This document shows positions 1-64,000 of a stretch of 64,000 bases of DNA, piece by piece; positions within the stretch are counted from its first letter, which is position 1; every line of letters begins with the position of its first letter. The position numbers and the translations under genes were made by a program. This DNA comes from an uncultured Shimia sp. (GTDB lineage: Bacteria; Pseudomonadota; Alphaproteobacteria; Rhodobacterales; Rhodobacteraceae). Under the pieces are notes generated by a model, which was not told the DNA's origin, ran no database searches, and was given only the letters and a program-made list of their open reading frames with translations. Location of the stretch: contig NZ_CANLRL010000001.1 of the NCBI RefSeq assembly GCF_947493595.1, positions 310,001-374,000 of the forward strand, written 5' to 3'.

Positions 1-1
1 A

Positions 2-637
2 ACCTATCGTCCAAACGATGTAACCGGTTCGGTTTTGACCGTTTCTGAGAGCAGCGAACAGGCGCCGGGCGAACAGCCAGCCGATCACGTGGCCGACAGT
101 GGTGAAGTGATCTACATGTCAGAGCCTCTGGAACGTCCGCAGAGCCTTGAGGGTGCGACCTACAAGCTGAAATGGCCAGACAGCGAGCACGCGATTTACC
201 TGACCGTGAACGATGTGATCATCAACGGCCATCGCCGTCCGTTTGAGGTGTTTATCAACTCCAAAAACATGGAGCACTACGCTTGGACATTGGCGCTGAC
301 CCGGATGATTTCGGCAGTGTTCCGTCGCGGCGGTGACGTGTCGTTTGTGGTCGAAGAGCTGAAGGCGGTGTTTGACCCGCGCGGTGGTGCGTGGATGGAA
401 GGCAAATACATCCCGTCCATTCTGGCCGCGATTGGCGGCGTGTTGGAGCGTCACATGATTGCGATTGGCTTCATCGAGGGCGAGGGTATGGGCCTGAAAT
501 CTGATCCGCAGGCCGAAGTGATGGCTGTGGGTGGCGCGCCGCGTGGCAAGCCGTGCCCAAGCTGTGGCGAGTTTGGTTTGCAGATGGTTGAGGGCTGCAT
601 GACCTGCAACAGCTGTGGCCACAGCAAATGCGGGTGA
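2..637 (+). CDS. nrdJ: Class II (B12-dependent) ribonucleotide reductase, C-terminal part, cut by window edge
   Basis: The reading frame is open from base 2, so the gene begins outside the window and only the last 211 codons are present. Class II ribonucleotide reductase makes deoxynucleotides from ribonucleotides with adenosylcobalamin. The visible part ends in a cysteine-rich tail (CPSCGEFGLQMVEGC, then CNSCGHSKCG), the redox-active and metal-binding end known from long alphaproteobacterial NrdJ proteins. Before it lies the conserved stretch around YAWTLALTRMISAVFRRGGD. A strong terminator follows at 773-807. The family call rests on this tail and on length; the catalytic barrel is not visible here. 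Confidence 0.9.
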   Translation, partial: TYRPNDVTGSVLTVSESSEQAPGEQPADHVADSGEVIYMSEPLERPQSLEGATYKLKWPDSEHAIYLTVNDVIINGHRRPFEVFINSKNMEHYAWTLALTRMISAVFRRGGDVSFVVEELKAVFDPRGGAWMEGKYIPSILAAIGGVLERHMIAIGFIEGEGMGLKSDPQAEVMAVGGAPRGKPCPSCGEFGLQMVEGCMTCNSCGHSKCG

Positions 638-772
638 TATGACCTGAGAAAGCTGTTGTTGTGACGGACGCCGATTAATGTCCATTCCTGTCATCGGAAA
701 TTCTGGACGGCGCGTTCGTTAAGGGTGCTCAGAGACCCGCTACAGCGAATTGCATTTTTGTCATAGTAAACC

Positions 773-807
773 AAAAGCGGCGACACAGGTTGTGTCGCCG
801 CTTTTTT
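773..807 (+). terminator. Rho-independent terminator after nrdJ
   Basis: A perfect 15-bp inverted repeat (773-787 with 791-805, 3-nt loop) is followed by a run of T. It is A-rich on its left side, so it could also work leftward. It ends the nrdJ transcript. Confidence 0.85.
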
Positions 808-882
808 GCATGTGAGCAGTCTTAGGTGAATTTGGACGGTCAACGGTGACCAAAACGGAAATGAGAGCGTAGCATGCGGATG

Positions 883-1270
883 GGCGGTCTGGATTTGGGA
901 CGTGCTGGATTGCAGTGCGCTGTGCCGTCGTCAGAAGGCGCTCAATGTGAGCCTTCTCGGTCACGGGAGAAACTGGGCCGCCGAACCTGCTCACTGACAG
1001 TACAGGCATCAAATCAGAGGGTGGAGGCGAGTGGACTGCCCGTAAGCATGGCGGGTCGAAGTGCCGGATTTGGCGCGCATTACCCCTCGGGATCAATGAA
1101 GAAACGTTGGAAGTGCGGGCCGTGGAGATCACCACCAGCTATATCGGTGAGGCGCCGATAAGGCTGGAATTTCTTAACCAAATCCCTCCAGATCAGGACG
1201 TCGGATCGGTGACCGCCGATGGGGCATTCGACACGCGCAAATGTCACGAAGCGATTGCGTCTTTTGTAGC
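883..1270 (+). pseudogene. Relic of an IS5-type transposase
   Basis: Two frames together spell a decayed IS5-family DDE transposase. From about 887 one frame reads WDVLDCSALCRRQKALNVSL. From about 993 another reads DSTGIKSEGGGEWTARKHGG, then GINEETLEVRAVEIT and NQIPPDQDVGSVTADGAFD, all hallmark segments of this family, including the catalytic Asp region of DSTGIK and TADGAFD. A frameshift near 960-990, loss of the N-terminus and replacement of the C-terminus after about 1265 make it non-functional. No terminal inverted repeats were recognised. Confidence 0.75.
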
Positions 1271-1585
1271 GGCATTTGGCGTATTTCACGGCCTTCTTGC
1301 GTCGCTTCGACCTAGGAAGCAGGGATGTTGATTGTCAGTGTCAACGGACACTCAACAGGCAATGTTTCATCCGCTTGCAAAATCGGGCTCTTAATGTGCC
1401 GTGACCTTCGGTATTGGGGTGACCCAAAGGGTAAGTGACCGGAGTTTTCGAAAATAGGTGGCACCAGCTTCATTGCCTGTGCCAGAGTTGTACCAAGGAA
1501 AACCTGCCGGCGCTGTTACGGCATTGTCGTTGATGCGGATTGATGCCTACGTGCATATAATGAAAAAGTTATTTGGGAGAGAACC
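1271..1585 (+). other. Gene-free stretch with a possible promoter
   Basis: No convincing gene is seen. A good -10 box TATAAT lies at 1556-1561, 25 bp before the lipoprotein start at 1586. No equally clear -35 was found at 17 bp, so the promoter call is weak. Confidence 0.3.
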
Positions 1586-1852
1586 ATGTCGAAGAGTGTC
1601 TGCGGAGCCATTTGCGGTGTCTTATTTCTTACGGGATGCACAGGTGTTGGCGGAACAAACTCGGACGGTCATCTCGCCAATCTTTCCGACAATCTGGTTG
1701 CGCTGGCTGCGCCGAACCAAGATCTCAACACGGTTCGGATTAACCCCGTTGATGGGTGTTATGAGTATCGGCACGTGGGGCCGGTTGAAACAACCTACTT
1801 GCCTTTGAGGGCACACGCCGGAAACCCGCTGTGCTCGCGCCCTCCGGAATAG
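1586..1852 (+). CDS. Small predicted lipoprotein
   Basis: An 88-residue protein. The start ATG has a GGGAGAG ribosome site about 6 bases upstream. The N-terminus is a short signal peptide ending in the lipobox LTGC (Cys about 18), so export and lipidation are expected. The rest is a polar domain with two more cysteines (DGCYEY and NPLCSRPP), which could form a disulfide in the periplasm. No family was recognised. It stands alone between the transposase relic and a convergent L,D-transpeptidase gene. Confidence 0.6.
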   Translation: MSKSVCGAICGVLFLTGCTGVGGTNSDGHLANLSDNLVALAAPNQDLNTVRINPVDGCYEYRHVGPVETTYLPLRAHAGNPLCSRPPE

Positions 1853-1871
1853 CGGCGTCAGCCGATCACAC

Positions 1872-2537
1872 CTATGTACTGGATGTGACTACAGTCTCAG
1901 GTGGGTGTAAGTGGGCTGTCGATCCGGTGGCAACATGATCGTACAGGTCATTGATGTGGGGCATAACCATCCGAACACAGCCCGAGCTTGCACGTCCGCC
2001 AATAGACCGAGGTGAAGGTGATCCGTGAATTCTCAGATAGGTGTCGCGATTGCCGACGTATAGGTAAAATGCCCGTGATCCCAATGGGTTGGTGGGGCCG
2101 CCGTTCATACCATTTTCGTGTTGTTTGTAGACATTCGGTTCCCGTTTGATCATCTGCGCGGTTGGGGTCCAGGTCGGCCATTTGGTCTTGCGGCGGATTG
2201 TATAAGTGCCAGGCTCGTAAAGGTTGCCTTTGGCAATGGCGACGCCGTATCGCATCGCAGTTCCGTCATTTTGAATGTGATACAAATAGCGCGCAACGGC
2301 GTCGACGTGGATGTCGCCTGGGGTTAGGCCATCGTTGGCTTGAACTATTTGAGGCAGAAGTCTGGGGTGCAGCCCCCAAGGATTGGTGGTCGCTGGATCA
2401 TAGTTCGCAGGGGTCACGTGACGGTCCCAGCTGGCCCATTTTGAGCGGTCGGATACCGGCGCAGCCATCGCGGCGGGGGCCAGTGGTGCTGAGAATAAGG
2501 CAGCAGAGGTGATCAGGAAATGTCGGCGGGTCAGCAT
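1872..2537 (-). CDS. L,D-transpeptidase (YkuD family), exported
   Basis: A 221-residue enzyme expected to form 3-3 peptidoglycan cross-links or anchor proteins to peptidoglycan in the periplasm. The catalytic signature is near the C-terminus: LRIHGSPSPRSIGGRASSGCVRM, holding the HG...SxGCxR motif with the active cysteine. The N-terminus MLTRRHFLITSAAL is a signal peptide with twin arginines. I chose the ATG at 2537 because it begins this signal; a longer open frame reaches 2777 but adds a non-conserved 80 residues in front of the signal. It is convergent with the small lipoprotein. Confidence 0.85.
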   Translation of the reverse strand: MLTRRHFLITSAALFSAPLAPAAMAAPVSDRSKWASWDRHVTPANYDPATTNPWGLHPRLLPQIVQANDGLTPGDIHVDAVARYLYHIQNDGTAMRYGVAIAKGNLYEPGTYTIRRKTKWPTWTPTAQMIKREPNVYKQHENGMNGGPTNPLGSRAFYLYVGNRDTYLRIHGSPSPRSIGGRASSGCVRMVMPHINDLYDHVATGSTAHLHPPETVVTSST

Positions 2538-2827
2538 GTCAAATGTACCTCGGAAAAACTCAGAGTCGCAGTCTATTGGGTTATTTTCTGCCTCAGAAGT
2601 CAATTTTTTGTGTGGCGGCATCCTGCGGTGGCTTCGGCGCGAAACGCAACGGACATAGCCGTCATAGTGTAGGGGCATTGCTGGTCGTTTTTGCCCGGTT
2701 GGGGCCGCTCTCAGCACGTGTTTTCCCAATCTGCCTCGATTTGTGTTCCGGTTCCCGCTTAAAATCCAATCGGTCATGCGTCGTTTGTTCGTAACAATCT
2801 CCTTGACACAAAGCGCTCACTGATTTC

Positions 2828-2846
2828 AAAAATGTCCAACATTTTT
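2828..2846. promoter_or_regulatory. Palindromic operator of the FadR-type regulator
   Basis: Perfect 8-bp inverted repeat with a 3-base centre, AAAAATGTCCAACATTTTT, just upstream of the GntR gene. Its core TGT-N3-ACA matches the general TNGTNNNACNA pattern of FadR-type GntR proteins. A TTGACA box lies at 2803-2808. Autoregulation of this gene and the ABC operon behind it is inferred. The rest of 2538-2827 holds no gene I can support. Confidence 0.6.
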
Positions 2847-2862
2847 AGTTTTGGGCAACAAA

Positions 2863-3534
2863 ATGATCCTCCGGCGCGACACTCAGGAAGATGACACGGT
2901 TATCGCGATGCTTGCGGCAGCTTTGCGGCGTGACATCTCTTTTGGTGCTTTGCTGCCGGATCAAAAGCTCAAGCTGCAGAATCTGCGGGCGCGCTACGGA
3001 GGGTCAAACCACTCCATGCGTGAAACCCTGCGTGTTCTTACTGCGGAGGGGCTGGTTGAGGCGACATCTCAGCGGGGGTTTCGCGTGGCATCCGCAACAG
3101 AGGATGATGTGCGCGACATTTTGATGGTGCGCACGGAAATCGAGAAGCTGGCCATTGGGCTGGCCATCGACCTTGGGGATGTGGCCTGGGAAGGGCGCGT
3201 CATTGCTGCACATCATGCACTGCGAAAAGCAGAAACACGTGTGATCGAAGTCTCAGATGATTTGGCTGCACTGGAATGGGACGAGGCGTGCCGAGCTTTT
3301 TCTTACGCCTTGATTGACGCCTGTGGCAGCCCGCGGCTGATTGATCTGCAACGCAAATTATACAACCAAAGCCGTCGCTTTCGCTTGGCGCAGCTAAGAG
3401 AAAATCAACTGGACTTTGACCGCCGTTGCACGCGTCAGAAGGCGCTTGTCGATGCGGTCTTGGCCCGAGACAGCACCGCCGCGCAGGCGGTTTTGGTCAA
3501 AGACATCAAATCGGAACTACAACCGGACATCTAA
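2863..3534 (+). CDS. GntR family regulator, FadR type (FCD domain)
   Basis: About 223 residues. The N-terminal winged helix (KLQNLRARYGGSNHSMRETL, then GLVEATSQRGFRV) is typical GntR, and the C-terminal helical part with RTEIEKLAIGLAI and a late YNQSRRFR segment resembles the FCD effector domain. ATG 2863 is preferred; a TTG at 2851 in the same frame is possible, and neither has a strong ribosome site. It lies 20 bp before an ABC importer operon and probably controls it. The effector is unknown. Confidence 0.8.
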   Translation: MILRRDTQEDDTVIAMLAAALRRDISFGALLPDQKLKLQNLRARYGGSNHSMRETLRVLTAEGLVEATSQRGFRVASATEDDVRDILMVRTEIEKLAIGLAIDLGDVAWEGRVIAAHHALRKAETRVIEVSDDLAALEWDEACRAFSYALIDACGSPRLIDLQRKLYNQSRRFRLAQLRENQLDFDRRCTRQKALVDAVLARDSTAAQAVLVKDIKSELQPDI

Positions 3535-3554
3535 AAGATCATTGGGAGGATAAC

Positions 3555-4568
3555 GTGATCAAATTTACTCGCCGTAAGGCACTGGCCCTGATGGGCGGCA
3601 CTGTTGCAGCTAGTGGCCTGGCCGCGCCAGCTCTGGCCATGAACAAGAAAATCAAAGTGGGCGCGTTGCGCTTCACATCCCACTCCGGCAATTTTGTTGC
3701 TTTTGAGCGCGGCTATTTTGCCGAGGCTGGTCTGGATGTGGAATTTGAATTTTTTCAGGCGGCCCAACCGATGGCTGTGGCGATTGCCAGCGGGGACATC
3801 GACTATGCGGTGACCGCGATTTCCGGTGGTTTGATCAGCCTGGCTGACAAGGGCGCCATCAAGGTGATTGGCGGCGCGCTGCAAGAAGAGGCGGGCATTG
3901 ATGGTCAGAAATATCTGATTTCGGATGCGTCTTACCAAGCGGGTGTTCAGAGCCTGAAAGACCTGAATGGCAAGAAATACGCCATCACTCAGGCCGGATC
4001 GTCGTTCCACTACATGGGCGCAAAGATGGCGACCGCCGAAGGCATCGACTTGAACTTCACGCCGCTGCAAAAAGTCGGCGCGATCATTGGCGCGATGAAA
4101 TCCGGCCAGGTGGATGGCTGGTCGATTGTACCCCATATTGCCAAGCCGCTGGCCAAGGCGGGCGCATGGCACATTGTTGGCAACGTCGCGGATTACATCC
4201 CGGATTATCAGGTCACCACCGTGTTCACCTCCGCCAACAACGCTGCCAATGAGCGAGGCCAGACCGAGAGCTTCCTCGCGGGCTTCTCAAAAGGGGTGGA
4301 CGACTATTCTGCGGCGATGATTGACGGCACCGCAGATCAGGACGCGATGGTCGATCTGATCCACAAATATGTCTACACGGATCGCGAACGCGCCAAGGCC
4401 GCAGGCTCCATCATCAATGGCACCATGCGGATCAGCTCCGGTGCCGCATTAAACCTGGCCTCCGTTCAGGATCAGCTGAGCTGGTTCCAGTCCGAAGGTC
4501 TGGTGGGCAAGGACATCACGCTCGACACGCTTGTGGACAGCTCCTACGTGAAAACTATCGGCGGATAA
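3555..4568 (+). CDS. ABC transporter substrate-binding protein (NMT1/SsuA-TauA type)
   Basis: A 337-residue periplasmic binding protein. The GTG start at 3555 has a GGGAGGA ribosome site and begins a twin-arginine-like signal (IKFTRRKALALMGG, cleavage near APALA). The mature part has the pattern of taurine/nitrate/sulfonate/thiamine-precursor binders: VGALRFTSHSGNFVAFERGYF near the start and AMKSGQVDGWSIVPH in the middle. With the next two genes it forms a complete importer. The ligand cannot be read from the sequence; the position before a hut cluster is not proof of a histidine-related ligand. Confidence 0.8.
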   Translation: MIKFTRRKALALMGGTVAASGLAAPALAMNKKIKVGALRFTSHSGNFVAFERGYFAEAGLDVEFEFFQAAQPMAVAIASGDIDYAVTAISGGLISLADKGAIKVIGGALQEEAGIDGQKYLISDASYQAGVQSLKDLNGKKYAITQAGSSFHYMGAKMATAEGIDLNFTPLQKVGAIIGAMKSGQVDGWSIVPHIAKPLAKAGAWHIVGNVADYIPDYQVTTVFTSANNAANERGQTESFLAGFSKGVDDYSAAMIDGTADQDAMVDLIHKYVYTDRERAKAAGSIINGTMRISSGAALNLASVQDQLSWFQSEGLVGKDITLDTLVDSSYVKTIGG

Positions 4569-4625
4569 CCCCGCTCTTAGGTGGGGCTATGACAACGGCC
4601 CCGCCGCAGACTATTTGAGGCAGAC

Positions 4626-5393
4626 ATGGACATCAGGCTTGAGGGCATTGGCCATTCCTACGATGACTTTGAGGTGATGCGCGACATCACCCTCGACATC
4701 CCCAACCAACAGATCATCTGTATCGTTGGCCCGTCGGGGTGTGGCAAGTCTACGTTGTTGCGGTTCATTGGTGGACTGGAGCGCCCGCAACGAGGTCAGG
4801 TGCTGCAAGTTGGCGATGCGCCCAAGGACTGCCTCAACCCGCTGACCTATATTTTTCAAGATTTTGCCCTGCTGCCGTGGCGCACGGTCAAAGGCAACAT
4901 CTCGCTTGTGCTGGAGGATCACGGCATTCGCGGCGCTGCGGCACGGGAGATCATTGACGATGTGCTTGCCCGTACCAAGTTGACCGATTTTGCCAAAGCC
5001 TTGCCCAAACAGTTGTCTGGCGGGATGAAGCAACGGGTGGCCATTGCGCGCGCTCTGGCGGTGAAGCCTGCGGTGATGTTGATGGATGAGCCTCTGTCCG
5101 CGCTGGACAGCCAAACCCGCGAGTTGTTGATGGATGACCTGGTGAGCCTCTGGTCACGTCAGCCTTTCACCGCTGTTTATGTCACGCACAATTTGGCGGA
5201 AGCCGTGCGCCTTGGCCATAAGGTTGTTGTGCTGTCGCGTCGTCCCGGCCAAATCCGGGAAATTGTCGAGATCGATAAACCATTGTCTGAACGCGCCTTT
5301 GGCGACGCCGATTTGGACGCCTACCAAAAACGGCTGTGGAACCTGATGCGCGATGAAGCCCGCGCGGCAGATGAGGAACTGATCCATGTCTGA
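4626..5393 (+). CDS. ABC transporter ATPase (SsuB/TauB type)
   Basis: A 255-residue cytoplasmic ATPase. Walker A GPSGCGKST (about residues 36-44), Q-loop IFQDFALLPW, signature LSGGMKQR, Walker B VMLMDEPL and the switch histidine in YVTHNL are all present, so it should be active. It powers the importer formed with the binding protein upstream and the permease downstream. Its last codons overlap the permease start by 8 bp, showing translational coupling. Confidence 0.9.
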   Translation: MDIRLEGIGHSYDDFEVMRDITLDIPNQQIICIVGPSGCGKSTLLRFIGGLERPQRGQVLQVGDAPKDCLNPLTYIFQDFALLPWRTVKGNISLVLEDHGIRGAAAREIIDDVLARTKLTDFAKALPKQLSGGMKQRVAIARALAVKPAVMLMDEPLSALDSQTRELLMDDLVSLWSRQPFTAVYVTHNLAEAVRLGHKVVVLSRRPGQIREIVEIDKPLSERAFGDADLDAYQKRLWNLMRDEARAADEELIHV

Positions 5394-6183
5394 TACCTCC
5401 AAACGCACAGTTGTTTTCCGCGGTGGCGGTTTTGCCCCCAAACCCCAAGCCTGGATTGGCGTGATGGTGTTTGTGGTGCTGATCTTGGTGGCGGAATGGG
5501 GCACACGATCTGGCTGGATTTCGGCCCTCACGCTGCCCAAGCCCTCTGATGTTTTGGAGACCTTCCGGCAACTCTATGCCAGCGGCCTCTTGTTCCAGCA
5601 CCTCGGTCCTTCTTTGGCCCGTCTTGTTGTTGGGGCCACCCTTGGCGTCAGTATCGGCATCTCAGTTGGTGTGTTGATTGGGTTGTTTTCCCATGTCCGC
5701 TCGGGGCTTGTCCCGCTGATTGCCGCGATCTTTCCAATTCCCAAAATTGCACTGTTGCCGCTGTTTGTGATCTGGTTTGGGATTGGGGAAGGGTCAAAAT
5801 ATGCACTCATCGCCTTTGGCACATTTACCCCAACAGTGGTCGCCACCTACGGCGCCGTTGACAATGTGGACCGCACCCTGATCCGAATGGGCCAGAGCTT
5901 TGGTCTGTCCTGGTGGTCTATTGTGCGTAAGATCATATTGCCCGGCGCCCTGCCAGGTATCCTGTCAGGCCTGCGGATCAGCCTGTCGATTGCGATTATC
6001 CTGCTGGTCGCAGCAGAGATGCTCGGGGCGCAATATGGCATTGGGGCCTATATCCTGGAGGCCGGGTCTCTGTACGATCTTGAACGGTTGTTTGCTGGTG
6101 TGGTGATCCTGTCGCTGATGGGGGTTATTGTGAACGCCATCATCAGCTTCATTGAGCGGCGCATGTTGGGGTGGCGGTCGTAG
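5386..6183 (+). CDS. ABC transporter permease (SsuC/TauC type)
   Basis: A 265-residue inner-membrane protein with about six hydrophobic segments. The EAA-type coupling loop that contacts the ATPase is GQSFGLSWWSIVRKIILPGALPGILSG. It is the last gene of the importer operon. Downstream, a short A/T inverted repeat (6226-6242, AATAAA/TTTATT) followed by T may be a weak terminator. Confidence 0.88.
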   Translation: MSDTSKRTVVFRGGGFAPKPQAWIGVMVFVVLILVAEWGTRSGWISALTLPKPSDVLETFRQLYASGLLFQHLGPSLARLVVGATLGVSIGISVGVLIGLFSHVRSGLVPLIAAIFPIPKIALLPLFVIWFGIGEGSKYALIAFGTFTPTVVATYGAVDNVDRTLIRMGQSFGLSWWSIVRKIILPGALPGILSGLRISLSIAIILLVAAEMLGAQYGIGAYILEAGSLYDLERLFAGVVILSLMGVIVNAIISFIERRMLGWRS

Positions 6184-6251
6184 GGGCATGTTGGCCATGA
6201 ATATGTCAGGTGGTCGCTTCAGCAAGGAATAAATCGGGTTTATTCTTTTTA

Positions 6252-6261
6252 AGTACAGACT
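6252..6261. promoter_or_regulatory. Candidate HutC operator before hutC
   Basis: AGTACAGACT has the GT-N4-AC spacing and the same CAGAC centre as the better site between hutF and hutI (8379-8392). It lies 36 bp before the hutC start, suggesting autoregulation. The arms are only 3 bp, so the call depends on the match to the second site. Confidence 0.35.
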
Positions 6262-6296
6262 AAAGTGGACATCCCACACGATGAGGATGTGCCTGC

Positions 6297-6986
6297 ATGA
6301 AAACCGCCTTTCGCGATGTGAAGGAAGAAATCCGGCGCCGGATAGTGCAAGGCGTTTGGGGGCCGGATGATCTGTTGCCCAATGAGGTGGATCTTGCCGA
6401 AGAGTTTGACTGTGCCCGCGCCACAGTGAACCGGGCGATGCGCGAGTTGGCGGACGAAGGTATGGTGGAGCGCAAGCGCAAAGCTGGCACACGGGTTTTG
6501 CCGTCGCCGGTGCGTCAGGCGCGGTTTCACATTCCGATTGTACGCAAAGAGATCGAGGGGCGGGGCGCGCAGTATCGCTATGCGCTGGTAAACCGCGAAA
6601 TCATCGACACGCCGGATTGGTTGCGGGCACGGTTGGGGTTGGAGTCAGGCGGGAAGGTGCTGCATCTGACCTGCATGCACTACGGCGATAGCAGCCCGTA
6701 TCAGTTCGAAGACCGGTGGATCAACCTGACAGCTCTGCCGCAGGCAGCAGAGGCGGATTTTGACACGGTTGGGCCAAATGAGTGGCTGATTGCCGAGGTG
6801 CCGTATTCCGACGCGGAGATCAGTTTTTCAGCGCTGACCGCGGAAGCGGAGATCGCCAAGCATCTCGGCTGCGCCGACGGCGATCCGCTGTTTCTGGCGG
6901 AGCGGTCCACTTGGTTTGAGACCCGCGCGATCACCTATGTGCGTTTGGTGTTTCAGCGCGGGTATCGGATGACGACGCGGTATTGA
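6297..6986 (+). CDS. hutC: Histidine utilization repressor (GntR/HutC family, UTRA domain)
   Basis: A 229-residue repressor. The N-terminal winged helix (PNEVDLAEEFDCARATVNRAMRELADEGMVERKRKAGTRV) is a GntR fold, and the C-terminal UTRA domain (YQFEDRWINL, then YVRLVFQRGYRMTTRY) binds the inducer, urocanate in characterised relatives. It ends 3 bp before the convergent hutF gene, so its target is almost certainly the hut genes. Candidate operators are at 6252-6261 and 8379-8392. Confidence 0.88.
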   Translation: MKTAFRDVKEEIRRRIVQGVWGPDDLLPNEVDLAEEFDCARATVNRAMRELADEGMVERKRKAGTRVLPSPVRQARFHIPIVRKEIEGRGAQYRYALVNREIIDTPDWLRARLGLESGGKVLHLTCMHYGDSSPYQFEDRWINLTALPQAAEADFDTVGPNEWLIAEVPYSDAEISFSALTAEAEIAKHLGCADGDPLFLAERSTWFETRAITYVRLVFQRGYRMTTRY

Positions 6987-6988
6987 GC

Positions 6989-8353
6989 TTACAGCCCGTC
7001 GCGCAGTGGTTTGACCGCTTTGCGGTAGGTGGCGGTGATCTTGTCGCGGTGGATGTGGCGGCCGTGTTGAACCATATGTCGACCGGCTGACCAGACGTCT
7101 GTGATCATGCGGTTGTCGCCGGTGAACACAAAGCTGTCGAGCAGGGTGTCGCCCTGTACGCCAGCGAGATCGAGATGGTCTGTGTCGAGTGCCAATAGGT
7201 CTGCCCAGGCGCCAACTTCCAGCTTGCCGGAACCGCGTCCGGCGGCCTGGGCCCCACCTTTGCAGATCGCGTCAAACAGGCGGTGGCCGGTTGACAAGTC
7301 TGCTGTGGCAAGGGCGGCGCGGGTATGATCCCGCAGGCGCTGGCTGGTGTCGAGTTGGCGCAGTTCTTCCGCCATTGAGATCCGGATATTGCTGTCAGAC
7401 CCAATCGAGATGCGGCCGCCGTTGTTCATCCAGCGTACAGCATCAAAAATGCCATCCCCCAGAGATGCCTCTGTGAGCGGGCAAAGCCCCGCGACGGCGC
7501 CGGTTTTGGCCAAGGCTTCGGTTTCGTGCGGCTGCATTTGTGTGAGGTGGATCAGGCACCAGCGTGAGTCCAGCGGTAGGTTTTCCAGGGCCCATTCCAC
7601 CGGGCGGGCGTGCCAGTTGGCTTGCACTTCTTGGACTTCAGGGATTTGCTCTGCGAGGTGCAGGTGCACCGGGCCATCAGGCAACAGTGTGGCGGCGTTT
7701 CGCAGGTCCGCTTGCGACACGGCCCGCAGGGAGTGCGGCGCAACACCAAGCGTGGCATCGGTTGGCAAGGTTGTGAGGGCTGCGCGGGCGTCTTCGACAA
7801 GGCGAGCAAATTGCTCTGTATCATTGCCAAAGCGAATTTGCCCCGGGCCTAAGGGCCGTTGGTCACAGCCTCCAAACTGGTAGTGAACCGGCAATAGCGT
7901 CAGGCCAATGCCGCTTATCTCTGCGGCGGCGGCAATACGACCGGCCATTTCACCCAGGTGGTCATAAGGCTGGCCGCCGGGTTGGTGGTGCAGGTAGTGG
8001 AACTCCACATTGGTGGCAAAGCCTGCCTCCAGCATCTCCATCTGTACAAGAGCTGCAATGGCCTGCACTTGCTCCGGGGTGAGGGCGTCAAGAAAGCGGA
8101 ACATCAACTGGCGCCAGGTCCAGAAGCTGTCCGTGGCATGTTCGCCACGTCGTTCGGTCAGGCCTGCCATGGCCCGTTGAAAGGCGTGGCTGTGACTGTT
8201 GGCGGGGGCAGGTAGCAAGGCGCCAACTGTGTGTCCCTCCGGTTTGTGTCCGGCTTGCACATCCGTGATGCGCCCGTCCCCACCGATCTCCAGCCGGACA
8301 TCCTTGGCCCACCCCTCTGCGGTCAGTGCTTGTTCTGCCCAAATGATGCTCAT
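6989..8353 (-). CDS. hutF: Formimidoylglutamate deiminase
   Basis: A 454-residue amidohydrolase that turns N-formimidoyl-L-glutamate into N-formyl-L-glutamate and ammonia. Metal and active-site segments are visible: the NSHSHAFQRAMAG motif near residue 54, PVHLHLAEQ in the middle, LCPLTEASLGDG, and GSDSNIRIS near residue 320. Its presence with hutG shows that histidine is degraded by the five-step route ending in formate rather than by direct formiminoglutamase. It is divergent from hutI, sharing a 77-bp control region. Confidence 0.93.
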   Translation of the reverse strand: MSIIWAEQALTAEGWAKDVRLEIGGDGRITDVQAGHKPEGHTVGALLPAPANSHSHAFQRAMAGLTERRGEHATDSFWTWRQLMFRFLDALTPEQVQAIAALVQMEMLEAGFATNVEFHYLHHQPGGQPYDHLGEMAGRIAAAAEISGIGLTLLPVHYQFGGCDQRPLGPGQIRFGNDTEQFARLVEDARAALTTLPTDATLGVAPHSLRAVSQADLRNAATLLPDGPVHLHLAEQIPEVQEVQANWHARPVEWALENLPLDSRWCLIHLTQMQPHETEALAKTGAVAGLCPLTEASLGDGIFDAVRWMNNGGRISIGSDSNIRISMAEELRQLDTSQRLRDHTRAALATADLSTGHRLFDAICKGGAQAAGRGSGKLEVGAWADLLALDTDHLDLAGVQGDTLLDSFVFTGDNRMITDVWSAGRHMVQHGRHIHRDKITATYRKAVKPLRDGL

Positions 8354-8366
8354 GTCGGATCCCCGC

Positions 8367-8394
8367 TTGACGGATTAATATGTGCAGACATAAT
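8367..8394 (+). promoter_or_regulatory. hutI promoter with embedded HutC operator
   Basis: A -35 box TTGACG (8367-8372) and -10 box CATAAT (8389-8394) with a 16-bp spacer face hutI. Inside is the inverted repeat TATGTGCAGACATA (8379-8392), a TGT-N4-ACA palindrome like the TGTA-N2-TACA sites described for HutC in Pseudomonas. Bound repressor would cover the promoter spacer and could also affect the divergent hutF. Confidence 0.6.
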
Positions 8395-8430
8395 GCAAAT
8401 TAATCTGACTTCGACAAGGGATTCGTCGAC

Positions 8431-9624
8431 ATGCTGCTGACAAATGCCACGCTGGCCACCATGGTCGAGGGTGCGCCCTATGGGATAATAGAGAACGGAG
8501 CGATTGCGCTTGAGGGTGAAAAGATTGCCTGGGCCGGTCCACAGTCCGATCTGCCTGCGGCCTATTCGGGTGTGACAACGCGGGATTTGGGCGGGCGGCT
8601 GGTGACGCCGGCACTGATTGATTGTCACACACATATTGTGGCGGGTGGCAATCGGGCGCGTGAGTTTGAGATGCGGTTGCATGGCGCAAGCTATGAAGAG
8701 ATCGCGCGGGCAGGGGGCGGGATTGTCTCAACCGTTACAGCCACGCGTGAAGACTCAGAGGACGACTTGCTGGCGGACGCTTTGACCAGGGTTGATGCGT
8801 TGATTGCTGAAGGCACAACGCTCATTGAGGTGAAATCTGGCTATGGGTTGGATCTGGAGACAGAGCTGAAGATGTTGCGTGTGGCACGTCGGATCGAAAC
8901 CGTGCGCCCGATCCGGGTCGTGACAACCTTCCTTGGGGCCCATGCGGTGCCGCCGGAGTTTGCCGGAGAAGACGACGCCTACATCGACACAGTATGCATT
9001 CCGGCGCTGCGGGCCGCCCATAAAGAGCGGCTGGTGGATGCGGTGGATGGATTTTGCGAGGGGATCGCATTTCAGCCAGTGCAAATCGCACGGGTGTTTG
9101 ATGTGGCGCGTGAATTGGGCCTGCCAGTCAAGTTACACGCGGAGCAACTGTCAAATCTGGGCGGTGCAAAACTGGCTGCCAGCTATGGTGCGCTAAGCGC
9201 GGACCACATTGAGTATCTTGATGAGGATGGTGTTGCGGCCATGGCAACGGCGGGAACCACAGCGGTGATCCTGCCGGGGGCGTTTTATACGTTGCGGGAA
9301 ACGCAAGTGCCGCCAATTGAAGCGTTGCGCAAACTTGGCGTGCCAATGGCGCTGGCGACGGATGCAAACCCTGGCTCGTCGCCGCTGACCTCACTTTTGT
9401 TGACGATGAACATGGGCTGTACGCTGTTTCGCATGACGCCCGAAGAAGCTTTGGCCGGGGTCACCCGCAACGCTGCGCTGGCGCTTGGCGCTCCGGATTG
9501 CGGCACTATCGAAGAGAACAAACGGGCCGATTTGGCTGTGTGGGATGTCAGCCACCCGGCTGAGCTTGCTTACCGCATCGGGTTCAACCCGTTGCATCAA
9601 CGTATCTTTGGAGGTCGCGCATGA
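8431..9624 (+). CDS. hutI: Imidazolonepropionase
   Basis: A 397-residue metal-dependent amidohydrolase that opens imidazolone-5-propionate to N-formimidoyl-L-glutamate. The zinc ligands are visible in [10 protein letters not shown] (about residue 68), KLHAEQ, DHIEYL and [10 protein letters not shown]. Length is normal for HutI. It is first in the hutIHGU operon and its stop overlaps the hutH start (ATGA at 9621-9624). Confidence 0.96.
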
Positions 9625-11159
9625 GCGTGTTGGAACTCACCCCTGGCGCAGTGACGCTGGAACAGCTGGCGGATGTTTATTGGAACGAGCGTGCGGTCAC
9701 GCTTGATCTGGCGTGCCGGCCTGCGGTGGAAGAGGCGGCAAAGCGCATTGATGCGGCAGCGGCTGGGGATGTGGCGGTTTACGGTGTGAACACAGGGTTT
9801 GGTAAATTGGCCAGCCTGAAGATTGCGCCGGAGGACACGGCCACGTTGCAGCGCAATCTGATCCTGAGCCATTGCTGTGGCGTGGGCGCGGCGGTGCCAC
9901 GACGCATGGCGCGGTTGATGATGACCCTTAAGCTGTTGAGCTTTGGGCGTGGAGCCAGCGGAGTGCGTTGGGACTATGTGGAACTGCTGCAAGACATGCT
10001 GGCCAAAGGCGTCACACCGGTGATCCCGGCGCAGGGTTCTGTGGGTGCGTCAGGTGATCTGGCACCACTCTCGCACATGACTGCTGTGGTGATTGGTGAA
10101 GGCGAAGCGGAGTATGCAGGTGAAATTTTGCCCGGAGCGGAGGCGCTGGCGAAGGCGGGACTAACGCCCATTCAGCTTGGACCTAAAGAAGGGCTGGCCT
10201 TCATCAACGGCACGCAGTTTTCAACGGCGTTTGCACTGGCGGGGCTGTTTGAGGCTTGGCAGTCGGCACAAAATGCTCTGGTGATTTCCGCCATGTCGAC
10301 CGACGCGATCATGGGGTCAACTGCGCCGTTGCAGCCGGAAATCCATCAGTTGCGCGGGCAGCGGGGGCAGATTGAAGCGGCGGCAGCCATGCGGAAAATT
10401 CTTGCGGGCAGTGAAATTCGAGAGAGCCACCGGGATGATGACAGCCGTGTGCAGGATCCGTATTGCATCCGGTGCCAGCCACAAGTGACGGGCGCGGCAA
10501 TGGATGTGATCCGGCAAGCGGCGATAACGCTTGAGGTTGAGGCCAATGCGGCGACCGACAACCCGTTGGTGCTGACTGAAGCGGGATTGATTGTGTCTGG
10601 CGGCAATTTCCATGCGGAGCCTGTCGGGTTCGCAGCCGATATGATTGCCTTGGCAGTGTCGGAGATCGGGGCCATTGCCCAGCGGCGCATCGCCCTGATG
10701 GTGGACCCAACCCTGAGCCATGACCTGCCGCCGTTTTTGACACCAGAGCCGGGGTTGAATTCTGGCTTGATGATTGCCGAAGTCACAACGGCGGCGTTGA
10801 TGAGTGAAAACAAACATTTGGCCAATCCCTGTGTGACGGATTCGACGCCGACCTCTGCCAACCAGGAGGACCATGTGTCGATGGCTGCCCATGGCGCGCG
10901 GCGTTTGATTCAGATGGTCACCAACTTGAACCGGATATTAGGGGTGGAACTGCTCTGTGCGGCGCAGGGCATTGAGTTCCGCGCACCCTTGACGACGTCT
11001 GATCCACTGCAATCCGTGTTGATGCGCTTGCGTCAGGACGTGGCGACACTTGGTGCAGATCGGTATATGGCACCGGACTTGGAAGCTGCAGCGGATTTGG
11101 TTTCAGCAGGCGCGCTGACCGAGGCTTGTGGCACAAGTCTGCCGGAGCTGGGCGCATGA
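9621..11159 (+). CDS. hutH: Histidine ammonia-lyase
   Basis: A 512-residue enzyme that removes ammonia from L-histidine to give urocanate, the first step of the pathway. The Ala-Ser-Gly triad that forms the MIO electrophile is in [15 protein letters not shown] (about residue 142). The conserved YGVNTGFG near residue 53 and [12 protein letters not shown] are also present. It is coupled to hutI and hutG by ATGA overlaps on both sides. Confidence 0.97.
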
Positions 11160-11959
11160 ACATTGTTGATGTGATCCAAGGCGACAGCCCGATTGTGCTG
11201 GGGCAGCCCCATGGCGGCACCTTTGTGCCAGACGATATTTTTGCGCGGCTCAATGCCAATGGGCAGAATCTGGCGGATACAGACTGGCATATCACGCAGC
11301 TCTACGATGGACTTCTGGATGGGGCGACGGTGGTGGCATCCAACATCCACCGCTATGTGATTGATGCCAACCGCGATCCAACCGGTGTCTCGCTTTATCC
11401 GGGGCAGAACACCACAACGCTGGTGCCGCTCACGGACTTTGACGGCCAAGTGATTTGGCGTGACGGACAAACGCCTACTGGGGAAGAGATCGAAAGCCGT
11501 CGTGAAGCGTTTCACGCGCCTTATCATGCGGCCTTGGCGGAAGAGATCGCCCGTGTGAAAGCCCGCCATGGTGTGGCGATCTTGTATGATTGCCACTCGA
11601 TCCGTTCAGACATTCCTTTCCTCTTTGAAGGGCAGTTGCCAGCATTTTCTATTGGCACCAACGTGGGGGCAACCTGCGACGACAGGATTGAGACCGCCGT
11701 GACTGAGGTCGCCTTTGCTGCCGATGGCTTTGATGCTGTGTCCAATGGGCGTTTCAAAGGCGGCTGGACCACGCGTCACTATGGGCAACCCGATCGCAAC
11801 GAACATGCCATCCAGATGGAATTGGCGCAGCGCACCTACATGCGCGAAGCGGCGCCTTGGACATACTTGCCGGAGCATGCGACGGCACTGCGCGCGCATC
11901 TCAAGACCATCCTTCAGACTCTCAATGATCTCGCCTTGTCTGGCGTGCTGACCCGATAA
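11156..11959 (+). CDS. hutG: N-formylglutamate amidohydrolase
   Basis: A 267-residue deformylase that splits N-formyl-L-glutamate into L-glutamate and formate, the last step. Family motifs are [10 protein letters not shown] near the N-terminus, DANRDPTG, and [16 protein letters not shown] in the middle. The ATG at 11156 overlaps the hutH stop (ATGA); longer in-frame starts would sit inside hutH and are not needed. Confidence 0.92.
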
Positions 11960-11969
11960 GGAGACCGAC

Positions 11970-13643
11970 ATGACCGATCCACGCAAGAACACCCGTGATG
12001 TTTTTCCGCCCACAGGCACTGAGCTGAATGCCAAAAGTTGGATGACCGAAGCGCCGTTGCGGATGATGATGAACAACCTGCATCCAGATGTGGCCGAGAA
12101 CCCGCATGAGCTGGTGGTGTATGGCGGCATTGGCCGTGCGGCGCGCACCTGGAAAGACTTTGATCTGATTGTCGACACGCTCAAGGACCTTGAGGGTGAC
12201 GAGACCCTTATTGTGCAATCAGGAAAGCCTGTTGCGGTTGTTAGGACACATTCCGATGCGCCGCGTGTGTTGATTGCCAACTCCAACTTGGTGCCGCATT
12301 GGGCCAATTGGGATCACTTCAACGAGCTCGATAAAAAAGGCTTGATGATGTATGGCCAGATGACCGCCGGGTCGTGGATTTATATTGGAACGCAAGGCAT
12401 TGTGCAGGGCACCTATGAGACCTTTGCCGAGGCGGGACGTCAGCACTACGGCGGTGATTTGACAGGCAAATGGGTTCTGACCGGCGGCCTTGGCGGCATG
12501 GGCGGTGCGCAGCCTTTGGCGGCGGTGATGGCCGGGGCTTGCTGTCTCGCAGTAGAATGTGACGAAACCCGCGCCGACTTCCGTCTGCGCACGCGCTATG
12601 TGGATGAGAAGACCGATAGTCTTGATGACGCGCTTGAGATGATTGCGCGTTGGACCAAGGCGGGCGAGGCAAAATCTGTCGCGCTGATTGGCAACGCGGC
12701 TGACATTTTCCCAGAAATCCACAAACGGGGCATTCGGCCGGACATCGTGACCGACCAAACTTCGGCGCATGATCCGGTCAACGGCTATCTGCCACAAGGC
12801 TGGACCGTGGCAGAATGGCGTGCAAAAGCGGAAACAGCGCCAAAAGAGGTGGAAAAGGCAGCCCGTGCGAGCATGAAGGTGCAGGTTGAAGCCATGGTGG
12901 CCTTCCACGAAGATGGCGTGCCAACCGTGGATTATGGCAACAACATCCGTCAGATGGCCTTGGAAGAAGGTTTGGAAAACGCCTTTGCTTTCCCGGGGTT
13001 TGTGCCGGCCTATATTCGTCCGCTGTTCTGCAAAGGTGTAGGCCCGTTCCGTTGGGCCGCTTTGTCCGGTGATCCGGAGGATATCTACAAAACCGACGCG
13101 GCCATGAAGAAACTGTTCCCAGAGAATACACACCTGCACAATTGGCTCGATATGGCGCGTGATCGCATTGAGTTTCAGGGCTTGCCAGCGCGGATTTGCT
13201 GGATTGGCCTGGGGGATCGCCATCGCGCTGGGCTGATGTTCAATGAGATGGTGGCATCGGGGGAACTAAAGGCGCCGGTGGTGATTGGACGCGATCATCT
13301 GGACAGTGGATCCGTAGCCTCGCCAAACCGTGAAACCGAAGCGATGAAAGATGGTTCTGATGCGGTGTCGGATTGGCCATTGCTCAATGCTCTGATCAAC
13401 ACGGCCTCTGGCGCCACCTGGGTCAGTTTGCATCACGGAGGCGGGGTTGGCATGGGATTCAGCCAGCACTCCGGCGTGGTGATTTGTGCCGACGGGACCG
13501 CTGAGGCCGCGAAACGACTGGAGCGGGTTTTGTGGAATGACCCTGCGTCAGGCGTTTGGCGCCATGCGGATGCCGGCTATGAGAGCGCGGCGGATTGCGC
13601 ACGCGCGCATGGGTTGCGGTTGCCGGGCATTTTGGGAGCGTAA
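11970..13643 (+). CDS. hutU: Urocanate hydratase
   Basis: A 557-residue NAD-dependent hydratase that converts urocanate to 4-imidazolone-5-propionate. The nucleotide-binding glycine run [12 protein letters not shown] (about residue 172) and the C-terminal [23 protein letters not shown] are nearly invariant in HutU. A GGAG ribosome site lies 7 bases before ATG. It is the last gene of hutIHGU. Confidence 0.97.
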
Positions 13644-13805
13644 CCAACGCGAAATTGGCAATTTTGGATTTGAGTGGGGGGGCTTTGTGGATTGTGGATC
13701 GTGAAGCTGCCTCCGCCAGTTTGGGAGCCGTAAATCAAATTCCCTATCGTGAATTCAAGCATCTGGTGTAGGCTGGACCTATTACACTTGTGAAGGATGC
13801 GCCGT

Positions 13806-14225
13806 ATGACCCCAGAACAGATCGCTTTGGTGCAAGGCAGTTTTCGGCAGGTGATGCCGGTGGCTGCGCAGATTGCAGATCTGTTTTATGGCCGCTTGTT
13901 TGAATTGGCTCCGGCGGTGCGGCCACTGTTTCCTGACGATTTGACGGAACAGAAGAAAAAGCTGATGCAGATGTTGGGTTTGGCGGTCACGGGGCTCAAC
14001 ACTCCAGAGACGTTGTTGCCCGCGGTGGTGGGCTTGGGGGAGCGGCACAGCGGGTACGACGTTGCCCCGGAGCATTACGCGGTAGTTGGCGAAGCGTTGA
14101 TTTGGGCACTGGGGCGGGGGCTCGGTGAGGCGTTCACAGAGGAGGAGGCCATGGCTTGGGCGTCTGCTTACGGCACGCTTGCCGATGTGATGATTGGCGC
14201 AAGTTCCAGCGCAACTCACACATAA
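13806..14225 (+). CDS. Single-domain globin
   Basis: A 139-residue haemoglobin-like protein. The N-terminus TPEQIALVQGSFRQVMP is a typical globin A-helix, FYGRLFELAPAVRPLFP gives the CD corner, and LGERHSGYDVAPEHY contains the likely proximal histidine of helix F. It resembles the single-domain flavohaemoglobin-type globins that bind oxygen or nitric oxide. I chose ATG 13806 because GAAGG at 13792-13796 is correctly spaced for it; the ATG at 13797 directly abuts that site. It overlaps the terminator that faces it. Confidence 0.8.
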   Translation: MTPEQIALVQGSFRQVMPVAAQIADLFYGRLFELAPAVRPLFPDDLTEQKKKLMQMLGLAVTGLNTPETLLPAVVGLGERHSGYDVAPEHYAVVGEALIWALGRGLGEAFTEEEAMAWASAYGTLADVMIGASSSATHT

Positions 14226-14254
14226 AAAAGCCCCCGCCACGGTTGCGGCGGGGG
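14224..14254 (-). terminator. Terminator of the leftward aldehyde dehydrogenase gene
   Basis: A perfect 8-bp G+C stem (14231-14238 with 14247-14254) followed on the minus strand by six T (14229-14224). The hairpin starts 6 bp after the globin stop and may also stop rightward transcription weakly. Confidence 0.8.
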
Positions 14255-14280
14255 AAGTTTCCTCACGGGTTAGGATAATC

Positions 14281-15804
14281 CTAGAAGAAGCCCAACTTGT
14301 TTGGGTTGTAGCTCATCAGGATGTTCTTGGTCTGCTGGTAGTGGTCCAGCATCATTTTGTGGTTCTCGCGGCCAATACCGGACTGCTTGTAGCCGCCAAA
14401 CGCTGCGTGGGCCGGGTAGGCGTGGTAGTTGTTCACCCAGACGCGGCCAGCTTCGATGGCGCGGCCAAAGCGGTAGCAGGTGTTGGCATCGCGGGACCAA
14501 ACGCCGGCACCGAGGCCGTACATAGTGTCATTGGCAATCTCGAGCGCTTCTTCTTCGGTTTTGAAGGTGGTCACGGAGACAACCGGGCCAAAGATTTCTT
14601 CCTGGAAGACGCGCATTTTGTTGTGGCCCTTCAGGATGGTTGGCTGAATGTAGTTGCCGCCTGCCAGCTCGCCGTTGAATTTGGCCGCTGCGCCACCGGT
14701 CAGCACTTCTGCGCCTTCTTCCACACCGATGGTCAGGTAGGAGAGAATTTTCTCTTGCTGTTCCACGGAAGCCTGTGCACCAACCATGGTCTCAGGGTTA
14801 CGAGGGTCACCCTGTTTGATGGCCTGAACGCGGGCGATGGCACGTTTGATGAACTCTTCGTAGATGTCTTCCTGGATCAGCGCACGCGATGGGCAGGTGC
14901 AAACTTCGCCTTGGTTGAAGGCAAAGAGCACAAAACCTTCGACTGCTTTGTCGAGGAAGGCGTCGTCTTTTGCCATGACATCAGAGAAGAAGATGTTTGG
15001 CGATTTGCCGCCCAGTTCCAGCGTGACCGGGATCAGGTTGTCGGTGGCCGCTTCCATGATTTTTTTGCCAGTGGCAGTGGAACCTGTGAAGGCGATCTTG
15101 GCGATGCGCTTGGAGCTTGCGAGCGGGGCACCCACTTCGGCGCCGTAGCCGTTCACGATGTTCAGAACACCGGCTGGCAGGAACTCGGACATGATTTCCG
15201 CAAGGATCATGATTGCGGCTGGAGTTTGCTCCGCTGGTTTCAGCACGATGCAGTTGCCGGCGGCCAATGCAGGTGCCAGTTTCCACGCGGCCATCAGGAT
15301 GGAGAAGTTCCACGGGATGATCTGGCCCACAACACCGAGAGGCTCGTGGAAGTGATAGGCCACGGTGTCCGCGTCGATTTCAGACATGTTACCTTCCTGA
15401 CCGCGCAGCACGCCTGCGAAGTAGCGGAAGTGGTCGGCAGACAGCGGAATGTCAGCGGCCATGGTTTCGCGGATTGGTTTGCCGTTGTCCCAGGTTTCAG
15501 CCTGTGCGAGGCGCTCCAGGTTGGCATCGATGGCGTCGGCGACTTTCAGCAGCAGGTTGGAGCGTTCTGCCGCAGAGGTTTTGCCCCAGGCGTCTTTGGC
15601 GGCGTGGGCCGCGTCGAGTGCTTTTTCGATGTCAGCGGCGTCGGAACGGGCAACTTCACAGACTTTTTCACCGGTGATGGGCGTGACGTTGTCAAAGTAG
15701 CGGCCGTTGACCGGTGCTACAAATTCGCCACCGATGAAGTTGTCGTAGCGAGCTGCAAATGGCGAGACGTAGGTGCCTGCCTCTGTGTGGGTCATGTCGT
15801 TCAT
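14281..15804 (-). CDS. NAD-dependent aldehyde dehydrogenase (AcoD/ExaC acetaldehyde type)
   Basis: A 507-residue soluble dehydrogenase. NAD-binding GSTATGK, the general-base segment LELGGKSPN and the catalytic cysteine in [13 protein letters not shown] (about residue 300) are present. The double-Cys CTC, the full length and the C-terminus ending PNKLGFF are typical of the acetaldehyde dehydrogenase group that oxidises the product of ethanol or acetoin breakdown. An AcoR-like regulator lies upstream on the same strand, with a perfect palindrome between them. Confidence 0.9.
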
Positions 15805-15905
15805 AATTTCCTCCTCATATGCCGATCTCCTCCGATCGGATTGCGGGGAGGATGGCGTGTACGGAGGCGCGCGTCAGGGTGGGTGCAAACGGTTGTGCAC
15901 AGGAG

Positions 15906-15925
15906 GTGTCTCAGAGGTGAGACAC
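15906..15925. promoter_or_regulatory. Perfect palindrome, probable site for the AcoR-like regulator
   Basis: GTGTCTCA-GAGG-TGAGACAC is an 8-bp perfect inverted repeat, 102 bp upstream of the aldehyde dehydrogenase ATG. TGTCTCA/TGAGACA arms are the kind bound by Fis-type helix-turn-helix regulators of alcohol and ketone genes. I see no good -24/-12 sigma-54 promoter between it and the gene. Confidence 0.55.
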
Positions 15926-15931
15926 ATGTGG

Positions 15932-16888
15932 TCACGTTTCGTTGAGGCCGAGGCGTTTCATGCGGCGATAGAGCGTGGCGCGGCCAATGCCAAGCTGGCG
16001 CGCCGCCTGGCTGATGTTGCCGTCTGCGCGGGCAATTGCGCGCACCACGGCGGCGCGTTCAGCTTTTTCAAAACCGGTCGGGCCGTCTTCGCGGCCCAAG
16101 ATGTCAGCTGCCGGGCGCGGGGACAGTTGGGCGCTGGTTTCCATGCCAAAGACGCGGCGGGCCTCGCGGGTGGCGCCCACCACCAGATCATCGCTGTCGA
16201 TGGCCAGTAGGGTGGCGGCTTCGGCGTCTTCGCTTTCAGCCACCACAATGCGCGCCGTGGGGAAAGTGGCGCGGAAGTGGGCTTCCTCAATGGCGCGGGC
16301 CGTTTGGGCAACCTGCGCGGCGATCAGGCGATTGAAGGCCTCGGTTTGATCCGCGCGGGCAGAAGACACATCCAACGCGGCGACAATGGAGCCGTCGCTT
16401 CCATAGATTGGGGCGTCGATGCAGCTCATGCCGGTGTTGCAGGCAAAGAAGTGTTCGTCGCGGTGGATGATTAGGCGACGGCCTTCGGTCAGGCAGGTGC
16501 CAATGCCATTGGTGCCTTCCTGCGCTTCGCTCCAATCCGCGCCGTTGCACAGGCCCCAGTGATCAAAGGTAGGGGCGTCCGCGTCGCTGAGACGTTGATC
16601 CAAGATCACGCCTTTGGCGTCGGACAAAAACACGCCACAGCCGGATTGGCCGACAAGGGCATAGAGCGCGTCCAGACGCGGGGCGGCGACGGTCATAAAC
16701 GTGTCCAGCGACGCTCGACGGTGTTTGAGGCAATCTTGGGTGACGCGGGCGACGTCGCGCTTTGAGGCAGGGTCCAACCCGTGTTTATGGGCGGAGCGGT
16801 GCCAGCTTGCGGCGAGGCGGGAATGTGCGGCGGCTGAGGGAGAAAAAGCAGCGTCCAGAACGCGATCAACATGGGAAATGGGGCGCAT
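15932..16888 (-). CDS. AcoR-like regulator: GAF domain plus Fis-type HTH, no AAA+ domain
   Basis: A 318-residue regulator. The N-terminal half matches the sensory part of AcoR-type activators: SRLAASWHRSAHKHGLDP, then a GAF-like region with WSEAQEGTNGIGTCLTEGRRLIIHRDEHFF and NTGMSCIDAPIYG. The C-terminus ends in a Fis-type helix-turn-helix, ERAAVVRAIARADGNISQAARQLGIGRATLYRRMKRLG. The roughly 230-residue sigma-54-interacting AAA+ module with its GAFTGA loop is absent. It should therefore act without sigma-54 ATPase activity. It probably controls the aldehyde dehydrogenase downstream. Confidence 0.82.
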   Translation of the reverse strand: MRPISHVDRVLDAAFSPSAAAHSRLAASWHRSAHKHGLDPASKRDVARVTQDCLKHRRASLDTFMTVAAPRLDALYALVGQSGCGVFLSDAKGVILDQRLSDADAPTFDHWGLCNGADWSEAQEGTNGIGTCLTEGRRLIIHRDEHFFACNTGMSCIDAPIYGSDGSIVAALDVSSARADQTEAFNRLIAAQVAQTARAIEEAHFRATFPTARIVVAESEDAEAATLLAIDSDDLVVGATREARRVFGMETSAQLSPRPAADILGREDGPTGFEKAERAAVVRAIARADGNISQAARQLGIGRATLYRRMKRLGLNET

Positions 16889-17012
16889 GAGCGTCGCTCC
16901 GAATAGGTACTAATCTGAGGGCTGGCTTTAATTGGCTGCGGGACTTGTTGGGAAGTTAGTGGAACGCGGACAAAAGGCAACTGCGACCAAAGGCGCGGGC
17001 CCACTATAAGAG

Positions 17013-17043
17013 AAGGGCGACATCCTGATGGGATGCCGCCCTT
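17013..17043 (-). terminator. Terminator of the ketoglutarate semialdehyde dehydrogenase gene
   Basis: A long hairpin (AAGGGCGaCATCC / GGATGcCGCCCTT with one mismatch) is followed on the minus strand by CTCTTAT. It lies 40 bp past the stop at 17083. Confidence 0.65.
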
Positions 17044-17082
17044 GGGGAGGTGTTCTTTGGGATAGGTCCGGCGGGCCGGATC

Positions 17083-18597
17083 TTAGGTTTGTGTGGTTGG
17101 ATCCAAGGCGGCTGGCAGGTTTTGGTAGCACACCGGGCGCAGGAAGCGCCGGATGGATAGGGTGCCGACGGAGGTGGCGCCAAAGTTGGTGGAGGCCGGA
17201 TAAGGGCCGCCGTGCACCATGGTGTCGCTGACTTCAACGCCGGTTGGGAAGCCGTTGGCCAGGATGCGGCCGGCTTTGCGTTCCAGAATGGGCAGCAGGC
17301 CTTGCGCGGCATCGGTGTCGGCGTCATCCATGTGCAAGGTGCAGGTGAGCTGCCCCTGAAGCTGCTTGGCAACGGCCCGCATCTCGTCGAGGTCTTCCGC
17401 AACCAGGATCACGCCCAGCGGGCCGAAGACTTCTTCGCCCAGCACGTCGTTGGCGAGCCAGTTCTGTGCGGTGGTTTGGTAGAGATAAGGCGTGGCGCCG
17501 CGCAAATCGCAGCTGGTTTTCAGCAGTTCCTGCACGCCGGTGGTTTCGGCCACAAGCGTTTGGCCTTTGCGGTAGGCCGCGGCGATGCCGTCGGTGAGCA
17601 TAGTTTGCTCTGGCTGATCAGTGAGTGCGGCGGTGGCTTCTTGTGCGAACGCTTCTGCGTCTGTGCCAGCCAGAACGACGGCGATGCCGGGGTTTGTGCA
17701 GAATTGGCCCGCACCCATGGTGAGGGAGCCTGCCCAGCCAGTGGCCAGATCTGCGTGATGGTTGGCCAGCGCGTTTTCAAAGATGAACATTGGGTTCACG
17801 GAGCCGAGTTCGCCAAAGAATGGGATCGGTTCAGCGCGGGCGGCGCAGAGGTCAAACAGGGCACGGCCACCGGCGAGGGAGCCGGTGAAACCCACCGCTT
17901 TGATCAGCGGGTGTTGCACCAATGCGGACCCGACAGCGCGGTTGCCGCCCTGGATCAGGCTAAAGACGCCCGGATGCATGCCGCAGGATTTGATTGCGGC
18001 GTGGATGGCTTCGGCGATGATTTCACCGGTGCCGGGATGCGCGGAGTGGCCTTTCACCACAACGGGGCAGCCAGCGGCCAATGCGGCGGCGGTGTCGCCA
18101 CCTGCGGTGGAGAATGCCAACGGGAAGTTGGAGGCACCAAACACCGCGACTGGTCCAATTGGACGCTGCATCATTTTGAGCTCAGGGCGGGGCAGGGGGG
18201 CGCGGTCCGGCAAAGCATGGTCATGGCGCAGGTCGAGGTAGTCGCCTTTGAGAATGTGCTCAGCAAACAGGCGCAGTTGGCCGGTGGTGCGGCCACGTTC
18301 GCCTTGCAGGCGGGCTTCGGGCAGGCCGGTCTCTTGCGTGCCAATCTGGGTGATCGCCTCGGCCCGCGCTTCGATTTCATCGGCGATGGTGTTCAAGAAG
18401 ACGGCGCGGTCCGCGCGGGTGGAGTAGCCAAAGCTCCAGAACGCGTCTTCGGCCGCCTGCACAGCAGCGTCGACGTTGTCGACGGTGCCAACAGAGAAGT
18501 CATGTGCCGGGCCGTGGGCAGGCTCGGAAGGGAATTTGGTGTCGCCAGACACCCAGGTGCCAGCAATGAGGTGGTTGCCGTGAGGAACAAAAGTCAT
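17083..18597 (-). CDS. Aldehyde dehydrogenase, probable alpha-ketoglutarate semialdehyde dehydrogenase
   Basis: A 504-residue NAD(P)-dependent dehydrogenase. It has the features of the ketoglutarate/2,5-dioxopentanoate semialdehyde group: GASNFPLAFSTAGGDTAAALAAG, GFTGSLAGGRALFDL, FFGELGSVNPMF and the catalytic Cys in GAGQFCTNPG. In hydroxyproline breakdown this enzyme makes 2-oxoglutarate, the last step before central metabolism. The ATG at 18597 is chosen because a perfect GGATA-TTG-TATCC operator sits just upstream; the longer frame would need a TTG inside that operator. It follows the GntR gene on the same strand. Confidence 0.82.
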   Translation of the reverse strand: MTFVPHGNHLIAGTWVSGDTKFPSEPAHGPAHDFSVGTVDNVDAAVQAAEDAFWSFGYSTRADRAVFLNTIADEIEARAEAITQIGTQETGLPEARLQGERGRTTGQLRLFAEHILKGDYLDLRHDHALPDRAPLPRPELKMMQRPIGPVAVFGASNFPLAFSTAGGDTAAALAAGCPVVVKGHSAHPGTGEIIAEAIHAAIKSCGMHPGVFSLIQGGNRAVGSALVQHPLIKAVGFTGSLAGGRALFDLCAARAEPIPFFGELGSVNPMFIFENALANHHADLATGWAGSLTMGAGQFCTNPGIAVVLAGTDAEAFAQEATAALTDQPEQTMLTDGIAAAYRKGQTLVAETTGVQELLKTSCDLRGATPYLYQTTAQNWLANDVLGEEVFGPLGVILVAEDLDEMRAVAKQLQGQLTCTLHMDDADTDAAQGLLPILERKAGRILANGFPTGVEVSDTMVHGGPYPASTNFGATSVGTLSIRRFLRPVCYQNLPAALDPTTQT

Positions 18598-18626
18598 GTG
18601 GGACTCGCTGCTTAAAAGATCAGTTG

Positions 18627-18641
18627 TGGATATTGTATCCA
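18627..18641. promoter_or_regulatory. GGATA-N3-TATCC operator before the semialdehyde dehydrogenase
   Basis: TGGATATTGTATCCA is a perfect inverted repeat with a 3-base centre, 30 bp upstream of the start codon. It is identical in its 13-bp core to the site at 29152-29164 and similar to three others in this cluster. Confidence 0.7.
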
Positions 18642-18687
18642 ATTTATGCGCGCGTGCAAGTCCATTCCACCCAATAGCGGCTGAGTC

Positions 18688-19365
18688 TTAGGTTTCGATG
18701 GCGCGTTTGGCTTCGATCAGTTCGAGCAACTCGACTTTGGTGCGTTCGATGTGAGCGGCCAGCAGTTCACAAGCGGCGTCGACATTTCGATCTCGTGCCA
18801 GCTTGAGCAGATTACGGTGCTCTTCTTTGGCCGGTTCACGTTGTTCCATAACGCTGAGGTGAAGGCGCACATAGCGGTCGGATTGAATGTTGATGCGGTC
18901 GAGAATGTCTTTGGTGAGACTACGCCCCGCAGACGCGTAAAGTGCGCCGTGGTATTCGTGGTTCAGCGTACCCCAGCGCGCAACGTCGTCTTCGTCATAC
19001 GACGTTTCCATTTGCTGTAAGATGTTCTCACACTTGTCAAAATCGGCAAGCGACATCTGTGGAATCGCGCGGCGGAAGAGGTCGGTCTCGATCAGGATTC
19101 GCAGGTCAAAGATCTCGCCAATCTCGGCTATGGAGTGTTTGGTGACCGAGCCGCCGCGATTGTTGGCCCATTGGATCAGGCCTTCGGCATTCAGGCGTTT
19201 GAGGGCCTCGCGGATCGGCATGCGGGAGACATCGTATTCTTCGGCGAGGGCTTCCTGACGGATCGGTTCACCTTCAGACATGTCGCCACTGAGGATGCGT
19301 TCGCGTAGATCGTTGGCGATCATCTCTGGCAAACTCTGTTTGGTTACCGCGCGCTTTCCAGCCAT
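18688..19365 (-). CDS. GntR family regulator (FadR/VanR type) of the hydroxyproline genes
   Basis: A 225-residue regulator. The winged helix holds LSGDMSEGEPIRQEALAEEYDVSRMPIREALKRLNAEGLI, and the C-terminal FCD-type domain has FDLRILIETDLFRRAIP and a late RYVRLHLSVM. It sits inside a catabolic cluster in which five GGATA/TATCC-type sites precede separate transcription units, including one before its own gene. It is the obvious candidate to bind them. The inducer is probably a hydroxyproline or a pathway product. Confidence 0.85.
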   Translation of the reverse strand: MAGKRAVTKQSLPEMIANDLRERILSGDMSEGEPIRQEALAEEYDVSRMPIREALKRLNAEGLIQWANNRGGSVTKHSIAEIGEIFDLRILIETDLFRRAIPQMSLADFDKCENILQQMETSYDEDDVARWGTLNHEYHGALYASAGRSLTKDILDRINIQSDRYVRLHLSVMEQREPAKEEHRNLLKLARDRNVDAACELLAAHIERTKVELLELIEAKRAIET

Positions 19366-19392
19366 CCCGTTTCTCTCATTCTAAGGTGTGTT

Positions 19393-19402
19393 TTGGATAC
19401 AA
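19393..19402. promoter_or_regulatory. GGATAC half-operator before the GntR gene
   Basis: TTGGATACAA carries one clear half of the cluster's operator, 28 bp upstream of the regulator start; the second half is degenerate. Autoregulation is inferred. Confidence 0.45.
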
Positions 19403-19481
19403 CTACCGTCTGAGCGCTGATTTTCCAACAGGATTTGCGGTCGGTCCGTGGTTTTACGGCTTGAGATCGAAGTTGAGTCTA

Positions 19482-19497
19482 TTGTATCCAATATCCA
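19482..19497. promoter_or_regulatory. GGATA-type operator before the reductase gene
   Basis: TTGTATCCAATATCCA lies 26 bp before the start at 19523. It has two TATCC elements in the same orientation rather than a perfect palindrome, but clearly belongs with the other sites of the cluster. Confidence 0.55.
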
Positions 19498-19522
19498 TGT
19501 GGTGAGTTTGGGAGATCTTGGA

Positions 19523-20539
19523 ATGACGGAAATGGTTCAATTGCCGCTGGATGAGGTGCGGGCGCTTTCGGTGCAAACTCTGTCAGACGTGGGCTACGGC
19601 CCGCGCCATGCCGCAGCGATTGCCGAGATGCTGTATCAGTGTCAGCGTGATGATTGTCAGTCCCATGGTCTGTTTCGCCTACTTATGTGTCATCAGACCA
19701 TGAAGGCCGGAAAGATCGACGGACATGCCTTGCCGCGAATTGTTCCAACGGACAGCGCCATTGTGCGGGTGGATGCGCGGGATGCGATGTCCATTCTGGC
19801 GGTGAACGAGGCAATGCCGCTGTTGATCGAAAAGGCCCGCAAGTTTGGTATGGCGGCCATGGCGGTGAACAACTGTTTTCATTTTTCCGCCCTTTGGCCG
19901 GAAGTGGAGCGGTTATCCGAAGCGGGGCTGGCTGGTCTGTCGATGGTGCCGAGCCACTCCTGGGTTGCCCCTGCGGGAGGCAAACGTGGAACATTGGGGA
20001 CCAATCCATTGGCGTTTTCCTGGCCGCGCAAGAACAAAGACCCGTTCACATTTGATTTTGCCACCAGTGGTTTTGCGCGGGGAGAGATCGAGCTGTACTT
20101 GCGCGCCGGTAAGCCGTTGCCAGAAGGTGTGGCGGTGGATGCAGATGGCAATCCGACCACCGATCCGCAGGTGGCGTTGGACGGCGCGATGCTGACCTTT
20201 GGCGGCTACAAAGGGTCTGCGTTGTCGATCATGATTGAATTGATGGCTGGGCCACTGATTGATGATTTGACCAGTTCGGAAAGCATGGCCTTTGCCGAGG
20301 GGCAGGGTGGCGCGCCCTATCATGGCCAGATCATTCTGGCGTTTGACCCGTATCGTCTGAGTGGTGGGCGCGTGGCGGACAATGATGCGCGGGCGGAGCG
20401 GCTGTTTGCGGATATTCTGGAGCAGGGTGCAAGGTTGCCATCCCAACGGCGGTTTGAGGCACGGGCGCGCAATTGTGAGCGCGGATATGTTGAGGTGCCA
20501 AAGGCGCTTCTGGAGGATCTGAAGAGGTTGGGCGGCTAA
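19523..20539 (+). CDS. Ldh2/MDH2-type reductase, probable delta1-pyrroline-2-carboxylate reductase
   Basis: A 338-residue NAD(P)H enzyme of the malate/L-lactate dehydrogenase (LDH2) family. Typical segments are RDDCQSHGLFRLL, VNNCFHFSALWPEVERLSEAG, GTNPLAFSWP and FGGYKGSALSIMIELMAG. In hydroxyproline gene clusters this family reduces pyrroline-2-carboxylate, the product of 3-hydroxyproline dehydratases, to L-proline. The ATG at 19523 has a GGGAGA ribosome site; the longer frame from 19448 would read through the operator at 19482-19497. Confidence 0.78.
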   Translation: MTEMVQLPLDEVRALSVQTLSDVGYGPRHAAAIAEMLYQCQRDDCQSHGLFRLLMCHQTMKAGKIDGHALPRIVPTDSAIVRVDARDAMSILAVNEAMPLLIEKARKFGMAAMAVNNCFHFSALWPEVERLSEAGLAGLSMVPSHSWVAPAGGKRGTLGTNPLAFSWPRKNKDPFTFDFATSGFARGEIELYLRAGKPLPEGVAVDADGNPTTDPQVALDGAMLTFGGYKGSALSIMIELMAGPLIDDLTSSESMAFAEGQGGAPYHGQIILAFDPYRLSGGRVADNDARAERLFADILEQGARLPSQRRFEARARNCERGYVEVPKALLEDLKRLGG

Positions 20540-20556
20540 GGGCCACCCAGCCTGTT

Positions 20557-21582
20557 TTAGGCGCCCCAGGTGTCGCTGAGGCGGTAGCCTGCGGGCCAAG
20601 GATCGTCCGGGTCCAGCATGTGCTGGTGAATGCCAGTTACCCAGCCACGACCGGAGATTTCCGGCACGATTGCAAGTCGGTCGCCAACGGTTGTACTTTC
20701 TACGATGCGGCCGGAGAAGCGCGAGCCAATGATGGATACCGCTTCAAATGTCTCATTGGGTTTCATCAGGCCTTTCGCGGCCATAAGCGCCATGCGGGCG
20801 GAGACAGCTGTGCCAGTGGGGGAACGGTCTACTTTGCCGGGCTGAATCGCGACGGCGGACTTGCCGGTGAGGCCGGTCTCTGTGCGGGAGAGCGGGCCGC
20901 AAAAAGCGCAGAAAGAGATGTGGTCCCAGTCCGGGTTTTCCGGATGCGTGAAACCAAGTTGGTCGTTTGCAGCGTTAGTAATGGCCACACCCAGCCGCGC
21001 GATGTCCTTTGCCTCGTGCTCAACAATCTCAAAGCCAAGCGCCTGCGCGTCGACAACCACAAAGCTGTCGCCGCCATAGGCGGTGTCCACCGTGATTGTG
21101 CCATATCCCGGCACCTCAAGTGGCACGCCAATCTTGTCGGCAAAGCTGGGCAGGTTTTGCACAAAGATACGCTGCGCCTTGCCGTCTTTGCATTCGGCGC
21201 GAACTTTGACCAAACCGCCGGGGGCCTCCAGCGTCATATGGGTTTCCGGTTCCTGCATCGGGATGATGCCGCCATCCAGAAGCACAGTGGAGACGCAGAT
21301 CGAGTTGGAGCCGGACATGGGCGGTGTGTCTTCGGGCTCCATGATGATCCAGGCGGCGTCGGCCTCTGGGTGCTTGGGCGGCACAAGCAGGTTCACGTGG
21401 CGGAAGACGCCGCCACGTGGTTCGTTTAGGACGAAATTCCGCAGGGTTTGATCCTCGGCGATGAAGCTGCGTTGCTCCCAGATGGTGTCGCCCGGTGGCG
21501 GGGTCACACCGCCGACAATCACGTCGCCCACTTCGCCTTCGGCATGGGCGGAGATGACATGTATGGTTTTGTTGCTGCGCAT
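20557..21582 (-). CDS. Proline racemase superfamily member with Ser/Thr at the two catalytic positions; probable 3-hydroxyproline dehydratase
   Basis: A 341-residue protein with the two-domain proline racemase pattern. Racemases and 4-hydroxyproline epimerases have a catalytic Cys in MCGHGTIG and in DRSPCGTG. Here the first site reads [12 protein letters not shown] (Ser90) and the second reads [10 protein letters not shown] (Thr256). Thr at the second site is the hallmark of trans-3-hydroxy-L-proline dehydratases, which normally keep Cys at the first, so the Ser is unusual. It is the last gene of the nine-gene operon and convergent with the pyrroline-2-carboxylate reductase that would use its product. 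Confidence 0.75.
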
Positions 21583-21593
21583 TAGGTGGTCCT

Positions 21594-22697
21594 TCAGCGG
21601 TAGGTGGCGACGGGCTCGCCAAGAGCGTCAAACACAGGTGTGATGCCAAGACCTCGGGTGTCCGGCGCGGTCATGCGGCCGTTTTTGCGTTTCGGTGCAC
21701 CCTCGGCGATGGTGACTGTGCCGTAAGAGTTGAAGTCTGTCGCGGAGAAAGTGAATTCCGCAGGTGTGGAACGGGCCAAATGAGCAATGGCTGCGGTGGT
21801 GATGTCGCCGCCCCAGGTGTCTTCAATGGTCATAGGGATGCCATGCGCGACGCAGAGGTCACGCATCTGGCGGGCTTTGGTAAGGCCGCCGACTTTGGAG
21901 ATTTTCAGATTGATGGCGTCCATCGCATCCTCTGCGATGCCTTTCACCAGAGTGTTGGGTGTGTCGATGACCTCATCCATCACAAACGGCAGGGAAGTGC
22001 GGCGGCGGATGGAGACACTCTCCTCATAGGTCAAGCAGGGCTGCTCGATGTAGACGTCGAGATTGGACACGGCGTTCACGACGCGGGCAGCTTCGTGGCG
22101 GGTCCAGCCAGTGTTGGCGTCTGCCACCAACTGATCGGTTTTCTTCAGCACCGCGCGGGTGGCGTGGATGCGGTCGATGTCGTCATTGGCTTCGCCTCCC
22201 ACCTTGAGTTGGAATTTGGTGTAGCCTTCGGTGGCATAGCCTTCGATTTTCTTGGCCATGACGTCCGGGTCTTCCTGACTGATGGCGCGGTAGAGCACCA
22301 CGTCGTCCTGTGCGGCGCCACCCAGCAGAGTGTAGACCGGCAGTAGGGTGGCTTTGCCCAGCAAGTCCCAGCAGGCGATGTCGACAGGGGCCTTGGCGTA
22401 GGGGTGACCGCGCAGAGCGGCGTCCATGGTGCGGTTAATCGCACCGATGTTAAGCGGGTCCTGACCAATCAGGTGGGGAGCCAGTTCGGCAAGGCCTGCG
22501 CGCACGCCTTTGGCGAAAGAGGGCAGATAGGCGGAGCCCAGCGGGCAGCATTCGGCATAGCCTTTGAGGCCTTCATCCGTGAGGATTTCCAGCACGGTGC
22601 TGTCAAAGACTTCGATGAAATTGCCGTTGGACCAGTTGTAGCGGCCTTCTTTCAGAGGCAGGTCCACTTGGTAAACGTTGAAACCGGTGATTTTCAT
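21594..22697 (-). CDS. Enolase superfamily (MR/MLE) enzyme, probable cis-3-hydroxy-L-proline dehydratase
   Basis: A 367-residue protein with the enolase-superfamily layout: capping domain, then a barrel with KFQLKVGG (Lys165, with Gln at the usual first Lys of KxK), metal ligands Asp193 (VADANTGW), Glu218 (YIEQP) and Asp241 (FVMDEV), and Lys265 ([10 protein letters not shown]). It lies in an operon between two proline racemase superfamily genes, the arrangement reported for the cis-3-hydroxy-L-proline dehydratase of Labrenzia aggregata. A hydroxyproline-betaine epimerase is the main alternative. The ATG at 22697 has an AAGGAG ribosome site. Confidence 0.75.
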
Positions 22698-22710
22698 TAG
22701 GGCGCTCCTT

Positions 22711-23949
22711 TCAGAAACGGGTGGCCGCATAGGCGGTGAGAGGAATGGCGGGTGTTGCGTTGTCCACGAGGTCCGCGATCAATTCGGCGGTGCCTGCGGA
22801 TTGGGTCAGGCCGAGGTGGCCATGGCCAAAGGCATAGAGGATGTTTTTGCTACGGGCGGAGTGGCCGATGACGGGCAGGCTGTCAGGCAAGGAAGGACGG
22901 AAGCCCATCCATTGTTTGCCGTTGGAGGTGTCTAGCGCAGGTATAAACTTGGCTGCTTTTTGCAGCAGTGTGTCGGCGCGTTTGTAGTTGGGTTTGAGCG
23001 TGAGCCCGCCCAGTTCCACCGCGCCGCCGACGCGCACACCGCCGTTGATCTTGGTCACAACAAACCCGTGACCGCCAAAGGTCAGGTGGGTGCGCAGCGG
23101 GAAGGCACCAGCGGGAAGCGTGGTATTATAGCCGCGCTCGGTTTCCAGCGGGATCTTGTCGCCCATAGTATGGGCAAGGTGGTGCGACCAAGCGCCCGCG
23201 GCCACAATCACTTTGGGTGCGGCGATGGGGCCGTTGTCTGTGTGCACTACGGCCGCGCCGTCATGACATTTCAGCGCGTGAATGTGTGCGGTGTCAATGC
23301 GTCCGCCGAGGGTGAGAAACGTGTCGGCGAGATGCTGGGTCCACGCTTGTGGATCAACCGTGTTCATCCATTCCGGCGTAAAGACCGCATGGGTGAACCG
23401 AGGGTCGAGGCCGGGCTGGATCTCTGCGATGGCGTCAGGGCTTTCGAGCATTTGAAAGTCGATGCCGTGCGCGCGGCGCAGCTCCCAGCCGGGCAGGCTG
23501 GCGCGGAACTCTTTTTCGCCTTCATAAAGCTGCAACTGGCCCTCGCGCTGCATCATGTCTTCGCCTTTTGTGGCGGTGATCTGACGCTCCAATGCGGCGC
23601 AGGAATGGGTCATCAGCCGGGTTTGGGCATTCACGGAGGCGGTGTAGCGGTCTTGCCAGCTAGCGCGCCAGAAGCGGAGCATCCAAGGGGCGATTTTCAG
23701 AGCGTAGGCAGGTGGGATCGACAGGGGGCCGAGCGGATCAAGCAGCCACTTGGGGGCTTTGCGCATGATGCCGGGGGTTGCGAGCGGGACAATGTCGGTA
23801 AAGGCAAAAGCGCCTGCGTTGCCCTGTGAGGCTTCCGCCGCAATGCCCGCGCGATCCAGAACACGGACCTGATGGCCGCGGCGTTGCAGTTCCAATGCGG
23901 TGGAGATGCCGATGATGCCGGCGCCGATGACGATGATGTCGTTTGTCAT
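22711..23949 (-). CDS. FAD-dependent D-amino-acid dehydrogenase, probable D-hydroxyproline dehydrogenase
   Basis: A 412-residue DAO/DadA-type flavoprotein. The FAD-binding Rossmann motif [19 protein letters not shown] is at the N-terminus, and the C-terminal [14 protein letters not shown] plus [22 protein letters not shown] is typical of DadA. With the epimerase upstream and the deaminase beyond it, it should oxidise cis-4-hydroxy-D-proline to pyrroline-4-hydroxy-2-carboxylate, feeding electrons to the respiratory chain. Single-subunit type. Confidence 0.83.
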
Positions 23950-24015
23950 GCCTGTGACCTGTCGTGAGAGGGAGGGACCGGACAGGCACGGGGCGGGATG
24001 TCTGTCCGGAAGGCG

Positions 24016-24948
24016 CTAATGCGCGATGCCGTGTTTGAACGGGTCTTCGGTTTCAAACAGGATGGTGCTTTGGGCCGTGACAAACGCCTGTCCTGTGATG
24101 GAGGGGATCACTCCGCCGTTGGGACCGGTCTGGTATGACAGCGTGTAGGGGCTGCCGATGACGCTGTGCTGCACGATCTCTTCTCCTGGCGCCAAACGAT
24201 TGTCCGCAGCCAAACAAGCCAGTCGGGCCGAGCTGCCTGTGCCACAGGGCGAGCGATCGTAGGTGTCGTCCGGGCAGAGCACGAAGTTGCGGCTGTGAAC
24301 GCCTTTTTCCGGAGCTTTGCACTGAAAGATCACGTGGTCGATTGGCTCTCCGTTCTCCCCGCCAGCACCAACTGCGATGGCGGCCTGACGGATGGCGATG
24401 CCCATGTCGGTCAGGGCCCGAATGTTGCCGATGTTGACCGGCAGCGGGCTGGGATCGAGAATGAAGAACCAGTTGCCGCCATAGGCCACGTCGCCTGTGA
24501 CCGCGCCGTAACCGGGCACGTCCACGGTGACCTGTTTGCGTACGCGTCGGCTTTCGACGTTGCGCACGGTCACGGTGTTGGCGTCGCTGAGTTCCACCTC
24601 CACCACGCCCGCCGGGGTTTCGATACGATGCACGCCGGGTGTGATGCGGCCCAGATGGGCCAGTGTCACAGTGAGGCCAATGGTGCCATGGCCGCACATG
24701 CCAAGCACGGCGCCCATGTCAAAGTAGATCACTCCGGCCACACAGGTGGGGTCCACGGGTTCGACCAGAAGCGCGCCGACCATGGCGGGTTGGCCACGCG
24801 GCTCGCGCATGACGGAAAGATAGAATTCTTCATGCTCGGTCGCGAGGCGCTCGGCGCGCTCCGCAAGGGAGCCGGTCCCCAGATCCGGCCCCCCGTCCAG
24901 GATCACCCGTGTGGGCTCTCCTCCCGTATGGCTGTCGATCACATGCAT
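24016..24948 (-). CDS. 4-hydroxyproline 2-epimerase
   Basis: A 310-residue proline racemase superfamily protein with both catalytic cysteines: Cys85 in GMCGHGTIG and Cys235 in DRSPCGTGSS. In this context it should convert trans-4-hydroxy-L-proline to cis-4-hydroxy-D-proline, the first step of the pathway. The N-terminus MHVIDSHTGGEPTRV is characteristic. Its start overlaps the end of the DapA-like gene by 10 bp. Plain proline racemase is less likely given the neighbours. Confidence 0.85.
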   Translation of the reverse strand: MHVIDSHTGGEPTRVILDGGPDLGTGSLAERAERLATEHEEFYLSVMREPRGQPAMVGALLVEPVDPTCVAGVIYFDMGAVLGMCGHGTIGLTVTLAHLGRITPGVHRIETPAGVVEVELSDANTVTVRNVESRRVRKQVTVDVPGYGAVTGDVAYGGNWFFILDPSPLPVNIGNIRALTDMGIAIRQAAIAVGAGGENGEPIDHVIFQCKAPEKGVHSRNFVLCPDDTYDRSPCGTGSSARLACLAADNRLAPGEEIVQHSVIGSPYTLSYQTGPNGGVIPSITGQAFVTAQSTILFETEDPFKHGIAH

Positions 24949-25898
24949 TCAGCGATGACTCCGCCTTGCTTGGACCAATCGGCAAACCAGGTGCGAAACA
25001 GGCTGTATTGCGCCTCGCAGTAGTTGCGCTGGGCGTCGCTCAGAACGTCGGTCTCGTTGAAGTGCAGGCGGTATTCCTCTTCGCCGTTCAGCACGAGCAG
25101 GTACTTGTAGTAGAGCACCAGATCGGTGCCTTCATCAAAGCTGGCCAGAACGCCAAAGGCCTCTTCGAGTTCCTGTGCGCGTTTGCGGGCCTCGGCGTGA
25201 CCTGCGGCAGCTTTCTGCGACAGGGCGGCGAGCAGCAGGGCTTCTTTGGGCAGAGCGGTGCCGATGCCAGTGATGGAGCCGGTGGCGCCACAGTTGACAA
25301 AACCGTGGTAGACTTCGGTGTCCACTCCGACCATCAGGGTGACCTGATCGTCTTGCGAAGTGATGTGCTCTGCGGCGTAGCGTAGATCGTCTTTGCCGCC
25401 GAACTCTTTGAAGCCAATCAGATTTATGTGCTCTGCGCGCAGGGCGAAGAACAGATCAGCCTTGGTGGCAAAGCCATAGACCGGGCTGTTGTAGATGATC
25501 GCTGGCACATCTGGTGCGGCCTCAAGGATGGCTTTGAAGTGGTACTTCTGCGCCGCCATGGAGGAGCCACGGGACAGCACACGCGGGATTACCATCAGGC
25601 CAACGGCGCCAACTTTTTGCGCGTGTGCGGCGTGGGCAACGGCGGATTTCGAGTTGATGGCGCCGGTGCCAACCACCACGGGGATGCCCGCCTCAACCAG
25701 GCGCTCCACGCCGGTCATGCGCTCTTCGTCGGTCAGCAGGGGCCAGTCGCCCATGGAGCCGCAGTAAACAACGGCGGACATGCCCGCTGCGATCATGTCG
25801 TGGCCTTTTTTCACAAGCGCGTCGTAGTCGGGGGTGCGGTCGGCTTTGCACGGGGTCATGAGGGCCGGCATGGTGCCGGAGAAGATGTTTTTGGTCAT
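24939..25898 (-). CDS. DapA-family lyase, probable pyrroline-4-hydroxy-2-carboxylate deaminase
   Basis: A 319-residue TIM-barrel protein of the dihydrodipicolinate synthase/N-acetylneuraminate lyase family. The Schiff-base lysine is in NLIGFKEFGGKDD, the partner tyrosine in AIIYNSPVYG. In hydroxyproline clusters this family removes ammonia from pyrroline-4-hydroxy-2-carboxylate to give ketoglutarate semialdehyde, the substrate of the dehydrogenase at 17083-18597. It follows the ABC transporter genes in the same operon. Confidence 0.83.
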   Translation of the reverse strand: MTKNIFSGTMPALMTPCKADRTPDYDALVKKGHDMIAAGMSAVVYCGSMGDWPLLTDEERMTGVERLVEAGIPVVVGTGAINSKSAVAHAAHAQKVGAVGLMVIPRVLSRGSSMAAQKYHFKAILEAAPDVPAIIYNSPVYGFATKADLFFALRAEHINLIGFKEFGGKDDLRYAAEHITSQDDQVTLMVGVDTEVYHGFVNCGATGSITGIGTALPKEALLLAALSQKAAAGHAEARKRAQELEEAFGVLASFDEGTDLVLYYKYLLVLNGEEEYRLHFNETDVLSDAQRNYCEAQYSLFRTWFADWSKQGGVIAECM

Positions 25899-25929
25899 AG
25901 CTTTTGCCTTTTTGGTCTTGCGTGCGGGG

Positions 25930-26652
25930 TTAGCGCACGTTGGCGAGGAATTTTTGGGTGTGTTCAGATTGCGGGTTGCCGAAGATTTGCTCCGGTGGGC
26001 CGATCTCTTCCATGACGCCTTGGTGGAAGAAGGCGACGCGGTCGCTTACGTCGCGGGCAAAGCCCATCTCGTGGGTGACGCAGATCATGGTCATGCCTTC
26101 TTCGGCCAGCATGCGCATGGTTTCGAGCACTTCGCCGACCAGCTCGGGGTCAAGCGCGGAGGTAGCTTCGTCAAAGAGCATATACTCCGGCTCCATCGCG
26201 AGGGCGCGGGCGATGGCAAGGCGTTGCTGTTGCCCACCGGAGAGCGCTGACGGGTAAACGTCGAGCTTCTCGCCCAGGCCTACGTGCTTGAGCTGTTGCG
26301 CGGCAATCTCGCGGGCTTCGGCTTTGGATTTGCCCTTCACGATCTTGGGTGCCAGGGCGACGTTTTCCAATGCGGTCAGATGCGGGAAGCTGTTCCATTG
26401 CTGAAACACCATGCCCAGTTGCTGGCGCAGCTTGTTGATGTCGGTGCCTTTGGCATGCACGTCGGTGCCGTCCACCATCACGTTGCCCTGCTGCACGGGT
26501 TCTAGCCCGTTGATGCAATAAAGCAGCGTAGATTTACCGGAGCCAGACGCGCCGATGACGGAGAGCACTTCGCCTTTCTCGACGTTCAGGTTGATGCCTT
26601 TGAGCACATGCAGAGAGCCAAAGTATTTGTGCAGGTCATGAATTTCGATCAT
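25930..26652 (-). CDS. Amino-acid ABC transporter ATPase (GlnQ/HisP type)
   Basis: A 240-residue ATPase: Walker [11 protein letters not shown]-loop [16 protein letters not shown], signature LSGGQQQR, Walker [15 protein letters not shown] and switch VTHEMGFA. It belongs to the polar amino-acid importer class. The ATG at 26652 overlaps the stop of the upstream permease (ATGA), and is preferred to a GTG three codons earlier. It is part of the hydroxyproline operon, so it likely imports hydroxyprolines or proline. Confidence 0.9.
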
Positions 26653-27311
26653 TGGGCCCACTTTCTTTCAAGCGACGCGGCATAGCGCGAAATTGGGTAG
26701 CTGAGCGCGAAGTAGAACGCGCCAGAAATTGTGAGGATGAGGAAGGGTTCCTGTGTCCGGGTGATCAGGATCTGGCTGGCTTTGAGCAGCTCGACGTAGC
26801 CGAGCACGGAGACCAGCGCGCTGTCTTTCATCACGCCAAGGGCAACCCCAACCCAGGCCGGGAACACGGCGCGGCCCCCAATGGGCAGCACCACATAGCG
26901 TAGATCTTGCCAGTAGCTCATACCCAGGCTGCGTGCGGCGCGGCGCATTGGCGGTTCCACAGCTTCGATCCCGCCGCGGGCGACGTTGGCCACAAGCGCA
27001 GCGGTGTAGATTGTCAGGATCACGACGCCAGAGGCAAAGGGATCGAGGTTGAGGCCAACAATGGGCGCGAAGTTATAAAACAGCACCAGTTGAATGATCA
27101 GAGGCACAGAGCGGAAGACGTCCAGGACGGGGGCAACGGTCAGGGCTGCGGCCCATTTGCCTTCGTACAAGATCCAGCCGAAGATCACGCCCAGCACGGT
27201 TCCGATGGAAATCGACAGGACCGAAATCCACATGGTGCGCAGGGCGGCTTCGCCGAGAAACAGGAGGTCTTTGGGAGCAAAGCCGCTGAAGAAGCTTACA
27301 GAAGGTTCCAT
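26649..27311 (-). CDS. Amino-acid ABC transporter permease (HisM/GlnP type)
   Basis: A 220-residue inner-membrane permease. Several hydrophobic segments flank the coupling loop [44 protein letters not shown] is the usual early segment of the polar amino-acid permease family. It pairs with the next permease and the ATPase whose start it overlaps. Confidence 0.88.
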
Positions 27312-27321
27312 GGGGCGCTCC

Positions 27322-27984
27322 TCAGTACCGGAAGAGCCGGGCCGCCAGTAGGCGGGAGGCTCCGAGGATGAGTTTCACGATCACGTAGTAGATGACCGCG
27401 GTGACGGCGAAGTATTCAAAAATCCGGAAGGTGCGGGAGGCAAAGAACTGCGTCTCACCAGAGAGTTCGCGGAAGCCCACCAACATGCCGAGAGAGGACA
27501 TGAGCACAGCCCAGACCATCTGGTTGGTGATTGGGTGGTAGACGATGCGGAACACCTGCGGGATCACGATACGGGTGTAGGCCTGCCACGCGGTCATGCC
27601 GAGGCTGCGCGAGGCGCGGACTTGTGTGTCAGGAATGGCCTGAAAACCGCCGCGAAAGTTCTCCGCCAGATAGCCGGCGCAGTTGAAAGTCAGGCCCATG
27701 AGCACAATCATGTAAGGCGAGAGGTGCAGGCCAAAAGAACCGAGCCCAAAGCCAAAGAAGAAAAGCTGAAACAGGGCAGGGGTGTTGCGCGCCAGTTCGA
27801 CCCAAGTGGAGGCGATCCAGCGCAGCGGGCCGCGCATGTGCAGGCGGATCAGCGCAAGGCAGAGGCCGATGACGATGCCAAGGATCATGGCCAGCACTGC
27901 CACCTGCAAGGTCAGCAAAGCCGCCTCAAGCAGGTCGGGCAGGCTTTTCATTACCGGTCGCCAATGGAAGTTGTAATCAAACAT
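27322..27984 (-). CDS. Amino-acid ABC transporter permease (HisQ/GlnP type)
   Basis: A 220-residue membrane protein and paralogue of the preceding permease. It has WVELARNTPALFQLFFFGFG, the coupling loop ASRSLGMTAWQAYTRIVIPQVFRIVYHP and NFRGGFQAIP. It is second in the operon after the binding protein. Confidence 0.88.
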   Translation of the reverse strand: MFDYNFHWRPVMKSLPDLLEAALLTLQVAVLAMILGIVIGLCLALIRLHMRGPLRWIASTWVELARNTPALFQLFFFGFGLGSFGLHLSPYMIVLMGLTFNCAGYLAENFRGGFQAIPDTQVRASRSLGMTAWQAYTRIVIPQVFRIVYHPITNQMVWAVLMSSLGMLVGFRELSGETQFFASRTFRIFEYFAVTAVIYYVIVKLILGASRLLAARLFRY

Positions 27985-28050
27985 GTGGTTTGTTCCCGTG
28001 GCCCCCGTCCAGCTTTGGCAGGACAGGGGCGGGTTTTAGGGAGTGGTGGA

Positions 28051-28851
28051 TCAGTACATCACGCCGGGGATGCGCAGCTCTGGCGCTTCGCCACCGACGT
28101 ATTTGCCCCACAGCTCGGAGTAGCGGCCGGAGCGCACCTGGTGGGTCACAAACAGGTTGAGGTAGTTCAGCCAGGTCACGTCTTCTCGTTTGCCCACTAC
28201 GGAGGTGTAGTCAGTGGTCCAAGGCATGCGTGGGCCGGCCACAATGGTGTCGTACTGCTGCGTGATAGGCAGAACGGCGGTGTTGGTGGTGATGCCGATG
28301 TCAGCTTTGCCCTGTGCTACAGCCAGGAAGACTTCGTTTTCGGATTGGTAACCCTGATAGTTGCCTTCTTCGCCCCATTCAGCGGCGATTTTCAGCCATT
28401 CTTGCTCTGGCACGGTGCCGATGGCAGCAGCGACTCGCTTGCCGCGGATGTCTTCAAAGGTTTCGATGCCGCTGTCTGCGTTCACCACGCCTTGGGCGTA
28501 ATAGATGGCGTAGGGAATGGTGAAGCCAACGGTGCGCGCGCGAGCGAGGCTGTCAGATGTGGCGCCAAACACCACGTCGGCGCGTCCGGTGACGATCACT
28601 GGCAGGCGTTCTGCCCAAGTCACTGGCAGAACTTCGGCTTCTACTTCCAGCGCGGCAGCGAGGTCGTTGCAGTAGTCAACGTCGTAGCCCGCTGGTTCGT
28701 TGTTGGCATCGCGATAGCCGATTGGCGGGAAATCCAGAACCACGCCACAGCGCAGGGTGCCGCGATCAACGACGTCATCAAGGGTGTCCGCTTTGGCCGG
28801 AATGGCCGCGAAGGTGGTGAGTGCCGCGATGGCAGCAAGTTTCTTAAGCAT
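28051..28851 (-). CDS. Amino-acid ABC transporter periplasmic binding protein
   Basis: A 266-residue protein with a signal peptide (MLKKLAAIAALTTFAAIPAKA). The mature part follows the family 3 solute-binding pattern: RGTLRCGVVLDFPPIGYRD, AGYDVDYCNDLAAAL, and GKRVAAAIGTVPEQEW. It is the first gene of the nine-gene leftward operon and lies 42 bp after a clear operator (28893-28909). The likely ligand is hydroxyproline or a related imino acid, by context. The ATG at 28851 begins the signal peptide; a longer frame to 28902 runs into the operator. Confidence 0.87.
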   Translation of the reverse strand: MLKKLAAIAALTTFAAIPAKADTLDDVVDRGTLRCGVVLDFPPIGYRDANNEPAGYDVDYCNDLAAALEVEAEVLPVTWAERLPVIVTGRADVVFGATSDSLARARTVGFTIPYAIYYAQGVVNADSGIETFEDIRGKRVAAAIGTVPEQEWLKIAAEWGEEGNYQGYQSENEVFLAVAQGKADIGITTNTAVLPITQQYDTIVAGPRMPWTTDYTSVVGKREDVTWLNYLNLFVTHQVRSGRYSELWGKYVGGEAPELRIPGVMY

Positions 28852-28892
28852 AGGGTCCTCCCAAAAGTTGGTGGGTCGAGTGCTAAGGGAAA

Positions 28893-28909
28893 TTGGATAC
28901 AAAATCCAA
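28893..28909. promoter_or_regulatory. Operator before the hydroxyproline operon
   Basis: TTGGATACAAAATCCAA is an inverted repeat with perfect 6-bp arms and a 5-base centre. It lies 42 bp upstream of the first operon gene and contains the GGATAC core shared with the other sites. Further TTGGAT copies at 28943-28963 may be secondary sites. Confidence 0.7.
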
Positions 28910-29151
28910 TATAAAATTTGCGCATGTGACTAACGGTGCGCATTGGATTGGGATGGATTGGATTTAACGCTTTGAAAATTCGCCATTATTTACTGTGAAG
29001 GGCGGATTGGGATTTTGGGGTCTTAGGTGAGGTGGGCGTCCATGGAACGGGGTGATGAGGCCGAAGCCGCAGCCCAAAGCTGCCTGCTGGCGCGATTCCT
29101 TGGATCACCGCGTCGGCTTGCTTATGGTGATTGTGCCCGGAGATGATTTGG

Positions 29152-29164
29152 GGATATTGTATCC
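29152..29164. promoter_or_regulatory. GGATA-N3-TATCC operator before the M24 peptidase
   Basis: GGATATTGTATCC, a perfect palindrome, 47 bp before the peptidase start. Its core is identical to the site at 18628-18640, placing this gene under the same regulator. The 28910-29151 stretch holds no gene. Confidence 0.7.
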
Positions 29165-29210
29165 AAAAAATCACGCATTGCGTTGAAACGAGAGTTTTCA
29201 GGAGATCAGA

Positions 29211-30305
29211 ATGTCGAACCTGTCCGAATACCGCCAAGTGGCGCGGGATCTGAATGTGGATGCTGTGGCGCTGGTGCCGGGGCCAAATTTCACCCGCGCA
29301 TTTGGCAAGCCTTTCATGAGCCACGAGCGCCCGTTTCTGGCGGTGATCCCGGCAGAAGGCACACCCGCAGCGATTGTGCCTAACCTGGAATTGGGCAGCT
29401 GGGCGCTGGTGGATTTTGACGGCGCGGTGTTTGATTGGCGTGATCAGGATGGCTACGACGCGGCTTTTGCCGCGATCGCAGAGCATTTGAAAATTGGCTC
29501 ATTGGCCGTGGAGGGCCAAGTGATGCGGGTGTTTGTGCAGGTTGCCTTGGCGAAAGCACAGCCGGATTTACGGATCGTGGATGGCGAAAAGGCGATTTCC
29601 GGACTGCGGGTGATCAAAACCGAAGCAGATGTGGCCGCGCTGCAATCCGCAATTGATGTGTCTGAGCGCGCTTTGACGCATGTGTTGGATGGTGTGCGGA
29701 TTGGGCAGATAGAAAAGCAGATCGAGAGCGCATTGATTCAGGCGCTGTTTGCCGAAGGCGCGGATGATCTGGCGTTTTCCCCCATCGTTGTGGCGGGCGA
29801 TAACACCGCGCGGCCACATGGCAAGGCGCGGTCCGACTATGCAGTCCAGGCAGGTGATGCGCTGCTGTTTGACTTTGGCGCACGCAAAGACGGGTTTGCG
29901 GCGGACATCACGCGCACCGTGTTTGTGGGCGATGTAAGCGATGAAGGGCGGGCGGTTTATGAGACTGTTTTGGCAGCCAATATGCGTGGCTTTGAGGTGA
30001 CGAAACCTGGGGTGACTGCGCATGAGATTGATGATGCTGTCACAGGTGTGTTGGAAGCTTCCCCCTTTGCGGATCGCATTCGCACCAAGACCGGACATGG
30101 ACTGGGGCGCGAGGTGCATGAGGCACCCTACATCATGCGTGGAAACCACGAAGTCATCCGCGAAGGTATGGTGTGGACCAATGAGCCGGGGCTGTATGAT
30201 CTGGGCAACTTTGGTGTGCGGATTGAGGACGATATGCTGGTCACGGCCGATGGTGTGCGGGCGTTGACGTCCTTTCCCAAAGAGTTGCTGATTGTGGGGC
30301 GCTGA
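29211..30305 (+). CDS. M24 family peptidase (Xaa-Pro dipeptidase/aminopeptidase type)
   Basis: A 364-residue protein with a creatinase-like N-terminal domain and a C-terminal pita-bread domain. Metal ligands are visible in LLFDFGARKDGFAADITR (two Asp), GHGLGREVHE (His), NEPGLYD (Glu) and VRIEDDMLV (Glu). It would cut peptides with proline or hydroxyproline at the second position, releasing substrate for the neighbouring pathway. A pathway operator precedes it. An AGGAG ribosome site lies before the ATG. Confidence 0.85.
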   Translation: MSNLSEYRQVARDLNVDAVALVPGPNFTRAFGKPFMSHERPFLAVIPAEGTPAAIVPNLELGSWALVDFDGAVFDWRDQDGYDAAFAAIAEHLKIGSLAVEGQVMRVFVQVALAKAQPDLRIVDGEKAISGLRVIKTEADVAALQSAIDVSERALTHVLDGVRIGQIEKQIESALIQALFAEGADDLAFSPIVVAGDNTARPHGKARSDYAVQAGDALLFDFGARKDGFAADITRTVFVGDVSDEGRAVYETVLAANMRGFEVTKPGVTAHEIDDAVTGVLEASPFADRIRTKTGHGLGREVHEAPYIMRGNHEVIREGMVWTNEPGLYDLGNFGVRIEDDMLVTADGVRALTSFPKELLIVGR

Positions 30306-30328
30306 GACGCGTCCCATTCTGTAACGCC

Positions 30329-31231
30329 TTAAGTTGTAGAGATAATCCAGTCCGGTTGAATGCCGGACTTTTGGATGTAAGGCGTGACGTCGAAGCCTTT
30401 GAACAGGCCATGATCGGTGATCAGGATGCTGCCGATGTCCGCTGCGGCCCCGCCAAGCACGTCGGTGTGCAAAGTGTCGCCGACCATTGCTATGCGATGG
30501 CGGGGGAGGCCGTCCAGACGCGCTAGTGCGGTGTCAAAGGCGTTGCCGTAAGGTTTGCCATAAAACGCAGCATCTGCCCCGGTTTGCGCAACGATGTCAT
30601 GGGCGATCATGCCAGGCTCGATAGTCAGGCCGTCTTCCCGCGGGGCTACGAGGTCCGGATTGGCGATCACAAGTGGGCGCGGATTGGCTTTGAGGGCTTG
30701 GCATAGCGCCGTTGTGTTCGTGCCCTCCCAGCGCGCGGTTGAGAGGAATAGGAAGCCGCCAGCTGTGTTTAGGAGTTCTGGTTGGGCGATGAGGTCTTCG
30801 AGGCTGGCGTATTCCGGGGCATCGCTGAAGTCATCTCCTTTGTCAGAGATAGCAGCCCAGACTTTACCGTCTGCCAGCGTGGGCAGGTTTGCGAAGGCCA
30901 CATCGCGGCTAGAGACCACTTCGTCTGCGGTGAAGTCAAAGCCAAGGCGATGGTATTTGGCGAGGATTTCCACACGGGTGTAGCTGGCGGCGTTGGTCAG
31001 CACGATCAGCTGTTTGCCTGCGGCGCGCAGGTCTGCCATGCGCTCAACGGCGCCTTCGATGGCGGTTTCGCCTCGGTTTAAAACACCAAAGGCATCCAGG
31101 ATATAGGCGTCATAATGCGCGGTTGTGTCGGTGAGGTCTTGGCCAGTTTGGTACGTGGTCGGGAAGGTTGCGGACGGCAGCGTGTCGCGCAGGCTTTCGT
31201 AGCGGTCAAACGCCGTTTGCGTGTCGATCAT
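30329..31231 (-). CDS. HAD superfamily hydrolase (NagD-like, TIGR01459 type)
   Basis: A 300-residue phosphatase-like protein. Motif I is DAYILDAFGVLNRGE (the nucleophile Asp), motif II is VLTNAAS, and the C-terminal motif is AMVGDTLHTDVLGGAAADIGSILI. NagD-like HADs of this length act on sugar or nucleotide phosphates; the substrate is unknown. It is convergent with the M24 peptidase, 23 bp apart. Confidence 0.8.
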   Translation of the reverse strand: MIDTQTAFDRYESLRDTLPSATFPTTYQTGQDLTDTTAHYDAYILDAFGVLNRGETAIEGAVERMADLRAAGKQLIVLTNAASYTRVEILAKYHRLGFDFTADEVVSSRDVAFANLPTLADGKVWAAISDKGDDFSDAPEYASLEDLIAQPELLNTAGGFLFLSTARWEGTNTTALCQALKANPRPLVIANPDLVAPREDGLTIEPGMIAHDIVAQTGADAAFYGKPYGNAFDTALARLDGLPRHRIAMVGDTLHTDVLGGAAADIGSILITDHGLFKGFDVTPYIQKSGIQPDWIISTT

Positions 31232-31284
31232 AGATAGGGTCCGGAAAGAAATGGTGGCCGAGGGTGTCGTCCGCCGTTGTAAGG

Positions 31285-31530
31285 TCAGTGGATTTTCTTA
31301 CGCAAGTAGGAAGAGACCATTTCGCGAAAGACCACCCGTGCGAGGATGGTGAGCAACACCATGGAGACCTCCGGCCGCTTGAAGGTGTCGATTGCCCCTT
31401 GCAGGCTGATGCCAATGCCGCCCAAGCCGACAATGCCGACAACGGCAGAGGCGCGCGGGTTGCTGTCGCGCAGGTGGATATCAAGGCCCACGAGACGGGG
31501 CATGATTTTCTGGAAGACTGCGTTGGCCAA
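31285..31530 (-). pseudogene. C-terminal relic of a phosphonate ABC permease (PhnE-like)
   Basis: About 82 residues on the minus strand end in a natural stop and read like the last membrane segments of PhnE: ANAVFQKIMPRLVGLDIHLRD, then NPRASAVVGIVGLGGIGISL and EVSMVLLTILARVVFREM. Upstream the frame has no membrane segments or PhnE-like sequence, so the first two thirds of the gene are gone. No other phn gene is nearby. Confidence 0.65.
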
Positions 31531-31703
31531 GGTAGCTGATTTGATTGGGGAGACGAGTTTTGCTCGCCAACCACTCGGCAAATGAGCATGGCGGGTTTGA
31601 GGGGTATTTTGGTGCGGCTGCGTGACGTTTTGGGTTCGCTGAGAAAATGACGGGCAACCGATCAGATGGGGCAATGCTTTTCATCTCGGGTTACATGGCC
31701 ACG

Positions 31704-31740
31704 AAAACAAAAAGTGGCCCCTAACAAACCAGGGCCACTT
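31704..31740 (-). terminator. Terminator of the RTX gene
   Basis: A 9-bp perfect stem (AAGTGGCCC/GGGCCACTT, 31712-31720 with 31732-31740) is followed on the minus strand by a T-rich run to 31704. Confidence 0.75.
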
Positions 31741-31794
31741 CAAAATCCCGTTCCACAGCGGATCTGGGACCCGCAGTCAGCCCTATAGGAGCTT

Positions 31795-32658
31795 TTAGCC
31801 CAGCGCGATGCCAAGATCCTCGAAATGATCTTGGACATCAGCGATGCTGACTCCCTCAAAGGTGATCGAGTCATTTGAGCCGATGTTAAGAACTGCGTTG
31901 CCATTAACTTCGGTCACCAAGTCCAAGCCAAATGTCGCCGCAAAAGCCAGATTGTTCGCCAGCCAGGTTTGCGAGTCCTGACCGCCAATGATCAGGTCAT
32001 CAATACCCAGCTCGAAGTCGGTAATGACGACGTCGGAACTCTTCTTGTGGGTCTGATAGACAAATTCGAATGTATCGGCACCGTGCCCGCCGGTCAGAAT
32101 ATGGTCGCCGCCTTTTTTGAGGCGCGCCACGATGAGGTCGTCGCCAATACCGCCATCGGCAGTTGACGTGTGATCACCGGTGTTGACCGTATCATTTCCA
32201 GTACCACCGGACAGAGTGTTGAAGCCTTTTGTTCCAAAAATGAAGTCGTCGCCGGATCCGCCATTAATTGTGTCGTTGCCGTGATCGCCAGCGAGGTAGT
32301 CATTGCCCCCGGCGCCATTCAGGAGATCGTTGCCTTCTCCGCCAAAGACATCGTCGTTGCCATTGCCGGCGTTGACGATGTCGTTGCCGGAGCCCCCCAA
32401 AATGTAGTCTTCGCCGCGGCCGCCAAAAATGACGTCATTTCCGCTGCCACCATTGATTGTATCATTGCCACGATCACCGCTGAGTGTGTCGTTGCCCGCA
32501 TCACCGGCGATCTCCGCGGGTGTGAATCCTGTTACAGTGATGACGTCGTCGCCATCGTTGCCAGAGATTTGAAAGCCTGTGTAGGCGCCTGGGTAAGTGA
32601 ATTCATTGACCAAAAGGGTGTCAGCCAAATGGGTTCCATCAATGATCAAAGTTGGCAT
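31795..32658 (-). CDS. RTX calcium-binding protein
   Basis: A 287-residue protein. Residues about 30-175 are a row of glycine- and aspartate-rich nonapeptide repeats (GGSGNDVIFGGRGEDYILGG and similar), the calcium-binding beta-roll of RTX proteins. There is no N-terminal signal. The C-terminal part (VITDFELGIDDLIIGG, ending LGIALG) looks like the uncleaved signal of type I secretion substrates. No enzymatic domain is visible, so an adhesin- or surface-layer-like role is possible. It stands alone, with no secretion genes in the window. Confidence 0.85.
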   Translation of the reverse strand: MPTLIIDGTHLADTLLVNEFTYPGAYTGFQISGNDGDDVITVTGFTPAEIAGDAGNDTLSGDRGNDTINGGSGNDVIFGGRGEDYILGGSGNDIVNAGNGNDDVFGGEGNDLLNGAGGNDYLAGDHGNDTINGGSGDDFIFGTKGFNTLSGGTGNDTVNTGDHTSTADGGIGDDLIVARLKKGGDHILTGGHGADTFEFVYQTHKKSSDVVITDFELGIDDLIIGGQDSQTWLANNLAFAATFGLDLVTEVNGNAVLNIGSNDSITFEGVSIADVQDHFEDLGIALG

Positions 32659-32881
32659 TATTAGATCTCCTCAAATGCGAAAAAGCTTAAAGAGCAAAGT
32701 AATTTGGTTGTGTATCTAAAACCGGTACCAAAATTTCGATCAGAAGTCGCCTAAAGTTTGCCACATTTTGTTAGTGTGACAATAAGTTTCCAAGGCGGGA
32801 GCACTTTCAAGCGCGGCTTCGCCGAAAGGGTTCGGTAGGGCGGGCTAAAAGGAAATCAATGTTCACTGATGTCCGAGGAAG
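32659..32881 (-). other. RTX promoter region and host DNA next to the integrated element
   Basis: No gene is seen. The right part is host sequence that lay directly downstream of tRNA-Gln before integration. Its last bases (CACTGATGTCCG at about 32865-32876) resemble the element's own end next to the tRNA (CACTGATGTTCG at about 40230-40241). See findings. Confidence 0.4.
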
Positions 32882-32898
32882 TGGCTGGGGTGGTAGGA
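32882..32898 (+). repeat. attL core (copy of tRNA-Gln 3' end)
   Basis: TGGCTGGGGTGGTAGGA, identical and in direct orientation to the last 17 bases of the tRNA-Gln gene at 40248-40264. It marks the left end of the integrated element. Confidence 0.9.
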
Positions 32899-33206
32899 AC
32901 CCTTGCGTCTCGATGAAACGCATCGGCTTTCCCGAACCAACTCAAAAACTGGGGCACTTATTGGGGCACTTTTGCCTGTCCGCGTCCCGATCTCTTGGCC
33001 CGTCCTGAAACCACGGGGGCGGCAAGCATTCAGCGACGGACATCGCCAATAACTCCATCTCATGTAGCTGACCATCCGCCTCAGCAATCTCTCTCAGCAG
33101 CGCCACCGCTCGCTCACGGACTAGCAGTCCTTGCTCTGTCTGAACCGTCTGAGGCCCTCGGTAAGCTCCTGGAGGGTCAGTTGGTCGAGGCGGTCTAGGA
33201 AGAGAG
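32882..33206 (+). repeat. Inverted repeat A, left copy (325 bp)
   Basis: Matches the reverse complement of 37711-38035 with one difference in 325 bp (33026 versus 37891). It contains the att core at its outer end and two GGGGCACTT boxes 12 bp apart (32951-32959, 32963-32971) that look like integrase arm sites. Confidence 0.95.
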
Positions 33207-33369
33207 TGAGGGCAGCATCAACGAACACGGGATCGTACCCCCAGTTCTCAATGAAGTAACCGCGAATAACGTCTAGCTCCTCTTCAGAGACCTCACCATC
33301 CGCAGCGGCAACCTTCAGGCTGAGCGGGGCGATGAGATCGAGTTGTGGCGTTAGATTTCCGAGCCACAA
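32942..33369 (-). pseudogene. TerB-like gene, frameshifted
   Basis: On the minus strand a first segment (33369-33121) reads LSLKVAAADGEVSEEELDVI, a TerB-type acidic motif, and ends at a stop after FRQSKDC. The neighbouring frame continues with VRERAVALLREIAEADGQLHEMELLAMSVAE, a second TerB-type segment, ending at 32942. A single frameshift near 33125 would join them. There is no good start codon at the 5' end. The C-terminal part lies inside repeat A, so it is duplicated at 37711-37975. Confidence 0.55.
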
Positions 33370-33478
33370 AATATTGATTCACAACAGCTATGATGCTACA
33401 TAACTTTTAGGCAATCCCGCCGTCCGGGGCCATCGTGCCCCGTAACATAGGTCCATCGTGACCAGTGGAGAACTTTAC

Positions 33479-34702
33479 ATGAGCATCAAGCCATACCGGT
33501 TTGAGGTGTCTGAAGCGCGCAGCGTTAAGCACCCAACACTACCTAACATCCTCAAGCACACTTTTCTCGTTCCAGCCCACCTTTTCCCAAAGGGTGTTCC
33601 GAGCGGTGCCAACCTGCGCGACCCAGTCGGAATGAACCGCCAAGTGTACAAAGACGTTAAAGCGAGCCTTGAGGGGAAGGAAGCACTTCCTGGAACTTTT
33701 GACCTTCTTAATCTCGGTATCACCATTATTGCAGAAGACGTGAAGGTTATCGATAAGCGCGTTTTCGACGTAATGATTGACGATGAGTATGGGATCGCAA
33801 ATGGCTCTCATACAACGCAGATCATTTATGATTGCCAGGATGACGACTCGATCGCTGAAGGACAGCATGTCGAAGTAAAGATAATCACTGGGCTTGAAGG
33901 TGGTGATAACCATTCTCTACGGGTGGATATTGCTCGAGGTCAAAATACTGGCATCTCCGTACAGCCTCGTTCCATTTTCGAGTTGGACGGAGCTTTCAAT
34001 AGCATCAAAGCCATCGTGGTGGATGAGGATTGGGCTGATGACATTGGCTACAAAGAATCGGACAAAAAGGACATTGACGTTCGGGAACTCGTAGCGGTTC
34101 TGGAGTTGCTGAATGTAGTTGATTTCCCAATCCGCGACACAAAGCACCCAATTCCAGCTTATGAAAAGTGGTCGACTCCCTTGAACAAGTTCGGTGACGA
34201 CTACAAACTCAACCGCGCAACACCGGACAATCGAAAATATGCCATTTTTGAGCCTCTTCTTCTCGAAGCGTTAGAGCTCTACGATCACATTCGTCGGGAC
34301 TTTTTACGTGTTTACAATGAAACTGTCGGTGGGCGTGCAGGTAACTTGCGGATAGTTGAGAAGGCTCCTGCAAGCAAAGGGCGCTTTAAGTTTCCATATG
34401 CCAAGCTGGACGAGCACGAACAGCGCCTCACCAAAGGTGCCGCATATCCAATCTTGGGGGCGTTTCGGAACTTCGTAAAAATTAACGAAGAAACTGGGAT
34501 GGCAGAATGGCAAGGTGGCTTTGAGAATGTTCTGAACTCTTGGCGTGACTTGGCCCCTGAACTAGTTGCGGAAACCAAGCAAGCCATAAAAGACATCGGC
34601 AATGCCCCTGACTCTCTTGGTAAAAACCGAAATCACTGGGCCAACTTGTTTAAGACTGTCCGGCTGCATGTGATGGAGCAGCAACTGGATGCGATGGGTT
34701 GA
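33479..34702 (+). CDS. AIPR-like protein (abortive infection phage resistance family)
   Basis: A 407-residue protein. Two segments resemble the AIPR family: FDLLNLGITIIAEDVKV (about 74-90, compare the NNGI segment) and IANGSHTTQIIYD (about 106-118, compare the NGxQTT segment). AIPR proteins were named from a plasmid-borne phage abortive infection gene of Lactococcus. Here it is the first cargo gene after the left end and has an AGTGGAG ribosome site before ATG 33479. A defence role is an inference from family and location; no nuclease motif was recognised. Confidence 0.6.
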   Translation: MSIKPYRFEVSEARSVKHPTLPNILKHTFLVPAHLFPKGVPSGANLRDPVGMNRQVYKDVKASLEGKEALPGTFDLLNLGITIIAEDVKVIDKRVFDVMIDDEYGIANGSHTTQIIYDCQDDDSIAEGQHVEVKIITGLEGGDNHSLRVDIARGQNTGISVQPRSIFELDGAFNSIKAIVVDEDWADDIGYKESDKKDIDVRELVAVLELLNVVDFPIRDTKHPIPAYEKWSTPLNKFGDDYKLNRATPDNRKYAIFEPLLLEALELYDHIRRDFLRVYNETVGGRAGNLRIVEKAPASKGRFKFPYAKLDEHEQRLTKGAAYPILGAFRNFVKINEETGMAEWQGGFENVLNSWRDLAPELVAETKQAIKDIGNAPDSLGKNRNHWANLFKTVRLHVMEQQLDAMG

Positions 34703-34715
34703 GGGGAGTGTGGTC

Positions 34716-34850
34716 ATGAAAAGCCAAGAAAACAAGGTCCTAATCAAAATCGGCAAACATTTCGAGGCAAACGCTAGCGGTAACTTTGCGGTGTTTGTTG
34801 TGTGCTTTGCGATCGTAGTTCTCCTAGTTACAGGAGTGCTATTAGAGTGA
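34716..34850 (+). CDS. Small single-pass membrane protein
   Basis: A 44-residue ORF 13 bp after the AIPR-like gene, with GAGGGGAG 8 bases before the ATG. The N-terminal half is charged (MKSQENKVLIKIGKHFEANA), and the C-terminal half is one hydrophobic helix (FAVFVVCFAIVVLLVTGVLL). It may act with the AIPR-like protein as a membrane partner, but nothing beyond the spacing shows this. Confidence 0.5.
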   Translation: MKSQENKVLIKIGKHFEANASGNFAVFVVCFAIVVLLVTGVLLE

Positions 34851-35009
34851 TTGTCGTTGGCGATCGGCGGCTGTTTCAATATTCCACTTGAATCGCAACT
34901 TTGGCATGATGACAACTCGCTCGAAATGATCTGCTTGCAGAGGCCGCCTCAGGTCCAAAAAAGAGCACCCTTGCGTATCTAAAATAGAAACAACGTAAGG
35001 AGATACATC

Positions 35010-35183
35010 ATGAAATCGTTTTGTACCCTCGGCGATGCCGCCGGGGGTTTTCTTATGAGCGCACCACCGCGTTCAGTGTTGACCGCGATCCTCTGGCTTG
35101 GGGCTCGCACACATCCCGCCGTGTCGATGATGTTGATACTGGTCTTCCTAGCCGCCTGGATAAAGGGCGCAAGTGATGGCTGA
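35010..35183 (+). CDS. Small ORF in the element, possible membrane peptide
   Basis: 57 residues with a strong TAAGGAG ribosome site 7 bases before the ATG. It has a hydrophobic segment near the C-terminus (VSMMLILVFLAAW). It overlaps the next small ORF by 8 bp. No family was recognised. Confidence 0.45.
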   Translation: MKSFCTLGDAAGGFLMSAPPRSVLTAILWLGARTHPAVSMMLILVFLAAWIKGASDG

Positions 35184-35370
35184 GCTCACGCTCCAACCCG
35201 ACGACATCGTAGTAATTCGCGCAAGCGACGATTGGCCCGAACATCTGTTTCGGGTCGATTTCGTTTTTGACGACTGTGTGGGTGGCTACTCGATCACTGG
35301 ACCTTTGGCGGGGGAGTACGGCGAGCCGGAGTTCGACCTCATTCTCAGGGTCCACCATCGCGGTGGCTAA
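35176..35370 (+). CDS. Small acidic ORF before the integrase
   Basis: 64 residues, overlapping the previous ORF and ending 34 bp before the integrase start. It is acidic (DDWPEHLFRVDFVFDDCVGGY). A GTG at 35173 is an alternative start. It could be a small DNA-contact or excision factor, but no motif supports a function. Confidence 0.4.
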   Translation: MAELTLQPDDIVVIRASDDWPEHLFRVDFVFDDCVGGYSITGPLAGEYGEPEFDLILRVHHRGG

Positions 35371-35404
35371 CCGCTCTTTCCCAAAACAGAAAAGGAGGAG
35401 ACAC

Positions 35405-36721
35405 ATGTCTGCTCATATCAAGTATGCGTACTTGAAGGGTCACACATGGCTCTATCGACGCAACTGGCCCAAGGACGTGGCGATGGTCCTTGGTCAGCAA
35501 GCCCTAAAGCAACCGCTGAAGACCAACTCAACTAACACCGCTCGCACAAGAGCCGCTGAGGTCAATCTTCGTTACGAGAGGACAGTCTCTGAGGTGCGGG
35601 ATCGCTCTGAGGAGGCTCTCTCTGTGCCTGAGCGCAACGCTACCTCTCTCGATTGGGAAGCAGCATCGGGAACTGCTCTCGACCACCTACGGGCCACTCT
35701 GGAGCTCTCTGGGCAACTGGGTGAACGGTCGCGGTTCGAACGTCGGACACCGCGAGAGAAGATCTCAATTCAGGATAGGGGTACTGTCTACTTATCTCGA
35801 AGGTCCAACGAGCTACGGCCCGGTGGGTTTAAATCGGTTCGCTACTCTGTTGGGTTGTTTCTCTCGAAGTATGGCGATCGGTCCCTGTGCAGCCTGACCA
35901 GAGCTGAGGGGCGCGAGTTCCTTGGTTTGGTGGCTCAACTCTCTCCGGTCATTGGTAAGTCGGAGAGAACCAGAGGGCTATCGCTGGATCAGTTGGTGAC
36001 CTTCTCCGCTCAAGGAACGGCTCGAATCACTACGCGAACTCAGAAGCGGATTTGGGCTCAGGTCAACGCCTTCATCGATTGGACAGTCTACGAAGGTCAT
36101 CTTGAGCAGAACCCGTTCAAGACGGTCTTGTTCGATCAGAAGATCAAGCCACAGCCTTATGCCGTTCCAACGGACGGGGAAGTGGTTCAACTTCTATCCA
36201 CCAAGGATGATGTCTTACGTCCGGTGATGCTGACCTGTCTTTTGACGGGAATGCGTGCTGGAGAGGCGATTGGTTTGCTCCGAGGGGATCTAGTCTCAAA
36301 GGGAAACCTCGGCGGCTTCATCCATGTGCGACCCAATGACCTTCGGTTGCTCAAAACCGATGCGGCTGAACGGCAGGTCCCGATGCATCCGGTGCTGGAG
36401 GAGGTGTTTCGCTCACTGCCAAGCGAAGGACCTCTGTTCCCTGAGACCAATGTCGAGCAGGTAACCAAACGGTTCGCCCGTTTACGGCAAGCCAAGAAGT
36501 TGGATCGGCCTCGTCTGGTGTTTCACTCGACGCGCAAGTGGTTCATCACCCAATGCGAACGCACCGGTGTGCCAGAACACTTCACGGCAAGCATCGTTGG
36601 CCATAAGTCTGCCCGGTCCGAAAACGGGATCACCTACGGCATCTACAGCGCCGGTATCTCGGATGAGCAAAAACGGGGTATCGTGGATCAGATACGTCTT
36701 CCCAAGGGCGTATCACCATGA
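35405..36721 (+). CDS. int: Tyrosine recombinase/integrase of the element
   Basis: 438 residues. The N-terminus (YLKGHTWLYRRNWPKDVAMVLG, then LKTNSTNTARTRAAEV) is the DUF6538-like arm-binding region common in alphaproteobacterial integrases. The catalytic residues are Arg284 in TGMRAGE, Lys317, His374 and Arg377 in HSTRKW, His400 in VGHKSA, and the nucleophile Tyr411 or Tyr414 in ITYGIYS. ATG 35405 has a full AAAGGAGGAG ribosome site. It should catalyse integration into tRNA-Gln, excision, and possibly inversion between the inverted cores. It lies in the middle of the element rather than beside an end. Confidence 0.9.
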   Translation: MSAHIKYAYLKGHTWLYRRNWPKDVAMVLGQQALKQPLKTNSTNTARTRAAEVNLRYERTVSEVRDRSEEALSVPERNATSLDWEAASGTALDHLRATLELSGQLGERSRFERRTPREKISIQDRGTVYLSRRSNELRPGGFKSVRYSVGLFLSKYGDRSLCSLTRAEGREFLGLVAQLSPVIGKSERTRGLSLDQLVTFSAQGTARITTRTQKRIWAQVNAFIDWTVYEGHLEQNPFKTVLFDQKIKPQPYAVPTDGEVVQLLSTKDDVLRPVMLTCLLTGMRAGEAIGLLRGDLVSKGNLGGFIHVRPNDLRLLKTDAAERQVPMHPVLEEVFRSLPSEGPLFPETNVEQVTKRFARLRQAKKLDRPRLVFHSTRKWFITQCERTGVPEHFTASIVGHKSARSENGITYGIYSAGISDEQKRGIVDQIRLPKGVSP

Positions 36722-36891
36722 TCGTTCCAGACATCGACGCATTCGAAGAGAGGGCCGCTATCGCTGAACACGATGGCGGTCTTTCTCGTTTGGAGACGGA
36801 GAACTTTGCAGCACGAGTTCAGGGCTTTGATAGCGCTGAGGCTTACTGGCAGTGGCTCGCAGACTACGTAGTGACCCGAAAGGTGCCCTAA
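36718..36891 (+). CDS. Small ORF coupled to the integrase
   Basis: 57 residues, starting in an ATGA overlap with the integrase stop. It is acidic and helical (AFEERAAIAEHDGGLSRLETE, then EAYWQWLADYVVTRKVP). The coupling suggests co-expression; a directionality factor is possible but not shown by any motif. A terminator follows. Confidence 0.5.
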   Translation: MIVPDIDAFEERAAIAEHDGGLSRLETENFAARVQGFDSAEAYWQWLADYVVTRKVP

Positions 36892-36895
36892 ACTT

Positions 36896-36940
36896 ACCCC
36901 GGCTGGCTTCGTGCTGGCCGGGGTTCACTTCTCTTTTTTT
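36896..36940 (+). terminator. Terminator after the integrase operon
   Basis: CCCCGGC and GCCGGGG arms around a 13-base loop are followed after about 10 bp by a run of T (36934-36940). Confidence 0.7.
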
Positions 36941-37021
36941 CTTGCCGCTTCAAAACTACGCGGGTGAAGGCCTCAATCTGTGGCTATAGTGGGATCACTG
37001 AATTTAACCTTAGGATTTCCC

Positions 37022-37696
37022 ATGCTCAAACGAAGCATTCTCTCTATGTCATTGCTTTTATCCACACAATCGATTGCCTACGCATCTAATGTCGAGGCTC
37101 TGTTGTGTCATTTTGGAGAACAAGAGATTGGGCTTATTTTCGCGACCGGCTCTGATCAAAAGAAAGGGTTTATCAATGAATTCCCTGTGGAAGTCATGTA
37201 CTTGAATGACGGTGTTACCCTTGTCGATGCTAATGCACAAACCATGGTACTCATCAAAGAGATGCGCGATCGAATACTTGCTGAAGGTTTATTTCGAGGT
37301 CGCGTTGTCAATGGTGGCTGCCTCGACTTTGGCGAACAACTGCTTGCAACTACGGAACTTTTATTGCCTGCAATCGTAGACGAGTTAACTAACCAATCGG
37401 GTCAGCTTAAATTGAAATTGGAAGAGAAAAAGGCAGTCATTAATGGACTAACTGCAGCGGTAGACGAGGCTTCAACAGAGCTAGAACTGGCCAAAGCTAG
37501 AGTTGATGAACTGGAGGGGCTATCCGCTGCAGTAATACTCGCCAACGAAGAGGCAAATAGACAATGCGGCGAGAAAGAAAACACGCTAACTGCGCAAGTC
37601 GAAGCTCTGTCAGCTGAGAACTCCAGACTTGAGAGAAGTCGCAACACACTTCGAGGATGGGTTGCCGAACTGGAAAAGAAGAGTGAGTGCAACTGA
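37022..37696 (+). CDS. Exported coiled-coil protein of unknown function
   Basis: 224 residues. MLKRSILSMSLLLSTQSIAYA is a signal peptide, with ATG 37022 chosen for this reason. The next 100 residues contain two cysteines (ALLCHFGEQ and VNGGCLDFGEQ) that may pair. From about residue 120 to the end there is a long coiled coil (LKLKLEEKKAVINGL, ELELAKARVDELEG, QVEALSAENSRLER). It stops 14 bp before repeat A'. A spanin-like or envelope-spanning role is conceivable; no family was recognised. Confidence 0.55.
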   Translation: MLKRSILSMSLLLSTQSIAYASNVEALLCHFGEQEIGLIFATGSDQKKGFINEFPVEVMYLNDGVTLVDANAQTMVLIKEMRDRILAEGLFRGRVVNGGCLDFGEQLLATTELLLPAIVDELTNQSGQLKLKLEEKKAVINGLTAAVDEASTELELAKARVDELEGLSAAVILANEEANRQCGEKENTLTAQVEALSAENSRLERSRNTLRGWVAELEKKSECN

Positions 37697-37945
37697 AAAA
37701 GCCGCCCTGTCTCTCTTCCTAGACCGCCTCGACCAACTGACCCTCCAGGAGCTTACCGAGGGCCTCAGACGGTTCAGACAGAGCAAGGACTGCTAGTCCG
37801 TGAGCGAGCGGTGGCGCTGCTGAGAGAGATTGCTGAGGCGGATGGTCAGCTACATGAGATGGAGTTATTGGCGATGTCCGTCGCTGAATGTTTGCCGCCC
37901 CCGTGGTTTCAGGACGGGCCAAGAGATCGGGACGCGGACAGGCAA

Positions 37946-37966
37946 AAGTGCCCCAATAAGTGCCCC
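37946..37966 (+). repeat. Putative integrase arm sites, A' side
   Basis: Two AAGTGCCCC boxes starting at 37946 and 37958, 12 bp apart and about 53 bp from the core at 38019. The mirror pair is at 32951-32971. Confidence 0.55.
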
Positions 37967-38018
37967 AGTTTTTGAGTTGGTTCGGGAAAGCCGATGCGTT
38001 TCATCGAGACGCAAGGGT

Positions 38019-38035
38019 TCCTACCACCCCAGCCA
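38019..38035 (-). repeat. Internal inverted att core
   Basis: A third copy of the 17-bp tRNA-Gln 3' end, opposite in orientation to those at 32882 and 40248, and flanked by arm boxes on both sides as expected of a complete attP. It is not a tRNA gene. Confidence 0.9.
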
Positions 38036-38085
38036 ACAATCCGAACATCAGTGTTTATTAATCTTCCAGGCCCTCTAGGCATCAA

Positions 38086-38106
38086 AAATGCCCCTAAAAG
38101 TGCCCC
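38086..38106 (+). repeat. Putative integrase arm sites, B side
   Basis: AAATGCCCC at 38086 and AAGTGCCCC at 38098, again 12 bp apart, starting about 50 bp from the core. The mirror pair is at 40177-40197. Same orientation as the A' boxes, as in lambda-type attP arms. Confidence 0.55.
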
Positions 38107-38215
38107 TGCTTTAGGCTCTGTCTGAGTATAGTCAGCAAGGCCAACGATAGAGATAAGTAATGATGGCGCAGGATAGAGATGCGGAGAAGCCCGGAAGCTC
38201 CCCCGCCTTGCATAA

Positions 38216-39739
38216 TCATCCTCCCAAACCCAAAGAACGAAGATAAGAAACTCTCTCTCCGAACAGCCTCTGACGGATACGATACTCAGAGCAGCGGTCC
38301 CGATGACGGAACTCGATATAGTCTGCTACCAGCTCCGGACTATCCCGCTCCATCTCATCCAGACCCTGATAGTTGTTGGAGAGAGCTACTTGCCTCCCAA
38401 CCTCGAACAGGCAGGCGCCCCGCATGACCGTCTTCAGCATGTTGGCGTGGCGGTAGTTGATGAGGAAGCTGTCATGAACACACAGAACTGGGATTTGCCT
38501 CTTCGTTAGGTAGTTGATGACACGAGACGCAATCCGACTGTCGATGTTCATCAAGCGAATACCCTGATCCGAGCAAAGACCATCCGCCAAGAAAGGATGT
38601 TTCTCCGAGAACGCATCAAGCACCCGAAGCAACTCCTTGTTGGTCATTGACTTCTCCTCCGAACCCACAGGCGCATCTTGACGAAACGCCTTGCAGGCTG
38701 TGCCTCGGTCACGGGCATTTAGAGCCATAAGAACAAGAGACTTCACCAGCTTTCGCTGGCTCGGCGCATCAAGCCCTGTAACCAAACCCTCAGGAAGCTC
38801 ATATGGGTCTCCAGAAAGATCAACTCCTTTCTCTGCCGCCAAGATCGCCACGTGAAGAGCCTGATAGTCCACCTCAACAGTTGGCTCATCGTCTAAGTGA
38901 ATCCGCTTCCTGAATTCGGAGCCAACACTCTGCCACCATCCGCCATAGAACCGACCGCCAGACCTCCAGTCAGAACGATTGAAGATGCGCCGGACATGGT
39001 GATCCCAGCCGCAGATCGGAACTCGATTCAGTTCACCTTGGCGCGGACCAGACTTGATTGGTCGCTGAATGAACGTCTCAACCTGATCCGGAACATCGAT
39101 GAAAGTCCGAGCGAGCAGTTCGTTGTAGGCCTTCAGATCTGCCCGGATGGCTTTGGTAAAATCTGTGTCTTGGTATTCAGCCTCTTTTTTGCGTTCATCA
39201 TGCAGCACAACACTCTCTTTGCTCGGAAACACAAAAATGTGCTCCCGACCAAATTTGGCTTTCCGAAATAGCTTACGAAGAGGCTCCGCTGCGATGATCC
39301 GTGCGGTTCGGTTGGTCTTCGCTCCTGAACCTGCGAAACTTCCCTTTGAAAGCTCTATATAGCCTTGTTTCGCCAGCCTATGAACCAATCTCGGGATTAT
39401 CCTCGAAAGGCCAATCGCGTTGTACCTAGAGTTAGTGTTCCAAGCTGTGTTGGACAGATGAACCCCTATCGAAAGCTTAGGGTCCGTTTTCCAAGCAACA
39501 TAGAGATCAAGGATCAGAACTCTCAATTGACCGCGATAGTTAGTCTTCGGACGAGCTCCCCCTCGTGGTTTGCTGCATGGCGAGAGATCCAAGCAACTTT
39601 TCTGCCAAATATGCTCCACCGTTTTCCCAATCTCTGAATGCTCCGAATACACGTGAACATCGAGTGGTCGCGAATACGAAGGGTCGAGCCCCATTGTGAT
39701 AGGCTTGGTGCTTCTGTTTCTTGATCCGTTTCTTTCCAT
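38216..39739 (-). CDS. Stand-alone protein with single-subunit polymerase palm motifs; putative replication protein
   Basis: 507 residues; a family member of unknown function. Residues about 110-150 look like a winged helix (SRIIPRLVHRLAKQGYIELSKG). After a GGRFYGGWWQ block (261-270) come three motifs in the order and spacing of family A polymerases and T7-type RNA polymerases. Motif A is VEVDYQALH (Asp291), motif B is RKLVK-like (Arg329, Lys333), and motif C is CVHDSFLI (His422, Asp423). No exonuclease domain is present. The ATG at 39739 has an AGGA site. Its last 16 codons lie in repeat B. It may replicate the excised element, but this is inferred. Confidence 0.55.
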   Translation of the reverse strand: MERNGSRNRSTKPITMGLDPSYSRPLDVHVYSEHSEIGKTVEHIWQKSCLDLSPCSKPRGGARPKTNYRGQLRVLILDLYVAWKTDPKLSIGVHLSNTAWNTNSRYNAIGLSRIIPRLVHRLAKQGYIELSKGSFAGSGAKTNRTARIIAAEPLRKLFRKAKFGREHIFVFPSKESVVLHDERKKEAEYQDTDFTKAIRADLKAYNELLARTFIDVPDQVETFIQRPIKSGPRQGELNRVPICGWDHHVRRIFNRSDWRSGGRFYGGWWQSVGSEFRKRIHLDDEPTVEVDYQALHVAILAAEKGVDLSGDPYELPEGLVTGLDAPSQRKLVKSLVLMALNARDRGTACKAFRQDAPVGSEEKSMTNKELLRVLDAFSEKHPFLADGLCSDQGIRLMNIDSRIASRVINYLTKRQIPVLCVHDSFLINYRHANMLKTVMRGACLFEVGRQVALSNNYQGLDEMERDSPELVADYIEFRHRDRCSEYRIRQRLFGERVSYLRSLGLGG

Positions 39740-40019
39740 AGATCATTTCCTGACCTTTCAAGTGTTTCAAATGAAAGCATCAGGGAAGACCTCCCCCCCT
39801 GACGCAGAGCGAAAGGTGGGAATAAAAAAAAACGCCTCAGCGAAGACGCTAAGACGTACGTACTCTGTTCGTTATGTGTGCTAAGTCCAGCCTCTCCCAC
39901 CTCAGGCAAATAGTCGATACTAAATCAACAGGTGGTAATGGGCATGGGTACTCCTTTGGTTGCCTCAAAATCACCTAAGAGCGGCTCAGCCTAACTACAA
40001 GTGTTTTCTTCAAAAAAAA
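39740..40019 (-). other. Upstream region of the polymerase-like gene
   Basis: No gene is supported. It holds the promoter side of the polymerase-like gene and a small imperfect hairpin near 39830-39855. Together with repeat B' it is the most likely place for a replication origin, but no iterons were recognised. Confidence 0.3.
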
Positions 40020-40264
40020 TTCGGAGAGAGAGTTTCTTATCTTCGTTCTTTGGGTTTGGGAGGATGATTATGCAAGGCGGGGGAGCTTCCGGGCTTCTCC
40101 GCATCTCTATCCTGCGCCATCATTACTTATCTCTATCGTTGGCCTTGCTGACTATACTCAGACAGAGCCTAAAGCAGGGGCACTTTTAGGGGCATTTTTG
40201 ATGCCTAGAGGGCCTGGAAGATTAATAAACACTGATGTTCGGATTGTTGGCTGGGGTGGTAGGA
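40020..40264 (-). repeat. Inverted repeat B', right copy (245 bp), with attR core
   Basis: Perfect reverse complement of 38019-38263. Its last 17 bases (40248-40264) are the attR core and the true 3' end of tRNA-Gln. Arm boxes lie at 40177-40197. Confidence 0.95.
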
Positions 40265-40322
40265 TTCGAACCTACGATGCGCTGTACCAAAAACAGGTGC
40301 CTTACCACTTGGCTACACCCCA
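40248..40322 (-). tRNA. tRNA-Gln (anticodon TTG)
   Basis: 75 nt with an encoded CCA. The acceptor stem TGGGGTG pairs with CACCCCA, the T arm is GTAGG-TTCGAAT-CCTAC, and the anticodon loop TTTTGGT gives anticodon TTG. The outermost anticodon-stem pair is a C-C mismatch (27-43). The gene is the integration target of the element on its 3' side and stays intact because the element supplies the same 17 bases. Confidence 0.93.
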
Positions 40323-40543
40323 ACTGTGAGGCAGGGTTTACTTAGCAGCGCGGGGAGGTGCAAGAGCAGAAATGCATTTTTGGCAGAAAAAATTTCACTC
40401 AAAATGCAGAAAAATTTTCGGAATTTTTTAGGGCTTCGCTAACCCCTGATTTTTAAGACCCTGCGTCATTTTCAATCCCTCTCGTGGACAAGAGGACCGC
40501 CCGCGCGACATGGTGGGACAAAGAGTTGGAGAGGAGTTGGGCG
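40323..40543 (-). promoter_or_regulatory. tRNA-Gln promoter region and A+T-rich upstream DNA
   Basis: Reading leftward there is a TTGCAC box (40360-40365) about 38 bp before the tRNA, preceded by strongly A+T-rich DNA (40375-40430) that could be an UP-type element. No gene is seen. Confidence 0.4.
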
Positions 40544-41773
40544 ATGTTTCTGGGAATACGACCTGAAAACGAAAAGCTGTTGGCGCAGGTCAAAGAGACG
40601 ATCCGCGAGGAGGTGATGCCTCTGGAGGATGAATACCATGCGGAGATCGCTAAAGGCGACCGCTGGACCTACACAGAGCGACAGGCGGAAATCCTTGAGG
40701 GGCTTAAAGCCAAGGCCAAAGAGCGGGGCTTGTGGAACTTCTGGCTGACCGATTCCGACAAGGGATTTGGGCTCTCCACCGTGGAATACGCCTTCTTTGC
40801 CGAGGAGATGGGCAAGACGCCTTTGGGCGCCGAAGTGTTCAATTGCTCGGCGCCGGACACCGGCAATATGGAGGTGTTTGAACGCTATGGCAGTGACGCT
40901 ATGAAAGAAGACTGGCTGAAGCCGCTTCTGAATGGCGAAATCCGCTCAGCCTACCTGATGACAGAGCCGGACGTGGCCAGCTCGGACGCCACGAACATCG
41001 AGATGTCCTGTGTGCGCGATGGCGATGACTATGTGCTAAATGGCGAGAAATATTGGGCTTCTGGGGCAGGGGACCCGCGCTGCAAAGTCTATATCGTGAT
41101 GGTGAAAACCGGCGGTGAGGAGCTGCCGGTACACAAGCGTCAGTCGATGATTGTGGTGCCAGCGGGGGCGGAGGGCATCGAGGTTTTGCGGCCCATGATG
41201 GTCTATGGGCAGGACGACGCGCCGCATGGGCATATGCATCTGAAGTTCACCAACGTTCGGGTGCCAGCGGAGAATATTTTGCTGGGCGAGGGGCGTGGCT
41301 TTGAGATTGCGCAGGGGCGGCTTGGGCCGGGGCGCATTCACCATTGTATGCGCGCGATTGGACAGGCTGAGGCGGCGCTGGAGCGGATGTGCAAACGCGC
41401 GCTGAGCCGAGAGGCCTTTGGCAAGAAGCTGGCGCATCTGGGCGCAAACTACGACATCATTGCCGAGTGCCGCATGGAGATTGAGCAGGCGCGGCTGCTG
41501 TGCCTGAAGACCGCCTGGATCATGGATCAGGGCGACGCACGCGCGGCGGCGCCGTGGATCAGCCAGATCAAAGTGGTGGCGCCCAATGTGGCCCTAAAAG
41601 TGATCGACGAGGCGGTGCAGATGTTTGGCGGCACCGGCATATCGCAGGACACCCCGCTGGCGCAGGCCTGGACACACGTGCGAACGTTGCGCCTTGCAGA
41701 CGGTCCCGACGCGGTGCACCGCCGCCAAGTGGCCCGCAAAGAGCTGCGCCAATACACGCAAGAAAAAGTCTGA
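40544..41773 (+). CDS. Acyl-CoA dehydrogenase
   Basis: 409 residues, FAD-dependent, beta-oxidation type. Recognisable parts are [19 protein letters not shown] (FAD/substrate loop), [16 protein letters not shown], and the C-terminal [21 protein letters not shown]. The ATG at 40544 is chosen because GGAGAGGAG precedes it; a GTG at 40484 would extend it by 20 residues. Chain-length preference cannot be read from this. Confidence 0.87.
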
Positions 41774-41830
41774 TTTTCACGTCGGTATAACGTCGGTATC
41801 GCGACTGTTTTGCGGCGGTGCGTGTTTTGA

Positions 41831-41862
41831 GGCCCCGACTCGGTGAGACGGGGCCTGTTTTT
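41831..41862 (+). terminator. Terminator after acyl-CoA dehydrogenase
   Basis: GGCCCCG (41831-41837) and CGGGGCC (41849-41855) form a perfect stem followed by TGTTTTTG. Confidence 0.8.
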
Positions 41863-42053
41863 GTTGCATAGGCGGGGAGTGCAACAGCGGGCGGTGGGGT
41901 TAGAAAGCTTAATTTGCTTTGTTTTCTGTGATCCGATCTTTGAAACAATAAAGTCGCTAAAGCCAATACTTTTGAATTCTGCAAGGTATAGCTGTATTCA
42001 AAATTTAATAATGCGCATAGCCTTTCAAGTGAAAGGACCAACTTGGGCGACCC

Positions 42054-43130
42054 ATGTTTTTTAAGCTTCAGCATTCTCTAGGTAACCAGTTTGCCAGCAA
42101 CTCAGTTGACCTCCCGGTTTGTATTGAGATGGGAGAAAATCAGAGAAAATTTGAGTTTTGGAACTTTGAAGGCACACTTCCGCATCAACCCAAGTCGCAA
42201 CTGTGTTGTGACTATGTGTCTTCCCTAGAGCCGCCAGACCGAGTGGTGGCAACCTTGACCGCTCTCACCGAGGGGCTGCTACTGCTCGACGAGCCTGTTC
42301 AAAGTGGTATTCCTTTTCACGCGGGGCAGACAGAGATTGTGAACTCCGAAGGACAAATAAAACCGGGGTTTGGATTTCCTTTTGAACTTCTTCCTAGGGG
42401 CAGCAAGCCTTGGCTAAAGTGTCTGCACCAACAGATGACTGATCAATTGGTTCAGTTTTTGAAGTGTGTACGTTGGCATCAGTCGAACTCAGGCGGCTAT
42501 CAAGTTTCCCGGGAGATCAGTTTTCGGTACTCGTTTGATGGTTTGGAGTGGCATGGGATTCCAAGAAACAGCGACCTTCGCGTTGTCGAGTGGGAAGGGC
42601 TTTTGCTGAAGAAAGATTCATTGGATTTCGCGGTTAACTTGTTCGAAAACTCATATCGCGAGCCTGTTTCGCATGAGCTTGCTCGAGAGGCTTCTGAATT
42701 GGTGCAAGTCGCGCCAAGGAGCGCCCTTCTTGTAGCGGTTACAGCACTTGAAACTGGTGTTGCAGACTTGTTGAGTTCCTTACTCCCGAAAGCCTCTCCC
42801 CTTTTGAAGGAAATTCAATCTCCCCCGCTGATTAAACTTCTCAATGAGGTAATTCCGCAAATTCTTAAGGAGAGTGGGACCCCTAGTGAATTTTTCCCGA
42901 TTAATAACGAAGCCACGAAGTACTTAAAGAAGTGGATAAGTCAGAGAAATGAACTCGCCCACGGACGAAGAGAGCAAGTGGATGCGACAAAAGTTAGTGA
43001 GTTCGTGGAGTTTGTTATTTCGGCTTTGTACATTCTTGATTGCACAAGAGGCCATTCTTGGGCGCTTAAATACGTCACCCACGATTGCTTTCTCAATGAT
43101 AGTAGGTACGAGAAACACCCTGACGCTTAG
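42054..43130 (+). CDS. Unknown protein with a C-terminal HEPN-type motif
   Basis: 358 residues, A+T-richer than its neighbours, alone between two core genes. The last third is helical and carries SQRNELAHGRRE, an R-x4-H motif (Arg298, His303) of HEPN domains, many of which are RNases in defence and toxin systems. The preceding LLVAVTALETGVADLLSSLLPKA is a typical first HEPN helix. The first 200 residues are unrecognised. A single-gene defence function is plausible from motif and context only. Confidence 0.5.
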   Translation: MFFKLQHSLGNQFASNSVDLPVCIEMGENQRKFEFWNFEGTLPHQPKSQLCCDYVSSLEPPDRVVATLTALTEGLLLLDEPVQSGIPFHAGQTEIVNSEGQIKPGFGFPFELLPRGSKPWLKCLHQQMTDQLVQFLKCVRWHQSNSGGYQVSREISFRYSFDGLEWHGIPRNSDLRVVEWEGLLLKKDSLDFAVNLFENSYREPVSHELAREASELVQVAPRSALLVAVTALETGVADLLSSLLPKASPLLKEIQSPPLIKLLNEVIPQILKESGTPSEFFPINNEATKYLKKWISQRNELAHGRREQVDATKVSEFVEFVISALYILDCTRGHSWALKYVTHDCFLNDSRYEKHPDA

Positions 43131-43174
43131 CGGCATCTTACTGTGGCGCACGAACCGAGGGGCTAGGAAGCGAA

Positions 43175-43224
43175 GCGCCCGCCCCGTGGGGGCGGTTCGG
43201 GCGCTGCCAATGCAAAGCATTGGC
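43175..43224. repeat. Two adjacent G+C-rich palindromes
   Basis: GCGCCCG/CGGGCGC arms (43175-43181, 43198-43204) enclose a smaller GCCCC/GGGGC hairpin, followed directly by a perfect GCCAATGC-AAA-GCATTGGC hairpin (43206-43224). They lie between convergent genes and may be a bidirectional terminator or an intergenic repeat of the species. Confidence 0.5.
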
Positions 43225-43276
43225 ATAAGGAGGGGCGGTTCACTTCTCGGGCGTTTGGTGGGCAAGGGGGCGGACG

Positions 43277-44521
43277 CTACCGCCGCTCCGCTGCAATTGC
43301 CAAGCCATCTGCGACGGCTGTGAAGACCTCGGAAACTTTATGCTTCGCCTGCGGGAAGCGCGCTTTGGCGGTGTCTTGCACCACCGACAACAGGCTAGAG
43401 CCGCCGACGTAGATCACTTGGGTGACGTCCGGCGCGGCGGTGCCTGTGTCTGTCAGAATGTCCACCATGGCTTGATCGAGCTTGGCGGCGTGGCCGGCGA
43501 GGATGTCGGGCAGTAGCGCGGGGGGAAGGGGGACCGTCAGGTTGCTGTCGAGCACTGAGAGGTCGACTTTGGGGTTGGCCGTGGCCTTGCTGGCGGAGAC
43601 TTTGCCGGCCTCCACTGCAAAGGCGATGTCGTGGCCCAGCTCATCGCGCAGGACTTCGGCGAGGCGGGCGATTTGGTCGGGCGCTTGGGCTTGGCGCAGC
43701 ATGTCGTCCACGGCGCGGCGGGTTTGGGCGGTGTAGAGGAAGGGGATTTTCTCCCAGGTAGCGAGGTCGTTGAAGATCGCCGCCGGGGCGGTGTGGGTGC
43801 CGCTGCCAAACTGGTTGCGCAGCTCGGTGCCGCGGCCAAGCAGAGGCATCACGCGGTCGATGCTGATGGCGCGGTCAAAGTCGGTGCCGCCGATGCGCAC
43901 GCCGTGATTGGCGAGCGTGTCGATGCCTGCGTCAGTGGTGCGGAAGAGCGTGAAGTCGGAGGTGCCGCCGCCGATGTCGACGATCAGACCGAGTTGGCCG
44001 GGGTGTTCCAGCGCTCCGTTGGCGATGGCGGCGGCCTCGGGTTCGGCCATGAAGGTGACGTCCGTGAAACCGGCGGCCAGATAGCATGCGCGCAGGTCGG
44101 CTTCGGCTTGCGCCTCGCGCGGGTCGTCTGCGCCGTGGAAGACCACTGGACGGCCGGAGAGGGCGTGGGCGAAGGTCAAGCCGGTTTGGGCCTCAGCCGT
44201 GGTTTTGATGTGGCGCAGGAAGCGGGCGATGATGTCGACAAAGGTGACGCGCTCGTTCAGGATCTGGCGCTTTTCGTGCATCAGCGTGGTGCCGAGCACG
44301 CGTTTGAGGGCGCGCATGAAGCGGCCTTCGATGCCGTCCAGAAGGGCTTGGTTCGCCGGGGCGCCAAGCAGGGTTTTGCGGCTGTCAAAGTCAAAGAAAA
44401 ACGTGGTTGGCAGGGTGGTTTCGCCATGCGCAAAGGTCATCAGATGGGGCGCGCCATTGACGGCCACACCTGCGGCGGAGTTGGAGGTGCCAAAGTCGAT
44501 GCCAAGGGTGTGGGTGTGCAT
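43277..44521 (-). CDS. Hsp70-like protein (YegD type)
   Basis: 414 residues. The actin/Hsp70 ATPase fold is shown by GIDFGTSNSAAGV (phosphate 1), FMAEPEAAA (connect), LIVDIGGGTSDF (phosphate 2) and VIYVGGSSLLSVV (adenosine). It is far shorter than DnaK and lacks the substrate-binding C-terminal domain, as in YegD. ATG 44521 is chosen because it starts the conserved HTHTLGIDFG. It follows the possible ADP-ribosyltransferase on the same strand. Confidence 0.85.
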   Translation of the reverse strand: MHTHTLGIDFGTSNSAAGVAVNGAPHLMTFAHGETTLPTTFFFDFDSRKTLLGAPANQALLDGIEGRFMRALKRVLGTTLMHEKRQILNERVTFVDIIARFLRHIKTTAEAQTGLTFAHALSGRPVVFHGADDPREAQAEADLRACYLAAGFTDVTFMAEPEAAAIANGALEHPGQLGLIVDIGGGTSDFTLFRTTDAGIDTLANHGVRIGGTDFDRAISIDRVMPLLGRGTELRNQFGSGTHTAPAAIFNDLATWEKIPFLYTAQTRRAVDDMLRQAQAPDQIARLAEVLRDELGHDIAFAVEAGKVSASKATANPKVDLSVLDSNLTVPLPPALLPDILAGHAAKLDQAMVDILTDTGTAAPDVTQVIYVGGSSLLSVVQDTAKARFPQAKHKVSEVFTAVADGLAIAAERR

Positions 44522-44587
44522 GGTCCGGTCTCCGCCACTCAAATCGAAGGCGCGGGTTTAGGGTTTGTTGCGGAGGTGGTCAAGAGG

Positions 44588-45568
44588 TCAGAACAGGGGA
44601 CCTGACGGGGCGCTGAGCAGCAGGGCCTCGTGTTCGTCGTAGAGGCCGCGCATTTGTGGGGTTTCGAGGTGTGTCATGAACAGGCGGGTGACGGGGACGT
44701 GTTGCCAGTAGAGTGCGGCGTGGCGTTTGGCTTGACCGGCTTTGAGGAAACGCAGGGCAACCTCTTGGCTAAAGGTGGCAGAGGTGAACCCGCTCGGTCG
44801 CGGCGGTGTGAGTGCGGTATCGGAATAGATCACGCGGTAGAGCGGGACGTGGGACATTCCGAGCAGGGCGAAGACGGCGCGGAGGAATGCGAGGCGGGCG
44901 AGGATGTGGCGCCTGCGGTGGGGCATGGCTTTGGAGCCGGTGAGCTCGGTGGTGTCGCGTAGGATGCGGCCTTCAAAAGGGCAGAGCCCGAGGTCTGCCA
45001 AGGCGAGGCGGTGGGCTTTGATGGTTTCGCCGGCGTGGGGATTGCTGACGTATTGGGTGGCGACATCGGTTTCGATGTGCTGGACGTTGTGGTGTGTGAG
45101 CCAAGCCGACAGGGCGTCGGGATCGGTGAGGGCGGAGAAGGTTTCTGGAGTTGATGCAGGGGCAGTGCGGAGGCCTGCGTTGGTCAGCCAAGCGTGGGCT
45201 TGGGCCGTCAGTTTGGTGAGCTTTGCTTCGGTGCTGGCGCGTTGGGCGGTCTTTGTGGGAACGAGGAGTGGTCTGTTGAGCCGCTGACTGGCCGTTTGTA
45301 GCGCCTCTTGGGTGACCGTTGGCAAGGTCGGCATCTCTACGTTGCAAAGGAACTTGTCTGACTGCCAAACGGGGAACGTCCACCGAGCGCCTCTGTCTTC
45401 AAAGTCGAGAACCTCAACCGTAAAGCTGGCGGTATCCTCATTAAGGGCGGTGACACAAACCGGGGTGCGCCGCGGGTCACGCATCCAGAGCGTGGCGCCG
45501 CGTGTTAGGTTGGCGAGCGTGGCGACTTTGGCCTTCGGAGGAGGTGACGTGTGTGTGATTTGGATCAC
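44588..45568 (-). CDS. Unknown protein with an R-S-E ADP-ribosyltransferase-like C-terminus
   Basis: 326 residues. The last 90 residues show the three-part pattern of R-S-E mono-ADP-ribosyltransferases in order: Arg245 in PLYRVIYS, an STS-like FTSATFS (261-267) followed by EVALRFLKAG, and ExE in YDEHEALLL (Glu312, Glu314). The N-terminal 200 residues are unrecognised. No signal peptide is seen, so it is not an obvious secreted toxin. It lies 66 bp upstream of the Hsp70-like gene in the same direction. The fold assignment is by eye. Confidence 0.45.
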   Translation of the reverse strand: MIQITHTSPPPKAKVATLANLTRGATLWMRDPRRTPVCVTALNEDTASFTVEVLDFEDRGARWTFPVWQSDKFLCNVEMPTLPTVTQEALQTASQRLNRPLLVPTKTAQRASTEAKLTKLTAQAHAWLTNAGLRTAPASTPETFSALTDPDALSAWLTHHNVQHIETDVATQYVSNPHAGETIKAHRLALADLGLCPFEGRILRDTTELTGSKAMPHRRRHILARLAFLRAVFALLGMSHVPLYRVIYSDTALTPPRPSGFTSATFSQEVALRFLKAGQAKRHAALYWQHVPVTRLFMTHLETPQMRGLYDEHEALLLSAPSGPLF

Positions 45569-45588
45569 CGGGCTACCTACACGCCCCT

Positions 45589-45648
45589 TTAAGCGGCGAG
45601 GCTGGCAAGGGTGATCAGGGTTGCAAGAATTAGGATAACGCGTGTCAT
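45589..45648 (-). CDS. Possible 19-residue hydrophobic peptide
   Basis: MTRVILILATLITLASLAA, a single hydrophobic stretch with AGCAGG before the ATG. It may be a tiny membrane peptide or chance; nothing else supports it. Confidence 0.2.
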   Translation of the reverse strand: MTRVILILATLITLASLAA

Positions 45649-45776
45649 TGGCCTGCTCTCAAATTAGCTTTTTCAATCAGCTTGAGTGCTGCGGCGGCTT
45701 TAGGTCAAGGGTGCGGCAAAATCCCTGCCAAAAGCGAGTCTTTTTGGCATCGGCTCACAGGTGAGGCGCAAAGAGA

Positions 45777-45800
45777 AAGGACGGCTGGAGAGCCGCCCTT
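45777..45800 (-). terminator. Terminator of carB
   Basis: AAGGaCGGCT-GGAG-AGCCGcCCTT, a 10-bp stem with one mismatch, followed on the minus strand by TTTCTCTTT. Confidence 0.7.
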
Positions 45801-45824
45801 CTGAAGTCTCCTAACAAGCGTGGC

Positions 45825-49154
<3,330 letters not shown>

Positions 49155-49355
49155 GGTGGACCTCGGGCTGGTGGCAGCGATGTCTTGGCGGGCAGGAAAC
49201 GCCAAATACGCAAATTGTCGTGCGTTATACGGATCAGAAGGGCGGGCGCAAGGGGGATCGGAAATTTGTCGTAAAGCGCCGCAATTGACCACTGTTTTTT
49301 AATAAAATGCAACGTATATGGCTGGCAAGGATTTACCAGCGACCGGGGGGCGGAC

Positions 49356-50480
49356 GTGCAGATTCGATTTGATCATGGGCCAGATGGCGGGGCGACGCTG
49401 TTTCAGAAGCCTGAACATGTGATCACGATCACCGATCCCAACGAAGTGGGCATGGCCTTTGACGTGCTGACACAGGCGCAGGACGCCGGGTTCTGGTTGG
49501 CGGGCTATGTCAGCTATGAGCTGGGCTATGTGCTGGAGCCAAAGCTGCGGCGGTTGTTACCTAAGACGCGGCGGGTGCCGTTGATCAATTTTGGTGTGTT
49601 CCGTGCGCCGGAGATGGCGGGACCATTGCCGCGGGATGGCAAGTTTGATCTGCGGCCGTTTGAGACCCGCTGGAGTGCCGCGACCTATCGGGCGGCGTTT
49701 GATCGGGTGCATGGCTATATCGGGGCTGGCGACATCTATCAGGCCAATCTGAGTTTCCCAATGGAGGCGAAGTTTGAAGGTGATCCGGTCGCGCTTTACG
49801 GGGCCTTGGCGGCGCGGCAAGCTGTGGGGCATGGCGCGCTTATTCGCCAAGATGGCTTGCCGGACATTCTGAGCCGGTCACCTGAGCTGTTTTTCCGCAC
49901 AGATGACAAGGGCCGAATTGAAACACGCCCAATGAAAGGGACGCAGCCGAGAAGTGATGATCCGCGTGAGGATGCGCGGCGGCGGCAGTGGTTGGCGACG
50001 GATGAAAAGAACCGCGCTGAGAACCTGATGATTGTGGACCTGCTGCGCAATGACATCAGTCGGGTGAGCAAGCCGGGCTCGGTGCATGTGCCAAAGCTGT
50101 TTGAGGTCGAGAGCTACGCCACCGTGCATCAGATGACCTCCACCGTGGCGGCAGAGTTGCAGGAGGATGTGCGCTTGGCTGATATTCTGAAGGCGCTGTT
50201 TCCTTGCGGGTCCATAACGGGGGCGCCAAAACTGCGGGCGATGGAGGTCTTGCGCGATTTGGAGCCATGGCCGCGTGAGATTTACTGTGGCTCTATTGGC
50301 TGGGCCGCGCCGGATGGGCGATCTGAGTTCAGTGTGGCGATCCGCACCTTGATGGCACAGGCGGGACAGATGACATTGAATGTCGGTGGTGGTGTTGTCT
50401 GGGACAGCACTGCACCGGATGAATATGAGGAAGCGCTGTGGAAAGCACGGTTTGCCCAGTTCCAGCCGGAACCCGCCTGA
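49356..50480 (+). CDS. pabB: Aminodeoxychorismate synthase component I
   Basis: 374 residues of the chorismate-binding family. It converts chorismate plus ammonia to 4-amino-4-deoxychorismate for folate. Family blocks are GDIYQANLSFPM, SPELFF, TRPMKGTQPRS, NLMIVDLLRNDI, and FPCGSITGAPKLRAMEV near the C-terminus. GTG start with GGGGG before it. It overlaps the next gene by 43 bp, and that gene supplies the lyase for the following step. It is shorter than E. coli PabB, which is common in this group. Confidence 0.9.
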   Translation: MQIRFDHGPDGGATLFQKPEHVITITDPNEVGMAFDVLTQAQDAGFWLAGYVSYELGYVLEPKLRRLLPKTRRVPLINFGVFRAPEMAGPLPRDGKFDLRPFETRWSAATYRAAFDRVHGYIGAGDIYQANLSFPMEAKFEGDPVALYGALAARQAVGHGALIRQDGLPDILSRSPELFFRTDDKGRIETRPMKGTQPRSDDPREDARRRQWLATDEKNRAENLMIVDLLRNDISRVSKPGSVHVPKLFEVESYATVHQMTSTVAAELQEDVRLADILKALFPCGSITGAPKLRAMEVLRDLEPWPREIYCGSIGWAAPDGRSEFSVAIRTLMAQAGQMTLNVGGGVVWDSTAPDEYEEALWKARFAQFQPEPA

Positions 50481-51079
50481 TTGAGACCTTTGCCTGGCGT
50501 CCCGAGGGGATTGCGCGACTGGATTTGCATCTGGAACGGCTGAAGCGGTCTGCGCGGGCGCTGGGATTTGAGTATGATCCTGAGCGCGTGGCGGAGGCGA
50601 TTGACGCGCTGGGCGGGGAGGGCGCGTTGCGCTGTCGGCTGACACTTGGCGCGGCTGGCGATGTCGAGATCACAACGGCGGCGTTGCCAGAGGCGTCAGC
50701 GCAGTGGTCGGTGCGGATCGCGCCAGAGAGGCTGCGTTCGGAGGATGCCTTGTTGCGGCACAAGACAACGCGCAGGGAGGTATATGACCGCTGGCGGGCG
50801 GATTTGCCCGACGGCGTTCAGGAGTGGCTGTTTCTGAATGAACGGGATGAGCTGTGCGAGGGCACGATTTGCAATGTCGTTCTAACAATGCCGGATGGGG
50901 CGCGGCTGACACCGGCGTTGACGTCTGGGTGTTTGCCGGGAGTTTATCGCCAGAGTTTGTTGGATGCTGGTGCGGTCCAAGAGGCGGTTTTGACGGTGGA
51001 TGACCTGCGGTCCGCAAGGCGTATTGTGCTCACAAATGCGCTGCGTGGTGAGGTCGGTGCCGTTCTGTCTGACGTTTGA
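50438..51079 (+). CDS. pabC: Class IV aminotransferase-fold enzyme, probable aminodeoxychorismate lyase
   Basis: 213 residues with the PLP fold-type IV pattern: RLIETFAWRPEGIARLDLHLERL, the PLP lysine in LLRHKTTRREVYD, NERDELCEGTICNVVL, and TSGCLPGVYRQSLL. It should release 4-aminobenzoate and pyruvate from aminodeoxychorismate. Its start lies inside the end of pabB, so the two are translationally coupled. Confidence 0.85.
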   Translation: MESTVCPVPAGTRLIETFAWRPEGIARLDLHLERLKRSARALGFEYDPERVAEAIDALGGEGALRCRLTLGAAGDVEITTAALPEASAQWSVRIAPERLRSEDALLRHKTTRREVYDRWRADLPDGVQEWLFLNERDELCEGTICNVVLTMPDGARLTPALTSGCLPGVYRQSLLDAGAVQEAVLTVDDLRSARRIVLTNALRGEVGAVLSDV

Positions 51080-51182
51080 GGCGGGAGGGCTGCGACTGCC
51101 TGGGTAGGCGCTTTTGACTCAATTGAACTTCGTGTGATGGTGATATTGCCGATACAGGTCGTTTGAGTGTCGCGTTGCAAAT

Positions 51183-51213
51183 GCGCCTGCCTGCCGGGGG
51201 GGCAGGCAGGCGC
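51183..51213. repeat. G+C-rich perfect palindrome
   Basis: A 13-bp perfect stem (51183-51195 with 51201-51213) built of GCCTGCCTGCC-type repeats around a loop of five G. It lies between pabC and aspS without a T run. Possibly an intergenic repeat or an mRNA end structure. Confidence 0.5.
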
Positions 51214-51342
51214 AGCCCTCCCTGCGGTTGGGCGAAGAGGCCTCCTTTTTGTGCCGAATCCAGCGCCGTTCTCTTGACTTTGGTGGCGCAAAAAGGTGTA
51301 TCGGGCCGACTGTAGTTATTCACCCTGAAAGAGGGCCCGCAC

Positions 51343-53199
51343 ATGCACGCCTATCGCAGCCATACCTGCGCCGATCTGACCAAATCCAACGTGGGCGAAA
51401 CCGTCCGCCTGTCTGGCTGGGTGCACCGCATCCGTGACCACGGCGGCATTCTGTTTGTCGACCTGCGCGACCACTATGGCATCACTCAGGTTCTGTGTGA
51501 TCCAGACAGCCCGGTTTTCTCCGACATGGAGAAGGTGCGCAGCGAGTGGTGTATCCGCATTGACGGCAACGTAAAGGCGCGTGATCCCGAGCTGGTGAAC
51601 GACAAAATCCCAACCGGTGAAGTTGAGGTGTTTGTACGTGACCTGGAAGTGCTGGGCGCAGCGGACGAGTTGCCGCTTCTGGTGTTTGGCGATCAGGAAT
51701 ACCCTGAAGAAACCCGCCTGAAGTATCGCTTCCTCGACCTGCGTCGTGAGCAGATGCAGCAGAACATGACCATGCGCTCGGACGTTGTGGCTTCCATGCG
51801 CAAGCGTATGTGGGACAAAGGCTTTCGCGAGTATCAGACTCCAATCATCACAGCCTCTTCGCCAGAAGGTGCGCGTGACTTCCTCGTGCCGTCCCGTATT
51901 CACCCTGGCAAATTCTACGCACTGCCGCAGGCCCCACAGCAATTTAAACAGCTGATGATGGTTGCGGGCTTTGACAAGTATTTCCAGATTGCGCCGTGCT
52001 TCCGTGACGAAGACCCACGTGCGGACCGCTCGCCAACCGACTTCTACCAGCTCGACATGGAGATGTCCTTTGTGGAGCAGCAGGACGTCTTTGACACCAT
52101 CTCGCCAGTGATTGCAGGTGTGTTTGAAGAGTTCGGCGGTGGCCGAAAAGTGGATGCGCCAAACGAGTGGCCGCAGATCCCCTATGCGGAAGCCGCGCTG
52201 AAGTACGGCTCTGATAAGCCAGACCTGCGCAACCCGATCGAGATGCAGGTTGTTTCTGAGCACTTTGCAGGCTCCGGCTTTGCGATCTTTGCCAAGCTGC
52301 TGGAACAGGAAGGCACCGAAGTGCGTGCGATCCCTGCGCCAACCGGTGGTTCGCGCAAGTTCTGTGACCGCATGAACAAATTTGCCCAAGGCGAAGGCCT
52401 GCCGGGCATGGGCTACATTTTCTGGCGCAAACAGTCTGCGGACACCATTGCACAGGAACAGGGCATCTCTGTGAAAGAGGTGAACGCGAAGATCAAAGCC
52501 GGTGAAATTGTTCTGGGCGAAGAGGCGGCAGGCCCGCTGGCCAAGAACATCGGCCCTGAGCGCACCGAAGCGATCCGTCAGCAGCTGGGTCTGGGTGTAG
52601 GCGACGCGGCCTTCTTCCTGGGCGGCAAGCCAAAGGCGTTTGAAGCAGTTGCTGGCCGTGCACGTAACGTGATTGGGGAAGAGCTGGGTCTGATTGACAA
52701 AGACCGCTTTGCCTTTGCCTGGATCGTGGATTTCCCGATCTATGAAGCAGACGAAGAAAGCGGCAAGATCGACTTTGAGCACAACCCGTTCTCCATGCCA
52801 CAAGGGGGCCTTGAGGCGCTGAATGGCGATCCGTTGGAGGTCAAAGGCTATCAGTACGATCTGGCCTGTAACGGCTACGAGCTGGTGTCTGGCGCGATCC
52901 GGAACCACATGCCAGAAGTGATGTTGAAGGCGTTTGAAATTGCCGGGTACGATGAGAATGAAGTGAAAGAGCGCTTTGGCGCGCTTTACAAAGCATTCTC
53001 CTACGGTGCCCCTCCGCACGGTGGCTGTGCCGCAGGTGTGGACCGCATTGTGATGCTGCTGGCGGATCAACAGAACATCCGCGAAGTGATGATGTTCCCG
53101 ATGAACCAGCGCGCCGAAGACCTGATGATGAATGCGCCAAATGAGCCGTCCAGCGATCAGCTGATGGAGCTGGGTCTGCGGGTGATCCCGCAGGAGTGA
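51343..53199 (+). CDS. aspS: Aspartyl-tRNA synthetase
   Basis: 618-residue bacterial-type class II synthetase. It has the N-terminal OB fold ([23 protein letters not shown]), motif 1 region ([18 protein letters not shown]), motif 2 ([24 protein letters not shown]), a GAD insertion, and motif 3 ([14 protein letters not shown]). It may be non-discriminating if the host uses the GatCAB route to Asn-tRNA, which the window does not show. A terminator follows. Confidence 0.97.
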
Positions 53200-53227
53200 T
53201 CCTCGCACTCAGCGTTTGAGATTTGAG

Positions 53228-53264
53228 CCGCCTGCGACCCTGTCGTGGGCGGTTTTTTGTTTTT
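53228..53264 (+). terminator. Terminator after aspS
   Basis: CCGCC...GGCGG hairpin with an inner CGAC/GTCG pair, followed by TTTTTTGTTTTT. Confidence 0.8.
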
Positions 53265-53372
53265 CAGGCGTCGCATCGGCGGATTTTTGTTGAGATATGT
53301 CTGGAATTCCTAAGCCGCGTAGAAGCGGCTTTCCTATATGTTAGGGTGAAGTGAAGGTGAACGAGGAGCGCT

Positions 53373-54779
53373 GTGACCGTGGTGTTTGATCCAGATATTG
53401 CACAGACCCGATTTGGCTATGGGTTGTCCCCCAAGGTGGCGGGACCGGCGGACATCGCGGAGATGATGGCGCTTTTACGTGCAAACGAGCCGGAAATGCC
53501 GTGGTTCCCGTTGCCCAGTGACGCGGAAATGCGAGAAAAAATGTTGGCGTTGTTGGATGCGCGTCGCAAGATTTCCAAAGCGGAAAAGGGCAGTGATGCG
53601 CAGCAGGCGCTGCAAAAGGCGTTCAAAACGGCCAGGCGTGCTTCCAAGCAAGAGGGGGCAAAGTGGATTGGTGCCACATTGGCGCGGCGGGTTTGGAGCC
53701 GCGATGGTTTGCGCGAGCGATTGGTTGCCTTTTGGAATGACCACTTTTCCGCGCCCGGGAAAAATGTGATCTATCGATTTGCCGAACCAGCTTATGTCGC
53801 CAATGCCATTCGTCCCTTTGTGAACGGGCGGTTTGAGGACATGCTGATCGCGGCTGTTTTGCATCCACAAATGCTGCATTTCCTAGATCAGAATAATTCA
53901 GTGGGGCCCAACAGCACCGTTGCCAAGAAGCGGTCGGAGAAAAAACTTGGCCTCAATGAAAATCTGGCGCGCGAGATTTTGGAGCTACACACGCTGGGGG
54001 TGGACGGTCGGTATACACAGAAGGATGTGCGCCAGTTTGCGGAGCTTCTGACCGGCGTGACCACCATTCAGAAGAAAGGAACTGCGTTTTTGGCCAAGCG
54101 GGCTGAGCCTGGGGCGGAGACGGTTCTTGGCAAGGAATATGGCTCCCGTCGCGCGCAAATGGCGGATGTGCATGCGGTGTTGCGGGATCTCGCACGGCAT
54201 CCGGATACGGCGCGTCACTTAACGCGTAAACTGGCCGTGCATTTTGTGTCCGACACGCCGGATGAGGATTTGTTGGTGTCGATGGGCGCTCGGTATTTGG
54301 AAACAGATGGCGACTTGGCTGAAGTTGTGGAGGCGATGCTGCGGCATCCTGCGGCTTGGGCGCCGGTGGGCAATGGCACCGGCAACTTCAAACAGCCGGA
54401 GGTGTTTGTCAGTTCGGCGCTCCGGGCGTTGGCCGTCCCCAAAACACGGCTTCGGGAGGTAAAGAGCCCTCAGTTGGAGCGCTTGCTTGGCACGCCATTG
54501 CGCACGATGGGCCAACCTTGGCGTCGACCCTTTGGACCGGACGGATTTGAAGAGGGGGATGCGCATTGGCTGACGGCGCAAGGCATGGCGGCGCGCCTGC
54601 AATGGGCGCTGGGCGTGTCCACGGCCGTGTTGCAAGAGTTGCCGGACCCACGTGTCTTTGTGGAGACAACTCTGGGCGAACAAGCGCCGGCGTCGGTGCG
54701 GTTTGCGGCAGACGCAGCAGAAAACCGGCGTGAGGGGATCGCGTTGGTGCTGATGTCACCCGCGTTCCAACGGGTGTGA
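53373..54779 (+). CDS. DUF1800 family protein
   Basis: 468 residues. DUF1800 pattern: ARRVWSRDGLRERLVAFWNDHFS, NENLAREILELHTLGVDGRYTQKDV and a C-terminal AENRREGIALVLMSPAFQRV. No biochemical function is known to me. These genes are regularly next to a DUF1501 gene, as here (10 bp downstream), implying that the two products work together, probably in the envelope. GTG start after GAGGAG. Confidence 0.85.
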   Translation: MTVVFDPDIAQTRFGYGLSPKVAGPADIAEMMALLRANEPEMPWFPLPSDAEMREKMLALLDARRKISKAEKGSDAQQALQKAFKTARRASKQEGAKWIGATLARRVWSRDGLRERLVAFWNDHFSAPGKNVIYRFAEPAYVANAIRPFVNGRFEDMLIAAVLHPQMLHFLDQNNSVGPNSTVAKKRSEKKLGLNENLAREILELHTLGVDGRYTQKDVRQFAELLTGVTTIQKKGTAFLAKRAEPGAETVLGKEYGSRRAQMADVHAVLRDLARHPDTARHLTRKLAVHFVSDTPDEDLLVSMGARYLETDGDLAEVVEAMLRHPAAWAPVGNGTGNFKQPEVFVSSALRALAVPKTRLREVKSPQLERLLGTPLRTMGQPWRRPFGPDGFEEGDAHWLTAQGMAARLQWALGVSTAVLQELPDPRVFVETTLGEQAPASVRFAADAAENRREGIALVLMSPAFQRV

Positions 54780-54789
54780 GGAGAGCGTC

Positions 54790-56037
54790 ATGGGAAAAAC
54801 AGTGATGGATCGACGGGGCTTTCTTGGGCGTGGTTTGGCGGTGGGGTGTTCGCTCGCCGCAAGCCCGTTGATGACGCCGGTGAGTTTTGCCGCAACGGAA
54901 GGCGAAAACCGACTGGTGGTGATTATCCTGCGTGGCGGCTTGGATGGGCTGGATCTGCTACAACCTGACAATGCGGGATTGCGCGCATTACGTCCCACCC
55001 TGTTGGCGCGCGCGCCGTCCGGAATGGAAATATCTGAGGGCATGATGTTGCATGCCGCAGCCAAGCCATTGTGGCCAATGTGGCAAGCTGGAGAGTTGGC
55101 TTTTGTCCAGGGGGTGTCGACACCATACCGTAACAAACGCAGCCATTTTGATGGGCAGGATTTGCTGGAGGCGGGGACAGCGCAGTTGCCAACAGGAGCA
55201 ACCCGAGACGGCTGGCTAAACCGGATGTTGCAGAACATGCCGGGCAGTCAGATGACCACTGCCTACGCGGTGGGGGCAGATCCGATGTTGCTCAGCCAGG
55301 GCGCGGCGGCGGTGGAAACATGGTCGCCGGACGTGGGCTTTGTGTTGTCCAGTCAAGGCGCGCGATTGTTGGAGATGACCATGGAACGGGATCCGGCCAT
55401 GGCATCAGCGATGCAGAAAGCCATGGTGCTCGCGGGCGACGGAGGCGGCGGTGTTTTGGAGATGGCTGACAGCGGCATGATGAGCGATCTGGACAGTATG
55501 ATGGATGCGCAGATGAGCCCGAAGGGACGCGGTCGCGCGGGCGCGCATGTGCGGGTCGCAGAATTTGCAGCGCAGCAATTGCGGGACGCTGCGCGGGTGG
55601 CGTGTTTTTCGATTGGCGGATGGGACACACATGCGGCGCAGGCGCGGACGTTGAAAGCGCCGCTCAAACGCCTGAGTGACAGTTTGTTGGCTCTGAAAGA
55701 CGGTGTTGGTGAAAAGGTCTGGGCCCGCACAACTGTGCTGGCGATGACTGAATTTGGCCGCACCGTGGCAGAAAATGGCACCAAAGGCACGGATCACGGG
55801 ACCGGCGGCATGATGGTTATGGCAGGCGGCGCGATCCGGGGGCAAATCGTGCATGGCCAGTTGACGGGTTTTGAAGAAGCCGACCTGTTTCAACGCCGCG
55901 ATTTGATGCCCACTGATGATGTGCGCCGCTATGCGGCCTGGGCCATTCGCGAGAGTTTTGGCTTGGATCAGGCGGCCCTTGAGGGCGTGGTGTTCCCAGG
56001 GATGCAGTTGGGAGATGCGCCCGGATTGTTGGCTTAA
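54790..56037 (+). CDS. DUF1501 family protein, Tat-exported
   Basis: 415 residues. MDRRGFLGRGLAVGCSLAASP is a twin-arginine signal, so it is exported folded. The body has the DUF1501 pattern (sulfatase/alkaline-phosphatase-like fold): LVVIILRGGLDGLDLLQP, RSHFDGQDLLEAG, FSIGGWDTHAAQ, and TVLAMTEFGRTVAENG. It forms a two-gene operon with the DUF1800 gene. Function unknown. Confidence 0.87.
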   Translation: MGKTVMDRRGFLGRGLAVGCSLAASPLMTPVSFAATEGENRLVVIILRGGLDGLDLLQPDNAGLRALRPTLLARAPSGMEISEGMMLHAAAKPLWPMWQAGELAFVQGVSTPYRNKRSHFDGQDLLEAGTAQLPTGATRDGWLNRMLQNMPGSQMTTAYAVGADPMLLSQGAAAVETWSPDVGFVLSSQGARLLEMTMERDPAMASAMQKAMVLAGDGGGGVLEMADSGMMSDLDSMMDAQMSPKGRGRAGAHVRVAEFAAQQLRDAARVACFSIGGWDTHAAQARTLKAPLKRLSDSLLALKDGVGEKVWARTTVLAMTEFGRTVAENGTKGTDHGTGGMMVMAGGAIRGQIVHGQLTGFEEADLFQRRDLMPTDDVRRYAAWAIRESFGLDQAALEGVVFPGMQLGDAPGLLA

Positions 56038-56102
56038 GCCAGAAGGGCTTGGCGCGCGGGGCGGGCTGTGCCACTACTTGGCCAACTGAAGGAAGACCAC
56101 TC

Positions 56103-56819
56103 ATGCAAACATCCCGCCCTGTGGGCTTTGCCGTGCCCGATTGGACCGTACCACCACGGCCATCGGGCGAGGTTTTGGACGGCCACTATGTGCGGCTTGA
56201 GCCGTTAAACGCGGAGGCCCACGCGGCGTTGTTGTATAGGGCCTATCAGGCGGATGACTGGGTGTGGGACTACATGCCTTATGGGCCATTTCATTCGGCG
56301 GCGCAGTATCATCGCTGGGTGCGGGAAACGGTTGAAAACCAAGACCACTTTTTTTACGCGATCTACAGCAAAGCGGAGCGCACCTTCACGGGCGTGGCGT
56401 CGTATCTGCGCATCTATCCAGAGCGCGGCTCTATCGAGGTGGGCAACATCAACTTTGCGCCGGTGATGCAGGGCACGCCTGCGGCGACCGAGGCGATGTT
56501 TCTGATGATGCAATGGGCCTTTGACACTGGCTATCGCCGCTACGAGTGGAAATGTGATGCGCTCAACGCCCCGTCTCGCCGGGCTGCGCAGCGGTTGGGG
56601 CTGAGTTATGAGGGCATCTTCCGGCAGGCGCTGGTGTACAAAGGGCGCAATCGTGACACTGCCTGGTTTGCGGCGATTGACCGAGAGTGGCCCGCACTTA
56701 AAGCGGCCTTTGGGGCATGGCTGTCGCCAAGCAATTTTGACGAGACAGGCCAACAGCGCGAGCGGTTGAGTGATTTGACCCAATTGGTGCGCGCGAGTAG
56801 CGATCCTGAACAAGGGTAA
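56103..56819 (+). CDS. GNAT family acetyltransferase (RimJ/RimL type)
   Basis: 238 residues. GNAT pattern with LDGHYVRLEPLNAEAHAALLY, GSIEVGNINFAPVMQGTPAATEAMFLMM (acetyl-CoA loop region) and YEWKCDALNAPSRRAAQRLGLSYEGIFRQ. It probably acetylates an amine on a protein or small molecule. ATG 56103 has GAAGGAAG in front. A terminator follows. Confidence 0.85.
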   Translation: MQTSRPVGFAVPDWTVPPRPSGEVLDGHYVRLEPLNAEAHAALLYRAYQADDWVWDYMPYGPFHSAAQYHRWVRETVENQDHFFYAIYSKAERTFTGVASYLRIYPERGSIEVGNINFAPVMQGTPAATEAMFLMMQWAFDTGYRRYEWKCDALNAPSRRAAQRLGLSYEGIFRQALVYKGRNRDTAWFAAIDREWPALKAAFGAWLSPSNFDETGQQRERLSDLTQLVRASSDPEQG

Positions 56820-56831
56820 ACCCAAATAGAA

Positions 56832-56856
56832 AAGGCGAGGCCAATGGCCCCGCCTT
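56832..56856. terminator. Bidirectional terminator
   Basis: AAGGCG-a-GGCC-aat-GGCC-c-CGCCTT hairpin between the convergent acetyltransferase and response-regulator genes. Confidence 0.65.
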
Positions 56857-56897
56857 ATTGTCCCGTGTCTTACGTCTTCGTTTCGGCGGTGTAGGTC

Positions 56898-57611
56898 CTA
56901 AATCACCGCCGCTTCGGTTAGGCGGCTTTCCACCACACCGTTAAGCTCGGCCACATTGGCGCGCACGCCGCTGCCTTCTTTGCGGGCGCTTTCCACCGCT
57001 TTCACCGCGTTGAGCAGGCCTTTGTCTCCGGCACTACGGGCAAGGCCACCTAGAAACTGCGCCACATAGTCGATCAGCTCTTCATCGCCTTCTTTTAACG
57101 TGTCAGCGGCGTGCAGAAGATCGTCGCGGAAGGCCACCGGGTCCGGCTTGATGGCTTCGTTGTCGGCAACCCGTGCCACGGTAGGGCGATAAGCGTCAGG
57201 CAGGCGGCGTAGGATGGCCTGCTGGAAATCTGTGAGCGTGCCGTAGGGTTTGGCGATAAACCCGTCCGCCCCCGCAGCCAACGCGGCTTCCTGGGCAAAG
57301 TCGTCCCCGGATGTGCCAAGGATCAGTTCGATCCGCGGCGTGGCTTTGTTCAGCTCTTCGATCAATTCGGCACCGGAGCCATCCGGCAGCCCCATGTCCA
57401 CAATCGCCACGGTTGGCATGTACACTTGCAGATGTCGTCGGGCGGAGGTCAAGCAGTCTGCGCGGCGGATGCGGGCACCGGAGCGCACACACATCAGACG
57501 CAGCGCGTCAGAGGAGAACCGGCTGTCTTCCACCACCAGAACGGTCATGCCCAGAAGCGGGCGTGCGGCTGATGGGGTGGTCAGCGGTGAGAAAGGCGAT
57601 TTGTCGTCCAT
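56898..57611 (-). CDS. Response regulator receiver protein
   Basis: 237 residues. The receiver domain is MTVLVVEDSRFSSDALRLM, the phosphoacceptor Asp in TVAIVDMGLPDGSG, and the conserved Lys in DGFIAKPYGTLTDFQQAI. The C-terminal half is helical (AADTLKEGDEELIDYVAQFL) and is not a DNA-binding domain that I recognise. No histidine kinase is adjacent. ATG 57611 is chosen because the longer frame adds an unrelated hydrophobic stretch. Confidence 0.82.
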   Translation of the reverse strand: MDDKSPFSPLTTPSAARPLLGMTVLVVEDSRFSSDALRLMCVRSGARIRRADCLTSARRHLQVYMPTVAIVDMGLPDGSGAELIEELNKATPRIELILGTSGDDFAQEAALAAGADGFIAKPYGTLTDFQQAILRRLPDAYRPTVARVADNEAIKPDPVAFRDDLLHAADTLKEGDEELIDYVAQFLGGLARSAGDKGLLNAVKAVESARKEGSGVRANVAELNGVVESRLTEAAVI

Positions 57612-57785
57612 GATTGAATTCCTCAACGATGCGAAAACTACAAGTACCGAAACGTGCAAACAGGCTAAGAACACATGCCTAACGAAAGGTTAAAGCGATC
57701 CGCGACGCCCTGTCGCTTGCGCCTGCGCATATCAGCGCACATAAGAACGGTGAGCGGGAACCATGTCCAATTGGAGGAGAAAAAA

Positions 57786-58190
57786 ATGATCGGAAGATTG
57801 AACCACGTGGCCATTGCGGTTCCAGATCTTGAAGCCGCAAGTGCGCAGTATCGTGATGCGCTTGGCGCCAAGGTTGGCGCGCCACAGGATGAGCCGGATC
57901 ACGGCGTGACGGTGGTGTTCATCGAGCTGCCAAACACCAAAATCGAGCTGCTTTATCCACTGGGAGAAGACAGCCCGATCAATGGCTTCCTTGAGAAGAA
58001 CCCGTCCGGTGGCATTCACCATGTGTGCTATGAGGTCGATGATATTCTGGCGGCGCGGGACCATCTGAAATCAACTGGCGCACGTGTTTTGGGCAGTGGT
58101 GAGCCAAAGATCGGGGCGCATGGCAAACCCGTGCTGTTCCTGCATCCGAAAGATTTCAACGGTTGCCTTGTGGAACTGGAACAGGTCTAA
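57786..58190 (+). CDS. mce: Methylmalonyl-CoA epimerase
   Basis: 134 residues of the glyoxalase/VOC fold. It interconverts (S)- and (R)-methylmalonyl-CoA for propionate use. Typical parts are GRLNHVAIAVPDLEAASAQYRD, ELPNTKIELLYPLGEDSPI, GGIHHVCYEVDDI and VLFLHPKDFNGCLVELEQ, containing the metal-binding His and Glu residues. ATG 57786 follows GGAGGAG. Confidence 0.92.
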   Translation: MIGRLNHVAIAVPDLEAASAQYRDALGAKVGAPQDEPDHGVTVVFIELPNTKIELLYPLGEDSPINGFLEKNPSGGIHHVCYEVDDILAARDHLKSTGARVLGSGEPKIGAHGKPVLFLHPKDFNGCLVELEQV

Positions 58191-58217
58191 GAGGCCAACC
58201 CCAAAACAGACCAGGAT

Positions 58218-58246
58218 AGGCGGGCCATTTGTGTCCGCCTTTTTTA
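58218..58246 (+). terminator. Terminator after mce
   Basis: AGGCGG/CCGCCT stem with an 11-base loop and a following T run. It lies 14 bp before the next gene. Confidence 0.7.
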
Positions 58247-58259
58247 TCAGGAGCGCGCA

Positions 58260-58565
58260 ATGACCATCACTTCAGCCCTCGTTTTATACGCCGTGCTTTG
58301 GTTCATGACTTTTTTGATGGTGATCCCGATTCGCCTCAAAACACAGGGTGACGTCGGTGAGGTTGTGCCTGGCACACATGCCAGCAGCCCGGAGCATCAC
58401 TACCTCAAAACCAAGGCCTGGATCACCACGGGCGCTGCCGCGGTGATGTGGGTGATTTTGTACTGGATCATCACATCAGGTGTGATCACCGTGCGTGATA
58501 TTGATTGGTTTAACGTGATGGGGCCCGCCGAGGTGACGGCTCCAGCTGATGGTACAGATGGGTAA
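58260..58565 (+). CDS. DUF1467 family small membrane protein
   Basis: 101 residues with two membrane segments (VLYAVLWFMTFLMVIPI and TTGAAAVMWVILYWIIT) around the conserved loop LKTQGDVGEVVPGTHASSPEH. DUF1467 proteins often follow mce in alphaproteobacteria; function unknown. Its end overlaps the convergent EI24 gene by 56 bp. Confidence 0.85.
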   Translation: MTITSALVLYAVLWFMTFLMVIPIRLKTQGDVGEVVPGTHASSPEHHYLKTKAWITTGAAAVMWVILYWIITSGVITVRDIDWFNVMGPAEVTAPADGTDG

Positions 58566-59232
58566 AGGTCGCCGCGCCTAAGATCGGGATCACCAGGTTC
58601 AATAATGGCACGACCAGTGGCATCGCCATAAGTGTGCCGGCGAGCCAGATGGTGCCGAGATGCTTTTTGCGCAGCTTCTTGGCTTCAGCCCGTCCGACAC
58701 GGCGCATGGCAACCATCTGAAAGTACTCCCGCCCCAGCAAGAAGCCGTTCAGGCCCCAAAAGATGAACAGCGCAAGCGGTGAAAAGAGGGCGTAGAGGAT
58801 CAAGGCCAATATGTTGGCTGCGACCAACACGCCAAGAAAATTCACACTGTCTTTGAGACCTTCTGCAAAAGTCACGCCCGGGACATCGGGCAACTCTGGA
58901 TAGTGTTTGTCTTCCACCGCATCGGCCACTTCATCCAGAAACAACGAGGTGATCGCGGAGGCCACGGGCACCATCAGGAAGATCGACAAAAAGATCATCA
59001 AGAAAAGGGAGGCAAAGGTGAAGAGGTCGCCAACCCAAGAGACGTTGCCCAAGAGCTCCTGCACGGTTTGGCCTGCGCCAATCCAGTTCAAGAACATCAG
59101 GAAGGCGGTGTAGACCGCAACCAGCAAGACAAAGGTCAGGCCAATGCCTTTGAATAGGACCCGGCGAAAACGCGGGTCCCCAACTTGTGACAGGGTCTTG
59201 CCAAAAGACGAGATTGCTAGGCTGACAGCCAT
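58510..59232 (-). CDS. EI24 domain membrane protein (CysZ-like)
   Basis: 240 residues with about four to five membrane helices (IGLTFVLLVAVYTAFLMFL, FLMIFLSIFLMVPVASAI, GVLVAANILALILYALF) and the family block EVADAVEDKHYP. CysZ relatives take up sulfate, but this short form without other cys genes need not. It overlaps the start-side neighbour (nitroreductase) by 16 bp on the same strand. Confidence 0.75.
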   Translation of the reverse strand: MAVSLAISSFGKTLSQVGDPRFRRVLFKGIGLTFVLLVAVYTAFLMFLNWIGAGQTVQELLGNVSWVGDLFTFASLFLMIFLSIFLMVPVASAITSLFLDEVADAVEDKHYPELPDVPGVTFAEGLKDSVNFLGVLVAANILALILYALFSPLALFIFWGLNGFLLGREYFQMVAMRRVGRAEAKKLRKKHLGTIWLAGTLMAMPLVVPLLNLVIPILGAATFTHLYHQLEPSPRRAPSR

Positions 59233-59795
59233 GTGACTTTGGTCTCCATGTTGGGACGTGGGCGCTCGGGCGGCGCGACTTTTTCGGTGCCGATGTGGAT
59301 GAAGCCTGCGACACGCTCACGCGGGGTGAGGTCGAGACCTTTCTCCACAAAGCTGCGATCGTGGCTGGCCCATCCGGACAGCCAGTTGGCGCCCCAGCCA
59401 GCCGCCAGTGCGGCGTTTAAAAGTTGCAGGCATACGCAGGCGGCAGAGTAGCTTTGCTCAATCTCAGGCACCTTTTCGCTGATCACCGGGGCTTCGATCA
59501 CGGCGACCGCAAGATCGGCGCGGTCAAATTGGTCGTGCGCCTTGGTGATCTTGTCGGCATCCATCCCAAGTGCTTCACCGCGCTCTTGCGCGAGTTTTGC
59601 AAGTTTGGTCAGCGCGGCGCCTTCCAGCACGATCAGGCGCCAGGGTTCGAGTTTGCCGTGATCGGGGCTGCGTAGCGCTGCCTCCAATAACGGCTCCAGT
59701 TCCGCGCGGGTGGGCGCGGGACCAATCAGGGTTTTGGCGGGACGTGAGCGACGGCTCAGCAAGAAATCCAGCGCGGCTTGATTTGGGTGAGGCAT
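59217..59795 (-). CDS. Nitroreductase family protein
   Basis: 192 residues, an FMN-dependent oxidoreductase of the YdjA-like small nitroreductase group: FLLSRRSRPAKTL, AALRSPDHGKLEPWRLIVLEG, and GWGANWLSGWASHDRSFVEKG. Substrate unknown. ATG 59795 begins the conserved region; the open frame to 59900 lacks it. It is co-directional and overlapping with the EI24 gene. Confidence 0.83.
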   Translation of the reverse strand: MPHPNQAALDFLLSRRSRPAKTLIGPAPTRAELEPLLEAALRSPDHGKLEPWRLIVLEGAALTKLAKLAQERGEALGMDADKITKAHDQFDRADLAVAVIEAPVISEKVPEIEQSYSAACVCLQLLNAALAAGWGANWLSGWASHDRSFVEKGLDLTPRERVAGFIHIGTEKVAPPERPRPNMETKVTWLSA

Positions 59796-59847
59796 AAATT
59801 CTTCCCTCAGGAGTTGATTGGGTATGTTGGCGTGGCGCGGAAAAGTT

Positions 59848-60963
59848 TCAACCGGGCGGGCTTGCGAAAATTTCAGCCATTTCATCCACCAGCGTGGCAA
59901 AGAAGGCTTCGACGCGGGCGTTGGGCTGGCGAATTGTGAGGGAGGCGGCCATGGGATCTTCGGCTGTGATGTCTGATCCAGAGAGTTCTTCGATCACAGC
60001 GTGGCCACAGAATGGCACATAGGCTTCGGAATAGCCGCCTTCGTGCACAAGCAGCAGTTTACCGTCACAGAGGCTGTCTGCGGCACCCATGACTTGTTTG
60101 GTCATCTGGCGGAATGTGTCCGCTGTGGCCAGCATACGAGACAGCGGGTCAAACGCGCCTGCGTCAAATCCACAGGCAACAATGATTACATCTGGTTTGA
60201 AGGTGTGCAGGGCGGGCAGGACAATTTTGTCCATCGCGTGCAGGTATGTGTTGTGCCCCGCACCGGGGGGGAGCGGGATATTGATGTTTGTGCCCAGGCC
60301 CGCGCCTTTTCCGCGATCAGCGACGTCGCCGGTGTCGAGCGGGTAATTGTGCTCCTGATGCAGAGAAAGCGTCAGAACGTCGTCACGGTCATAGTAGATT
60401 GCCTCGGTGCCGTTGCCGTGGTGCACATCCCAGTCCAGCACCGCAACACGTTGGGCCAACCCTTGGGCTTGCACCTCTTCGATGGCCACGGCGATGTTGG
60501 CCAGCAGGCAAAACCCATTGGGCCAATCTGGCAGGCAATGGTGGCCGGGGGGACGGGACAGGGCATAGGCGTTTTGCACCTCACCTGAGGTGACCGCACG
60601 CAAGGCTTCGGTGGCGATGCCGGCAGACAGCGCTGCTATTTCGTACCCGCCTTTGCCAAACGGGGTGCGCAGGCCAATTTCGCCGCCGCCAGCGTCAGAG
60701 ACCTCTTTGAATTTGGCCAGGAAGTCTGCTGGGTGCACACGCTTGAGCATGTCGTCCGTTGCAGGCGCTCCGCTTCGCACGTCGAGTTCCGCCGTGAGGC
60801 CGGTGACATCCATGAGGTTCTTGAGGCGGCGTTTGGTTTCCGGGCTTTCCGGCAGACCGCCGGCGGCCAGAGGCTGTACGAGATCACCAACGGGCAGCGT
60901 CAAGGCGTAGTTACCGCCCGCGTGCCAGAAGCATTTTTCGTCAAAAAAGAATCCGGTAGCCAT
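59848..60963 (-). CDS. Histone deacetylase family amidohydrolase
   Basis: 371 residues, zinc-dependent deacetylase fold. Active-site segments are LSRPPGHHCLPDWPNGFC (His pair), VAVLDWDVHHGNGTEAIYY (zinc Asp and His), SLHQEHNYPLDTG and VACGFDAGAFDPLSRM (zinc Asp). Bacterial members act on acetylated polyamines or small amides, or on proteins. It is in the class II-like group. The substrate is not shown by neighbours. Confidence 0.87.
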   Translation of the reverse strand: MATGFFFDEKCFWHAGGNYALTLPVGDLVQPLAAGGLPESPETKRRLKNLMDVTGLTAELDVRSGAPATDDMLKRVHPADFLAKFKEVSDAGGGEIGLRTPFGKGGYEIAALSAGIATEALRAVTSGEVQNAYALSRPPGHHCLPDWPNGFCLLANIAVAIEEVQAQGLAQRVAVLDWDVHHGNGTEAIYYDRDDVLTLSLHQEHNYPLDTGDVADRGKGAGLGTNINIPLPPGAGHNTYLHAMDKIVLPALHTFKPDVIIVACGFDAGAFDPLSRMLATADTFRQMTKQVMGAADSLCDGKLLLVHEGGYSEAYVPFCGHAVIEELSGSDITAEDPMAASLTIRQPNARVEAFFATLVDEMAEIFASPPG

Positions 60964-61099
60964 GTGGTCAATTCCCCCTCCACGTTGTGCGAGGGCTACC
61001 CTATGCGGCGCGGTTGGGAAATGTAAATCGCTGTGACCGACGTGAGGCCAGGGCTTTCAGGTATTGGGATTTTTCATTTGGCCCTAAATATCCCGGGGA

Positions 61100-61130
61100 G
61101 TCACAGCTTGCTGTGACGGGGCAGCGCCCC
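61100..61130. repeat. Pair of palindromes in an intergenic repeat-like block
   Basis: GTCACAGC-TT-GCTGTGAC (61100-61117) is followed by GGGGC-AGC-GCCCC (61118-61130), after TAAATATCCCGGGGAG. Blocks with AAATATCCCGGGG and GGGGCAGCGCCCC recur between genes in Rhodobacteraceae as far as I recall. Probably an intergenic repeat or terminator. The rest of 60964-61159 holds no gene. Confidence 0.5.
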
Positions 61131-61159
61131 AGTTGTGCCGGACCACAATGTCAAATCCC

Positions 61160-61399
61160 TCAGTCAGGCGCGCGCTTGAGCATGTAAACGCCTTCGGGCA
61201 GATCCAAAGCAGCGGTCAGATCCTGCACCATCGTGTTGGACAGGGTGATCTTCTGAACCGTATCTGTGCGGGCGTCATATTGCTCGATGGTGACACAGTC
61301 CTCAAACATGTGAATGATCACATCTTCCCCTAATGGGGCGGTGCCTTCGTCGACCAATGTGACAACGGTGGCGTCAAATTCGTGCTCGATGCTGAACAT
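61160..61399 (-). CDS. Small hypothetical protein
   Basis: 79 residues (MFSIEHEFDATVVTLVDEG, VIIHMFEDCVTIEQYD, ALDLPEGVYMLKRA), acidic, with no signal or membrane segment. The composition and even codon usage suggest a real conserved protein. GGGGG lies just before the ATG; a TTG at 61417 is an alternative start. Function unknown. Confidence 0.6.
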   Translation of the reverse strand: MFSIEHEFDATVVTLVDEGTAPLGEDVIIHMFEDCVTIEQYDARTDTVQKITLSNTMVQDLTAALDLPEGVYMLKRAPD

Positions 61400-61514
61400 G
61401 CCCCCAGCGTAGCGCAAAGGGGAGGGGGTGCAAGCATTTCCCTCTGGTCTCGGCAGGCTTAGATGATAAATTTACGCCTGTGTCCTAATGTGGGCCGTTT
61501 GTGGGAGGGATGTC

Positions 61515-62243
61515 ATGCGTCAGAATTTGCCAGTGAAAGCCAGCGTTGTCAGCGTGGTGGCCGCTGCCGTTTTGAGCGGCTGTGTGTCAACCACCACCAG
61601 CTCGACGCCGCAACCGGCGGTGCAGCAACAGCCTGCGCCCAAGATTTCCACGTCGCAGGCCACCTCGCGTTTGGCGCCGGTGAAAGCGCGGATGGAACCA
61701 TTGGTGGAGCGGGAATGTAAGGCACGTACACCTGCAGGGACCAATTGTGACTACAAGATTTATGTGGATCCGAAAGAGACCAAAATCGCCAACGCCTATC
61801 AGACATTGGATAAGAATGGCCGTCCGCTGATCATTTTCACCGCGCCTTTGGTGGCGGAAACGCGCAACAAACATGAGTTGGCCTTTGTCATGGGACATGA
61901 GGCGGCGCACCACATCAAAGGGCACATTGCCCGCAGTCAAGGCAATGCAGCTGCCGGTGCGGCACTGGGGGCCATTCTGGTGGCAGCAGCCGGCGGCAAT
62001 GCGCAGGCGATTGAGGCGGCGATGGATTTGGGCGCGGGCGTTGGGGCGCGCAGCTTCTCCAAGAACCACGAGTTGGAAGCCGACCAATTGGGCACGATCC
62101 TAACCAAGAAGTCGGGCTATGATCCGCTGATTGGCGTGAACTTCTTTGAGCGCACGCCAGATCCAGGCAACCAGTTCCTGGGCTCGCACCCGCCCAACGC
62201 CTCGCGCGTGGCGGTTGTAAAACAAACGGCGGCAGGGCTGTAG
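61515..62243 (+). CDS. M48 family metalloprotease, lipoprotein
   Basis: 242 residues. A lipoprotein signal ends in AAVLSGC. The zinc motif HExxH is in FVMGHEAAHHIKGH, and the third ligand is in KNHELEADQLGTI. M48 lipoproteins of this size are periplasmic quality-control proteases (LoiP/YggG-like). ATG 61515 follows GGGAGGG. Confidence 0.87.
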   Translation: MRQNLPVKASVVSVVAAAVLSGCVSTTTSSTPQPAVQQQPAPKISTSQATSRLAPVKARMEPLVERECKARTPAGTNCDYKIYVDPKETKIANAYQTLDKNGRPLIIFTAPLVAETRNKHELAFVMGHEAAHHIKGHIARSQGNAAAGAALGAILVAAAGGNAQAIEAAMDLGAGVGARSFSKNHELEADQLGTILTKKSGYDPLIGVNFFERTPDPGNQFLGSHPPNASRVAVVKQTAAGL

Positions 62244-62247
62244 GCGC

Positions 62248-62601
62248 GTGTTGCAGCTGACCAATGTGGTCACCGACCGGGGCAGCAAATATGCGGTGTC
62301 GGGCGGCAAGGTGACCAGCCGCAAAGAGGCGGATGCCTTTCTGAAAGAACTTAAACGCAGCAAGAAATTTGCCAAGGCGACGCACAACACTTGGGCTGCT
62401 TTGATGGCGGACGGCACACCGTTGAAAGGGGATGACGGCGAGAGCGGCGCGGGCTTGGTGATCTTGCGCATGTTGGAACGCGAAGAGCTTACAGATCACA
62501 TTGTGGTTGTAACCCGTTGGTATGGCGGCACAAAGCTTGGCGGAGATCGGTTCCGTCGGGTGCAGGATTGTGTGCGGGCCTATTTTGAGGCGCTGATTTA
62601 A
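62248..62601 (+). CDS. YigZ/IMPACT family protein, short form
   Basis: 117 residues. The family core is visible: KFAKATHNTWAAL, DDGESGAGLVILRMLE and VVVVTRWYGGTKLGGDR. E. coli YigZ has about 200 residues with an extra C-terminal domain that is missing here. GTG start just after the M48 stop, so the two are probably co-transcribed. The family is linked to translation control by homology; role unproven. Confidence 0.83.
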   Translation: MLQLTNVVTDRGSKYAVSGGKVTSRKEADAFLKELKRSKKFAKATHNTWAALMADGTPLKGDDGESGAGLVILRMLEREELTDHIVVVTRWYGGTKLGGDRFRRVQDCVRAYFEALI

Positions 62602-62700
62602 GCGCGATCAAATTCATCTCAGATTGGCGATTGATGCAGGTCAAAGGGGGATTGCGCCTCTGCTGATAGGCTGTGTTGGTCAGCCATTGGAGATGCGCCT

Positions 62701-62970
62701 ATGACCCTTGTTTCAGATCGGACTGCCCAGTTGCGCCACCATGCGGCGCTGTTGGATGACACGGCCAGCCGTTTGGGGATGGACCTGCAAGAAGCGGCCA
62801 TTCGCGGCGCGCTCAAGTTTGAAGAGATTTCCGAGGCGGTTTTGCGCTGCACCACCTGCAGTGAGCCGGAGGCCTGTGCTCATTGGCTGAAGGAGGAGGG
62901 CGCGGTGGTGGCTGCGCCGCGTTACTGCCGCAACACCAAGCTGCTGAAGCGGCTGCAAGGTGAGCCATAG
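62701..62970 (+). CDS. DUF6455-type four-cysteine protein, copy 1
   Basis: 89 residues. The Cys pattern is LRCTTCSEPEACAHWL followed by APRYCRNTKLLKRL (C-x2-C-x6-C, then C). It is the first of four tandem paralogues. The four cysteines could bind zinc or an iron-sulfur cluster. Confidence 0.65.
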   Translation: MTLVSDRTAQLRHHAALLDDTASRLGMDLQEAAIRGALKFEEISEAVLRCTTCSEPEACAHWLKEEGAVVAAPRYCRNTKLLKRLQGEP

Positions 62971-62999
62971 GCCTCGGTCGCGGGGCAGGAAGGTGAGAG

Positions 63000-63281
63000 A
63001 TGAAACCGCTGGGAGATCGTACGCAGCATTATTGGTTGGCACAGCGCATGGCGCAGTTGACCCAGACCGATTTGGTGGCGGCGATGACGCGAGCGCAGCT
63101 CTCACAAGAAGATTGGGCCGAGATGGTGGAGAACTGTCGCGGCTGTGACTGGGAAGCCGGATGTTACCGTTATCTGACGGCGCATGAACGCGATGCTTGC
63201 AGCGAAGAGCGGGCGCCGGCGCCCTGTGTGAACAAAGACCGTTTCAAGCGGCTCAAAGATGCGTTGGAGGCGCAGGGGTGA
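63000..63281 (+). CDS. DUF6455-type four-cysteine protein, copy 2
   Basis: 93 residues. NCRGCDWEAGCYRYL and later APCVNKDRFKRL. It begins MKPLGDRTQHYWLAQRMAQL, closely matching copy 3. The stop overlaps the start of copy 3 (TGATG). Confidence 0.65.
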   Translation: MKPLGDRTQHYWLAQRMAQLTQTDLVAAMTRAQLSQEDWAEMVENCRGCDWEAGCYRYLTAHERDACSEERAPAPCVNKDRFKRLKDALEAQG

Positions 63282-63547
63282 TGGGAAACGTACAGCCATT
63301 GGGAGACCCGGTGACACATTTCTGGCTGACGCGCAGCATGGCGCGGGTATTGGGGGTGTCGCTGAGTGAGGCGATGATGGATCAGACCCTGAGTGCAGAG
63401 GACTACGCGGCGATGGTCACGCGCTGTCGTATGTGTCCGCACACCGAGGCGTGTCAGAGTTTTCTGGGGCAGCAGGCCGGGACGGAGAAAAGCGCACCGG
63501 AGTTCTGCTGTCATGCGGAACTGTTTGAGAGATTGGCGGCGGTCTGA
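63281..63547 (+). CDS. DUF6455-type four-cysteine protein, copy 3
   Basis: 88 residues. RCRMCPHTEACQSFL and APEFCCHAELFERL. The start is fixed by the one-base overlap with copy 2 (TGATG). Begins MGNVQPLGDPVTHFWLTRSM. Confidence 0.65.
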   Translation: MGNVQPLGDPVTHFWLTRSMARVLGVSLSEAMMDQTLSAEDYAAMVTRCRMCPHTEACQSFLGQQAGTEKSAPEFCCHAELFERLAAV

Positions 63548-63580
63548 TCCCGCGTGTCACAATAGGAAAAGGAGCCAGCG

Positions 63581-63829
63581 ATGTTTGAGAAAATGAGCCA
63601 GCACACTGCTTTGGTCACAGGCATGTCCAAACGCGTTGGCGTGGATTGGGAGGAAGTGATCATGGCCAACCCGGAGAAGGCAAAAGAGTACCGCAGCGCG
63701 GTGATGCAATGCACCAAATGCAAAGAGCTGGGGGCTTGTCAGAAGTTTCAGGAGCTCAACGACAGCGCGGCCAATGCGCCGGATTACTGTATGAATGTGG
63801 AGCTGTTCAAAGAGATGCAGCAGGGCTAA
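63581..63829 (+). CDS. DUF6455-type four-cysteine protein, copy 4
   Basis: 82 residues. QCTKCKELGACQKFQ and APDYCMNVELFKEM. AAAGGAG lies 9 bases before the ATG. Last of the tandem array. Confidence 0.65.
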   Translation: MFEKMSQHTALVTGMSKRVGVDWEEVIMANPEKAKEYRSAVMQCTKCKELGACQKFQELNDSAANAPDYCMNVELFKEMQQG

Positions 63830-63832
63830 GGC

Positions 63833-64000
63833 TTAAGCTGCTTTGGCCTTGGCCTGCCGCCGTAGGTGTTTGCGGTAGAGCCATGGGGCCAGTGCGTGGT
63901 CGTAGGCGAGGCAGGCCAGCTGATTGATGCCGGGCAGGCCAACGAGGCGCGCGAGCCAGCGGAAGCGCGGCATTTCCTGCCAGAGAATTAGGAACGCTGG
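63833..64000 (-). CDS. DCC family (DUF393) protein, C-terminal part, cut by window edge
   Basis: The last 55 codons on the minus strand read PAFLILWQEMPRFRWLARLV, then LPGINQLACLAYDHALAPWLY and a basic tail. This matches the end of DUF393 thiol-disulfide oxidoreductase-like proteins; the DCC motif would lie outside the window. It is convergent with the DUF6455 array, with 3 bases between stops. Confidence 0.6.
   Translation of the reverse strand, partial: PAFLILWQEMPRFRWLARLVGLPGINQLACLAYDHALAPWLYRKHLRRQAKAKAA

Follow-up and report, generated by a model that had tools for sequence, protein, structure and literature searches.

A chromosomal element of an uncultured Shimia sp., inserted at a tRNA-Gln gene, carries two complete attachment sites in inverted orientation and therefore lacks the single attP expected after excision of a tRNA-inserted element. 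The three-core layout that results is a conserved plan and not the oddity of a single strain. The explanation may lie in recombination between the two sites: at slightly less than an even chance, we favour the reading that these elements isomerise at the pair of inverted attPs and probably multiply in the manner of the yeast 2-micron plasmid.

Layout and genes of the Shimia element

The element was analysed within a stretch of 64,000 nt (the window) and showed the typical features of a tRNA-inserted element, a tyrosine integrase gene and direct core repeats at the tRNA 3' end. The host gene, tRNA-Gln(TTG), was located by ARAGORN at 40248..40322 on the minus strand, and its 3' end is the integration site. 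Exactly three copies of the 17-bp core were present in the window. On the tRNA side (40248..40264, minus strand) the order is tRNA, core and A arm, and at the distal end (32882..32898, minus) it is B arm, core and chromosome. The inner, inverted copy (38019..38035, plus) is flanked by both arms (B, core, A) and forms a complete attP. Copies of the A arm lie on the tRNA side (40020..40247, minus) and inside the element (38036..38263, plus), copies of the B arm inside (37711..38018, plus) and at the distal end (32899..33206, minus). As a result 40020..40264 is the perfect reverse complement of 38019..38263 (245 bp), and 32882..33206 is the reverse complement of 37711..38035 with one mismatch, at 33026, in 325 bp. 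The joined outer halves match the reversed inner site over 553 bp, again with one mismatch. Between the inverted sites lie an integrase arm of 4,504 bp and a polymerase-like arm of 1,756 bp, and the outer cores are 7,366 bp apart. A preliminary description of the locus had reported the cores, both repeats, the junction and these lengths, and recomputation bore it out in every position. The length and identity of the repeats are far beyond chance. The host genome, 4.28 Mb in 23 contigs, contains a single copy of the element; four further matches were its own internal repeats.

Both sites possess intact box pairs, which are likely to be arm-type integrase sites. The B-arm pair, GCCCC-n-GCCCC, is located 69 bp before the inner core (37950..37966, plus) and in the distal copy at 32951..32967 (minus). 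The A-arm pair follows the core at 54 bp in the inner copy (38090..38106, plus) and likewise at +54 on the tRNA side (40177..40193, minus). A conserved motif of 16 bp faces the polymerase-like arm from both A arms, at 38147..38162 (plus; one mismatch to ATAGGKATAAGTAATG) and at 40121..40136 (minus), and is a candidate origin or promoter.

The integrase (438 aa; 35405..36721, plus) contains DUF6538 and Phage_integrase domains. An AIPR-family protein resembling AbiU (33458..34702, plus; PF10592, 8e-17; PADLOC AbiU, 1.4e-9) is probable phage-defence cargo. A TerB-like ORF (33121..33369, minus; PF05099, 6.5e-6) overlaps the distal B arm, and the inner B copy repeats no more than its final portion. 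A coiled-coil protein (37022..37696, plus) has no assigned role. The polymerase-like protein of 507 aa (38216..39739, minus) belongs to phrog_4756, a family of unknown function, and its last 16 codons lie inside the inner A repeat. Its motifs are ones that we take to stand between those of family A DNA polymerases and single-subunit RNA polymerases. A search of PDB sequences gave no relative by which it could be named (best E 0.55, an unrelated protein). Pfam gave no name either, with RNA_pol (PF00940) matched in 5 of 50 relatives at a best E of 0.011. L061, L065 and L101, whose sequences contain stop codons, had been removed before 50 sequences were aligned. Distant relatives of the protein occurred on viral contigs (3 and 50) and in 164 phage records. 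By identity, which reached 34-36% at most, no copy of the Shimia element was present among the viral contigs.

Recurrence of the plan in other elements

A search for further tRNA-inserted elements with attP present twice in opposite orientation, as the preliminary description had suggested, yielded 12 contiguous elements with the core order direct-inverted-direct. These were the Shimia element, L060, L061, L064, L067, L070, a tandem pair in G415 (one contig, core orientations - + - + -), the second element of L101, L295, L303 and L313. L313 is located in the closed megaplasmid of Ruegeria sp. TM1040, and L295 and L303 are listed for a one-contig genome, G045. In the fetched loci an inverted copy of the tRNA 3' end was found downstream of 20 of 124 tRNA genes, representing seven tRNA types, and a copy in any orientation upstream of 2 of the 124. 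The box pairs kept their spacing in both att copies, at -69/-70 and at +52 to +55 (or +64/+65), also in elements whose arms had drifted: the A copies are 88% alike in L064, 86% in L065 and 92% in L067, and the B copies of L067 about 62% in a gapped alignment.

It might be thought that the inner repeat is an assembly artefact, or a one-off duplication, since many relatives lie on short contigs or at contig ends; 7 of 16 contigs of the second class stop at most 200 bp past the inner core. Long repeats break short-read assembly, which explains these ends. The plan is present in the closed TM1040 replicon and in G045, and the boxes are conserved while the arms have diverged. This rules out an artefact, a possibility raised in the preliminary description, and for the class as a whole such an origin deserves practically no credence.

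The arm without the integrase encodes unrelated replication-type proteins in three groups: the polymerase-like protein of phrog_4756, a protein with Prim-Pol and D5_N (L101), and a protein of 1,091 aa (L295), among whose plasmid relatives are proteins named primase/polymerase, TraC primase and DEAD/DEAH helicase. The TM1040 element encodes a protein of 636 aa without a Pfam family above the cut-off, and none of its products could be recognised as a replication protein. Cargo was located in both arms (20 cargo proteins, seven elements) and includes a type I restriction-modification system in the TM1040 element. The two integrase genes of G415 are 98.6% alike and stand beside polymerase-like genes whose products are 72% and 42% identical to that of the window, so that arms are exchanged between elements. 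The second class comprised 20 loci, which were 20 of the 21 best matches; 155 of 394 genomes were matched.

Relatives without an inverted copy, which the preliminary description had named as evidence against its reading, do exist. Direct cores only were found at 19 loci with the same polymerase family, which are more distant relatives of the polymerase-like gene, and at L257, a locus of the same genus without the polymerase-like gene, whereas the closest elements keep the inverted copy. L110 was left out of this comparison of core layouts, and a third core was not found in L092, L096 and L106. DUF6538 exceeded the cut-off in the scanned inverted-att integrases (window, L060, L064, L070, L092, L096, L101, L295, L303, L313). 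It was rejected as a mark of this class, being also above the cut-off in direct-only L077, L118, L120, L122, L124 and L126; among other direct-only controls it was below the cut-off in L100, L127 and L134 and absent from L046, L053, L108, L111 and L123. A search of the genus revealed no empty tRNA-Gln site with the distal flank of the window's element.

Inversion of arms and its possible role

Comparison of related elements gives good support to whole-arm inversion. The polymerase-like genes of Ruegeria denitrificans (L057) and R. arenilitoris (L064) are 91.8% and their integrase genes 91.9% alike; the polymerase-like arms are colinear and the integrase arms inverted. As L057 has no tRNA at its outer end, its inversion may have accompanied some other rearrangement. 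In L064 and the tRNA-side element of G415 (L170) the polymerase-like gene has the same orientation, and an integrase arm of four genes is reversed as a block (identities: integrase 72%, AraC 39%, DUF1254 78%, DUF1214 85%). The chromosomal flank is colinear between L073 and L043 (80%), and their polymerase-like arms (96%) lie in opposite orientation. This pair shows that both att sites can be used for integration, as expected if one form of the circle had entered by either, and was therefore withdrawn as proof of inversion. The contigs L130 and L159 of Shimia marina, with a complete attP at both ends of the integrase arm, were likewise rejected as proof of a free circle because a tandem array gives the same contig.

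The excised circle would be split by the two attPs into an integrase arm and a polymerase-like arm. Its entry into the tRNA-Gln 3' end could proceed by either attP, and the integrated form would retain the other intact. One arm would flip against the other when the attPs recombine, whether the integrase acts at the core or the long arms undergo homologous recombination. Were this inversion coupled to replication of the circle in the 2-micron style, inversion once a fork had passed one site would set the two forks chasing one another in double rolling circle replication, and an element with one replication start might yield many copies. The same process would keep the repeats identical. To our knowledge phage-type integrases do not usually recombine one attachment site with another of the same kind, which counts against this reading. 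Neither a free circle nor an increase in copy number was observed: in one draft genome the coverage, as given in the contig titles, of a contig with att and the polymerase-like gene (L058, 181x) was only about 1.25 times that of the tRNA-side contig (L103, 145x). Of the 2-micron-like plan put forward in the preliminary description, the layout stands, and the likeness extends further: seven tRNA types show it, also in combination with other integrases and with unrelated replication-type proteins. Inversion of arms is visible between related elements; a rise in copy number is presumed.

The orientation of the genes bears on the alternatives. At tRNA-Gln the polymerase-like gene is found equally in both orientations (10 to 10; L055, with the gene in two pieces, was omitted, as were the truncated second genes of L062, L070 and L138). 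The integrase of the second class sits directly behind the tRNA and reads away from it at 17 of 17 loci, and that of the tRNA-Gln class lies 3' end first at 10 of 12. Free, neutral inversion would be expected to give both orientations, so this one-sidedness counts against it. The one-sidedness would be accounted for if, as in CTXphi, the inverted attPs paired into one duplex attP, here of 553 bp, in a single-stranded form that integrates directly, a fixed strand always using the same copy. This is nevertheless clearly unlikely: the polymerase-like gene shows no such bias, each duplex site already looks complete, and the repeats far exceed the length needed. A scan of 20 cargo proteins from seven elements revealed neither a relaxase nor an HUH protein, and no relaxase is among the named genes of the Shimia element. 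The earlier suggestion of inversion as an expression switch, which would act on the integrase or the polymerase-like gene, has in its favour that the invertible segments adjoin the tRNA promoter, with the second-class integrase always directly behind the tRNA. Because the repeats are symmetric, each arm is bordered at its two ends by the same 200-1,150 bp in either orientation, with promoter-like and box sequences at each end, and a self-inverting integrase should be met in both states. We consider a switch very improbable.

A further reading dispenses with amplification. The second attP would merely make the two arms interchangeable and aid exchange and tandem build-up at one tRNA gene, with gene conversion keeping the repeats alike and inversion as a by-product. 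Tandem elements do share one tRNA in G415, L101 and L062, and the arm exchange in G415 and the cargo in both arms agree with it. We regard it as unlikely, because it explains neither the separation of integrase arm and replication-type protein in three unrelated groups nor the 16-bp motif at both ends of the polymerase-like arm.

Isomerisation with amplification thus remains our preferred reading. It is possible, if doubtful, that the elements represent a widespread undescribed class, composed of an integrase half and a replication half between inverted attPs and amplified by inversion-coupled double rolling circle replication. This bacterial counterpart of the 2-micron plasmid would have arisen independently, with no fewer than two groups of integrases and three replication proteins involved. 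Islands of this kind are difficult to detect and may have been overlooked, since short-read contigs stop at their long inverted repeats. Gain in copy number through recombinase-driven inversion has its textbook example in the 2-micron plasmid. The same plan in bacterial islands, on seven tRNA types, would make this strategy testable in easily grown marine bacteria and would account for the way in which small islands that encode one replication protein could increase in number before they are transferred. As the cargo includes defence genes (AbiU-like; type I restriction-modification in TM1040), the islands also bear on how phage resistance spreads in environmental bacteria.

Relation to known systems

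A literature search found no precedent for an integrative element of this build. Pipolins are integrative elements with tRNA-type ends and a polymerase of their own. Their polymerase is a primer-independent one of the B family, whereas PolB had no Pfam match in the Shimia protein or among the 25 families listed for 50 relatives. Tycheposons (PMC10872708) are tyrosine-integrase islands at tRNA genes. With these and with P4-type islands and satellites the Shimia element shares an integrase, a tRNA 3' end as target, direct end cores, a replication-type protein and cargo that includes defence genes. Those islands have one attP; the Shimia element has a second complete one, inverted inside. Strand-biased circularising elements (SEs), which are Tn554-like, also combine tyrosine recombinases with unusual circularisation. 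They consist of four conserved genes, two of them for recombinases, between imperfect inverted repeats of 13-19 bp, and the part of that source available to us describes no inverted inner att for SEs (PMC10214605). CTXphi likewise has two inverted sites, attP1 and attP2, in one circular genome. Its sites are 90 bp apart, incomplete as duplex and used by host XerC/XerD with dif, whereas those of the Shimia element lie kilobases apart, each complete with core and both box pairs, and do not have the form of a folded attP.

In the yeast 2-micron plasmid Flp targets lie within two inverted repeats of 599 bp; the plasmid exists as two isomers and is described as using double rolling circle replication (PMC3147054). 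The Shimia element lies outside its family, being bacterial and chromosomal and not a non-integrating nuclear yeast plasmid, and we claim no common descent. Its site of insertion is a tRNA gene, it has phage-type attPs with arm boxes as targets, and its amplification is conjectured. Like the yeast plasmid it would form a circle, deduced here from the integrated form, that is split by inverted repeats (553 bp). As in yeast, the repeats carry targets of the element's own tyrosine recombinase, here with DUF6538 and Phage_integrase, two isomers are seen, here between related elements (L057/L064 and L064/L170) and not within one culture, and the arms hold other maintenance genes.

Layout and gene content of the element

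The element, 7,366 bp long, is integrated at tRNA-Gln(TTG), in the 3' end of the gene. Its 17-bp core, a copy of the tRNA 3' end, is present in direct orientation at both ends and once, inverted, inside. The inner site possesses both arms (B / core / A), and each outer end has a single arm (tRNA / core / A and B / core / chromosome). Sequence comparison in the window showed that the outer halves, once joined, match the inner site across 553 bp except for 1 mismatch, which bears out the preliminary description in its claim of an inverted inner attP; its repeat, core and spacing figures were all correct on recomputation. The element is single, no second copy being found in its own genome. A gene at 31795-32658 (minus strand), whose product is by ORF reading a Gly/Asp-rich repeat protein resembling RTX calcium-binding proteins, adjoins the distal end.

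The integrase arm contains a TerB-like ORF, an AIPR protein (33458-34702) with similarity to AbiU (PADLOC, 1.4e-9) that is probably phage defence cargo, a DUF6538 tyrosine integrase and a coiled-coil protein. The second arm encodes a single 507-aa protein (phrog_4756). Alignment of 50 relatives of this protein revealed the invariant residues RFYGGWWQ, D291, R329, K333 and H422-D423-S424, which may be read as a polymerase palm. The sole database hint was a Pfam RNA_pol match in 5 of the 50 relatives (best E 0.011), and a sequence search found no PDB relative. We therefore use "polymerase-like" as a tentative name. Distant relatives were present in 164 phage records, among them phages of Rheinheimera, Vibrio and Aeromonas, and the matches listed were annotated as hypothetical.

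Relatives at tRNA-Gln and their attachment sites

A relative of the polymerase-like protein is encoded in 53 of 394 genomes of the family, the host's own counted. Close relatives of the gene lie at tRNA-Gln(TTG) and are flanked by inverted repeats. Three cores in the order direct, inverted, direct were found on one contig in the window and in loci L060, L061, L064, L067 and L070 from other genomes, and genome G415 shows this plan twice in succession (core orientations - + - + -). The two complete tandem elements at tRNA-Gln on its contig C13 (L169/L170) have integrase genes that are 98.6% alike and polymerase-like genes that are only distantly alike. L059, L065, L073 and L055/L116 possess the tRNA core and the inverted inner core, the distal core not being found within the stretch examined. 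The exceptions are L062 and L138, where all cores are direct, and L043, which has lost the inner core and the integrase arm. No inner core was seen in L041, L066, L072, L078 and L103, in some of them because the contig ends. In the host's genus, locus L257 (contig C75 of genome G410) contains a tRNA-Gln element with a related integrase, no polymerase-like gene and two direct cores only, possibly a one-attP cousin. The Paracoccus plasmid loci L138-L140 show the decay of such islands: at tRNA-Gln, P. versutus DSM 17099 has a rearranged element, and two further records contain shorter remnants.

Counted in the tRNA sense, the B side has a GCCCC box pair that starts 69 or 70 bp ahead of the core, and the A side has one that starts 52-55 bp past it (64/65 in some; +33 in L078); L061, L062 and L138-L140 do not match the A-box pattern. 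A boxes at +53/+54 or +64/+65 were present in 12 of the 21 tRNA-Gln sites examined in the host's genus, so this site is heavily used. In L064, L065 and L067 the A copies agree at 86-92%, and in L067 the two B arms agree at about 62% in a gapped alignment, with the boxes kept in each. This retention in both drifted copies points to selection on two sites rather than recent duplication, and both att sites look functional.

In 17 elements a 16-bp motif, ATAGGKATAAGTAATG, stands at both ends of the polymerase arm and points inward from each, with at most one mismatch and at a variable distance from the core (the window, L055, L056, L057, L059, L060, L061, L063, L064, L065, L067, L070, L072, L073, L159 and both elements of G415). 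Motif comparison located it in the window at 38147-38162 (plus strand) and 40121-40136 (minus strand). L041 and L043 each possess one copy and L062 two direct copies; among L076-L134, L100 and L113 alone gave further matches, one each and with two mismatches. The motif is a candidate origin or promoter.

The same plan beyond the polymerase-like family

The plan also occurs outside this protein family. In L101 an unrelated element (13613-21282) adjoins the polymerase element and has cores in direct, inverted and direct orientation, with 262-bp repeats around the integrase arm and 438-bp repeats around an arm encoding Prim-Pol and D5_N. Its integrase found matches in 155 of the 394 genomes. In 16 of the 20 loci of this second class that were fetched, from the best 21 matches, the integrase lies between inverted repeats, and in 14 of these 16 a tRNA gene was called with its 3' end inside the outer repeat. 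Two loci, L295 (tRNA-Thr) and L303 (tRNA-Ser), come from a one-contig genome in which the plan is resolved throughout. In Ruegeria sp. TM1040 the closed megaplasmid carries a 12.8 kb element of the same plan at tRNA-Phe (11923-24692 of L313). Its integrase lies between 85-bp repeats, and its type I restriction-modification system lies between perfect inverted repeats of 1,148 bp, both of which contain an identical BRO gene. In the polymerase-gene loci L092 (tRNA-Arg), L096 (tRNA-Gly) and L106 (tRNA-Leu) it is the integrase, not the polymerase, that adjoins the tRNA.

The last 17 bases of 124 distinct tRNA genes from fetched loci of at least 5 kb were compared with 15 kb on each side. An inverted copy occurred downstream of 20 of the 124, which is not a population frequency because the loci were fetched as relatives, and a direct copy only downstream of 25; upstream within the same distance, a fair control, any copy was found for 2. 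Among polymerase-family loci, 12 distinct loci had an inverted core and 19 had direct cores only. One-attP elements of the conventional kind thus also occur with this protein family, mostly among its distant relatives.

Arm inversion and comparison with known systems

Between L057 (Ruegeria denitrificans) and L064 (R. arenilitoris) the polymerase-like genes are 91.8% and the integrases 91.9% alike, and the polymerase arms are colinear whereas the integrase arms are inverted. This pair alone is not clean because the outer end of L057 has no tRNA and a phage-like region lies beyond it. Between L064 and the tRNA-side element of G415, the polymerase-like gene lies the same way round and the four-gene integrase arm is block-reversed. 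Arm inversion, which the preliminary description proposed for the window's element, is seen here between relatives. In L073 the polymerase arm (96%) is reversed relative to L043 against a colinear chromosome, and the joints fit one form of the circle that entered by different attPs.

In an excised circle, two complete inverted attPs would divide the integrase from the other arm. Recombination of the 2-micron type, with the integrase presumably as the inverting enzyme, would produce isomers, keep the repeats identical and give rise to many copies from a single start. As PMC3147054 describes, the 2-micron plasmid has the same geometry of two inverted targets and isomerises through it; its double rolling circle replication begins when recombination follows passage of the fork through one target, and also promotes recombination between the repeats. 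A 2-micron-like working is the most likely account of the elements. The sequences show their layout, its conservation, the two box-complete sites and the arm inversion between relatives, and the circle, inversion by the integrase and amplification are predicted steps.

The orientation of the genes bears on the most interesting rival, a use of inverted sites in single-stranded DNA as described for CTXphi in PMC4246890, which earns that place because it predicts a one-sided integrase orientation. At tRNA-Gln the polymerase-like gene lies each way in 10 of 20 cases and the integrase lies 3'-end-first in 10 of 12; in the second class the integrase reads the same way as the tRNA in all 17 loci with a tRNA call, a further 7 of the 24 inspected having none. 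Against the CTXphi-like use, no relaxase was found among 20 cargo proteins scanned and each att site is complete. The integrase bias could be produced by selection in the integrated state, unequal site use or a strand-specific intermediate, each of which would suffice.

A full-text literature search, with subscription journals mostly outside its cover, brought up no natural element other than CTXphi in which two attPs lie inverted, and most matches for "inverted attP" concerned Drosophila tools. We file the elements as a variant of tRNA-inserted integrative elements, their lack of precedent being not proven. Like CTXphi, they are natural elements with two inverted attPs; they most likely work as the 2-micron family does but are not members of it.
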